Assembly (NCBI RefSeq): GCF_024713945.1
Contig: NC_134679.1
Span: forward strand, 2,299,001-2,363,000
Source of the DNA: Dermatophagoides farinae
Taxonomy: Eukaryota > Arthropoda > Arachnida > Sarcoptiformes > Pyroglyphidae
Direction of reading: 5' to 3'
DNA length: 64,000 bases
Below the pieces are notes generated by a model, which worked only from the letters and a program-made list of their open reading frames with translations, did no database searches and was not told where the DNA came from. Below are positions 1-64,000 of the stretch, one piece after another (the stretch's first letter is position 1; the number at the start of each line of letters is the position of its first letter). Made by a program: the position numbers and the translations under genes.

Positions 1-1
1 C

Positions 2-1226
2 CTTTGTGGTTTAATACCACCAAGTTCTGGATCAATCTATATCGATGGCAGTGATACAGAAAATGATTTTGATGAAATACGAAAAAGTCTTGGAGTTTGT
101 CCACAATTTGATGTGCTATTCAATCATTTAACGGTTGAAGAACATCTGTGGTTTTATTGTAAACTAAAAAATGTTAATGATTCAAAAATCAACGATCATA
201 TTGATAAAATAATCAAAATGTTGGATTTTGTTGACAAACGTCATAATCAAGCACAAACGTTATCGGGTGGAATGAAACGAAAACTTTCCGTAGGCATAGC
301 ATTGATAGGTGATTCGAAAATTGTTTTATTGGATGAAGCAACATCCGGTATGGATGTTTCAGCTCGTCGATTCATTTGGGATCTATTGATCAAAGAGAAA
401 AAAGATCGTGTTATATTGTTATCGACACATTTCATGGAAGAAGCTGATGTACTTGGTGATAAGATTGCCATCATGGAACAAGGTCAATTAAAATGTTTTG
501 GATCATCCATTGAATTGAAAAAGAATTATGGCCTCGGTTATTTATTAAATTTCGTTGTTAAAGAAGAACAAATCGATGTGAAACGTTTGACCGATTTAAT
601 TCGATCACATGTTCATCATGCCAAAATATTAACTTCTGTAGGACGTGAAGTGACATTTAGTTTGCCTGAAAATGAAGCATATAAATTTGAATCATTATTT
701 GCAAATATTGAACAAAATATGACACAACTTGGTATTGTAAATTTTGGAATTTCAATGACAACACTTGAAGAAGTATTCTTACGTGTGGGTGATTTTGCTC
801 AACAAGGCACTGAACAAATAAATAGTTTTTATGAAAAAAATACACAACATTTTGGTGATAAATTTGGCAATGAATCATCAGTGATTGAAAAAATTAAACA
901 TAATTCATTGAAATTGAATCAAGGTTTCCATCATCAAATACAAGTTTATTATAGTTTATTTGTCAAAAAGATTTTGTTCACTTATCGTAATCTATTCACA
1001 TTGTTTGCACAATTCATTTTACCCGCCTTGTTATTGGGCCTTAGTATCGTTGTCAATCGAAATCAGTCTGAACGAACCATAAATTCACCACAATTATTGC
1101 TAAATATTGATTCATTTCATAAAATTGAAGCCACAGTATTTCATGATGAAAATCAACAAATAAATTCACTATCCAATTTGTATCAAAATATCATACGAAA
1201 TGCCCATACGGCCACCATTATCGATG
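2..1226 (+). CDS. ABCA transporter exon A (5' edge outside window)
   Basis: The open frame starts at base 2 and runs to a GT donor at 1227-1228 (GATG|GTAAAT); the in-frame stop at 1247 lies in the intron. One base of a codon is left over and joins AA of the next exon to give Glu (II-D-E-K-V). It encodes most of NBD1, the post-NBD1 regulatory stretch ending in the ABCA motif TTLEEVFLRVGD (about 760-795), and the first helix of membrane domain 2. Confidence 0.92.
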
Positions 1227-3567
1227 GTAAATATTTGCATGATGAATGATTTGATTTTTTTTTATAAAAATATTTTTTCTTTCAATTTCAAAAATTCAAT
1301 TTCCAGAAAAAGTAAACAAAACCGATCAACTCAGTGATTATGCTATTGAATATCTGGCCAACTATGGTGCAAAACATGAAGATCGTTTCAACATGTATTA
1401 TATAATTTCGGCCATATTTGGAATGGATAAAAATGGAATGAAAATTATAGCCATGTTTAATAATCAAGCATATCATTCTAGTGCCATTTCTATTTCTTAT
1501 ATTGATGAAACAATAATCAAATATTTAATTGGTGAAAAATTTCAATTAAGAATCTGGAATCATCCATTTCCACGTAAACAGTTTGATAATTTACAGGCCG
1601 TTGGATTCGATATGTCTCAACAGATACAAGTATCGAATAATATTCAATTTTCCGTTGCTTTTCTGGTGGCCAGTTTTATTATATTCCTGGTGAAAGAACA
1701 ATCAACGAATTTTAAACACATTCAACAGATTAGTGGATTGAATATGTTTCAATATTGGACTAGTAATTTCATTATTGATTACATTATTTATCTGATTTCA
1801 TCATCAATGTTATGTGCCATAATTTATTGGCTAGATGTGACCAGCTATAGAGAATGGAGACAACAAGGTCGCCTGTTTCTTATATTTGCTACACATGGTT
1901 TTGCAGCATTGCCAGTGGTTTATATTTGTTCATTGTTTTTCCGAAATTCAGCAACCGCTTATGTTCGTCTTGCATTATATATACTAATAGTGGGAACATC
2001 AACACTTTTGGTCGTATTGATTCTTACATTACCTTCATTGGATCTTAGAAAATTAAGCGAAATACTTGATTATATTTTTTCGGCCATTTTACCTATTCAT
2101 ATTATGGGCATAGGATCATATGATTTATCATCGAATGCAATGGCATTAAATACTTGTCTGTCTAATGTTACAATATATCAACAAACATTGAATATTCAAG
2201 AACTTTGTCACGATGAAACTTTGAATATAGGATTAATTAGAATGTGTTGTAAAGAAATATGTGGCAATTCATGCTGGAATTTTGAAGAGAATTTTTTCTC
2301 ATTTATTAAACCAGGAATCGGTTCCTATTTGGTTGCTATGGCTATTCAAGGAACCGTTTATTGGTGTATATTGGCCATATTAGAAGGAAAATGGCTACAT
2401 CAAATCTGGTTGAAATTATCACCATCAATAAATGATAATAAGAAAAATCAATTAAACGAAATAATATCCGAAGAAAGCGATGTTGAAGCCGAAAATAATC
2501 GACTAAAACGATGCAATCTTTTCTCATTAAATCGATCCGATTCAATGATTGTACAAAATGTTTGTAAAAATTATGGCAAATTCAAAGCTGTACGTAATAT
2601 AAGTTTTGGCGTTAAACGTGGCGAATGTTTTGGTGTGTTGGGTGAAAATGGTGCTGGAAAAACAACAATGTTCAAAATGATAACTGGAAGCGTCGACATG
2701 AATAGTGGCGATATTCTTGTTAATGGAAACAGTGTTAAAAAAGATATTCGACTCATTTACCGTGACATTGGTTATTGTCCACAATTTGATGGTCTTATCG
2801 ATCATCTAACCGGTCGGGAAACATTGAAAATTATTTCAAGAATTCGTGGAATTAACGAAAATATTATCGATGAACAAATTGATGCATTGAGTAAACTGTT
2901 ATTCTTTCAAAAACATATCGATCAACAAGTTAGTGGATACAGTGGTGGAACTAAACGAAAACTTAGTTTTGCAATTGTAAGTGAATTTTTACATCCATAC
3001 GTTTTAAATAATAATCTAATTTTCGTTGTTTTTATTTTTGATTTTCAATAGTCGATTGTTGGCAATCCATTGATTGCATTTCTTGATGAACCAACTACCG
3101 GTGTTGATCCAGTATCACGACGTTGTCTATGGAATGCAATACATTTGGTTCGTGAAGCCGGTTCTTCATTGGTATTGACATCACATTCAATGGAAGAATG
3201 TGAAGCACTATGTAATCGTTTAATAATTATGGTACATGGTCGTATTACCTGTCTGGGAAGTCCAATGCATTTGAAACAAAAATATGGTGCCGGTTATATT
3301 GTTCATATAAAATTGAAAAATCCAGTCATAGAAAAATCCATAAGGAAATTGGATCGATTTATGCGTTCGAAATTTCTTGAATGTTTCATCGACAGTGTTC
3401 ATAATAATATGATTGTATACAAAATTCAGACGAATCAAATCAAATTAAGTCAATTATTTGGCAGTATTGAACGATCAAAAGATTTATTAATGATTGAAGA
3501 TTATTCCATTTGTCAGACATCATTGGAACGTATATTTCTATCATTTGTACGTAAACCAAAGAAATGA
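2..3567 (+). CDS. ABCA-family full ABC transporter (ABCA3-like), 3' part of gene, exons 2-1226, 1307-2976, 3052-3567
   Basis: This is the C-terminal 1136 residues of an ATP-driven membrane transporter of subfamily A, which moves lipids or lipophilic substrates across membranes; the real substrate cannot be read from sequence. The window opens inside NBD1 just after its Walker A. NBD1 shows the Q-loop (VCPQFD), the signature LSGGMKRKLS at 260, the Walker B Asp-Glu at 332-337 and the switch histidine at 428. Next come the first helix of the second membrane domain (about 995-1057), a large extracellular loop, a cluster of about six hydrophobic helices (1650-2390) and a complete NBD2. NBD2 has Walker A GENGAGKTT (2641), Q-loop Gln (2782), signature YSGG (2938), Walker B (3085) and switch His (3184). 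The C-terminus (CQTSLERIFLSF) matches the ABCA tail motif. Odd point: NBD1 reads LDEATSGMD where LDEPTSGMD is usual. The paralogue within ABCA is inferred, and the upstream half is outside the window. Confidence 0.95.
1307..2976 (+). CDS. ABCA transporter exon B
   Basis: The acceptor TTCCAG ends at 1306 and the donor is GTAAGT at 2977 (phase 0). It encodes the big extracellular loop, the membrane helices (about 1650-1694, 1768-1833, 1873-1941, 1969-2031, 2062-2115, 2317-2388), a charged linker, and NBD2 up to the signature motif. The intron before it is 80 bp. Confidence 0.93.
3052..3567 (+). CDS. ABCA transporter last exon
   Basis: The acceptor is TTTTCAATAG ending at 3051, after a 75-bp intron. 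The exon begins inside NBD2 just upstream of Walker B (LIAFLDEPTTGVDP) and carries the D-loop, the switch His in LTSHSMEECE and the C-terminal ABCA motif. The stop is TGA at 3565-3567. Confidence 0.93.
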   Translation, partial: SIVGNPLIAFLDEPTTGVDPVSRRCLWNAIHLVREAGSSLVLTSHSMEECEALCNRLIIMVHGRITCLGSPMHLKQKYGAGYIVHIKLKNPVIEKSIRKLDRFMRSKFLECFIDSVHNNMIVYKIQTNQIKLSQLFGSIERSKDLLMIEDYSICQTSLERIFLSFVRKPKK

Positions 3568-3673
3568 AACAAAAATCCGAAATTTTGACATCATCATCAT
3601 CATCAAAATCATCTCGATAGATGGCACACATACACATTGTTGTTGTTTTTTTTGTTACCATTGCTTTTTTCAA

Positions 3674-3679
3674 AATAAA
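3674..3679 (+). terminator. Poly(A) signal AATAAA of the ABCA gene
   Basis: AATAAA lies 107 nt after the stop codon and is followed by a T-rich stretch. This is a typical spacing for an arthropod 3' UTR. In such AT-rich DNA the hexamer is common by chance, so the call rests mainly on position. Confidence 0.5.
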
Positions 3680-4532
3680 TTTTTTTCGTATTCATTACAA
3701 AAAATTGATTTGTTTCCTGTTGCGTCATTCATTTAGAATCTTGAAATTAATTAATTTGGATCGATCTGTTTGAGTTGATTCATCGAAGTGTGTGCGTGTT
3801 CAATCATTTCTATTGTCAGCCATTGTATCGAAGAAAAAGATGACAATTCTGTGATTAAATTTGCAAAAAAAAAAAATTATCACCGCATCACATGGTGCCA
3901 CATGACATGCGACACCATATGTGAGTTTTGGTTTACGTTACTCTGTAACTGGTTGGGCTATAATATCATTTTTGGTATCGTCCAATGTCATCAATCGGGT
4001 AAGCTCACCCAGGTTTCCATATACCATTAAAAAAATGAAGTAAAAATGAAATGGATTTATCCCTGTGAATAGTAATAATAAAAATAATGGGAAAATCTAG
4101 TCGCGCGAGAATAACAATGATTATATGGGAAAAACATATACACAAGACACGCAAGGGCTGATGAATGCCAAATCCTAGTGAAATCAATATCACCATTCAG
4201 TGTGTGTGTGCGTTATAATGATGAAAGGTAATACGCGAAGCAATAAAATATCTTATCTGCAGATCTGGGTACCATTATTATTATTAAAATAGTGCATTGA
4301 TCCAACTAGAATTGTATGCAATTCAATTTTATAATGACAATCATAATAATAAAAGAGGGCTAAACATTTTGATTTTGGAATCTCATCATTGGTTTCATTG
4401 TTGTAAACGTCTACCACACACCAGAATGAAATGAAAACAAACTCTGGTATTCGGATCTGCTTGTTTCGGTGGGTGCGTGGTTTGGTTTTTTTTTTGTTGG
4501 ATCGTATCCATCACGGCCAATGATTCAAGGCA
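3680..4532. other. Intergenic region between the ABCA gene and the Dscam-like gene
   Basis: No coding exon is supported on either strand. The short open frames are A/T-rich or repeat-derived and match no family I know. The stretch is higher in complexity than the later introns and probably carries the 3' flank of one gene and upstream control DNA of the next. Confidence 0.6.
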
Positions 4533-4540
4533 TATATAAG
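4533..4540 (+). promoter_or_regulatory. Candidate TATA box (TATATAAG), possible core promoter
   Basis: TATATAAG sits in a locally GC-richer patch, 12 nt after a CCAAT at 4517-4521 and just before the palindrome at 4547-4560. A TATA start site would fall near 4563-4570. The assignment to the Dscam-like gene downstream is inferred from orientation and position only. Confidence 0.35.
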
Positions 4541-4546
4541 CTGTGC

Positions 4547-4560
4547 GCGCAGAACTGCGC
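4547..4560. repeat. GC-rich palindrome GCGCAG-AA-CTGCGC
   Basis: Perfect 6-bp arms surround a 2-base spacer. It lies directly between the candidate TATA box and the expected TATA start site. Its GC content contrasts with its surroundings. It could be a protein-binding site or an early 5' UTR hairpin. Confidence 0.5.
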
Positions 4561-4670
4561 TGGCGAAATATAAAAAAAAAATCAACCAAATATATGGAAT
4601 CGAATCTCGATCATCGTATGGATTCCATTTTCATTTAGTCGTCAAACACAAACACACAAGTATCCATAGT

Positions 4671-4704
4671 TCAGTTGTGTTTCAGTCAACCGTCAGAGCG
4701 GATC
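4671..4704 (+). promoter_or_regulatory. Candidate initiator (TCAGTT) with downstream promoter element (GGATC)
   Basis: TCAGTT at 4671-4676 fits the arthropod initiator TCAGTY. Taking its A (4673) as +1, bases +28 to +32 (4700-4704) read GGATC, which fits the DPE consensus RGWYV at the required spacing. A second TCAGTC at 4682 has no DPE at that spacing. Both elements are short and could be chance. Confidence 0.35.
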
Positions 4705-6473
4705 AACCGTATACGGCCATTTTTCGGACCGATCAACCGACTGTTGTATGTGTGTGTATGAGTGTCTTCCAACAGCAACAGACGGGAAGATTTTTTTTTT
4801 TTTTTTTTTTTGGTCCCTGTTCGGATGATGTGATTACTGTTGTCATTGCCGTTATTTTTGCTGTTTGGATTTTTTTCGATTTTCATTTCAACATTTATCT
4901 CCATTTTTATATCAACAGTGATGACTGAATTTTTTTTTTCGCCGATGATAAGGATAATTTTGATAAAATTAGTTTGTAGTTAAAGTGTTTGTGTGTGTGT
5001 GTATTGAAGGATGATTGTATCAATTCAATATTGTAAGTTATATCCGAAATAATATTCGTCTTTGGTTTGTGTGTGTGTGTGTGTGTTGATCATCATCAGC
5101 ATCATTAATGTTAGCATGTCCATGCATCGTTCAGTATTTTGTTCAAGTGTGTATTTACAATCAATGATCATTCAACCGATACGAATCGATTAACGGATTC
5201 ATTCACACACAGACACACACGTATCACTCAATTGAAACAAAAACAGCTCTAAACTTCGTGTAAACAACAGAAACGAAAATAATTTCCGATGAAATTTACT
5301 GCCTTTCCAACAAAATGGACCGATGATTTTCGAAACAAAAAAAAATACTTGAAAAAAAAGAATGGCAAGTAAGCAACAAACACAAAACAAAAATTATTAC
5401 TTATAATACAAATTTTATACTTGAAAATTAATTTTCAAACATTAACAACAAAATGACTTTTCATGAACAACAACAACAACAACAACAATAATAAAAACAC
5501 TTGTAATTCTAATTTTCTAATTCTAAATAACGATGTTTTTATATATCGTTTTTATTCTTTTTGTTTCACTCTCAACCAGGATTCCATTATCAGATCGACG
5601 AAATGGTGGATTCATTTATCTTTTGTGCATTTGATTTGTGATCCATCCCTTTAGTGAAAACCACAACAACAACAACAACTTTTTTTCGTGATTTAGTTTT
5701 CTGATTGTGTGTAGTTCTCTTGCTTAGTTGTAGTTGATGATTGTGGCTTTTGAATTTTTTAAATGAACCGTTACATTCTGTGAATTTTCTCTGTTTTTTT
5801 CGAATGTATGTGTGACATTTTGACATTAAAATAACTATCTATCTATTTTTCCATCATTATTCGACCTATTATCATTTGGATTTTATGAATTTTGTGTGTG
5901 TGTGTGTATGACCAAAGTCCATCATCATTATCGTGATTCTTATTCTTTACATCAGTGATTTCAACACTACCACTACTGCAACTACGTTACAGCTATGATG
6001 ATGATATTTTGAAAAATTCATCATGATGAAGATGAAGACAGAATTTTTATCATGTCAAACTTTGCCCTTATTTGTTTGCTTGTTTTTGATCATGTTTCGT
6101 TATTTTTTTTTGTTCGTTCAGTGCTTGTATTTCTTGTTTGAAACAACAACAACATGAAGATTTCATTGATTCAGTTCATTTTCTTCTTTCCGTTGATGAA
6201 TGTTTCATTTATTTCATAAAGTTTATTTATTTGTTTGTTTGCTTATCCAAAAAGAAAACAGTGAAACAAACATTAAACCAGGAAACAGATGATTTGATAT
6301 ATGGATAGATGGATGGATCTTATATATATCTGTATCGAATGAATTAAGTCTTAAACAAAGAAAGAAATAAAAAAAATGGAAAATTAAATTGAAACAAAAC
6401 CCAAATTAAATGATGAAGAGAAGAGAGAAATCATTCTACACGAAAATTGAAATTTTTTTTTTAATTCATCAAA
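4673..6473 (+). other. Presumed 5' leader region of the Dscam-like gene
   Basis: No coding exon is recognised here. The stretch holds many upstream ATGs, (GT)n runs (for example near 5066), CAA/AAC repeats near 5465 and T-runs. If transcription starts near 4673 the leader is probably spliced. Donor-like GTAAGT at 5033 and GTAAGC at 5369 are possible, but I cannot choose between them. Confidence 0.35.
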
Positions 6474-6816
6474 ATGGCCAATAATTCTGCTCAAATGGTT
6501 GTCCAAAATACAGATATACTGATGATGACAAAAATGAAACAACAACGATCAAATTGGTCACATTCTCACCATCACCATCATCATCATCGTGATCGAAAAT
6601 TAATCATCAATAATGATGATGATTTATCGATAGCTGCTTATTCTTTTTCATCATGCTCATCATCAATATTGTCATCAATTTTTTCATTATTATCATTATA
6701 CAATTTAAATTTACGAAAATTTCCATTAAATTCATTCTTCATTGTTTTTATGATGATTTTTTTGATGATTACAATGTTGTCATTACCGACTTGTTGTTTA
6801 TTGCTCAACACAGCAG
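6474..6816 (+). CDS. Dscam: Dscam-like exon 1: start codon, long N-terminal extension, signal/anchor segment
   Basis: The ATG at 6474 has a good arthropod start context (CAAAATGG). It encodes 114 residues, with a His-rich run at 30-38, an Asp run at 48-50, Ser-rich residues 57-75 and a strongly hydrophobic stretch at about 85-113 ending LLLNTA. The donor is GCAG|GTATGT. The hydrophobic stretch is the likely signal peptide or signal anchor; an 84-residue leader before it is unusual. The only downstream in-frame ATGs near the hydrophobic core (codons 93, 94, 98, 101) would leave it too short. This exon is supported by its frame, signal segment and matching splice phase, not by direct homology. 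Confidence 0.75.
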
Positions 6817-9800
6817 GTATGTTTGTTTTTTGAAATCTGTTTTGTTTATTTTTTTCTTCATTTTACCGGTAACAATGTTTGATTTTCATAATTTGTTATG
6901 AATCATGACATCATTATTACGGAATCTCTTGTTCATCTCAAGTTTCGTAGTGATGGTGATGGTATCCATTTCCGTGTGTGTGTGTGCGTTTTTTTGTGGA
7001 TTTTTTTTCATAAAACCCAGATAAAATTATAATGACAACCAGAACCATAGAAAATTCATACAAAATAAGTTGAAGAATTCATCATCAGAAACATGCGATT
7101 CATGAATGAATGATTTCATTTTTTTTTGTTTCTCCATTCACCAATTTAATTCTTGATTGACGCTGATTCTATCTTCTTTGTTTATTTACCGATGCTACAA
7201 AAATTGTTGCTGCCAATTTGATTCGTTTTTTTTTGTTGTTGTTGTCAGGAATGAAAAATAAAATCCTTATATCCATTGAACTTTTTTTTATTTTCACTCA
7301 TTCAATCATCCTATGTTGAATGTTGGTGTTGTTTTGATTCAATTCAAAATCATGGAATTATAATAAATTTTTATTTATTTATTTTTCATTTTATTTTTTA
7401 ACAAATATGAAATGAAAAAAAAACTATAGAATTTTTTCTTGAACGCGATTCTCTATGTATTTTTTTTCACCATTCTGTTATTATTATTATTGAAACTTTC
7501 ATGGGAATCATTTTTTTCTCTTTCTCTCTCTCTCATCTTTCTCAATTGTTTTCAATGAATGACATTGTCCCTTATATGGATGACGTTCATTTGTTCGTTT
7601 TCTTTTTTTTTTGTTCTTGTTGTTGTTGCTGTTGTTAGTGTTCCAATTGGGACCAGTTTTTTTTTCTTCCTACCCTGTTATTCTAATACATCAAGTCAGT
7701 ATGGTTCTTTCATTCATGTTTTCTTGATATATTCTATGATATTATTAAAGTTACATACAGACGACTTGACTCGGCTATAACTGTAACTAGTAACTTTGAA
7801 TTTGACTGACTGACTGACTGACTGTGTATTGCAAATTTTTGAATAGCAATGGTATTTATTATTATTATTTTGCTTGTCGTAGTCAATTGGCTTCTTCTTT
7901 CATGCATTGATTCACATCCATCTATCCATTCATCCAGCCATCCATCCATCCAAACATTCATTCATTCATTCAACCAAAAATTTAGAATCAAGAGAATACC
8001 AGAGAAAAAAGAGGCGGAATTTTTTTTCAATGAAAAAAAAACACAAATTCACCAGTCCACACACACACACACACGCACACAAATTGAGTGATTGAAAGAA
8101 ACAGAATGAATTATTGAATGATGAAAAAAAAACGATTGAATGAAATTCAACCATCCATCTCAAAATAAAATAAAAAAAAATAGTTCCACAGTGTATGTGT
8201 GTGTCGTGTTTCGATCAGAATCAGAATTAAGAAATGTATCAAAAATTCACTCTTTGGTTGATTCAATTTTTGTGTTGAAAAAAAAAACAAAAAAAAAATT
8301 TCCCTATTCTCCTCGTTCGTAACTTACATAGTCATTTTTTGACAAATGTTACTATTTTATCATTGTTTCCAATGATGATCATCATGATCTTATGATGCAA
8401 AAAAAAGCAATACGGTTTACAGCTGTTCAGTTGTCATCATCATCATCATCATTTTCAATTGTTGGATCGGTTGGTTGGTTGGCTTGGTTGTTCCAAGAGC
8501 ATCTCGTGATTACCATAATTTGCCTTCATCATATTAATAATAAATATTGATCCAATGACAATGTTCAATGATGATGAATCAAAAAGAAAAAAAGATGTGT
8601 GTTTTTATGAAAATGAGGCAGTTTTTTTGTTGTTATTGTTATTTTCGTTTTTCCTTGAATTCATTCATCCATTCACAAATGATTACTATGAAACTGAGTG
8701 AAAAAAAAAATTTGAATTCTTTCTAATGAATCTAACAAATGCAAATATATTATACAAATATACATCTTTTTTTTTGATAATGAAATAATGAAAAACACAA
8801 ACACATGCACATTCTTAAAGACAGCAGAATTTGAATTCTATCAGTTCTGTCAGTTTTTTTTTGTTTTGTTTTTTTTTCTTTTTTTTGTTCTTGAATCTGT
8901 CAAATTTTACTTTTCCAATTTTTTTTCAATCTCTTGCTCTCTTGATTCACAACGCCATTGAACGAGTGAATGAATTTTTTTTTTCTTCTTCTTTACACAG
9001 CTCTACATACATATTCTTTAATTCTTTCAATTCAATTTTTTTTTCTATGAAAAAAAAAATCTTTTTTGACATTTGATAACTTTTGATTTCATGATGATAG
9101 TTTAGAATATGAAGAGAATTTGAATCCAAAAAACAATTCCAGTGTGAAACGAATTGTTTGTTTAATTTTTTTTTTGTTTCTTCTCTTTCTCTCTTACTGA
9201 AATTTTATAAATCCATTTGCTTTTACTTTTTTTTCTTGTTTTAAAATGATGATGATGATGGAATGAAATGAAATTGTCAGTGATCCGATGTAATCATGAT
9301 TGGTCCTAAATTTTAAATTTTTTTTTTTTAAATAATGAATAAATGGATGTATAGGAAATTTTACCAAAGCATTAACCTTATTAGCATCGATGATGTAAAA
9401 TCGACAATTTTTTAACAAACAAACCAAAAAAGAAAAAATTTCTCTTTTTAAATGGACAGATTAGCATTTATATTTGTCCATCAGAAAAAATAACGCAAAA
9501 AATTTACAAATGCATTTCCAATTATAACAGAAATGCTAAAACTTTCGTTTGTTGAATCGTGTAATTGTTATATTGACTGAACAAAATATCCAAATGTCAA
9601 TTAGTCAATAAATTGGTTAATAATAATATCCTGGTTGTTACTAATTTGAAACTGTTGTGTTGATGCAAAAAAAAACCAAGAAAACCGCTTGGGTACGTTT
9701 ATCATTATCCAAGTTTTTATTTCTGTCATCAATGTGTAATGTAATGGCATTATATTCAACGTTGTTGTTGTTGTTCACTTATAAAAGGTGCATGAATTTT

Positions 9801-9818
9801 CATTATTATCCTACAAAT

Positions 9819-9849
<31 letters not shown>

Positions 9850-10962
9850 ACAAAAAAAAACGGGCAGGAAAAATCCAAAATTCTTAAATTTAAATATATT
9901 TTTTTTTTGTTCTGAACATGGTTATATATTCAAAACACAATAATACACATTGTATACACATTTATCATGTTGACATACTCTATTTTTATTTTTTTTTCTC
10001 CTATTCTGTTGTATATGAGCGCGTATATATTCAACGGTGTTTGAAAGAAAAGGAAATGAAACAGTGGAAAAAAAACATAAAACATAAAACTATGAATTAC
10101 AGTTTTCATGTAAAAGAATATAGTTCACATTTTATTTTCATTTCAAAAATAGTAAAATAAATGGAAAAATCCAACGTTAAAGTTGATTTTCATTTTAATT
10201 ATTGAATGATGATGATTTTTATCTTTGCCATTGCATTTGAATCAATATCTTGTCTGTTTGTTTCAATCATTTTTTTTTTTTTTTGAAATCAAAATTCTTC
10301 AACAAAAAAAAATCAAATGATGATCCTATTGTGAAAGGATTCTGTACGTCTTTTGACTGCCACTGATGAAGATCATGATTCGTGCATACCATACACTTAT
10401 CATTATCATATTAATATATAATATCAGAATAAATTGAATCTCACAGCATGTGAATTTTAAATAATGAATTCCTGTAGACACATACATACATACCATATAT
10501 ACGTATACGTAGATGATATACAAACACGCACACACACACACACACACCGAATACATATTTGGAATAATATTTTATTGTAATGATAATAAAAATTATTGCA
10601 TGGTTTGTGTATGTGTGCGTGTTTCAATGAAGAATGTCATATGAACAACGAAAAAATTCAAAGAAAGAATTCATCCGTATGGATCGTGTTGTCAAGAAGA
10701 AGAAGAAGAAAATATTAGATTGCCTCATTGGATTATACCAGGAAAAATCTTTTTATATTGCTTTTGGTTTTGCATATAATAATAATAACTTTAATATCCA
10801 ATCCATGAAGGGCCAATGCTAAATCTTTATGCAAATTTTTTTTTTACTGAATTTTTTTCCAATTTTCCGAAAAAAAGTCATTCTTTAGTATGAAAAAAAA
10901 ATCTTGTTGTATTGTGTTCATGTTCGTTGACTTTATTGTCGTTTGAGAATGAACAAGTTTTT

Positions 10963-11029
<67 letters not shown>

Positions 11030-14000
11030 TTTGGCCTGTCTACATTCTTCATTCAATTCCGTCAAACTTCTTGTATATATGTATCTTGTGGTTTCGTTTT
11101 GACTGACTGACTTATTGAATGAAATGACTGGAATAAAATCCGAATCATGTAATAAATGTGGCTGACGGTTTTTTTTTTACTCCCCTCTTTCTTATCGGGT
11201 CTTATGTATGTATGCATTGGTTGGTGATTGAAAGCAATGAATGTTTTCTGAAACAACCATCAGCCACTCACTGGTTTTGTTGTACATGTAATGCTTAGAC
11301 TTTTTAATGTAGAAAATGGCGGAAAACGAAAACTTTCATGAATTTTGTCACAATAACTTTGAATCCAAGAATCGCATTGCACTATGGGATTCTTTTTGTC
11401 CATTTTTTTTATTGATTCATTTTTTAAATTCATTTTCTTTTGGACAATTTTAACTGGAAATTCTTGTTCAAATCTTTGCAACAAAAAAAGGTGTTGTCAT
11501 TTGCCAATATAAAGTAATTTATCATTAAATTTTAAAAGATTTTCATATTATTTTTTCTTCATAATGAAGATAAAGATGTTTTTTCTTATCGTCAAAACCG
11601 AATACAGAATCCTTTTGTAAACATTATCATTTTTTCTTATTTATTCTTGACCTTTTTATTATTACGACACCCAACCTAATGAAATATGTGTAGATGAATG
11701 CAATGCACTTTGAAAATTATTATCACAAAAATTGAATGTGAACCAATAATGCAATTTTTTTTCATGGGTTAAAGGCTATAATGATGATACGAATATTATA
11801 TATACTACATAATAATGATGATGATGATGATGATCAAATAATGATCGAATTGGATCTATACCCAATCCCTGATGATCCATATAATAATCACACATACACA
11901 ATATGCAATTGTCCATTATCACCATCGTTGATCTTTTTTTTCTGTTCCTTTCTCTCTCTCTATTTATACGGAAATTATATTGTAATATATTTGTATGGAT
12001 GATAAACGATCAAATAACGACAAATTTCCTTATTCTAAATCATCCACTCTATACACACATTTTTTTTAGTTCAGTTCTTATATCGATAATCATTGAACAA
12101 CCGTTGAATAATACCGTCAAACGATGATTATAGATAATTTTAAGCTTTGCTTTTTACTTTCATTTTTTTCTTATTTATTTATTTATTATTGAATAGTTAT
12201 TATATTCTTGTGGTCTATATATTTATGGCATGTGTATGAAAATATACCATATAATGAATGAATAATCGCCATCATCATCATCATGATACCCGTGATGATA
12301 ATGATGATAGTGGATCATGGCGCCATCAATACAAAGAAAAATGATTACCATTTCATCATCTCAAACTGTAGTATTGAGAGTATAATAAGGGTTTTTTTCA
12401 TGATTCTAGTATTTTTTTTTTGCATTTCATTTTTTTATGTTTATTTTTTTCTTGCGATTATTATTGACTTTTGATGATAATGATGATTACAATGATCATT
12501 TATGGTATATGTGTATTCATTTTCAAGAATTTATTGCCAAAAACACATTAGATCATCGAAAAAAAAGTTAATTCGACGTTAGTTTACAGAGAACAAAAAA
12601 ATTTACTTGATCAAAAAAAAAAAAAAAAATGGAAAAATTGTCGCTTCTTTGATTTTTTCTTTTTATATTTGCTCATCAAGTTTTCTCTTTTTATTATTAT
12701 CATCATCTGTGGTCATTGCATTTAGTTTGTGGTCAATGGGTTAACTTTTTTTTCTACCATCATAAAATAAATGTTCTGTTCTGTTTGATTTGATGCAAAA
12801 AAATTAACGTAGTGAATGAAACATCAAACTAACTCAAGATGGTCGTTGCATTTTTTTTTAATAATAACAAGACAATGAAAAATAATTCTTTTATATATGC
12901 ATTGAGTGAAATGTTCTTACTTGTCATTATTATCACTATTATTATGATTATGATTATGATGATGATCATGGGGTAAAACGTCTTTTATATTATTTTTCAT
13001 AACTCATTCAATTTATTGAATTTTTAGTGAAGCGGTGGTTGGTTTATTTTATATATGATTGGTTATATAATATGTATGATATTAAAATTGAAGCTCCCAA
13101 TATAAATGATTTGACTTTCACTTTTCTCTCTCTCTCTCTCTCTCACTTAATATATGGGGAACATTCTCTTGATGCTTTTGATGATTCTGTCTTGATCTCG
13201 TTTTTATTTTGTAAGCTTAGAATAATTCTATTGCTGCTGCTGCTACTGCTGCTGATGTCGGTATTTTGATGTTCCTGTTTGAATTTCCTGGTTTCTTTTT
13301 TTTTCATTTTGGTTGTTGGCCATGTCGTGCCACACCAAATATGTGTGTGTGTGTGTGTGTGTGCTATGTGATCATCATGGATTGTTGTCATCAGTCAGTC
13401 AGTCAGTCAGTCTTTAGTATGACATTGTGCACGCTATAACAATAAAACTATGGTTATATATGGGTTTCAATTTCCAGTGTTGTCGCCATCATCATCATCA
13501 TCATCACGATGATCATCTTTTGGAATATTTGAAATTTTTTTTTCTGGCCCATTCTTATGTTCTTTCTTTTTTTTTTGATTTTTGGTTGCTCAAAAATGAA
13601 TGAATGAATGAAAGAATGGATGCTCTATGTTGATGAAAATAATAAAGCCAAAAAACGATGATCATGATATGATGAGCTTGAATTTTTCATTCAATTCCTT
13701 TGTATTGGATTCTGGTTGAACATTTTTTTCTTTTACTCCCATCTTTCTCTCTCTTGTTCCTTGTTAATACATTATGAATATTTTGCTTGTTGTTCTCTGG
13801 CTCATCAATGGAAAAATTTTTTTTTTCATCGTGGCTTAAGAAGGCGTATGGTATGTGTGTGTGTGTGTGCGAACCGATTAACGTTTTCTTTTCCTATTTT
13901 CCTCCTCTTCAGTATCTGGTCGATTGTTTGCTTGGTTGGTTGGTGTAATTTTCAATAAATGGTTTCACCATATAGCCTGTCATCGTTGTTGTAGTCATTT

Positions 14001-16040
14001 GCGTGTCGTATCAATGAAAGTGAATTAATATAGAAAAAAAATATATATGATGATGATGATATGAATGATAGGCTGTACATTTTATTTTCTTTCTTTCTTT
14101 CTTTCCTTTTTTTCATTTTTGTATGGATGATATCACGCAAATATCTCGACCTTAATGCACTTAGTAAGAATCACAACGAGAATTTTCGTCTGTCTTTGTG
14201 TGTGTGTGTGTGTGTTTGTATGGGGGGGGAAAGGGAATTGAATTCAAACATTATAAATTGATTGATTTGATTCACTTGCAATATTCACTATCTCATATAT
14301 ATATGAATAGTCATTCAACACAATAATAAATAAGTTCCAATTTTATATTATATTAGTCACATTAATGATTGACAATAATCGATTGTGGACAACCGTTGAA
14401 TAGGAAAAAAAAATAGAATTCATTCATGATGATTGTTGCTGTGGTGAATTTTGTCAATTATTATTATTATTCGATCTAAATTTAATCAAATTCAATTTTT
14501 TTTCTCTATCACGTTTACGGCAGACCTAGAACGAAAGCAAAAGCAGAACAAAAAATTGAAATACAATTAAAATCCATCCCAACGAACGTTCTGAAAAAAT
14601 TCCAGAATCTTTCATCAATTATTCTTTATTAAAATCATTCATTCAATCGACTATTGTTTCGAGATTTTCATTTTCATTTTTTTCTGTTCTTTGTCGTCCT
14701 TTTTTTCCCGGTTGTCAATTTTTTTATCTCATTTTCCCTTTTTATATATTTGCAGTCAATTCCACGTGGATGATTTGTCGTGTTTTTTCCCTCGATCTCT
14801 ATCTTTTTTCCTAATTTTTTTTTAATATAAACATTTGCAGTACCATGTTGTTGTTGTTGTTGTTGTATGCATGTTCATTCATTATCATCGAAAAAAACAC
14901 GATGATCAAAAAAAAAAACGATGACAATGATGTCATTTTCACACCGTACTGTCAATAAAAAGTTATGACATTGACATCATATCATATTCATGAATTTACC
15001 ATGAATATGATAACTTTGAATAAAATTCATTGAATACCATTATTATTAGACATTGACTTTGGGTTGTCTGTCATCATCACCATCATCGTTATCAATGATG
15101 ATTATGGATTATTGTGAAAATTAATTCCATAATAACGAATGAATGATTATGTTGAATGAATGAATGAAAGAATTGATTTTTTTTTCTTATTCATTTACTT
15201 TTCATATAAATAATCTGGTTTCTTTGTTTTTTTTTTTTGGATTTATTTAGATCATATTGGGCCATATTTCATACGTGAACCACCACAGCAAGTGATATTT
15301 TCAAACAAGTAAGTCGTATATATGGATGATTTTTTTTATTTTATTGTCACAATAAATTAATTTTGTAATGAATTTCCATTTTTTTTCTCTCATTCATTCC
15401 AATTTCTAATGGTTATCATTTTAAGTACCGGTGCCGTAATTTATTGTTCAGTAAATGGTAATCCAATGCCAAAAGTTTATTGGGAAACAAAAAATGATCA
15501 AATTATAACCGATGTTACTGGTAAGATATTATTTATATACACATATGTATGATATACACGCACACCTGATCTTTTTTTTTTTTTTTTGATTCCAATAAAC
15601 AATGTTGGAATGTCCATCTTCATCATCATTCTATTTAATTTCCATCTCATAATGAGAACAATAATAACAGTTAGACATTTTCCCTTTCCCGTTTCTAATG
15701 GTCATCACATATTCGATAACAAAAACACCGAAACATGCATGCAAATCATAGGGATTTATTTACATATACCATACTGTTTGAAGCATATTTGAATTCTTTT
15801 TGTTTCATTGCCCTGATATTTTATTTTATTTTTATATATTTTTTTTTTGGGATGACGGAACCTAAAATAAAAATAAAAAAAGCCAAAAAACGAATGAATT
15901 TATTCACTTTACTGACAAGAAGAAAAAAAATTGACAAAATTCTCTCATGTAGACCATTATTTATGATCATCAATGGAAAATGAATGGTGAAACAAAAAAA
16001 AAAAAAAAAAATAGAAAAAAGATGAGAAAAAAACCACGAA

Positions 16041-16091
<51 letters not shown>

Positions 16092-18703
16092 CAATGAATG
16101 TGAGATTGAAAATAGTTTCTAAACATTTTTCAACAATATCAACAACATTATGTGTGGCTTATTTTTTTCCAAGGGTCATCTTTGTTACCAAAGAAGATGA
16201 TGATGATGACGGCGATAATGAAAGGGCAAATTGATTCAGGCGTAAAAGAATTTTTGTTTAGGTAGTCAGAAAAACCAAAAAAAAAAAAAAAAAACAAAAG
16301 AAAATTAATATAAATAAAAGTCATCATCTGAACACATAATATTCTTCATTTCAAACAAATTTTTTTTTGGTCACATTAATCAATCATCATCAGCAACAAC
16401 AACAACGACAACAACTTTTTTCTGATCTTTAAACCTATAATTTTTGTTTTTCGGTTTTTTTTTCATCATTCCATAATGATGATTATTAAATATATGCAAA
16501 AAAAATCATGACAAGAAAAAAGTTTAATTTTCCTGAGTATTCAGAATCTGATTTTTTTTTTAAAGAAAGTTTTTTTGGATCCTATCATCATCATCATCAT
16601 CTTTCAAATGATGATGACGATGTACCAATCATAAGTCAAGTTAGGACATTCACCGACAACGTCAATTTACATAATTTTTTTTTGTTCTGAATAAATGTCG
16701 TAATGATGTGAATGGTAATGTGATTTTTTTTTCATTCAGATAAATTTCCATCCCAGAAAAAAAACAACGAACCAAAAATTTGATGATAACTGACAAACTG
16801 TGTGTGTTTCGTTGTTACATATTCCGTCGATTCAATTTTCATATAAATGAATGAATATAAAATGTCATAGAAGCCGATAAAATTATTTTCAATTTTTTTT
16901 GTTTGTTTGTTTGTTTTGTCGTTGTTTTCGAAATATTACATTGCCTTTTAACATTATTGGTAAATTTATTTATTAACATTTTATGTTTGTTTTTTTTCTG
17001 GTTTTCCGTTCTGTTTGGATGTGTTTTGTTTTTGTTTCCCTTGGTTTTTTTTCACTCAAACCAAACAAAACAACGACATTTTTTTCCCTACATTATCCTA
17101 ATTAGCCCTGAATGAATTATAAAAAATAACAAATGAACGGGCAAAAAAAAACAATAATGAATAGTGATAACAGAATAAAACACACACACACACACACCAA
17201 TGAATTGTACCCAGGAAAGAATATTTCAATGATGAAATACTATTAATGAAAAAAAATTTCACTTTTTTTCTTTGTTCTTTGTGCTCATTTTGCTCATTTT
17301 ATTTTCGACTTTAATTATATTATGATTATTGCAATTGTAAATGAATTTTTTTTCGCCGTTTTTCATTCAACGATGCTCGTTCATTTGATGACATACAACG
17401 GCAACAACAACAACAAACATACCTTTTGTCATTATCTACATATAGAATAATGATGTTTGTTAAATTACTAGACGCCCATCCAATTAATTTGGACACTACC
17501 GAATTTACCCGAATTATTTTATTATTTTTTTTGCGCAAAATAATTCTAATTCAGAATTCATTTTTTTTACTCTTTACTCTTTTCATGACCAATTATTCAT
17601 CTGGCTGGTTGAATGAATTTTGGAATGAATAAATTAAAGGCCTACGACATGTACGACATGACAATGCGCTCGTTTTTCAACAATTTTCCACCAAAGATTA
17701 TCGTCCGGATTTACATTCAAATACTTATCGTTGTAGTGCAGAGAATTCTGTTGGTATAATCAAAAGTCGATATGTTCAAGTTCGTGCCGGTAAGTGTGAA
17801 ATTTTTTTTTTAATAATTCTTTCAACATTTTTAAAATTGCTTATTATTATTAGTTGAAAATAAAAGTTTCTTGAACGTGTAACATACATCGAATGAATTA
17901 AGTTTCTACATTCTTTCATCTTTTTTTTTGTGGAGATCATAACATAAATATAAAGCATTCATTAAAAAAAAATTGTATTCAGAAATTTTTCTCTGTTTTT
18001 TTTGTTATGAAAATTTTTTTTTTAGATGAAAAAATCGAAACATACATACATCATGAATGTATATGAATGGATAGAAAATCCGATTAAAAAGAGAAAAAAA
18101 AATTCTCAGTTTATTTCTTGATGATGAATATAACAAGCTCAAATTCTCTTTTATTCATTTTTTTTGACGCATCCACTATCCATGATCTTTACCTAAAAAT
18201 GATGTGTGCCTTTAGCCAATATTACTTTAGATATTGTCTACTTTTTATGATGATGATGATGATGATGATAATTTTGAGAAAATGCTAAGTATCTATCTTT
18301 TGTCGGCGACGGAAAAAGAAAGACAATCGTCAGCCGACTAACAAGACTATAGAACAATTTCGTTTGTATTTTTTTTTTTTATTGCCATGAAAAGATAACT
18401 CTGATGAAACAAGAACCAAGAAAAAAAAATAGTGTTAGAATCGAAACATACACTCGGTTTCCACATACACACACACACACACACACGCACATAAAAAGAA
18501 AGCAAAACATGAAATTGGCATTTGTTTTCATTATACAGTCATATTATACCATACATACGGAATGACAGTGCTAATTTCTTGAATAAAAAATAACAGAAAA
18601 AAAAGAATAATTCCGTCTATCTATCGAAATCCAGAGAATGTGAACATTGAACACAGAATACAGTGAAAACAAACGATGTATAAAAATGAATGAAACAAGA
18701 TGT

Positions 18704-18794
<91 letters not shown>

Positions 18795-21700
18795 AATTTT
18801 AGTAAGTAAAACAGGAAATTCAATTTCTTCTTATATCATCTTCAGTTTCAAGTTCCAATTTTATTCCATTCTCACTCTCTTTCTCACTTTTCTTATTCTT
18901 TTTTTTTGCATTCTAAGAATAAAAGTGAAAAGTGAAAATATACACACACACTTTACATGGAATGGGAAACACACACACACAATAATATACTTGAAAACAA
19001 CAACAACGACTAAAAGGAGAAAAAAAATATTTGTTTATATGAAATAACTGCCATTGTAAAATGGATATAACATTTTGTATAAATGATGTTGTTAATGTTT
19101 GTTTGTAATTCAATTTACAATTAAGAATAAAATGCAAATTGTCATTTTGTTGTTGTTGTTGTTGTTGTTTTCATTTGGTTGAAAAATCTTGACTAGTGTG
19201 GATATATAATTTGGCAAATTCTTTTTCACACAATAAAATTCTGTGATTGTCAACAGATCTTTGATAGACTTTCTCTCCATCTTCCTTTTGTTTGTTGTAA
19301 AATTGGTAAAATTTCCGAAAATATTGCCAAGAAAAGATAAATTCTCAATACTTTTTGATTGAATTTTATTGAATGCCCTATTGTTTCTTAATAGGATTTG
19401 ATTGTGATCAAATTGGTCAAATATTTCAATAGCTTTGATTACACACACACACACACCAAAACACACACAATAAGTCATAAGTCTAGATAATGATTGGAGT
19501 CAAGATGATGATGATTTCGACAATTGTGCAATGTATTGATAATGAAATAAAAATGGAAAAAAAATTCTTTTGTTGATTTTATTTTCTTCATAGAAATTTA
19601 ATTAATTTTAATTTCATTTTTGCTTTACGTACAATGAAAAATTATCATTATTTACATTGAATTGAACTTTATTCTCGTGATTCGTGTAATGTTTTGAATC
19701 AAATGAAATAGCCTGAATTGACAGCTATTGAAAAAGACCCTAGCTGGAAAAAAATGAAGAAAAAAGAAAATTCTATGATTGTGTGGCTCAATGAATCATC
19801 ATTTCGAATGGAATGAACACACACACACACATACACACACAGACAGACATCACAAAAGTTCATCTCGGCGAACAAATTAATTTAATTTTCCAACAAATAA
19901 AAAAAAATTGAAACCAAGAAAAAAAAATCTCTGTACTTGCCTGGATGTTGATTTTTTTTTTCTTGTCTCATTCAACCAGCCATTTTGCCTGACATTTGGC
20001 CATAAATTTTTTTGACGAAAAAAAAAATATTTTCGTGAAAGAAAAAAGGCCAGAATAAAACATCATGTTGTCCTTTCTTTTGAAGTTTTCATTACTCTGA
20101 ATACATAGATAGTACTTAAAGGTAGCGAATGAATGAATGCCCGTTGGGTCCTATGGAATTTCTTTCTTTCTCATTGGATTTCTTTTCGTGATTTTTTTTA
20201 TTTTCTTTTTTTCCCTAATATTTCCAAGTCTCGATGTGTGTGTGTGTTTGTGTTTAATTAATCATCATAGCTATATATATACCAAATCATAGAAATTCAT
20301 TTTTTTTTTTTTGCATTCTCTGCTTGATTCTATGAAAATGTCGCTTCATTCAATTACATAATAAATATGTTTTTCTTCTGCTTATGAAAAAAAGAAAAAA
20401 AATTCTTTCATATTTCACATATTTTGCTTGCTTATCGTTCATATATATTTAGAGATGAATTGAAGCGATTAATTAAGTTTTTCTTTTTCTTTCTTTCTTT
20501 TTTTTTTGCTTCTTTCATTATTCATTTATAGCTATTTGTATTAATAGTAATGACGATAATGATGATGATGAGTTTGAGATTCGCGTATCATTTGGATTTA
20601 TAACTAGATAAAAATTTTCTATCAAAACAATGTTTATCCAGTTTTAATTGACTTGTATCAAATAATATCCGGATTCTGGTTGCATTTATTTCGATTTTTT
20701 TTCAAGAAAGAAAATTTTTTTCAACATTTTTTTTCACCGTAGAAACAAAAAATGTGATGATGAAAAGTGAAATGAGCAAAAAAAAAACTTTACTTTTGAC
20801 CAAGATTTGACGAGAGATGTAACAAAAAAAAAAAAAAATGATGAGTGAATGAATGAATGAACGAATGAAAATGGATGAAAAACTTTTTTTTTGGCACAAA
20901 TTCACAACCGGTTATGGTTTGATGAACATTTTTTTTCCTTACACTGTTCCAGCAAATTCCAAAAAAAAAAAAAAAAAATTCCATAGGGTTATAATATATC
21001 GTCAAAGGCTATTTTGATGTTGACTATTTTTACATCAACATATATTCGTATATCACTATCCAAGGGAAGTAGAAAAAAATCATAATTTCCTTTTCATCAT
21101 CGTCATCTTGTCTGTCTATTTTTTCTTCTCTTGTTGTTGTTGTTGTTGTTGTTGGCTTTCATAAAACTTTTCGACATACGCAATGAACGAATTAATGAAT
21201 GAATGAATGAATAAAACACTCGTCTTCAAAATGCAGGCTGTGCAGAAAAAAAAAAATCTACCATCTATATCTATGAAAGCATATAACATTGGAATAAATG
21301 AAAGAAAAAATACATATTCCATATTTCGTCGTTGTCGTCATCTTTTTTTTTTTTTTTTTTACTTGTCAAAAAAAAGATACACACACACACACATACACGC
21401 ACACATGTTATGGTACTTTTTTTTCTTTGCCATCTTTAATCATCAAGTCATCTGAATTCCAAATTTCAAGCTGTTTGGCGTAACAGCAGCCAGCAGCCCA
21501 ACAGGAAACTTCGACCTTTTTTTTCTTGTTTTTTATTTCTGAATCTATTTCAACCATTTTTTTTCTATTCGTCGTCATTCATCGTCGTCATTCACCACCA
21601 CCACCACCACCACAACTATCAACTATCAATTGTAATCGTCAATAATTTGTCATTCAATAGAGGGAATGAAAAAAAAAATTTTTGTCCCCTCTTTTTTTTG

Positions 21701-24700
21701 TTTTGTTTTGTTTTGGTGTTGAGATATTATTCAAGCTTGTGAGTGTATACAATAATTTAATTTCATTTACCGTTAGAGAAAAAAAAAGGTAGATTGCCAT
21801 TCATTTTTTTTTTTACTTTTTCTTGTTCATTTGACGTGTGGCCATACATACACACACACACACACATACGTTCATTCAAACATGGTGATGAAGTCTCGGG
21901 TTTCACCTTTTTTTTTAGGTTTCACATTCTATTTGGTCGAAATTTTGGTGGAGAAAAAAAGATTCCATTTTCATTATTGATGATTCCTGTGGATTCTTTG
22001 GTTTTTTTCTCTCTGCACATTCCTTTCGTTCAGGTTCATTCATCATCAATTTCATATTCTATGTGTACAAGTTTTTTTTCAAATGTGGTGCTGAAATAAA
22101 AAGAAAAATTCGTCAAACTATGTGGTCCGGTCATTTTTTTTCTACTTTCTCTTTAATGACTAATGTTCAATAGATAATATCAATGTTTGGAATTCTTTTT
22201 TTTTCAATTCCATCATTTTCAGTATGAAAAAAAACATTGGATTGATTTTATTCGATTTTTTCGCTCTTTTTTTCGGTAAACGAAAAAGCCAAACTTAGAT
22301 GAGAAAGTAGAAAAAAAGCCAAATGTTTGTCTGCTTTATCATTTCATTTTGGTTAGTTTATTTTTTTTCTACTGTTCAAAGACAGCTAGAATATACCAAA
22401 AAAAAAAAAAAAATTCAGATATATTCTATCCATCCATCTATCGTTGAATTCAATTTGGATTGAAATCATTCACATTCACATTCTCAATGTGTTTCATGTG
22501 TAAATATTTTGTTATATCATCCCATTGAGAAATAGTGTGTTTGTTTGTTTTTTTGTTTGCTTATACAGAACCAAAACCAAAAGTAAAGTTCCAGTATCTC
22601 TATAGTTTAAACAGACGAGAATAGAAAAAAAAATTGCCCAAAATCTAAAATAAATAAAATTTAAACTTTGGTAAATATTTTTCTCCATAGCCCACACACA
22701 CTTTGCCGGACTAAAAATTCGATATCCACACACACACACACACACAAAAAGAAGAATAAAATGAAAAAAAACCAAAGTCAATTGAATCAACCAAGTGGGC
22801 ATAACAGGATTTCACTACTACTATATTTGGTTGTTGTTTTTTTTTTTTTTTTTTTTTGGTTCAATTCAATGGTGATATATTCTTGGTGATATGGCTGGTA
22901 ATCATGAATCAAGAACATACACTTCATCTAGTCAATTATTTAGTTGTGCTTATTGTTTGTGGTGGAATCAACACAGGAAAAATTAGTCTATAATGGTAAA
23001 GAGATTAGATTTTTGTCTTGTTTTGTTTTGTTTCGTTGCTTGAAAAAAAAATTTTTGTTTGATTAAAGAATCGTTGGGAAACATGAAAAAAAACAAAAGT
23101 GATATTTTTTTTGTTTGTTTGTTTGTTGTCCATTACAATTTCATTGAAAATTTCAAAACATAAAATTTTTTTTATATTTATTTTTCGGTCTGAACGATAC
23201 TATCGATACTTTGTATCTATATGTGTTTGTGTGAGTGTGTGTGTGTATGGTAAAAAAAAAATAATTTGTCCCAAATTAATATTTGGTTTGACGACGAAAA
23301 ATACGTTTTGTTCCAATTTTTTTTCTTTCTTCTTGTTGTGATACTAGTGTGTCCAATTTTGATGATGATGATGATGATGATGATAGTAGTTTATACTCCA
23401 CCCAGATTTGGTTGCTTTTTTTTTGGCAGTTGGTTGAACGTTTCATTTGTTGTGTTTGGCCTCATCAAGAATCACTAAGGTGTGTTTGTGTGTGTGTGTG
23501 TGTGTGTCGAGTGATTCAATAAGTGTTGAATATAAATGGTCGATGGATGATTATTATTATGAAGAATAAATGAACAACAGCGAAAATGAATAAATGAATA
23601 AGTCTTGAACCAAAAAAAAAAAAAAAAACGAAAAACGAAAAAATAAAAAATTTTCGCTTCTTTTCATCGTGTGTGTGTGTGTGTGTATTTTAATGCGAAA
23701 TAATGATAATAATAATAATAATGAAAAAAAGAATACAATGAAATACAATGGATAAATAGAGCGACAAACGAACCAAAGAATCATTTTTTTCCATTTATTA
23801 CATAGCATTGAATATAATGATGATGATGATGATAATAATAATTCATACACAAGCATCATTATCATTTGAAACTTTAAAAAAAAGAACCAAACAAAACAAA
23901 ACAAAACAAAAAATCATCATCATTTTCAACCATCCACCCACCCACTCACACTTTTTTTCTTTGTCTTTTTTTTCTTTCCTACTAACACACAAACACACAG
24001 ATGCATCCTATCGTTATCTAATAGGTCCATTCATTTACTAGGACTAACTCTTTAGCCAACTTGGTTTCGTTCATTTTTTTGACTTGATGTTTTTTTGTAA
24101 ATTAATAATGCGTATCCTGTCAACAACAACAACAACAACAACAACAAATATATGGATGGATGGATGGATGAATGTGAAAAAAAATTGAATATAAAATCCA
24201 TCCACTAATGGAGATTGGCCGTATTGGCTTTACTTTTTTTTGTTTTGTTTTATTTTGCATGGATCTTGATCCAAAAACTCTTGAATCTTTTTTTTATATT
24301 TTATTATTATCGTTGTTGTTCATCATTATGATGATTCTATATAATAGTTTGTTCAATTATCTCTTTCGAAATTTTTTTTTTTGGCATGTGATTTTACATA
24401 CGTATGTAGAGAAAAAAAGAAAATGTGGAAAAAAGTAAAGTAAAGTAAATAATTCATTTTAAAACATTGTCGACAACAACATTCTAGTGTTCCATATTTA
24501 TATCTGTGTGTGTGTGTGTGTGTGTGTATTATAATGATATTATACTTTATTTCTTCTTTGCATCATCATTATCATCAGCAACAACAACAACAACAACAAA
24601 AAAAACATAAACATCGTTATCCTTTGATGCTTTTCTTTCATTTTCATCATCATCATCATCATCATTATCATCATGGGCATAATTGACAAATGGCTTTCTT

Positions 24701-25945
24701 TCGTTTTTCATTCACACTTTGAAATGATATTATGATGATGATAATGATGAATGTAATATCATCAGAATGTAACATTTTTGTTTTGTTTTTTTTTCTTATT
24801 CATTTTGAAATATTCTTAAATGTATCACAATGTTTTGCATTTTTTGTTTCTGTAAAAAAAATTTTCCTATCATATTGTATTTGGAAACGAAATTTTTTTT
24901 TCTCATCTTACATAAATTATAGCTGTAATTTCTTTTGTTTTTATGTGTTAATTCTTAGACCTGGACAGAGAGTAAAAAAAGAAAACCTTGCTGATTTTAT
25001 GCTATTCAATGTAATTATTATGCATATATGATTATCATTATTATTCGGGTTATATTCATGGTGCACAGATATTATTCCATGTGCTTTATCTTTGGTGTTC
25101 TTTGGAGAAAAAAAAACAGAAATTCTTTAACAAAAAATCCATAAAATTATTCTAGGTCATGTATAAATTTTGTCTAACGAATTATGAACGCATCATCACT
25201 ATTTGCTGTTTTTTTTCATTTCAGTTGGTCATTTTGAAACTTTTTTTTTTGCTCACTGGCTACTATCTAATAGTATTTACTTCTTATTATTATTAATATA
25301 AACCGACTATATCAGGCATCACTATGTTGGTTTTTTTTCCATTTTCACTATACGCTTTTAAATTCATTGTTGATGCAAATGCCAGAAATTCTTGTTTTTT
25401 TTTGTCTCATAACATTCATCCTTTCTGGATCATTCCTATTTCTCAACCAGGAGATAGAGAGAGAGAGAAAAAAAAATGTGAAGCATCTGTCGTTCATCGT
25501 TTCTTTGTGTGTGTGTATTTGGTAGGCGTCTGGTGGTGGAATTTTGTTTTTTTTCCTTCCACTATTCATTGTTCAAGAGTTTGAAAACGATTTGTGTAGA
25601 ATAGTTAAAAACAACAAACGAATAGACCAATGAAGTGTACACACAGACACACACACAGCAGCAGCAGCAGCACTCTAGTGATTTTATTTTACTGTTTTTT
25701 TTTCTTTGGCATTCACCAGAAAATTCAGTTTACCAGAACCAATATATGAGTAAAAAAAAAAATTATGTGAAGTGTGTGTGTGTGTGTGTGTGTTGATTCT
25801 AGAATCTAGATCTAACTAACAAGTTTTAAAAGCTAGCGATATGAAAAAAAATTCCACTTGATTTTTTCTTTTTTTTGAATCGATTTAATATTAAAAAAAA
25901 CGTTGTTGAATACTATTTAAAGCTATGCTATTTGTGAATGTTCAA

Positions 25946-26002
<57 letters not shown>

Positions 26003-29000
26003 GATAAGTCGATTCACTAGTATATTTTGATTGTTTTGAAATTTCGATGATCATCATTGTCATCATCATCATCAATAATAATCGCTTAGTGACAATTTAA
26101 GTTTGGATTCAATCAAATTATAACGATAATCACTGAATGATTTAAAAACTTTTTCTTTCTTTTATTTTATTACAAATCGATGAACGGGATTTGTTTCGCA
26201 TATTTTGTCATCATTATAATCATCATTTCTTAACTGGATGCCCGTTTTTTTTGGATCAATATTTCATTCATTTACCGTACAAGATTTTTTTTCAATTTTT
26301 ATAATTATGAATATTCTTCTCGTTGTTAGCAAATATTGCCAAAAAAAAATCTAATGAAAAAAAATGAAAGTCATCATCAAAGATGTTATTCAATATTCTT
26401 GTGGGGTGGGCAGTGAAAGATTGTTTCATTTGATTGTCGCTGTCTTTTTTTTCTCTTTTATCCATAATGATTGCAAATTGTTCATCTAGGTCGTTTCCTT
26501 GGAGATATTACTGATTCTTTCAATTTTCATGCTTATTGAATAAAACCTGACAACAATATATATGGATAGAGGCGACAGAATTTCATTCATCAACAACAAT
26601 GTAAAGAGAAATTAAATCTACATTATAAACATCTTCATCATTATCATTGATGATTGTTTTCACTTGAAGTTCGTTTTGTTTGTTTATTAACATCATCATC
26701 AATATATTATCGTACATGATGATGATAATAATAAATGAAAAAAAGAGAAAAAAAAAGATGAAAAGACAATCACACAAAATGATTCAAGTTATTGAGTCAA
26801 ATAAATTGCACGGTATCCTAGAAAATTTTTTGGAACGATGATCATGATGATGATGATGATTGGACTTGGAGCATTTATTTTTGATTTATTTGAATCTTTA
26901 CTTTTTTAGACAAAAAAAAACTCGACGAAAATAAAAATCATTTTGATTCAAAAAAAAAAATTTCGAATCAATCGATAAATTAAATCGTCAAGACTTCTAT
27001 CCTGAGATTTCTATCGCACACTTTTCTCCGTGAATTTTTTTTCCACGATATCAGAGAATCAAATTTCATTTAGGATTTTTTTTTTCTCAAATTCACATAT
27101 ACAAATACACCCATCGAAGATAATCGTTTTCTTTCTAATAATAATATTCCGTGTTTGTGTTTGTGTGTGTGTGTGTGTGTGATGAGAATAATTAGCAACC
27201 TAAAAAACCTAAACCTCTTTCAACTTGAATCTTTTCTAATAATATTTTTTTTTACTTGATTGCTTCTTCAATTCTCATTTTTTTTTTTGGTCTGCTCTGA
27301 TAGGTCATTAAGAATTGGCTTACTACTGAATCCACACAACTAAACAACACCAACAACATAAATTCATAGCAAATGATTGAAATCTAACCAAACAGTTAGC
27401 ATATAGTAAAGTTTTAATGAGAAAAAAAAATACAGAATTCTTGTATAAATATGTCACTCTCTGCGTGTGAGTGTGAGTTCTCTGTCATCATTAGTTCATT
27501 TAGGAGAAAAAAAGACCAGTTTGCAATGATAATAAACAAATAATTTTTTTTCTCTGTTTCCACCATCATCTTCATTCATTTTACCATTGAAAATCATTAT
27601 TGTCATTTGAAATGTGTATGTGGTTCGATGAACGAAAAAAAAGGTTGGCTTTTTTTCCCATTTTGGGAAACAAAAAGAGAACTGAAATTTCGAATGGAAA
27701 ACAGCAATCATCATGTGATAAATCACTTTTTGAACTTTTTTTTCCAAAATTCTGTTTTCATTCATTTTCTTCGTTGAAATACCGGTGTTGTTGTTGGTTT
27801 TTTTACGGTGTGATCAATATGTGTGTGTGTTTGTGTACCCAGTAGTAATGGATACAACCTTTTTTTTTATTTCCATTCCATATAATCGTGGCAGGTTGTT
27901 TTTTTTTTTTTGGGTTTAATTGCATGATATGTTTTTTTCTTTATCCTTTTTTTTCGCTTTCCAAAATGTCATACACTCAGAATGAATGAACAAATGATTC
28001 CATTATAATAAATTTATCAGGTAGCGACAATTTGTGCCTATCAATACACTATCATCATCATTGTCATCGATGCATTATCAATTGATTATAAATTATTGCT
28101 ATCGAATTTGCTAAATTTAGCATTTTGCTAACATCTAGTAGTTAGCAAATAGTTCTTAAGAGATTATTTGTCCAATAATGTTTGAATACAAAACAAAAGA
28201 TTTTGATAATATCTCATGAACATGATTGTCTTCTTCTTCTTGATGATCAAACAACGATGCAAAAGCAAATTAATTTATTTTTTCTTTCCAATACATTTTT
28301 TTGTTTTGTTTGAATTCCGGGTTCTTTCAATTTATAGAATAATTGTTGCCTTATTGAATATGTCAATATAGTTTATTTTGAAAGAAAAAAAAGGTCAATT
28401 CATTTTGCTGATGGAATAATTCTGTTTGTGTGTGTGTGTGTAGAATTGACAAAACTTAATTTTGTAACAGAATTTTTTTTTATACTATTATTTTCACTTT
28501 TTTTTGAAACAGAAGTTGATGTCGTTGTAGTCATCATTGGCAATTATTATTATCGTTCGATTATTTGTTATAATATTGATGGGGAAAGAAAAAAAAAGAT
28601 TGAGTAGTTCGATATTATATGTGTGGTGTACAGATATTACAATCCAGATGTGTATGTGTGTGTCTCTCTCTTTTTTATTCCGATTCTTGTTTTTCTGGAT
28701 CACCAGTGTAAATCTTGACTTTTTTTTTATTCACTTGAATCTCACAACATATTTTTTTTATTCGGTTCCCCTTTAATTTTACCATATATAGTTTTTTTTC
28801 TTGAGATTATTCTTGGCCATATTTCATGTCAAAAACAGTTCCATGACATAAATTTTCCATGTCGACAACTATACTATTGCTTATGGTTCACAACTGTTAT
28901 ATTCAATGATGATGTTGATGTTGATGATGGTGATGATGATGATGATGCCTGATTACAAGCTCTACAAGATTTTTTTTCTTTCTTGAAAGTTCAGGGTGTT

Positions 29001-32000
29001 CAAACAAATATTCTTGATTTTTTTTCTATTTTTAGTTCATTTTTTCCGTGAATATCTCACATTTCACATGAAGATCGGGATTATCCAATTCTGTTAGTCA
29101 ACAAAAAGAATAACAATTTTTAACATTTTACAATTGCCGCAATCATGAAACAAAACAAAACAAAAAAAAATTCATTCATTCACACATGTTAAGTATATTC
29201 AATCTGTATGAGAATAAAAAAAAATGAATGAAAGTAACAAATATTGTTTTTTTTTATTCTGGAATTCATAAATTCTTGGTGAGTGTATCATGTTTCTTTT
29301 ACATAATAATAATAATAAATAAAAACAAGCGTCATAAAGAGATAGATAAATAATATGCAAAACAACACAGAATTATTATTCGTACACAGAATATATGAAT
29401 GAATCACAATTCATAATATATGAGTGAATGGAGTGTGGTATTGAAAAAAAAACAATTCGATTTGTTTCAATGTTTTGTGACATTCAATATCATATTATAA
29501 TTTGATTTGATTTTTTGGTTTTTTGTTTCACTATGAAATTGTTGTAATAATAAATGTGATCGATTCGATTTACACATCCAATCTATGTTTGTGTGTGTGT
29601 GTGTGTGTGTGTATCAAAAGTATAAAATAAAAACGGAATGGTCAAACGAAACAAAACAAAACACGAATGAAACACACAATGATAGTGAAAACAACAACAA
29701 CAACAACAAGAACGTGTCATGAATGTAAAATTGGAAAAATAAATAAAATTTTCATTTTGATTTTCATTCTTGGCCCATACACGCACACACAATCAGTGAA
29801 ACAAAACCAATCTGTGTATGAATATGTTGTAAGAAACTTTTTTTTTTCTTATATTTCAATGACCACATTTACAACAGCGACAACAAAAAAAAATTGATGA
29901 ATAGGTGGATATGATGCAAGTGATGAAATGAAAACAAGAAAAAGAAGAAGGAATAATTCGTTCGTATTTTTTTTTCATTTGTATCATCAATTTTATCTGA
30001 TTTTGTCATCATCATTATGATGATGATGATGAACAACAACAAGATGATTTAATTAATTAATCTTCAGATTCAATTCAATTGTGTATATATGCTCCAAGCA
30101 ATAATGAGTATTTTTTTTGTTTGTTTGCTTGCGCTTGTGAATCCTATAGTGAATGAATTGCTATTTTCAAGCAAACAAAAAAAAAAAAAAAAGAAAATAG
30201 ATAAATCGAAGAAAATTGAATTAGAAATTGAATTATTATAGGATTAAGATCGAACGTACACACACACACACACATGAACAAACAAACAAACAAGCAACAA
30301 CGGTAAAAACGATTCAAACAATCGTTTGGTACAATCGATTCTCTTTTTTACTTTTCTCTTCAAAAATGACAAATCTATGAAAATCTCAAACAATTTTTTT
30401 TTTCGTATATCGATTTTAAGCCTTTTTTTCTTATTTCTGAATTAAATCTGGTTCTATGATTCTCTCTATATTGTTTTTTTTTCACGTTTTTCGTTGTCAA
30501 TACATTTTGATTTGACCCAAAACATACACACACACACACAAAACAAAACAAAACGAAAATTCTCTGCGTGTCAAAAACATCAAATAACTACATTGTTGCC
30601 GTAGTTTTATGTTTAACATGATGGAAAAAAATGCAGAATTTTAATCATTTCTGTTTTTTTTTCTTTTGGTTTAACATTACCTTTTCAACTATTTTTCTCT
30701 TCTCGATTCTCGATTGCTGATTTGATTAAATCTTATCGTTTCCGTGTTTGGTTAATTCCCATTTATCGTGTGTTGTCGTCAACAAATTATACGCCCAATT
30801 CGTTTGTTTTCAACTGAAAATATATTTATTTCTCAATACTGTTGACAATGACAGTTTTTTTTTCTTTTTGCTTTTCACTTTTCATCTTATTTTCGCTTGA
30901 TTGAATCTAATCATTCGTTCATTTGATTTCGTTTTTTTTTCTTTGGTTCGGTTTTCTGGTCTTGTTTTTTATTTTTTTTTTATTTTTTCGTTCATCATCA
31001 TCATCATCATCATCATTTCTCTCATGGTTGAATCTCATGATGATGATGATGCATAAGTTATACATCTTTCATAATTAATATTCCATTAGATTTATCGTTT
31101 TTTTCGCATTCCCTTTTGAAAAACGTTCGTTTGTTCATCCATCCATCCATTCATTCATTCATCTCCTTATATAACAACAACAAGCTACAACACAGTAGTT
31201 TAGTTTCATTGGTTCAATAGCTTATCATTTTTTCCCCTTCTTTTTTTCGACATAGATTTAGGTTTCACCATCATCATCATAGATTTATGTGTGTCATATA
31301 TAAAGAGTGAGAGAGAGAGAGTGAGTGCTATTAACATTCAAGTTTAATGGTAATGGGGGCATTCTAACCTAGCTTTGAACAACGTCATAAATAGAAAAAA
31401 AAGAGAGGGAGAGAGAGAACGAAAAAAATTAGGAAAACCATTTCGAAACAAGACGAAAAAAAACGTTGTATCAATTTATCACATAGAATGAAGAAGAAGA
31501 AGAAAGAATACATAACATCCAACAACAAGCATAATAATTCTAACTTTATTTTTACCACACAAACACACACACACACACATCGTCAAAGCTAAAATCATCT
31601 ACAGCCCTTTTTTTTCTCATCTAATCGTAATGACGTTGCAATTGGTAAAAGAAATCAATTTTCCATTTTTCTTGATCTCATTACACATTATTGGTCCAGA
31701 TAGATAGGACCTAGAACAGCACACCAAGAACGAGAAAAAAAACTTGATAATGACAGCAAACTATAATATGACGATTATTATTATTTTTTTCGATTCTTTT
31801 TTCGATGCTCACAATAATTCGTTTACCCGATTTTTTATTTTATCTATATATTCGATTTTGGCCATTTATATTTTTCTCGGTCAATGTGATTTATGAGATT
31901 GTTGAAAATTGTCGCCGATGATGATGATGATGATGATGATGATGGGGGTGGTCGAAATCAAAACTGAAAATGATGACCGATCCTTGTCCAGGAAAAATAA

Positions 32001-34278
32001 AATATGAAATAATTGTATTTAAAAAAAAAAATTGTCAAAACTGAGAATATTGCCCAATATTGCTGCTTGAATTGCCGGCCACAATTTTTTTTCATCATCA
32101 ACATTGAATGAATGCTAAACACGGATTTTATCTAAAAAAGACCATTTTGGATTCAAAATGTTTTCAATGAATAAAAAACAATAGAATAAGAATCTCCTGA
32201 ATTATTATAGGGGTTCCATTTAAAAAAAAATAAATTTTTCACTTGATGACATTATCATCATCAAGATGATCACACTCATCTGATCACATTAACGATCAAG
32301 ACTAACAAACAGAACAAAAAACCGATGACGATGACATTCTGTTCATTCATTCGTATTTTTAGTTTCATTCATTCATTCATTTATACATTTCATTTTTTTT
32401 TCTCACTATTTTCATATTTCCTTCCATAGAATTGAATTCTGTTTGTTCATTTGTATTGTTTCATTTCATTTTTCTGTTCTGTTTTGTTTTGTTTGTCTAT
32501 CTGTATCCATCAAGATTGCAACTTATTGATGATGACCGACTAATTGTGTAGAGAATGTGTTTGTTGCCATTTTCATTTCTTTCTCTCTCATTCCAAGTCA
32601 GTAGTTCACGATGAGAAGAGACCGTTTTTGTCTTGTTTGGTTGTTGTTGTTGCATGATACTTTTGTATTTGTTCATTATGCTTTTGATTGCAATTTTTTT
32701 TCATTGCAATTAAAATTCTTTGAAAAGTAAATATAATCAAGTTTGAAGAAAAAAAAATTTTTTTTAAATTAGATTTTATCGTCATTAGCAAAGAATAAAA
32801 AAAATCATTTGACCATTTTTTTTTCATCCACAATCATCATTATCATTTGATTTTTTTTTTTGTTCACAGAATAAATTTACATATTTATTCTATAGAATTT
32901 CGTATATGAATTTCAAACTGGATGGATGTTCAAATGGATCAATTTCTTCATACATCTATTCATATTTTGATATTTAATTTTTTTTCAAATAACTTATTTT
33001 TCTTGACATAATAATAATATCGAAAACATTTATATATTTCATGTCAGTGATAATAAAGGATTCGATAATTTCGAAAATATTCGATTCAATTAACGAATTA
33101 AGCAACAGCAGCAACAACAACAGAAAAAAAGTTCCCTGTTTCTGACAAATTTGGCCATTTTCATTCGAATATTTATATGTCATAGAATAGGAAAATGATG
33201 AGCGAAATGCAAAAAAAAACTTTTATTTTTCATTTAGCAATCCAATAAATGATTATGATGATGATGATGATGACATAGTTTTCTGCTATAAGAATCAATG
33301 TGCGTGTGTGTGTGTGTGTCGAGAGCGAGCAAGAGAGAGAGTTAAATATGTCACATTCAATTAATATGTTCATCTAATCTCTCTTTCAAAACATTCATTC
33401 ACTGCATATATATACTGTATATAGTATATAAGCCAAAACGTTGTGAAAAAAAAAATAAAATGTTGGCTTCACCACCATAAATAAATGAAACTTTTGTCGT
33501 TTTTTTTTTGTTCATTTATTTATTTTTCTGGCCATCAACGCCGTCAATATTTTTGTTTTTCATTTTTTTTTCAACTTTTTCATCATCACACACACTGCTC
33601 TTCACAATAAATTCCGTTTCTACAGAATGGATGAAGACAGAGAAATTCTCTGCCATACATTCATTCATCATCGGTTTGAATTTGGTTTTTTTTATTCCGT
33701 CTATTTGTTTTTCTTTTCTCTCATTTCATTTTGTGTTGTTGTATACAACAGATTTGAATTTTTCATTGAATTCAATCACGCAATTTATACATAAAATTTA
33801 TGATGATGATGGTGATTATGAATTTTTTTTCTTGCAAGTCACCACCATCATCATCATATAAATTTATCATCATTGAATTGTTGATTAAATGAAATTTACA
33901 CACCCATTCACCCATCAACATCCTACTTACACACACACACACACACACTAATTATGAAACAAAACAAACAAATGAATTTCGAATTGGATTTTAATTCTTA
34001 CTGAATTTTTTTTTTTATATTCATCTTCTTATCACAATTGTTTAATTCAATTTATAATTGAATCTTGAATCTTTCTATGAATTCCACTATATAGATAGAT
34101 AGATAGATGGATCAAAAATATGTTCATTTTATCATGCCAACACAATGATGACAACAACAACAACAAACATAATCGTATATTCAATATCATCATCGTCATC
34201 ATCAACGACAACAACATCAGTATCATCAGTGTAATTACTTTGTTATAATTTAATTTAGCTGTTTTCATCACCACTATT

Positions 34279-34310
<32 letters not shown>

Positions 34311-35992
34311 AGCTATAGTATCAATGATGATGAATTTGTAAAACTATGAAAAAACTGAACATCAGCTGTGGAAAATAGGGAAAGATTCTGTCCGTTCACA
34401 GTAAAATGGCTATATTGCATAAGACTAAAATGGATATAGATGATAATAATGTAAATAATGATAGAGACAAATAAAAATAATAATAATAATAATAATCTAA
34501 AGACAAGAAAATGAATAAGATTGTTCATAGAATCTAGTTACTGAGATGATGATGATGATGATGAAAATGAACGACGTTCCCTCATATAACTATGATGATG
34601 ATGATGATGATGTTTTCGATATATTCATTTTATCTCCATCTTATTTTATTTGTTTCGGTTGTCTCTCTTTTTTTTTACTTGTTGTTGTTGGATAAGTTTC
34701 ACATTCTATGATGATGGTATTGAATACGACAAAAACAACAACGTTAAGAACAACGACAAACATAAAATGAAAAGATATATATATAGAAATAAAGTAAAGT
34801 AAAGAAAAAAATCCATTCATTAAAGGAATCTCTTTTCTTTGCTCATCTTCTTTTTATTCACTATGACTATAGAGAATATATATTGAATGTTGTTGTTGTT
34901 GTGTATACACAGTGTATGAGTGAAAATTGGTGTTTATGAATTGCAAAAAAATCTTATCGATGCTATAGTGACAAACAAACAAACAAACAAATGAAAGAAA
35001 GAAAAAAAAATTTTTTTTTTTTGAGATTGCAACCTAGCTACCCGCTAGCGGCATCATTGATGTCCCTTAACATCTTTATATTAACAACAAATCATTGATA
35101 TATATTTCACATTCACAATAATCATTCTGTTCTATTATATACATTTATTTCTACAATTGGTATATACGATTGTAATTTTCTTTCAATATGCCAATTGCAA
35201 AATTCTTAACAGAATCATCGTCATCATTATCATTTTGAAACATACAAACGTTCATACACATATTATATATATATATTTACATGTCACATTGCATTTTCAC
35301 TGTAATGATAATAATTCTTTCATTTCATTCTATCAATATTTTTCTTTCTATGTTTGATAATGTGTACTTTAATTATGAACTTGCTTACTTACTGTCTAAT
35401 AAATATATCTAGTTTTCTCTTTTTCTTCTGTGCTACACATGTTGTTTCATTTTGTTGTTGTTGTCGTTGTTGTCGTTTTTGTTGTTGTTGTTATTGTCGC
35501 CATTGATAACCATCGTATATTATATACATTTTTGAAGTTTAACTTTATTCATATATATATAATACACACCCGTATTAGCGCTAAACGGGGCAGCGTAAGC
35601 GGGGTATTACTGTATATAATACACACCCGTATTAGGTTTAGTTTTATCAAATCTCATGAGATCGATGTATCAAATTAAGCTTACACATATACACAAACAT
35701 ACAGGGATTCTATATCCATCTACATAATAATAATGATATATGTGAGAATTATGGTGAACATGAATTTTTCCAGTGATTCATATTCATTCAATATTCAAAG
35801 ATGTTTCTAGTCATCAATGTTGTTGTTAGGTCGGTCGGTCGATTGGCTCTAGTTATTTTTAATGTTCATTCATTTATTCAATTGACGACGACGATTTGTT
35901 AATTTGTTTGCAAAAAAAAAACAAATTCATATTTTACGAGAATTTCATCATTATTCAGCGAAATTTCTGTTTTTTTTTTTTGGTATTCGTTT

Positions 35993-36027
<35 letters not shown>

Positions 36028-38131
36028 CTTTTTTCTTTGTTTTTTATCTTATTAAAATTACTCGTATAAATTTCCAGCTAATAACAATAATGATGATGAT
36101 GATGATGATAATTCTGTTAGTTTATTTCCATCATCATCAGCATCATCGTTTAGTTTGTCGGATAAGAGTAAAAGTTGCTTGCAATGATCCTGTGAATCTT
36201 TCTTTCTTTCTTTTTTAACTCTTTGTTTTCCAGTAATATTCATTCATTTTTTTTTGTTTCATGTTTTCTATAAAGACAAAACTTTTTTTCCAGTGTTTTG
36301 TGTGTTCCACATGCTAATTTAAAAACTCGAAAAAAAACCGAATAAAAGAATTGAGAAAGAAAATTTATTACCAGAGAAAAAAAATAATAATAAACGTTTC
36401 GAAAACAAGCTAAACATTGAAAAACACCATTATTACCACTATAGTATAGTGATGACAGGCAAAACATTTTTTGGATCACTGTTAAATGGCTGATAGCTTT
36501 GTATTAGGAAAAAGGAAGAAAAGCTTTGCTGGTAAAAGAAATTGGCATCAACCAAAAAAAAAAAAAAAAAAATTTGCTGGACCAATGATTTTTTAATTTA
36601 TATCCATCCTGTTTGTGCACAAACACACACACACACACACACACTATATGGCGTCATCATACGTATTATCATGATGATGCCATCATCCTTTGCCATAATT
36701 TTTCAACACACACAACAATATTATCGCGAAATTTTTTTTTAAAAACTTTTACAATGATAATTAATTAATTTGAGCTTGTGTTTCATCCCAACGACTACCC
36801 TCTTCCGTGAAAATCGGATATTCCTCGTTTATATATGTTTGCCTGTTTGTTTGTTTGTATGTTTGTATGTTTGTTTTTTTAATAGAATCCACAAAGATAA
36901 TTCTTGCAAACAGATCTTTTTTTTGTTGTTCGAAAAAAACCAAATATCATAAACAAAACTGTGGTATTTGAAATAGAAAATTTTGTGAAATATTTTCCAT
37001 ATAATTCACATACACACACAGAGTAATTATCATTAAATACAAATAAAGTGAGAGTAATCTGAATTTATAATTGTTAATTATGATTTTTTTCGGTTTGTTT
37101 ATGTCTAGTATGTATGGTATTGTCATTCATTATGAGATTCACAATTCAATGAATCATATGATGATTACCGAATGAAAATCATTCAATAATTGACTAATAA
37201 AATGATGATGATGATGATAGAAATTGATTCAATCGTAAAGAATTTAATATTTTAAATGACAAAACAGCAAAAAATAATGGCATAACAATGATAAATCTTT
37301 ATATGGATGAGAATAAAATTATCTGGACATTTTTTCGTTTCGTTTCGTTTTGTTTTGTTTCACCAAATACATGTGATCAGAAAAGTTGAAAAACAATAAA
37401 TATAAATTAGCCTTATATAAATGAAAACCAAAGGTTCTGTCAGGCCAATGATGATGATGATGATGATGATGAACAACAGAAAAAAAACTATAATATTTAT
37501 AGAAACCAATAATAATAATAATCATAAAAAAATATTAATAGCTTCTACCGGGTTGTTCATTCATTGTTCGACCAGGGTTCATGTTCGTTTGATGGGTAAT
37601 TAACCCAATACCCGACAAATAAATAAAAAAAAATGTGGTTATCTCATTTTTGTTTTCTGTTTCTACCACATTATGTCATCTATATTCTTTTTTTTTGTCA
37701 TTTATTTTTTGCTTTTTATTTCGTTCGTAAATCGGAAAATGTCAATTTCCATTTTCCATCATTGCTTGTGTGTATTAATTTTTATCATTTTATCATCATC
37801 ATCATCATCATCATTATTATTAGCATTCGCTTTTGTTTGATTTCATTTCATGACATCAAATTATTAATTGATCTTTTTTTTGTATATTTTTTTTCCTTTT
37901 TCTAATATTTGACATTATGTTGTGGTGTTACTGTGACCACAATTTATAATCACCCAAACAAACAGTGGTTGAACAACGATTCGTAATTGAAGTATACGAT
38001 GAATTTGTTACCGCAGGCAATTCAGCATTATTACGTTGTCATATACCAGCATTTATGCGTGATTTACTTGATATTATTGGCTGGATAGAAGGTTCATCTA
38101 ATTATATTTTACCCGATACAACTGCCTTTGT

Positions 38132-38166
<35 letters not shown>

Positions 38167-41100
38167 TATCTTCATCATTGTCTTCGTCATCATCATCGTC
38201 CATAACACATCGTCAAAATTCAGGTATGTTATTCTTTCATTTGTTTAAAATGAATTCAAATTGATAAAACATTTTTTTTTTCATCATCCACATGGATGGA
38301 CAGATAAATATCGTATTCTTTATAATGGTGAACTTTTGATCAATAAAGTTGAACCAGCCGATGCATTAAAAAGTTTTCGCTGTCAAGTTAAACATCGATT
38401 GACGAATGAAAAATTTTTGAGCTCAAATTCTGGACGTTTGTTTGTTTCCGGTATGTATCAAGTGAATCAGCATCATGCATTGCCATTAATGTATCTATTT
38501 ATTTATCATTCCATTTTGAATGATTAATTGATAAATTCCATTTCTTTCTACTTTTTTGTTCCTGATAATTTATATGAACAAAAAAACAACATTTATCCAT
38601 AATCATCAATATTGAAATATGAAGAACTAATTTCTAGTCAACCACCAAGAATAATTGACACAAATCGTGTGATAATAACTGAAGAAGGTTCAACAGCTGA
38701 AATTGTTTGCCTAGCTCAAGGCTATCCAGAACCAACATACACGTGGTATAAAAATGCCGATCTAATATCCGATCGTATTATAACAGAATCATCATCATCA
38801 ACATTAAGTGGCCTAATGTCAAATAACTATCTAATACCTCGTTTTCGTATATTAACAAATTCAATATTGATCGAAAAAGTCAGCCAAAATGATGCCGGTC
38901 TTTATCGTTGTATTGTAAACAATAGTATTGGTTCAGAATTGGCTGAAACACAGTTGATTGTTCGATGTAAGTGATGTTTCTTGTCATATATTCGTTTATT
39001 TGTATTTATTCATTCCATATATGAATGTTTGGTGTGGTGTGTGCCGATTTTTCTTTTTCTTTTTCTTTTTTTTCATTCGTTTTCCAAGTGTTTCTATATA
39101 TATGTTATTTACATTATGAAGAATGATAAAATAAGAACGGAACAAAAAAAATTTTTTTTTTTCATATTCAGAATTATTATTATTATTTTTATTGTTTGAT
39201 CTACGACATGATTTTGACATTTTTGTGACAGACAAATTCTGTTAAAATTGTTATAAATGTAGCTAACGAGAATAGAGGAGAGAGAAAAAAAATTTTTTGT
39301 TTGCTATCCATTGTGTGTGTGTGTGTGTGTTATTCTGGTGGTATTTGGTATGTGCTTTGTGTATCAATAGGATTTCCTGTGTGTGTGTGTGTGTGTGTGT
39401 GTATGTTTGTCCGATATAATAATCGAAATATTTTCTCTTTTTTTTTGTTGCACCACATATACAAGCCATTGAAAGTAACATTAAAAATGTGTCACACATA
39501 GATTTCATTTAGGCACTACCAGAAAAAAATAGATCTTCAGTTCTGGTTCGTGTAATCTTTTCAAACCATTCATTCATTCATTCATTCATTCATTTATTCT
39601 ATCCATCCATCCATTTCCCATTCATTTTATTCAACATCATTGCAAAATATCACAAAAATTCTGATTTACATTATGCATTTGCGTTTTTTTCCCTCTTCTT
39701 TTTCTTCTTCTTCTTCTTCTTCAATATCCATTGCAATTTTTATTCATTCTTTCATACATACAACCAATGAACGAACCAACCAACCAACCAAAATTGGACA
39801 CACTGGTAAATTTGCCTATTCCTTATCTATGTGCGGAAAATTGGCCCTTTTTTTTGGTTTTATATGCAATTTTGCATTTGCTTATTTTTTTTCATTATTA
39901 TGTTGGCTATCAAATCCGATATGTTATTGCTCTTCATCTCTTTCTACCACTGGTGAATTTTTTTTTTTGCTCTTGAAAAGGCCAATTGAATTCACATATA
40001 TACAGTTTAATTTAGTATGATGACCATTACTAAGAAGCCAAATATATATAATGGACAACGACCAGAAAAAAAACTATTTTGAATCATTTGAAATCATTTT
40101 GATGTATTATATCTCATTGGTGGGTGGTGATGGTGGTGGTGGTGGTGGTGGTGATTGTTGTCGAGCCACTGGTATGACAGTATTCTATAATGTGTCTGTA
40201 TGTTTGTTCCGTTAAACATCAATCACATTCTTTTTTTTCACATGCCTAGTCATGAATCGACCTCAGACAACCATTTCTCTCATTCTATTCTGGTAGCCCA
40301 ATTCTATTACAATTTGATATTTATTCTGTTTAGAATTGTTGCAATTTGCTTTTTGCCAACCAACAATAAAAAAAATGTTATCTATTTTGGCATCTAACAC
40401 ACACACACACACACACACACCCATTTGAAGAGAGGGAGAGAGAGAGAGAAATCTCTTCTCCGAATTTTTTTTTTATTTTTCTGTTCACTTGATTGCCATC
40501 CCTAAGCATAAACAATGTTGACATTTTTTTTTTTTTTTTTTTTGGGGTTCACACTTACACAAACATAAAGCGTAAATTTCTTGTTGTTGTTGTTGTTGTT
40601 GCTGTCACTAGATAGTATAGTGGTGATGAGCTCAAGCAGCAAAATGAAAGAAGATGAAAAAAAAATCCAGAAAATCTACTCTTCAAATTCGAATGCAATT
40701 TTATCATTAATATCATATTAGAATTTTTTTTTTCATTTATTTTTGCTGCTTCTGCTTACACATTTTGGATAACACATTCTTGTATTTGAGTCCGAACCAA
40801 AAAAAAAAATCTGTCAATTTATTAATTGTTTTCCCAATTGACGACGACTACAACGACAATCATCGATCGATCGTTTGGATGGTAGGGACTGGATGGTACA
40901 CATAAATATACATAGCCAAACCGATCAAACCAATGACACTAAACAACAAACGATGATTATTGAATCGAATTTATTGTTGTTGATGGTCGAATAAATGAAT
41001 ACGGAATTTTCATTCATTCGTGCGTGTATGATATTCTATATGTTGTTCTAAACACATCATCATCATCATATACCAGACATGATTATATTTTTGGCGAGAT

Positions 41101-43883
41101 CTTATATATATTTTTGAGCCTTGTTGTTGTTGTTGTACGGAAACGATTTATTCATTCTTCATTGAATTCCAAACTTACACACATTCTATGTGTGTGTGTG
41201 TCACCAAAATTATTATTTTTCCATTTATAATTTTTTTTTTCTATTTGATGGATCACTTTTTTTTTCTTTGCTTCCCACCGTGGTTACCGGTCATCGTTAG
41301 TTTTTTTTGTGGAGGTTGTACATTGATGATGATGATGAAGCAATAGGAGATGGTTAGTTTCTCCTTAGTGTGATGTTTTTTTTTCAATCGAAATTCTTTC
41401 AGTTAATAATAATAAGGAGAATAGGGTCATCATCATCGTAGTTTTGTTTTTGCCATCCAAAAGGTTTTCTCTTCATATCATATATATTATATTCACGGTA
41501 GATTTACATTAGATTTTCATTTTCAAAAACAAAAAAAAAACATTTATGTCATCACAATGTTTGTGTCAATGTATACAACCTTAATTCTACTTTATCTTTG
41601 TTTTACTACATAAATATTGTTTCAATATTCAATATGATGATGATGATAAAAATCCTCTTGAAACATCATCCTCTCAGTTTGTTGAATTTTGTCCAGTTGA
41701 TTGATTTTTATACTATTCAATGTGTTTGTTGTTGCAAATAATAATAATAATAATAATGACATATTAATAGATCCTTTTGATCATTTATAAGTGGGGGGGG
41801 GGGGTCAAATGGTTTTTTTCCCATTTAAGATGCATTCTTTTTTTTATGGCTGAAAAGATATATTTTTCAAATATTACTGTCAACAATGTTGTCATTAATG
41901 ATGATTATGATGTATGATTAATTATGGTTCATATGATGATGATCCACATGATCTAAGTAAAAAAAAATGGAATGCAATCCACTTGTGTCCACTTGATTGT
42001 TAAGATGTGTGCATGTGTGTGGCAATGAGATTGCTCTTTTTTCTATTCGTTGTTGACCCCAAATTGGATTCAAAGAATTTCAAACTCAAATTCCAAAAAA
42101 TTTGATTCAATTAACAAAAAATTCTATCAATTCTTTTTGGCAAATAAATTCGAATAATGATAGTCTAATTATAACAAACAATAAACTTTCGTAATCAACA
42201 ACAATAACAACAACAACAAATTCGTGTTCGACTTTTGATCTAAAAACAACAACAACGATAATGAAAAAAAATAAAATTCATTATGGTACGATTTTTTTCC
42301 ACATTCTCTTTTGATGATTTGTGTGCAAGAAAAAAAACAAAAACAAAAACATAACATCAACATCAATGATACAATACACGATATTCTGGCCATTTAATCA
42401 AGCGTTTGCAAATTCAGCATTGTTTAGTGGTCAAAATGAAATGATGAAAAACATGAGAAAAAAAATTAATCGTCTTCACTAATTAAACTTGATTCATTCC
42501 ACAAAAATTGTTTGTTTGGCCATCGGGCATAGTTCAAATAATTGTCCAATACTTTAATTTTTAGAAAGAAAAAACCATAAGAAAAATAAATATCATTCAA
42601 GTCCCTGTTCTGGGACCCAACATTTCATAATGAATCATAGAGACAGAGAGTGAAATAAATGGATGAATGCCACTTTTTCATTTTCTTCAATCACATCTTC
42701 ACTGTCTCTAGATCTAGATCAGATATATATTTCATTTAAAATGTACTACTGTTTTTTTTTCTTATTTCTGTCCATCGTGTTTATATATTTATTTTAATAT
42801 ATATCAAAATTATATTAACAACGATAATCGAATAGAAAATGCAGAAGCAAGAAAAAAAAACATTATGTTTATCATTATCATAATTTTGATGATGATCATC
42901 ATCATCAATGATGGTCTGGCTGTCATTGCAGAAAATTGTCATTTGTCAGCTTTGTTAGTATTTTTGTTTTATTAATGAATCGATTTATGTCGTGCCATAT
43001 TTGTTTTCATCATTTATTTCATTTCTGTATGTGATTGTTTGTCTTGCGTATATATTTGTGGACAGATTTTATGTGCTGAAAACCAATTGACAATAACAAC
43101 ATCAACATCAACATCAACAATAATCACAATAATTTTTTGTTTTGTTCGTTTTGTTTTCTCAATCGTTTAGCACCATTGAATGTCCAGATTGGTCTTCCAA
43201 TAATTCGCATTGAATTGGGCAATAGTCTGACGCTTAATTGTACAGTCAGTGGTGGCCCAATTAAAGCTATCGAATGGCTACATAATGGTCGTCCCATATC
43301 GAATATGTTGGCCAGTAGTAATGGTGTTGGTCTATCATCATCATCATCATCATCATTGTCATCATCGGGCATTGGTACCATTGGATCATCATCATCATCA
43401 TCATCTGGTGGCAATGTTGGTGGTGGATTTCGTATACGATTAATTTCCCGTGAAGTTTTACACATTTCTAAAGTAACAAGAAATGATCGTGGGATGTATC
43501 AATGTGTTGCATTTAATGATTTTGATTCAGCACAAGCACAAGTTCAATTACAACTTGGTGGTAAGTTTTTTTTTATTACTTTTTCGATTCATTGATTGAT
43601 CGATATTTTTTTTGTGGGGAAAAAAATATATTTAAAATCTAACCTTTTTTATTTTGTCAATTTCTTTTCTAGATAATGCACCACAATTATTATCGGTATT
43701 TTCCGAACAAACGTTACAACCAGGTCAACCATTATCATTGAAGGTAAGTTTTTTTTTGTCCAATATTTCATTAGCTAATATATGAAAAAAAAACAAAATT
43801 TATAGATTGAACAAAAACTTGTACACACACACCGATGACAATCCCAAACGACAACATCTACAACGACAATGATGATAAACATC

Positions 43884-43925
<42 letters not shown>

Positions 43926-46900
43926 AAAAAATCTTGTTTAATCAAGCAATAGTAGTATCGAATTGAATGATTGAATGAATCAACATTGGCAATATTTTCG
44001 ATTTCTGCCGAAAAAAAGATCCATATCCTCAATAGTAATAATAATAAGGATGTAGATGAAATTAGATTGATTGGTTTTTTTCCTTTTTCTTCTCTTTCTT
44101 CGTTTTTTTCCTTTTTATCAGGTTTACTTTACAGATTCTGTGGAAGTCATTTTTTTCTAGTGTTTTTTTCTGGTTGTTTTAGCCTGTCATCAAATCAGAG
44201 AATCCGGGAAAAAAAGTATGAGAAAGTTGATCAATTGATTGATTGATTGATTATAGAGGTTGAACCAAAAAAAAAAAAAAAGAGAATACATTGAAAATAT
44301 TGTGTTTGTGAATCTAAGATTCTTGTTATTAATTCCAAATTCATTTATAAAACATATATTACAGAATGTTTTATATACTTATATTATGGTGTTTTCATCA
44401 TAGAATCTATAGAGAAAATGTGAATTTTAAGATGGTAAACCTTGTTATCATCAAAAAAAAAAAAATGAAATGAAATTTACTGGTAAAACATCACATGATA
44501 TTGATCACATCATTGCTTACGGGCTATTCTAGCGGAAAACTTTGCCAGTTATTATCACCTATTTTTTTGTCATCATTTTTCACAGAAAAAAAAATAATAA
44601 TTTCATTTTGAAATTCAATTTTGTAAACAAAATACCATTATATACCAGCAGAATCTCATTTTTCTTACATTATTTTGCTTCAAGCATTGTATGCAGTCAT
44701 ATTGTGAAGCAAAAAAAAATATGATTCTGATAATAATAATAATAATGACCTTTCCATTAAAATCGCGATTTTTTTCTCATTCGAATTGATATATCAGAAG
44801 CATCATGCGGCAAAATATCGATTTTATCATTTGTTGCTCATTATTCAATTCTGATATTTGCGGCAATATTAGCGTGAAAATTTTTCAATTTTATTATTTT
44901 GCTCTTTTTTTTCCTTGGATCGATTTTTTTTTGCCGCCACATACGATTGTTGATTGATTTTTGATGGCAATTTTTCTTCACTTCGTTTTTTTTTTGGTTT
45001 TGTGTTCACTATATATATGATGACCTTGTGCTGTTATTGTTCATCCATTGTATTTATGATCTTCGAAATGCAAATGATCATTTTTTTTCGGGTCGGATAT
45101 GTGAAAATGGATGTGAAAAAGAAAAGAAAAATTCATTTTTTTTTCATTCTAACCAAATTCCTCGGGCTTAAATCAAATGCGATCCGTCCGAATGAACCGA
45201 AACAACAACAACGGAAATGTTGCTATATGGATGGGAAAAAAAATATAGAAATTTTTTGTGCATCCAAAATATCCATGTGTCAGTCCCCTCAGTATCTGTG
45301 AATGATGATAATAATAAATCAGCCATTCAATTCGATCTGATGATTGATTTTTTTTCACATTTTTTTCTGCGTTCGATACATTGGATTTTTTTTTCTCATC
45401 TTTTGTCATTATTATTATCATCAATTTTTTTTCCTATTCTATTTTGCTTGTTTTTTTTCTCGGATTTGCATCCACTATTTTGACTGATGATATGATATGT
45501 ATGTATATGTAGAAAATCTAATGAAAATTATTACTCAGTCATCATCATCATCAAATGTTTATGTTTACTAGTGATCCATTTTCACTGACATTAATTTTTT
45601 TTTCTGCTGATTATGTCTATTTTTTCACTGTTCACTTGTCGTTGTTGTTGTTGTTGGCGATGGCGATAATTTTACATTAACACTGTATCATCATCATATA
45701 TAGTATATAGTAATTCTAATAATCTTTTTATTTTGCATTTTATCTATTGTTCTAAAATAGTGTATTGCATCAGGAAATCCGATACCACAAGTTTTATGGC
45801 ATGTCTATGACAAGTTACCGATACCCGATCATCTGGCTAGATATCGAATTGGTGATTATGTAACAAGAGATTCGTTATTGGTCAGCTATGTCAACATATC
45901 ATCCATACTACCCGAAGGTTTGTTTGTTTTCATGTCAACTGAATTTTGGAGTTATTTTTTTTTATTTATAAAATTTTCACATTGTTATTTCATCGTCTTT
46001 TTTTTTTCTTTCCTGTCAGATGGTGGCCTATATACTTGCCAAGCAATGAATGATGTTGCAACCATACAACATACAGCTCGTATTAATGTATATGGACGGC
46101 CAACTATAAGACGTATGCCAAACATGACCTCAGTTGCAGGTGAAAGTATTTCAATTACATGTCCAGTTGGTGGATATCCAATCGATTCGATTGTTTGGGA
46201 ACGAGGTTTGATCATGCTTGTTTTCTTAATAAGAAAATAATTTTCATTTTTTTTTTAATTTTAGATTCTGTACGTCTTCCATATAATCACCGACAAAAAG
46301 TGTTCACAAATGGCACCCTTACCGTTAATGAGCTTGAACGTGTTACCGATGAAGGAATTTATACATGTATAGCTCGTAATAAAGATGATATTCGTTCAAG
46401 TGCCAAAACTTCATTCTCACTCAAAGTATTTGGTATGTTGTTGTTTTATTTCATAATAATATTATTCATCTGTTTTTAATATTTATTCATATCAGATGAT
46501 AATTTTTCCAGTCAAATCGATGTATGTATGAGAGTGTGTGTGTAAGGAAAATTGTATTAAGTTTTGTTTCCATTTAATGTGTTTGCTATTTTTCTTCATC
46601 ATCAGTAACTTGTTTCATTTACCATGATAATCCAACCTTAATGAATGAATGAATGAATGGATATATAAAAATGAAATGAAAATGTTTGCCAAAAACTTGA
46701 AAACAAAAATTTAGAATATAAAAGCTTGATGACAAACATTTGTTTGTCTATCCCCTACAACCAAAAAAAAAAAAAAACGATGACGACGTGCTCAGAATTG
46801 TCGAATTTCAAATCATTCGATTCAAAGTTTGTTTATGAAAAACTTAAAATGAGAGAATCAAACTTTGAAATCACCAGCTTTTGTTGATGTTGTTGATTTT

Positions 46901-49900
46901 TTTTCTGGTTTATCGAGAATATTATAGAATTTCAAAAAGAAAATGAAAACCAATATATATATATAAAAAAAAGAACAAACATGAAAAATTCGAAAATGAG
47001 AAACCGAAATGAATAGCTCATTCGATGAAGATGATTATCATCGACAATGAATGAAAGAAAAGATAATAGTCATTTGAGCCAATATCATCATCATCATCAT
47101 CATCATTATATCATCCGGTAATTTTTTTTTGCACATTTTCATTTGTGATATAGTTTTCAACTGTTGAAAATATAAATCGTTTATCGATGTAAATCGATAC
47201 ATTTTATATGTATGTATGTGGAGAATCATTTTCATCATCCAAATGATATATTCAATATAGTTCCTAGTTGGCTACCAAATAAAAAAAAATTCCACATCTC
47301 TAGAATCTATATCGGTTTCATTATTTCATTTTAATATTTTAGTGATGTTTTTTTTTCGGAAATTTCCATCAACGACCGCGCGACCACAATGTTGTTGATC
47401 ATCGATTACTGACAAAAAAAAAAAATTTTTTTTTCTTGAATTCTTTCATCGCAGAATAAATAATAAATAAACACGTATGATGATGAGAAAAAGAAAACCT
47501 TAAGGGTCCTATAGCCAGAGCCAATCATGTTTTTTTTCTCATTTTCCATCCAAAGTAATAGTTCAAGGCTGAATTTGTTTTCAACAAAAAAAACGAGAAT
47601 ATTTCCCATTACTTATCCGATAAATTTTCTTTTCTAGCCGCCGAGAAAATATTCTATTCTCATTTTATATTTACAGTTAAATAAACACTCATTCATTCAT
47701 TCAACCAAACCATTTGAAGTCAACTTTGAAATCGACAAACAAACAAACAAACAAACATGACCGAAAAAAATTTCCTATTTAGGTTATACTGAATGTTTAT
47801 TTGGAAATGCGATTGAATCTTTGGTAATTAGATTTACGGAATATTATTACGGAATTCATTCTTTTCATCTACAATTGCCCATCGAATTTATTGACATATG
47901 ATGATTTTGATGAATATATATGAAATTAATTTGATCCTTGCAATCAAGCATGATGAAAATGTGTATTTTATTTTTTTTTTTTTCAATACAAAACATTTTT
48001 ATTCACCAGGTGAATATCAATCAATTTACTATATTGTCATTGTATGCATTGAATGTATTTTTGATAGATTTCGATGATGATGATGGTGATGATAACAAAA
48101 GTGAGCATTCATGCATACCCAAAAAAAAAGACAATTTGGTCCATGTGTTGTTGAGAAAAATTTTGTTATTGTTGTTGGAAAATGAATTATTTGCTTGAAT
48201 GAACATACATAAATACATACTAACTCTTATTGGATAAATCCAACTATTCAATCTTCACATCATCATCATCATCATTTTTTTTGTTGTTGTTGATAGAAAT
48301 TCTGAATTCATCAGAATAGAATCAATTATTATTATTAGAATTGTTTAATATTTCAAACGAATTTTTTTTTGTGCCTTTGCATTAAGTTTTCATTTCCAAT
48401 TTGGACATAACAGAATTTTATCATCATCATCATATATCTCATCATCGGTATTCATTCATTCAGTCATTTCTATTTTTTTTTGTCTTTAAGTTTGTCCGAA
48501 AAAAAATGATATTTGCACTCAAAAGACTCAACACTATTCCCACAAGTGAATTGTTTTTTAATCAAATTCCCTTCATATATTTAGTTTCTGATCTGCTTGT
48601 TGTTGTTGTTGTTGTTCAGAAAAACAAATTCTATACATCAAGAGCCAAACAACAAATATTAGATTGATATATCCAAAAGTATGAAAGAATGATAAAAAAA
48701 AAGTTTGTCAGAAATGAAAAATCAACCATCAAAATTGTGTTGTCAAATTGTGAACTTTGTCATCATCATCATTATTTTTTTAGAGATAGAATTTTAGCAA
48801 AAAAAAAAAAAAATGATTTTAAGTTCTTTCAATTGATTTCTTATCGAATTTTCATTTTTTTTTCTTTCGTTTCCATTTTGAGTTATTGGGTTACCAGAAA
48901 AAAAACATATTAACGTCAATGTGTGTGTGTGGGCTCTAAGTTTATGATGAAATTATCAACGACGACGACGACGACGACAACTACGACAAAAATCGGAAAA
49001 GAATGTGAATTGAGCGAGAAAAAAAAATCGGAAAAAAAGTATAGACAGTAGTATGAAGAAGAAAAAAAAACTATTATCATTATCATTTGTGTATTGAGTG
49101 TATGAGTTTTGTCAAATTATTAATAGCACACATTCTTCAGTATTTTTTTTTCTTGGTTATTCCGATAAGCAAATTTTTATTTTTTTTTTTGACGCCACCA
49201 TTCTCGATAAATTCGTTTTGTTCGATTTTTTTTCTGTTTTGGTTCGGTTTTTTTATTTCTCTCGCATTCTTTTCGTTACGGGTCGATTTTCCATATTCTA
49301 GAATTTTTTTTTTCGTTCAAAGAGGGGGGATATATTGCTATTCTTCGATTTTGGTTTATTATTATCGATCGATTTGAAAAAAGCGATGGTGAATGGTGGC
49401 TTCTTTTTTTTTCTCTCCATCAAAATCATCATAATCACCAAATAGAGATGGATGAAATGAATCATTTCGCTTTCTTCTTTTTTTTGAATTCTTTTTTTCA
49501 TGTTTCATTCATTTATTTTTTTTTTGTTTCTAATTGACGATAAAAACGACCGCAAAAGTCGCGAAAAAAATGGGACAATTTTAATTGACACATCGTCACT
49601 GTGTTTTTGTGTGTGTGTATGTGTGTGAATGATAATCTTGAAAGAACAGAAAATTAAAATGAAAACCAAAAAAAAGTCCAATAATAAAACAGATAGAAAA
49701 AAAAGAATCTGCAAACACATCAATAATCAATAAACCATTTGTTAAAGTGTGTGTGTGTAGGTTCGTCTTCGTTTGTTTTTTTCTCTCTTGAATTCTTCAT
49801 GCCTTCCACAAGATTGAAAAAAGAAGTAAAAAAAAAACGAAATTAATGGTTATACACTATTAGTCTGTGTGTGTGCACTTGGACCGACGATTGATTTGTC

Positions 49901-50421
49901 TGATTGAACCACTTTCATCTCCTCCTATTTTTCGTATATTTTTTTTCATTCTCATTGAAACCCAAATAGTTGTATACATCTTGTATATACATACTGATGT
50001 GAGCTATAAAGCAAGCAACCTAAAACAGATACAACAAGAAAAAAATAAAACCAATCAATTGATTATGACTTTGATGAAGCACTCAATTCACCAATTGTGT
50101 CATATAGAATTTTTTCTCCATTTTTTTTTTTGATGAAACTTACTAAACAAATATGTTGACTTGCTACTTCATTCACATTTTATTTTTTTTTTATTGATCA
50201 TATAATCATACAAGAATTTTTTTTTCTCATTGTTGATGAGTATTGTTCGAGTATCATATATAACAACAGAATCATCAAAGAAACTATCTACTAACTAGAT
50301 GTTTATATTGATGATGATTATGATGGTGATGGTGATGGTGGTGGCCCATATCATTTCTACATTGAGTGTCCAATTTCTAATTATCACTGAACATCACATA
50401 TGAACAAATTGAGTGTTTTTT

Positions 50422-50455
<34 letters not shown>

Positions 50456-52586
50456 ATCAAGCTTGATGATTTTGAATATCTAAAATTACCAAATGTCGAT
50501 TTTCATCAATATCAACCGATATCTATCGATGATGATGATGGCTATTATTATTACAGCTTCTTTTTTTTCGATTGCCTTGGAAATTATTTCATTTTTATTA
50601 TTATTATTACTCACCCACATACACTCATTTTGACTATAGTAAAACTGGTCATCATTTTTTGTTTTCTTCATGTTTTACATATATAAAAACATTCTGTGAA
50701 TTATTGCTATCATCATTATTATTATTATATATATATGGCCGAAAAATATTCGATTAATAATAATTGTACAAAGGAAAGCTAAAGAGTGGCTAAAACCCGT
50801 TCTGAATTTTGTTGATGAATTTTTTTTTTTTTTTTTTTTTGGTTCTTTTGAATAAATGAATTTTTCTAATTTCATTATATCATCATAGCTACGATAGCTA
50901 CGATATATATTATACATTGTTATGTCATTGTTGTGTTGTTATGTTGTTGATGTTGTTGTCGAATGATTTATATTAAATTGATCGATGTTATTTCCGTTTA
51001 TATTATCATTATTATTATTATTACTACTACTATATACATATTATTAAAGTAGATTTTGAGAGTGAAAAAAAAAATTATCAGAATAATAATGTAATATATT
51101 GGATCATTCATTCATTCAATTGGTATGAGCCATTTAGTTGGTCGTTGATTCGCTCATATGATGATGATGATGATGATAATGGTAAACGTAAAAAAAAGCG
51201 CTACTAGTAGTAGTCTACTATTGATATATACGTTGTTATCGTTTATTGTCGGTTCATTGGCATGTTTTTGTGGAACTTATGATGTCCATCTGAATTATAC
51301 GATGAAATGATGATAATATAGCCATGTTTTTGTGTGTGTGTGTGTGTGTCGGAACCGACTAAAACAAAATGAAAATGTGAATGTCAATAGCTTTGTCTTA
51401 TATATATAAACCATATAAAACAATGGATTCATATATTGCTCAATCATTTTAATGATTTCTCTCTCTCTCTCTCTCTCTCTCCCATATCGTTCATTTTTGT
51501 TTTTTTTTGTGGTTTATTCATTTTGTTTTGTCTTTCTCTCTTTTTTTTGATATGTTTTATATTCGTTGTCGAGTCATCATCACCATCATCATCATTGTTT
51601 GGTCGTTTATTAATTATGATTAAAACCAAATCGTATTTATATGATTTGTCGGTGTGTGTATGTGTGTAGATTCTATTTAGGTTGGTTAGTCGATTAGTTG
51701 GTGGTCGAAATTGAATATGTAGTTGCGGTATACATAAAATTTTGACTATTTTTCAGCTTGAATTTTTCTTCCCTTTTTTTTATATTTCATATCCAATCTC
51801 TATGGATTCTGTGCCACTTTATTTCTTTCATTCTGTCTATCTCAATGTATGTATGTCAGGATATTGATAGTCGATACATTATCAATATATTATACACAAT
51901 ACGTTCATTTTAGATGAATGAATTCACATGCACACACACACACACACATAGTGAATGGACAATATATGATAGAAGCAAACTACAATTATTACTGCCTAAA
52001 ATTGATGATGAACACGAGAATAGAGAGAAAAAATGGAATGAAATGAAACCCTCCCCCCTTACCAAAAAAAAAACGACAAGAACAACAACAACAAAAACAA
52101 ACCAAAAGAAGACGATGAAGAATTATTAATAGTGTTTTTTCTTACTTTCATTCTCTCCCCATGTGTTTTTATGTGTGTGTGTGTGTGTGTGTGTGTGTTT
52201 GGCGACCATTATTATTAATAGTCATAATTATGATCCAGTTATAACATGAGACTTGAATGTGAAAAAAAATCGATCGAAGAATATGGGGGTGGTGGTTTTG
52301 TAATGAAAAACAAACAAAAAAAAAGAAAATACAACAAAATATTCACTTCTGGTTGTTGTTGTTGTTGTTGTTGTTATTGTTGATTTTTTGATCTTTGGTC
52401 TATTCCATGGTACAAGATATTGTTGGATATTATTAAACAAGAATCATCACTATCATCATCATGACAAACCCTCTGAATTACTATTATGAAAAAATAACCA
52501 CAATGAAAAACTAAATAGTTTTTTTTTGCCTTTGGAATTTTTCTTTGGCGATCCAGGAATTCTTTTGGATTGTCGATTATTAATTT

Positions 52587-52617
<31 letters not shown>

Positions 52618-55600
52618 ATGACTTTTGTTTTTTTTCTATTCAAGAGATTGTTGGGCCTCAATAAACATCTAATATGGGGTAAAAAAATATATATAGGCCC
52701 CTGAAGAGAAAGAAAGAAAGATTCATACAAACATTTGAATGATAATTTTTTTTTTGGATCATAGTCCCCGCTGTGTGTGCTTTGTGCTTCAAATACCGAT
52801 GGGCATAACAAAACAAAACGAAATAATGAAAATGAAGAGAAAAAAAAAGAAATCCAAGACAAGATAATTTCTAATGCTATTTAATGATGACTATTTACTA
52901 TATACTTATCATTTCTCTTTTTTTTATCTTTTCTCAAATCTATGAATCTCATCATCTACTCATTCTTTTTTTACTACTACTGCTATAGTAGATTTCTCTC
53001 ATTAATATTTCGTTTCTTTTGATAAATCAGATGAGATGGAAAATATAAAACAAAAAATATTCGAATCAAATCTTTATGAGTTAATGAGAAAAAGAAAAGA
53101 AAAGAAAATGAATCTTGATTTTGTTTTGGAATTATGAAGAAATATATATTGGTTTAATTGAAAATAATTTTCATTTCAAATTCTCTAATTTCTTTCTATT
53201 TTTTTGGCTTTTCTTTTACTTTTGTTGTTGTTGTTGTTTTAGATGATTATAATAATGATAATGATAAGAATTTATTCATTATTCTTTCAATAATTCTTGG
53301 AATGAACAAAATGTTCATGTTTCTTCTTTTCACTGTCAGATGATGATGAATGAATTCATTTCATTCTCTATATATATATACAATATTACGACCAAGAAGT
53401 AGAAATAGAGAAAAGATAAACAAACATCACAAAACTGAACTCGATATCTTGTAGCTTTCAAATTCCAGTCAATAGTTGTGTAGATAAGATTTTTGGTCTA
53501 TATTTTTTTTCTGTATATACTTTAAAATAAAATTCTCTTCATCATTGAATTATTCCGTTTATCATTTGAATTATTATTATGCTCGTTATCGTTTGGCATC
53601 AATTTTTTGTTGTTATATCTATCTGGGTTATATCGATGATGGTGATGGGAGAAGGAGAAAAAAAAATTTAAATTCTTTACTTCAAATAGAAAGGAATATC
53701 ATCATCAAATTTTATTCGCTTTAAATATTGAAATTTTTTTTCCGCCGAAATTCTTGAATTCTTGAAAAAGAAAAATTATTATTGTTGTTGTTATGGAGCA
53801 CAGGATCATCTCTTGAAAAAGAAAAATTATTATTGTTGTTGTTATGGAGCACAGAACTCTATTTCGATGTTTGTAAAAAAAATTTATCATCATCTTTTAA
53901 ACGATCAAAAACGTTATGCTATTCCGTTGGTTGGATCAATAGATTGTATCGATCATATTTTTTCCAATGAAAAATTCTTTACATTTTCATTTATAATTTA
54001 TCTAATCTATCCTATTATTATTGATACATATTATAGAATCCATTTATTATCATCATCATTATGATGTGGAAATATTTCTCATTCACCCTCATCCATTCCA
54101 ACATCTATCACAAACATAATGATTTCTAATACATTCATATATACACCACCACTACACAGAGAGATATGTTGTGTGTATAATTGTTTTTTTCGGTGAAAAA
54201 AAAACATTGGCTTTACTTCTGAAAATCATTTTAATTTGCTAATTTTTGTTTATTGTTTTGCAGAATTTGACTTGTTTTTTTTGGCAATAATGTCCTGATT
54301 CTGATTCTGATTATTATATGACCACAAATAAAAAAACAAAAAAAAAAATGAAATCGCCACCCAAACAAATTGTTTGAAAGAAAAAATAAATAAAATACAA
54401 ATCAACAGAAATACGATTCACAGCGGCAGCAATAACAACAACAACAACAACAACAGCAAGTCATTTGAGAAGCAAAAATTCTTGATTCACAGTTTTTATT
54501 ATTATTACTTGGTTTTGGCTCGATGATTTCATCGTACAAAAAAAATTATTCTTCATGTTAAAACATTTGGGATATTTATGCGCATTTAATTGCTTAAATA
54601 TCATGTCTGCTTGTGTTTGTGTTGTTTATATTTTCTTTTTTTTTTCGTTTGTTTGTTTGCTTCGTTGATTTTCTTCTGTTGTCGTCGTCGTTGTTGTTGT
54701 TTATGGGCATCAAATTACCGATTATATTCTTCCGTTTGGATTGCTTGTTGTAATTGTTGTGTGTTTATTTGTTTTCCGATTCTATGTGTTTTAATATTTC
54801 ATGTTTTAGATATATATATATATTAAGATTTACCGCCATCATGAAGAATTCTATCATGTAGAATCTATATATTTATGCTAATTCATCTTTATATTTATGT
54901 TACATATGTGTCATTCGGTGTAAATGAAATGATTCACATTCACATTATATTTTGTATACTTGGTTTTTTTTCTTTGTTTCATAGCTAGTCCAAAATCTAA
55001 ATCTTTTTCTTTCTTTACTATAATATAGTACAGAATGGGCGTTATTATTATTATTTCGTAATTTATTTCCATACGGTTCGAAGAATCAGAATGTTGTTGT
55101 TTTTGGTTGTTGTTGTTGTTGTTTTTTTTTATTCGTACAAGAAATATTATTTTTTTCTTCATCATTTAAACCAAACAATTTTCATTGATAATGATGATGA
55201 TGATGATCACATCTCTAATGGTTCGTCAAATTTGTTTCTATCGGTCGTTTAGTTTATTTTCTCTTGCTTTTATATAAATCGACTCATTACCATAATTTAA
55301 TTGAGGCCTTATAGCATATATATATTCATCGTTCCGTTTCAACAAATTCACCAATGTAACCATTTTCATTTTTGCTATCAGCAAGAAGATGTAAAACTAC
55401 TAAATAAATGAATGAATAAATGCATAAATGGGTTGATGAATGAATAAATGAATGAATTGAGTGAATGAACACGCAATCACCACACACACACACACACACA
55501 CACGTTCAATACGAAAAAAACGTATGGTTCCAAGGTTTTATTTTTGCTTCCATTCAATATACCAACCATATATAATATGCATATAGAATATTCTATACAT

Positions 55601-58600
55601 TCATCCCATGCTCGATAGTCATAGTTGTAGTGAAAGAATGTTCTATTTGTTTTTTGTTTTCAGTACATTGAAAATAAAAAGAAAATTAATTAAGTGAAAA
55701 AACTTGTGTTTTAAGTGATTGCCATTTCCTTTATTTTTTTTTCTCTCTCTCCTTGTCTAACTTATTATTATTATAATCATTATCATCATTATTTCATTTT
55801 ATTTTCATTTGAAGTTTTGCCTGACTGGTTGCTGGCTGGGAAAAATTTTTTGGGTTCTAGAAAAAAAAATAACAGCAACAATGATAATGATGATGGAATA
55901 TTTTTGATTCTGGGAAAAAAAAATTAAACAAATTTCTCTGGAAACAAACTTTTTTTTCTATGGCTTGTTTTTCTGTTGTTTTGTTCATCATGTGTTTAAT
56001 ATATAAAATCTTTCAGGTGTTTTTTTTTATTTTCAATGAATAATAATAATAATGATGATGATGATGTAAATTACTGATAACTTTTTTTTCATATTTACAA
56101 AAATCCTAAAAAGTGAGTGAGAAAAATCACTGAATATATAGATTATTGTATTCAATGTTTTTCTATTATTAATTTTTATTATTCGTTGACTGTCTTTTTA
56201 TTCTCTTTTTCACGCACTGAAAGGAATTGATCGTGGAACAATGTGTGTGAGTGTGATATGATCTGGCCTCAAGGAACTAGAAATTGAATTGAATAGAAAT
56301 ATTTGTTGTACTACTACTAGCCTAGTATATGTATTGAATAGAGATAGATAGATGTCTAGTGTAGATAAAATAATGAGAATTTGAACGTTTTTTGTTTCTT
56401 TTCACACAACAACAAATATTCTGAATCTCGACTGGATAAAATAACATGCTTTTTACTTTACTTTCTTCTTTTTTTTTTCTTTGTTCATTATATTTTCATT
56501 TTCATACACACAGGATGTATACGTGAAACTAATAATTGATTATCATTTTTTTTCTCTTTTCTTTGTCGCTCTTTTTTTTGTTCTATTCATTACTTTTTTT
56601 TCGCGAATTTCCAATCATTGATTTGTTTTTTTTTCTCTGTAATATAGTTCGTCCTGTGATCGAACCATTCAAATTTCCACAGTCATTACATCAATCTCAG
56701 CGTTATAATTTACTTTGTACGGTCGTTAAAGGTGATCCACCGATCAAAGTATGTTAACTCTTTTTCTATTTTTATTCTCCGTTCTCATTTTTTCTTCTAA
56801 TATTGATCATTATCACCATTGATAATAATTGATTTTTTTTCATTTTTTTTTATTATTATCGTTGATTATGATGATAATAATAATTCAGGTTGAATGGTAT
56901 AAAGATGGAAAAAAATTAACCATTGGATCATTGCCTCATACGAATATTATACATGTTACTGATTATTCGGTTACATTGGCATTTGAATCTGTACAACCGG
57001 ATCATAGAGGTAAGCTGATGAGTGATATGATGATTGATAATATTATTTATTGACTTTTTTCTTTTAATATATATATATATAGGAAACTATACATGTGTTG
57101 CATCAAATGGTGCTGGAAGTAGTAGCCATAGTGCAACGATGGTCATACATGGTAGGTGAAAGTGTTATAAATTAACACAATTGTTTTATCCAAAGACAAT
57201 GGCCTTTCGATTATTGTTGAACCATCATTGTCATCAATAACAATCAAAAAATAGTTTGATTAAAAAACAAACATACAACGATAATTCTATTGGTTTGTCA
57301 TCATCATCTTGTGTATTATTATTGTTTCTGCTACTACTGCATTTGCTGATGATTATGGTGGTATTATGCTAATTAAATTAATTACATCCAACACGAATCT
57401 ATCTAAAAGATAAAATAGAACAAAACGAAAGACACGAAGAATGTAATCATTATAATTAGTGCTTACAATGGTGCTAAAATCAGAAAAATCTAAAAACACC
57501 ATTTTGCATCTCATTTCAACTCATATCTACTATTGTCAATGTCAAAGAATTTTTTTTTTTTTCGATTCTAGTTGAGGAATTCACAACTAAAATGAAACAT
57601 CCAACCGTACACATTCATATATGAATTGATTAGAATTTTAATTGTTTTTTTTTCATGGTTCCAATGAATATCTGATGAAGTGTTTTTTCTTCCATTCATT
57701 CATCAGTCTGAACATTCCGAATTCAAGAAAACAAGATTTTTTTTCTCATCACTTTTGGGACCGGCATTGAATGATTGTTTCTTGTCGACTGGTTTTCCTA
57801 TAGTCGATTTCTCCGATGAATTCTTGGATTGTAAACTGAATTTTTTTTTCTTTTTTTTTGCTTATGTCAGCAATAATATGATTATGAAGAGAGTTTGTCT
57901 TCAAGATAGTTTAGTTCTATTTCGTTGAAAAACTGAGTGAAAAAAAAGAGCGAATTATCTACATCCACATTCTTTTTATATTCTCTTTATTCGTATTGGT
58001 TTCTTTTTTTCTCTGTTATTATTTAATTTGTATCAATTACGAACAGAAACGAATATTATATTTTGAGGGGATTCTTTATAATTTGTCGAGTGGCAAAATT
58101 AGTTGTATTCTATTTCATTTGGTGCAAAATGATAAATTTCTCACCATGTTTGTTTCGATTATTTTTATTTTGCCCATTTGTTTATAGGATTGTTCTGGTT
58201 GTTGTTGTTGTTTTTGTTTTCTCTCTTTTTGCGAATCAACAAACAATTGGCACAAGCAAATTGTTTCCAAATGTTATAATTGATTGACTTGTTTTCATCA
58301 ATTTTATTTCGACTTTTTTTTTCTCTCTCTCTCTTTCATTCTTTTACATCAAAATTGCAATCTCATCGCCTACAATTGTCTTACAATAATATCCAAAATG
58401 AAAACAATTTCTCTCCAGAGACTATGGATATTTCTTTGGACCTTGTTATAGTTCCCTGTTTGGAATCCCTATAGGATCTATTGTGTGTTTTGGAAAAAAT
58501 CAACGTTTAGACCCATAGAATGTCGGAAAAAAATTTTTCTTGTTCAACATTCTTTCACATGAAACAGAATAGAACAAGTAAAGCGCCCAAATGAAAGCCA

Positions 58601-61600
58601 GTTAGTTTTTCTCTTTTTTTTATCGAATATTATTATATGCAAATGAACCGAATCCAAAATGATAATATTATGGTGAGAATAAAAAAAAACCGACGACCGT
58701 CCTTGTCTTTTTTTTCTCTCTTCTACCATAATCATCATCGTTGTTTCTTTCATTTTAAGAAAGTAATTCAACCAAAAAAAAATCTAACTCCGACAACAAA
58801 AATAGAGACGATATTTAGCTCATTTTCAACACCATATATCTATTTATACAGAAAAAAAAATGAAAAACCAAACCGATAAATGAATAACAAAATCAAAGTG
58901 AAAGCCATTCATCATTAATGACGTTAAATGCCCTACATTCTTGTCATATATTGTTTTGTTTATGTTTCTATGTCTATGGGTGTTATCGGTTTCCTATTTG
59001 GTAGTGGTCCAACAATATTCGAAGTTAAAGATGTTTGGCATTTGGATGATAACAGATGAATCGAATTTGAAAATTATTTTTTATTTATTCATTTTTTTTC
59101 TTTCTCTCTCTCTTTTTTTTCTGTTCATCATTGATATCAGTTCCTCCACGTTGGCGTATAGAACCGACGGATGTGACTGTTGTTAAAGGACGTAATGCTA
59201 TTATTGATTGTGATACGGATGCATATCCGGAACCGGTTATAACATGGTCACGTGCTGAAGGTATTTTTTTTCCATTTTTATTATTTTGTACAGAAAATTT
59301 TCATTCTTTTTTTTCTATCATTCATAAGGCCTAGATATTAACAATGAATTACCATCGAATTTTAAGCCGATCAATTCAAATGGACATTATCGATCATATG
59401 AAAATGGATCATTGGTCATACATAATTCACATAAATCCGATACGGGTTATTATATGTGTGCTGCATCCAATGGTATTGGTCCTGGAATCAGTAAAGTTAT
59501 TAAGATTACTGTCAATGGTAAGCCACTGTCATTGATTTAGTGGAATAAAATTATCAAAATATTACTTGTGTAATAACAACAAGTACCATATATAGTGATC
59601 ACATTCATATTAAATCGAAATCAATGAATTTTGTCTGGATCAACCAGGAAAAATTCTTTTTTTTCTACTCATTGGTCATTGCTATTTTTTTCATGCTTTG
59701 TTATCTATTTATTCTCATTCTTCTTTATATTACATTAGTTGCGGCAACATTTGAGACAAAATTCCGTACCGAAACCGTTCATCGGGGATTAGAGGCACGA
59801 ATCAAATGTAGTGCAAATGGTGATAAGTAAGTTTGGATTGTATTTGGATTTTTTTTCGCCTTTTTGTAAAATCGTTTTTCATTGCCTAGTATTGTAATAG
59901 TAGCTAGTGAATAAGCTTAAGATTTTGTTATCCTTTTTTTTCTGTTTTGATTATCGCTTATAAAAATTATTATTATTATTATTATAAATAGGCCGGTTAC
60001 GATTTCTTGGTTCAAAGATAAAGCACCATTGATGACCACTGAAGATGGCCGATATGATCTAATTGAAACAATTATGAATGAAGGTATTAAATCTGAACTA
60101 TTAATTCGTAATGCTGATCGTCGTGATGGTGGCCTTTACACGTGTTTGGCATCCAATTCATTTGGTCATGATGATACAAATATACAGCTTATTGTACAGG
60201 AACCACCAGATCCACCGGGTGATATTAAAATAATTGAAAGAGATGGCCGTTCTATACGTATTCAATGGTCAACACCATATAGTGGTAATAGCCCATTAAC
60301 TCATTATATTGTTCAACATAAACCTGAAAGTGGTATGTATCAAATGATGTTTGATTTAATTTTACAATCTTGTACATTTGCAATGGATACAAACAACAGT
60401 GTTTATATAGCAAAAAAAAAAAAAAAGAAATGTAGAGACAAGCAGTGAAAAAAATCGACAAACACATATGGATCCTTTGGGTCTCCTTAAAGGCAGAATT
60501 GTTCTGGTTTTTATGTTTCTATTCAATGAGAAACTTAATTAAAAATAATATATCACATCACAACCCCGTTACATTAAATTTCGAATAGTGTTTAAACCAA
60601 ATGTTTTTCGTTCATTGTTCATTATTATTCTACAATTCAATATTTAGCTCGAAAATAGTTTCAAAATATAGAGAGAGAAAAAAAAATGGTTCATTTCATT
60701 CGAAACAACCATCAACATACAGTAACCACATTTACTTGAAATCAAAGATGTGAAAAGCAACAAAAAAACCGAAAAAGACGAATAGTTTAAATAAAAAAAA
60801 GAGAAAAAAAACACGATACACGCACACACACAGAAACACAGACACGCAACAAACGACCAACGAATCAGTTGATCATTTTTATGATTTTCACGATTGAAAG
60901 AATCTAAAATCATTATCACTATTCGTTTGGGTTGGTCGTCGTCGTCGTATCTCATCATCATTCTTATTATGTTTATCGTATTTTTTGTGTGATACTGAGA
61001 TTCTTGGCTATCCTTGAAATACATTATTATATTTAATTTTCTCGTTTTTGGTCTCTCACTCTCTCTCTATTGGAGCATCATCAACAACAACAACAAAAAG
61101 TGAGATCAAAACACAGAAAAAAAGCCTGAAGAACCGAACCGAGAAAGAAACGAAGAAAAAAAAATGAAATTCGTATCTAAACGAATAAATCGAGTCGATT
61201 GTGGAATAAAGATAGAGAGATCGAGAGATAGAAAAAAAAAGAACAACAAACCACTTAACAGCAATTTTTTTTCAAGACTTTTAAATTCGTTTTTTTCTGC
61301 TGTTGTTGTTGTTGTTGTTATTGTATTCTGAAAAAAATGGTCGACTGCTTGAAGCTTTTATTTTTTTTATTTTTGGTACACATTGACCACCAACGCCCAC
61401 ACTAGAATAGACACTCTTCAACACTTGAAAGTTGTCTAATCATTTTCTTTCGTGATTTTTTTTCTATCAAGTTTGAGTTCACGGCAACTCGATTATCATT
61501 ATCATTTTTTTTTGGTCATCATTTAATTTGATCAAATCAAATATCTACTATTTTTTCTTATCGTGGATCCCACCCCCGTTTTTAGATTGAATTTATATTT

Positions 61601-63832
61601 CTGTCAAAATTATTAAATTGAAATTTTATCAATTTTTTTTGTTTGTGTAAATTTTGACGCCTCATAGATTTTGACTTTTTTTTGGTTTTTGGTTGTTGAC
61701 TTTCAACTTTTGAGGTTTTTTTTATGATCACACTGATCGGTTGAGATCAAAGTAATTATCAAATTTTTTTTTGTTCACAATCATTTGATGGATAATTATA
61801 GACAAGAATTTTTCGTTTTGTTTTGTTTTTTTTTGAACAAATACAGAACTGAAAAAGTATCATTTTCGCGGATTCTTTTTTTTCTTTGATCATCATCATC
61901 GGACTTTTTTGTTTTTTTTTTCTTTATAGATTCAACACACACACACACGAGCATCAATTTGACGGCTTCGCAAAAATTGCTTTGAAACATTATTTGGTGA
62001 AGAAATAAAAAAAAAATTGACAGGATATATCGACAGACAAATCGACGAAAACATATACGTACACAGACATACAAATAGTCATCGATTATAGTCATTTCAA
62101 AATATTCTCTATTTCACAAGTGGCAAATTGCCATTAGAATTCATTGGAAAAAAAGGTTGAAAGAAAATGGTAGAAAATAATAATAATATTGCCATTCAAT
62201 GATGATGATGATGATAGAAATGGATCTCTCGAGCTTCTTCACCGTTTTCTTGGCTCGTTTCGTTTTTTTATCTATTTTATTTGCTTGTGTTGAAGTAGAG
62301 AAAAAAAGTATCTTATTCCAATAAATCATTCGATTCACTAGTAACTGGTTGAATGATTCGATGATGACTTTGCATCGTCCAAAGATCAAACGTAGTTTAA
62401 AACAGGAATAGTTTGATACACACACAAAAGACGAACTGTAAACTCTGGAAGAAACAAGATATGTAACAGCAAGGTTGAATGTTGTTGTTGTTGTTTGACG
62501 TTTCAGTTTTTTCTTATTTTTGCAAAAAGGATCCAAAATGATTATAGCAACATTATGATATTGTTGATGATGATGGTGATTTTCAATGTTTATGATGTCC
62601 ATTTTATTTTTTCTTTTATTTTTTTTTCACGAACCCATTTCACTCCAATTAATCATTTGATTTTTTTTCCAATTTCTTTTTCCGTTCCGTTTGAATTGGT
62701 TTTAAGTTTGTTGAAATGAAAATTTTTTTTCTTTTTTTCTACAATCTACATTCACACACACACACACAGACAGAAATATACAGAACACGACAAATCGAAA
62801 CGGAAACTTTTTCGGAACAATTTCAAATTGCTATTAATCTACAAATAATGTTTTTTTTTGTTGTTGTCTACTTCAGAGAAATTATCATCACATTACTATA
62901 ATTTAACATTGGTTGCATCAGAAAATTTTGTTACATTGAATGGCCTTCAACCAGTGACCACATATCAAGTTCGTATTATTGCCATCAATGATCTTGGTCA
63001 AAGTGAACCAAGTGATGTAATGTTTGTACAAACGGATGAAGAAACACCTGGTGGTCCACCATTACATCTTAAAGCTGTGGCATTAACATCTACATCGATC
63101 AAAGTATCGTGGAAAACACCACGTAAAGAGCTTCAATTTGGTTTTATTCGTGGCTATTATATTGGCTATCGAATAATTCAATCGGCCTCATCGTTGGATT
63201 TATCAACATCATCATCATCATCGTCAGGATCTAATCCAACTAGTCAACAAAGTGATTTTATCTACAAAACCCTTGAAGTAAAAGGAAAAGATAATGTTGA
63301 AGAATGTATAATTAGCGAGCTTAAACGAGCTTCACGTTATGAAATTGTTGTACAGGCTTTTAATTCAAAAGGTGCCGGTCCTTCTTCGGAACCGGTACAT
63401 GTTAAAACATTGGAATTTGGTAAGATTTGTCATATACTCTAAATATAATAACTAAATGGTCAAATTTCTATTTATAGATCCACCAACGGCACCAACGCTA
63501 CAAGTGACTGAAGTAACATTCAATTTCATACGTTTAACATGGTCAATGTTGTCCGATCAAATTATATCAGGCATGTCAAATCTCAAATTTTTTATGGATT
63601 TTTGTTTATCTAATAGCCATCAATGTTTATATCATTTTCTTGATCATAGGATATATTCTACATTATAAACGTGAATCAAGCGATTGGCGTGAATTAAAAT
63701 TATCCAATATCAATACATTTACACATGAAAATCTTCGTTGTGGTACCAGATATCAATATTATCTTGTAGGCTTTAATTCAGCTGGAAAAGGCGATCCAAG
63801 CCAAGTGGTTTCGGCACGTACCGATGGAACTT
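6474..63832 (+). CDS. Dscam: Dscam-family cell adhesion receptor (Ig1-Ig9, FNIII1, FNIII2, FNIII5-like), 22 coding exons, 3' end outside window
   Basis: This encodes a cell-surface receptor of the Down syndrome cell adhesion molecule family, whose members act in neurite self-recognition, wiring and, in arthropods, immunity. Joining 22 exons gives one open frame of about 1404 codons. Approximate residues are: N-terminal extension and hydrophobic segment 1-114, Ig1 118-213, Ig2 216-350, Ig3 352-463, Ig4 465-593, Ig5 595-696, Ig6 697-787, Ig7 789-885, Ig8 886-987, Ig9 989-1080, FNIII1 1084-1185, FNIII2 1188-1310, FNIII5-like 1313-1404. Every Ig has its paired cysteines, for example YCSVNG/YRCSAEN in Ig1 and LLCTVVKG/YTCVASN in Ig7. 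Stretches such as GGYPIDSIVWERD with RQKVF-NGTL in Ig6 are near-identical to fly Dscam as I recall it. Fly-type FNIII3, FNIII4 and Ig10 are absent. Almost all domain-boundary introns are phase 1. The membrane span and tail lie beyond 64000. Family assignment is firm; which paralogue is not. Confidence 0.94.
7804..7824. repeat. (GACT)n tetranucleotide repeat
   Basis: About five tandem GACT units lie in intron 1. A related run of TCAG units occurs near 13391-13411 in the same intron. Confidence 0.9.
10968..11020. repeat. (CT)n microsatellite, 53 bp
   Basis: Uninterrupted CT dinucleotides continue into imperfect CT/T sequence to about 11030. On the transcribed strand it is complementary to the (GA)n tract at 18711-18789. 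Confidence 0.95.
15251..15308 (+). CDS. Dscam: Dscam-like exon 2: start of Ig1
   Basis: The acceptor is TTATTTAG (AG 15249-15250) and the donor is AA|GTAAGT at 15309. One base from exon 1 plus AT makes Asp, and the frame reads DHIGPYFIREPPQQVIFSN. The pattern 'GP.F..EPP....FSN' is the start of Dscam Ig1. It leaves phase 2. Confidence 0.88.
15426..15520 (+). CDS. Dscam: Dscam-like exon 3: Ig1 first cysteine and tryptophan
   Basis: The acceptor TTTTAAG ends at 15425, after a 117-bp intron, and the donor is ACTG|GTAAGA. It encodes NTGAVIYCSVNGNPMPKVYW and then ETKND to DVTG. It carries the first Ig1 cysteine and the core Trp, close to fly 'STGA..EC...GNP.P...W'. Confidence 0.9.
15521..17639 (+). 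other. Dscam: Intron 3 (2119 bp)
   Basis: No exon is supported. It holds an (AC)n run at 16045-16085, poly-A and poly-T runs, CAA repeats near 16395 and (AC)n near 17179. Confidence 0.75.
16045..16085. repeat. (AC)n microsatellite, 41 bp
   Basis: Uninterrupted AC dinucleotides lie inside intron 3. Confidence 0.95.
17640..17789 (+). CDS. Dscam: Dscam-like exon 4: Ig1 C-terminal half
   Basis: The acceptor AAATTAAAG ends at 17639 and the donor is GCCG|GTAAGT. It encodes GLRHVRHDNALVFQQFS, then STKDYRPD, and YRCSAENSVG with the second Ig1 cysteine, ending RYVQVRA. Exons 2 to 4 total 303 nt and are flanked by phase-1 introns, so together they form a frame-neutral Ig1 block. Confidence 0.92.
18711..18789. 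repeat. (GA)n microsatellite, 79 bp
   Basis: This is the longest pure dinucleotide tract in the window, in intron 4. In RNA it is complementary to the (CT)n tract in intron 1. Confidence 0.95.
25946..26001. repeat. (GAT)n microsatellite, 56 bp
   Basis: Perfect GAT triplets lie in intron 4. The same triplet, as ATC/TCA, is the commonest repeat in the window and also occurs inside coding exons. Confidence 0.95.
28124..28149. repeat. Inverted repeat: 9-bp perfect arms, 8-nt loop
   Basis: TTTGCTAAC at 28124-28132 and GTTAGCAAA at 28141-28149 are exact reverse complements around ATCTAGTA. It lies in intron 4 and its function is unknown. Confidence 0.7.
34280..34310. repeat. (ATC)n microsatellite
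   Basis: About ten perfect ATC triplets lie in intron 4. Confidence 0.9.
35556..35635. mobile_element. Possible Tc1/mariner (pogo-like) terminal-repeat remnant with a 23-bp direct repeat
   Basis: A 23-bp sequence (TATATAATACACACCCGTAT + TAG) occurs exactly at 35556-35578 and again at 35613-35635. Between them is a GC-rich 34-bp segment. On the minus strand, starting next to a TA dinucleotide, the segment reads CAGTAATACCCCGCTTACG (35612 back to 35594), which resembles the CAGT..TACC.CG start of pogo/Tigger-type terminal repeats. No transposase and no partner terminal repeat is seen nearby. The assignment is inferred from memory of the family. Confidence 0.3.
35995..36027. repeat. (GTT)n microsatellite
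   Basis: About eleven GTT triplets lie in intron 4. Confidence 0.9.
37966..38223 (+). CDS. Dscam: Dscam-like exon 5: Ig2 N-terminal half with poly-Ser insertion
   Basis: The acceptor AAACAG ends at 37965 and the donor is TTCAG|GTATGT. It encodes VVEQRFVIEVYDEFVTAGNS, ALLRCHIPAF with the first Ig2 cysteine, and IIGWIEG with the core Trp. This matches the fly exon 4 region ('GNSA.LKC.IPSF'). It then runs into 23 codons of Ser with two Leu (38133-38201), made of TCA-type triplets, and ends ITHRQNS. Only one version of this exon is seen. Confidence 0.92.
38304..38450 (+). CDS. Dscam: Dscam-like exon 6: Ig2 C-terminal half
   Basis: The acceptor GGACAG ends at 38303, after an 80-bp intron, and the donor is TCCG|GTATGT. 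It encodes DKYRILYNGELLINKVEP, then FRCQVKHRLT with the second Ig2 cysteine, and GRLFVS, the same pattern as fly 'YQCRTKHRLT....GRLVI'. Confidence 0.92.
38625..38966 (+). CDS. Dscam: Dscam-like exon 7: complete Ig3
   Basis: The acceptor AG at 38623-38624 is chosen because it keeps frame and gives FVSELISSQPPRIIDTN, which aligns without gaps to the fly Ig2-Ig3 junction. The stronger-looking TTTCTAG at 38637 would shift the frame into an early stop. An alternative pairing (donor 38455 with acceptor 38637) is also in frame but uses a weak donor. It encodes EIVCLAQGYPEPTYTWYKN and YRCIVNNSIGSE. The donor is CGAT|GTAAGT. Length is 342 nt with both flanking introns phase 1, so it can be skipped without a frameshift. 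Confidence 0.85.
40119..40153. repeat. (GGT)n-rich repeat
   Basis: GGT/GAT triplets form a G-rich patch in intron 7. The sense strand has many GG doublets, so a weak G-quadruplex in the pre-mRNA is possible. Confidence 0.85.
41793..41804. repeat. Poly-G run (12 G)
   Basis: Twelve consecutive G stand out in a window where runs of A or T are the rule. Confidence 0.9.
43171..43560 (+). CDS. Dscam: Dscam-like exon 8: complete Ig4 with Ser/Gly-rich insertion
   Basis: The acceptor CGTTTAG ends at 43170 and the donor is GGTG|GTAAGT. It encodes PLNVQIGLPIIRIELGNS, LTLNCTVSGGPIKAIEWLHN and YQCVAFNDFDSAQAQVQL, matching fly 'APLS..I.PP' and 'GNPIK...W'. A Ser/Gly low-complexity insertion (about 43312-43428) sits between the core Trp and the second cysteine. 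Length is 390 nt and both flanks are phase 1. Confidence 0.92.
43673..43743 (+). CDS. Dscam: Dscam-like exon 9: start of Ig5
   Basis: The acceptor TTTCTAG ends at 43672 and the donor is AAG|GTAAGT, phase 0. It encodes DNAPQLLSVFSEQTLQPGQP and then LSLK. The intron before it is 112 bp. Confidence 0.88.
43744..45760 (+). other. Dscam: Intron 9 (2017 bp), inside Ig5
   Basis: No exon is supported. It includes an (AG)n run at 43887-43920 and many A/T runs. Confidence 0.75.
43887..43920. repeat. (AG)n microsatellite
   Basis: About 17 AG dinucleotides lie in intron 9. In RNA they are complementary to the (CT)n tract at 50425-50453 in intron 12. Confidence 0.95.
45761..45917 (+). CDS. Dscam: Dscam-like exon 10: middle of Ig5
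   Basis: The acceptor AAAATAG ends at 45760 and the donor is GAAG|GTTTGT. It encodes CIASGNPIPQVLWHVYDKLP with the first Ig5 cysteine and Trp, then RYRIGDYVTRDSLLVSYVNI, near-parallel to fly 'DRYQVGQYVT...VSYLNI'. Confidence 0.92.
46020..46205 (+). CDS. Dscam: Dscam-like exon 11: end of Ig5 and first half of Ig6
   Basis: The acceptor TCCTGTCAG ends at 46019 and the donor is CGAG|GTTTGA. It encodes DGGLYTCQAMNDVATIQHTA, NVYGRP and then SITCPVGGYPIDSIVWER. The last stretch is one of the best conserved in Dscam and anchors the family call. Confidence 0.94.
46265..46432 (+). CDS. Dscam: Dscam-like exon 12: second half of Ig6
   Basis: The acceptor AATTTTAG ends at 46264, after a 59-bp intron, and the donor is TTTG|GTATGT. 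It encodes DSVRLPYNHRQKVFTNGTL and YTCIARNKDD with the second Ig6 cysteine, ending FSLKVF. The RQKVF.NGTL motif matches fly Ig6. Confidence 0.94.
50425..50453. repeat. (CT)n microsatellite
   Basis: A pure CT tract lies in intron 12, complementary in RNA to the (AG)n tract of intron 9. Confidence 0.95.
53760..53854. repeat. Two-copy direct duplication, 44-bp identical units, period 51
   Basis: Positions 53760-53803 and 53811-53854 are identical. The unit starts TCTTGAAAAAG and ends ATGGAGCACAG, and contains ATT and GTT triplets. The copies are separated by seven bases. This looks like a recent local duplication inside intron 12. Confidence 0.9.
56648..56748 (+). CDS. Dscam: Dscam-like exon 13: Ig7 first part
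   Basis: The acceptor AATATAG ends at 56647 and the donor is AAA|GTATGT, phase 0. It encodes VRPVIEPFKFPQS and NLLCTVVKGDPPIK with the first Ig7 cysteine, aligned with fly Ig7 'PPQIAPFDFG' and 'CTV.KGD.PI'. Only a single copy is seen, whereas fly has dozens of alternatives for this domain. Confidence 0.92.
56889..57009 (+). CDS. Dscam: Dscam-like exon 14: Ig7 middle
   Basis: The acceptor AATTCAG ends at 56888 and the donor is AGAG|GTAAGC. It encodes VEWYKDGKKLTIGSLP and ends VTLAFESVQPDHR. It carries the core Trp. Ig7 is spread over three exons here, whereas fly encodes it in one. Confidence 0.9.
57083..57151 (+). CDS. Dscam: Dscam-like exon 15: Ig7 end
   Basis: The acceptor TATATAG ends at 57082 and the donor is CATG|GTAGGT. 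It encodes GNYTCVASNGAGSSSHSA and TMVIH, containing the second Ig7 cysteine. Confidence 0.9.
57152..59140 (+). other. Dscam: Intron 15 (1989 bp), between Ig7 and Ig8
   Basis: No exon is supported. It contains somewhat less repetitive sequence than other introns, including a chance open frame at 57680-57928 of unknown kin. Confidence 0.7.
59141..59260 (+). CDS. Dscam: Dscam-like exon 16: Ig8 first half
   Basis: The acceptor TGATATCAG ends at 59140 and the donor is GAAG|GTATTT. It encodes VPPRWRIEPTDVTVVKGRNA, IIDCDTDAYPEPVITWSRAE. VPPRW..EPTD is the fly Ig8 start. Confidence 0.94.
59329..59517 (+). CDS. Dscam: Dscam-like exon 17: Ig8 second half
   Basis: The acceptor TTCATAAG ends at 59328, after a 68-bp intron, and the donor is AATG|GTAAGC. 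It encodes YENGSLVIHNSHKSDTGYYM and then CAASNGIGPGISKVIKITVN. It matches fly 'EG.YLCEA.NGIG.GLS'. Confidence 0.93.
59739..59826 (+). CDS. Dscam: Dscam-like exon 18: Ig9 first part
   Basis: The acceptor ACATTAG ends at 59738 and the donor is GATAA|GTAAGT, phase 2. It encodes VAATFETKFRTETVHRGLEA and RIKCSANGDK. Confidence 0.92.
59992..60332 (+). CDS. Dscam: Dscam-like exon 19: rest of Ig9 and first half of FNIII1
   Basis: The acceptor AAATAG ends at 59991 and the donor is AGTG|GTATGT. It encodes KPVTISWFKDKAPL, YTCLASNSFGHDDTNIQLIV, then QEPPDPPGDIKIIERDGRSI and the FNIII Trp in IRIQWSTPYSGNSPLTHYIV. One exon spans the Ig-FNIII border with no intron between the domains. Confidence 0.93.
60333..62876 (+). 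other. Dscam: Intron 19 (2544 bp), inside FNIII1
   Basis: No exon is supported. It holds poly-A near 60411, (AC)n near 60822, GTT repeats near 61301, (AC)n near 61935 and 62753, and A/T runs. Long minus-strand open frames here are repeat-driven. Confidence 0.75.
62877..63419 (+). CDS. Dscam: Dscam-like exon 20: end of FNIII1 and all of FNIII2
   Basis: The acceptor CTACTTCAG ends at 62876 and the donor is TTTG|GTAAGA. It encodes the end of FNIII1 (LNGLQPVTTYQVRIIAINDL), the linker DEETPGGPP, and FNIII2 with VSWKTP, GFIRGYYIGYRI and YEIVVQAFNSKGAGPSSEP, matching fly 'GEILGYYVGYK' and 'VVIQAFNKIGAGPLSE'. A Ser-rich insertion lies at about 63181-63240. Confidence 0.94.
63478..63570 (+). CDS. Dscam: Dscam-like exon 21: first half of FNIII5-like domain
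   Basis: The acceptor TTTATAG ends at 63477, after a 58-bp intron. It encodes DPPTAPTLQVTEVTFNFIRL, TWSMLSDQIIS. The only frame-keeping end is CAG|GCATGT, a GC donor at 63571. The GT at 63575 would break the frame into a stop. Confidence 0.85.
63650..63832 (+). CDS. Dscam: Dscam-like exon 22: second half of FNIII5-like domain
   Basis: The acceptor GATCATAG ends at 63649 and the donor is ACTT|GTAAGT, phase 1. It encodes GYILHYKRESSDWRE, LRCGTRYQYYLVGFNSAGKG and VVSARTDGT. The patterns GY.LHYK....W.E and L.CG.RYQ....GFN..G.G are those of fly Dscam FNIII5, not FNIII3. Confidence 0.92.
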
Positions 63833-64000
63833 GTAAGTTACATTATTTTTGCTTGCTTGCTTGCTTGTCTGTTTATTATTGTTTATACAAGCCAAACCAT
63901 AATGTTTTCATAATGATCGAATAAATGATTAATCTTCACCGATGATCAAATCTTTGAAAACATTCTGTTGATCGTAAAAAAAATACAACAAAACCCATCA
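63833..64000 (+). other. Dscam: Start of intron 22, running off the window
   Basis: Non-coding sequence follows the GTAAGT donor. The exons for the rest of the ectodomain, the membrane span and the cytoplasmic tail must lie further right. Confidence 0.7.

What the first reader, a model, noticed from the sequence alone, without database searches (positions are those of the whole stretch)
62877..63832. Dscam with full Ig1-Ig9 but FNIII3, FNIII4 and Ig10 missing: FNIII2 joined directly to an FNIII5-like domain
Exon 20 ends in a clear FNIII2 domain. Only 58 bp later exons 21-22 encode an FNIII whose features (GY.LHYK....W, L.CG.RYQ....GFN..G.G) are those of fly FNIII5. No room exists for FNIII3, FNIII4 or Ig10. 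The reported shortened Dscams (sDscam) of chelicerates have the order Ig7-Ig8-Ig9-FNIII1-FNIII2-FNIII5. This gene therefore looks like an sDscam C-terminal half that still carries Ig1 to Ig6, a plausible ancestral or intermediate form. The comparison is from memory of those families.
Basis: partly seen in the sequence, partly recalled or inferred. Interest (0 to 1): 0.78.

Follow-up and report, generated by a model that had tools for sequence, protein, structure and literature searches.

The report
Probable mite mDscam, a known class
This gene, probably from a mite, encodes a nerve-cell recognition protein (Dscam) that lacks three of the usual stalk domains; that shortened form is already described across chelicerates, so this is a new member of a known class rather than a missing link.

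Summary
FNIII2 (exon 62877-63419) is joined across a 58 bp intron to an FNIII5 domain (exons 63478-63570 and 63650-63832); scans found no FNIII3, FNIII4 or Ig10 coding sequence. But the window ends too early. Downstream in the same genome come FNIII6 (67240-67320 and 67574-67780; Pfam DSCAM C-terminal Fn3, 83 bits), a membrane span (about 67.9 kb) and a tail. The order is Ig1-Ig9, FNIII1-2-5-6, TM. That is the published mDscam (Cao 2018: lacks Ig10 and FNIII3-4), and Yue 2016 reports such genes in all chelicerates it investigated, a spider mite among its species, and already proposes the "intermediate" idea. The gene is not an sDscam C-terminal half: sDscams lack FNIII6, and on a tree three mite sDscams group with a scorpion sDscam (98/99) without it. 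The assembly holds 10 FNIII6-bearing Dscam loci (two are near-identical copies of each other) and four sDscam-type loci. I found no classical Dscam with FNIII3-4-Ig10: a possible lineage loss, and the only part that may be new. Verdict: real, ordinary; new member of a known kind.

The parts
15415..15513 (+). Ig1, first part (rest of Ig1 not located)
   Evidence: Ig HMM E 0.0012; aligns to fly Dscam1 3dmk residues 54-87, weak alone
37998..38410 (+). Ig2 (two exon pieces)
   Evidence: weak HMM pieces, colinear with 3dmk Ig2
38651..38962 (+). Ig3
   Evidence: HMM 3.9e-30 (this domain was one of the HMM's seeds), colinear with 3dmk
43182..43553 (+). Ig4
   Evidence: HMM 4.2e-29 (this domain was one of the HMM's seeds), colinear with 3dmk
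45761..46090 (+). Ig5 pieces (first part not located)
46112..46392 (+). Ig6 pieces
56650..57150 (+). Ig7 (three exon pieces, ends approximate)
   Evidence: read by eye; two weak HMM pieces; colinear with 3dmk
59161..59486 (+). Ig8 (two pieces)
59750..60196 (+). Ig9 (two pieces)
   Evidence: HMM 2.5e-11 for the second piece; within the stretch aligned to sDscam Ig1-3, 7y6o
60203..60332 (+). FNIII1, first part (end of exon 19)
   Evidence: donor GTATGT
62877..63419 (+). exon 20: rest of FNIII1 and all of FNIII2
   Evidence: FNIII2 58.4 bits to fly FN2
63420..63477 (+). 58 bp intron, the FNIII2-FNIII5 junction
   Evidence: GT-AG
63478..63570 (+). exon 21: FNIII5, first part
   Evidence: GC donor
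63650..63832 (+). exon 22: FNIII5, second part. The gene goes on OUTSIDE the window: exon 23 at L009:4240-4320 and exon 24 at L009:4574-4780 (FNIII6), exon 25 from L009:4859 (membrane span and start of tail; 3' end not modelled). L009 coordinate = window-extended coordinate minus 63000.
   Evidence: FNIII6: PF25059 83.3 bits on the spliced domain, 65.5 bits on the genomic exon; membrane span: hydrophobic stretch followed by basic residues, read directly

Best explanation
The gene encodes an mDscam: a single-pass cell-surface receptor with Ig1-Ig9, FNIII1, FNIII2, FNIII5, FNIII6, a membrane span and a cytoplasmic tail, in a small-genome chelicerate (probably an acariform mite). Shown from sequence: the domain order and the FNIII2-FNIII5 junction. 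Inferred: Ig1-Ig8 mediate Dscam1-like homophilic trans binding, the shortened FNIII stalk holds it at the membrane, and the tail signals (contact recognition or repulsion between neurites, possibly also haemocyte recognition). The missing block is most likely a fixed, old family deletion and not alternative splicing: a sister gene (C4:3829k) has FNIII1-FNIII2-FNIII5 in one uninterrupted open frame.
For: Ig1-Ig8 colinear with fly Dscam1 3dmk (E 3.6e-142) and Ig7-9 with sDscam 7y6o. Last FNIII is the DSCAM C-terminal domain PF25059, 83.3 bits against a cut-off of 39. All 37 of the 37 mite FNIII domains typed score best against the expected fly domain FN1, FN2, FN5 or FN6 (fly letters recalled; the margin is small for the C3:515k X domain, 11.7 against 9.1). 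Tree of 43 rows: fly FN5 falls among the X domains (95/92 for 8 of 10 X rows plus fly FN5 and FN4), fly FN6 joins Y (100/100), fly FN3 lies in the FN2 group (98/93). The AU test rejects X+flyFN3 (p 0.0104) and Y+flyFN4 (p 0.0007); X+flyFN5 is not rejected (p 0.297). The window's three FNIII align in order with scorpion sDscam FNIII1-3, PDB 7y8s. PF25059 over the genome finds FNIII6 in 10 Dscam-type loci; nine of these were read in translation and show FNIII2, then an FNIII5-like domain, before it (by eye for C9:267k and C3:6772k, whose X domain was not scored); the tenth (C3:3391k) is a 98.6% copy of C3:3308k. mDscam is defined as lacking Ig10 and FNIII3-4 (PMC5775551).
Against: No transcript: splicing is read from GT/GC-AG signals and an open frame only. 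One intron needs a GC donor. X+flyFN4 as one clade is not rejected either (p 0.103; fly FN4 is the longest branch of the tree and falls inside the X group, and its direct score to win_X is 13.3 against 55.1 bits for FN5). Most of Ig1, part of Ig5 and the signal peptide were not located. No function was tested.
Confidence: 0.93

Rival explanations
1. A true intermediate: an sDscam C-terminal half (FNIII1-2-5, no FNIII6) that still carries Ig1-Ig6.
For: FNIII2-FNIII5 junction shared with sDscam.
Against: FNIII6 (PF25059, 83.3 bits) and then the TM follow; three mite sDscams and scorpion 7y8s form one group without it (98/99). Of 11 named contact residues of the scorpion sDscam cis dimer and kink it keeps 4, but the mite sDscams do not keep all of them either, so this last point is weak.
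Confidence: 0.03
2. The exon 21-22 domain is FNIII3 (or FNIII4), so the gene lost Ig10 and FNIII5 rather than FNIII3-4 and Ig10.
For: Genomic order alone allows it; X+flyFN4 is not rejected (p 0.103).
Against: win_X scores 55.1 bits to fly FN5, 15.0 to FN3 and 13.3 to FN4; X+flyFN3 rejected, p 0.0104; aligns with the third FNIII of sDscam 7y8s, which is FNIII5 by elimination from the published definition (sDscams lack FNIII3-4 and 6).
Confidence: 0.03
3. FNIII3, FNIII4 and Ig10 exons exist in an intron and are spliced in alternatively.
For: Two long introns flank the region (60333-62876 and 63833-67239), and the scans used see short half-domain exons poorly.
Against: HMM and tblastn scans of window plus 9 kb found no such exon; paralog C4:3829k has FN1-FN2-FN5 in one 341-codon open frame.
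Confidence: 0.02

Closest known systems
mDscam (middle Dscam) of Chelicerata, Cao et al. 2018, PMC5775551; genes of this form already in Yue et al. 2016, PMC4835542
   Same: Ig1-9, FNIII1-2, two further FNIII, TM, tail; lacks FNIII3-4 and Ig10; present as many paralogs. Yue 2016 says such genes are present in all Chelicerata investigated and names Tetranychus urticae, a spider mite, among its species.
   Different: No difference in domain order was found. The six species of Cao 2018 include no acariform mite; I found no classical Dscam in this assembly.
sDscam alpha/beta/gamma, Yue et al. 2016, PMC4835542
   Same: FNIII2 directly followed by FNIII5; Ig7-9 homologous to sDscam Ig1-3.
   Different: sDscams lack Ig1-6 and FNIII6, and alpha and beta have 5' cassette arrays; this gene keeps Ig1-6 and FNIII6. 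No second Ig7 was found in it, by a scan that barely sees Ig7 itself.
Classical Dscam (fly Dscam1)
   Same: Ig1-Ig9 in order, FNIII1, 2, 5, 6 and TM.
   Different: Lacks FNIII3, FNIII4 and Ig10.

Membership tests
mDscam | Lacks FNIII3-4 and Ig10 | tested here: met
   (genomic sequence, no transcript)
mDscam | Keeps FNIII5 and FNIII6 before the membrane span | tested here: met
mDscam | Keeps Ig1-Ig9 | tested here: met
   (colinear with 3dmk and 7y6o); of Ig1 only one piece was located
mDscam | Groups with other species' mDscams on a tree of Ig7 to the end | not tested
   I had no chelicerate mDscam sequence from another species
sDscam | Lacks FNIII6 | tested here: not met
   FNIII6 present, PF25059 83.3 bits
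sDscam | Lacks Ig1-Ig6 | tested here: not met
sDscam | Groups with sDscams on a FNIII1-2-5 tree | tested here: not met
   sDscam group of 4 rows, 98/99, excludes it
classical Dscam | Ig10 between FNIII4 and FNIII5 | tested here: not met

The most novel reading that the evidence does not exclude
This lineage has lost the classical Dscam altogether: every Dscam in the genome is of mDscam or sDscam type, so the shortened stalk carries all Dscam functions. PF25059 over its cut-off is found only in the ten m-type loci and in giant, titin-like reading frames; recalled fly FN1-2, FN3-4-Ig10 and FN5-6 queries show no further Dscam locus. Not excluded: a gap in the assembly, whose completeness is not given.
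Probability: 0.7. Interest if true: 0.4.

Novelty: new member of a known kind. Interest (0 to 1): 0.2.

Why it matters
It adds one gene, and a compact set of mDscam-type and sDscam-type paralogs in one assembly, to a class already reported across Chelicerata. If classical Dscam is really absent, it would show that an animal can do without a Dscam that has FNIII3-4-Ig10. The finding itself does not change the published scheme of Dscam shortening; it agrees with it.

Tried and rejected
Looked for a classical Dscam in the own genome. C10:2531-2535k is a LAR-type phosphatase, C1:2974k another receptor phosphatase, C6:3640k a sidekick-like gene (13 fn3 matches in a row after its Ig domains), and C5:2294k and C4:3327k other Ig proteins; these names are my reading of domain order and motifs. 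Not every fn3-bearing locus was fetched and read. A PDB search to verify the recalled fly FNIII3-6 letters showed no classical Dscam chain over that part (60 of 306 matches shown). Structure prediction was not used, because spliced proteins do not come letter for letter from the DNA. The residue test used FNIII1-2-5 of four mDscam-type genes (window, L014, L021, L025), three mite sDscams and fly. The window gene keeps L358, P395, L492 and D578 of 11 residues; the mite sDscams keep N357 in two of three, and Y420 and Q485 in none, so the test is weak. The tree has 11 rows; L024, L026 and L027 are not in it, and L017 and L019 are there with FNIII1-2 only.

Low-complexity inserts were cut by hand from L017 FN1, L025 X and Y, L026 X and L027 X, and the L014 X junction was joined by eye.

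Literature searches: Dscam/Chelicerata/shortened Dscam (20 of 29 listed), mDscam (4), LDscam (1), Dscam with Acariformes (2), with Tetranychus urticae or FNIII (20 of 50 listed), with Dermatophagoides, Sarcoptes or Psoroptes (20 of 274 listed), and with mite, chelicerate and 'loss of' from 2019 (2). In these listings and the passages I read I saw no report that a mite lacks classical Dscam; open-licence PMC papers only, no supplements (the Dscam trees of PMC6275457 and PMC4835542 are in supplements).

Full report
What is there. The window is C3:2299001-2363000 of a 62.4 Mb, 22-contig genome. The gene runs past the window end, so I read 9 kb more (L009 is joined to the window in the scripts, and the 1000 shared bases are identical). 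The exons around the finding are 62877-63419 (rest of FNIII1 and all of FNIII2), 63478-63570 and 63650-63832 (domain X), with a 58 bp intron between FNIII2 and X. Beyond the window come 67240-67320 and 67574-67780 (domain Y), then 67859 onward with a membrane span; the joined exons read open in one frame.

What X and Y are. Pfam calls X an fn3 domain (3.6e-11) and Y the DSCAM/DSCAML C-terminal Fn3 domain PF25059 (83.3 bits, cut-off 39). Against recalled fly Dscam1 domains X scores FN5 55.1, FN1 21.5, FN3 15.0, FN4 13.3; Y scores FN6 51.9, next best FN5 16.6; all 37 of 37 mite domains typed match the expected fly domain best. On a 43-row tree Y+flyFN6 is 100/100, flyFN5 lies among the X domains, flyFN3 lies with FN2 (98/93), and flyFN4 also falls inside the X group, on the longest branch of the tree (2.23). 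AU tests: X+flyFN3 rejected (p 0.0104), X+flyFN4 not rejected (0.103), X+flyFN5 not rejected (0.297), Y+flyFN4 rejected (0.0007). Independent of recalled letters, the window's FNIII1-FNIII2-X align in order with scorpion sDscam FNIII1-3, PDB 7y8s; that third domain is FNIII5 of classical Dscam, since sDscams lack FNIII3-4 and 6 (PMC4835542). So the order is FNIII1-2-5-6-TM.

The Ig part. Exon pieces joined by hand are colinear with fly Dscam1 Ig1-8 (3dmk, E 3.6e-142) and, for Ig7-9, with sDscam Ig1-3 (7y6o). Ig1 is only partly located (15415-15513).

Is anything hidden? HMM scans and tblastn with recalled fly FN3, FN4 and Ig10 over window plus 9 kb found no FNIII3, FNIII4 or Ig10; besides the domains listed there were two weak Ig matches at 8164 and 17717 (E 0.63 and 0.25). 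The scans are weak for half-domain exons: the first half of FNIII5 was found at E 0.55 only and the first half of FNIII6 not at all. A paralog on C4 has FNIII1-FNIII2-FNIII5 in one 341-codon open frame, so the arrangement does not depend on splicing there.

The family in this genome. PF25059 over the genome gives 84 matches at E 0.01 or better. Ten Dscam-type loci pass the cut-off: window gene; C4:3829k; C9:267k; C3:6772k; C3:3308k; C3:3391k; C3:3167k; C8:2547k; C8:3134k; and C7:4783k, the last only with its neighbours in the frame. Six further rows over the cut-off lie in giant, titin-like frames on C9 and C7. Four loci have three FNIII and no FNIII6 and are sDscam-type: C1:3974k, C1:8208k and C3:515k, in which a membrane span was read after the third FNIII, and C1:8137k, a 97.6% copy of C1:8208k. 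Only the window gene was checked for Ig1-Ig6; the others are m-type by their FNIII order. No locus with FNIII3-4-Ig10 appeared.

Comparison. [quoted passage not shown]). PMC4835542 (passages) says that Dscams lacking FNIII3-4 and Ig10 are present in all Chelicerata investigated, names Tetranychus urticae among its species, and proposes loss of FNIII3-4 and Ig10 first, then of the membrane-proximal FNIII, then of Ig1-6. The finding is therefore a member of a known class and fits a published scheme. Nothing singles it out as the form next to sDscam: on an 11-row FNIII1-2-5 tree three mite sDscams and scorpion 7y8s group at 98/99 without it, and the order among the mDscams is unresolved.

How it probably works (inference). 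The authors of PMC5775551 find it conceivable that mDscams form the Dscam1-type Ig1-4 horseshoe and interact by a similar mechanism. In sDscam the three FNIII form a cis dimer with a kink at the FNIII2-FNIII3 joint (PMC10154414, passages). The matching joint exists here, but N357, Y420 and Q485 read G, L and E, so that exact cis dimer is doubtful; the mite sDscams do not keep all of these residues either. Other papers with mites give Dscam numbers or trees without domain detail in the passages I saw (PMC6275457, PMC6902594, PMC4833078); PMC3364881 was also read in passages only.

Organism. Nonclassical Dscams are reported as restricted to Chelicerata (PMC5775551); with a 62 Mb genome an acariform mite is likely.

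Noticed in passing
C1:8137k (+) and C1:8208k (-) (L016, L015); C3:3307k (+) and C3:3391k (-) (L021, L022); C3:6732k and C3:6771k (L020, L019): Three pairs of near-identical Dscam loci: 97.6% over 3.4 kb, 98.6% over 4.3 kb and 98.7% over 2.5 kb; the first two pairs are inverted. Recent segmental duplications, or haplotype copies in the assembly.
   Followed up: partly
   Followed up: no
C1:3962903, C3:3932569, C2:5250084: An Ig exon with the same score (58.4 bits) on three contigs, one of them at the start of an sDscam array; perhaps a dispersed copy.
   Followed up: no
L009/L010, window-extended about 70.2-70.8 kb and 73.6-74.6 kb: Two small secreted-looking coiled-coil reading frames downstream, the second with a Thr/Pro-rich repeat tail; they recall mite group 5/21 allergens, from memory only.
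   Followed up: no
window 1255-3048: A 598-codon open frame with a GENGAGKTT motif, an ABC transporter A-like piece by my reading.
   Followed up: no
window 63571-63649: The intron inside FNIII5 uses a GC-AG donor.
   Followed up: partly
window 15514-37997 and 46393-56649: Very long gaps between located pieces: 22 kb from Ig1 to Ig2 (the rest of Ig1 must lie there) and 10 kb before Ig7; no duplicate Ig7 exon was seen, by a weak scan.
   Followed up: partly
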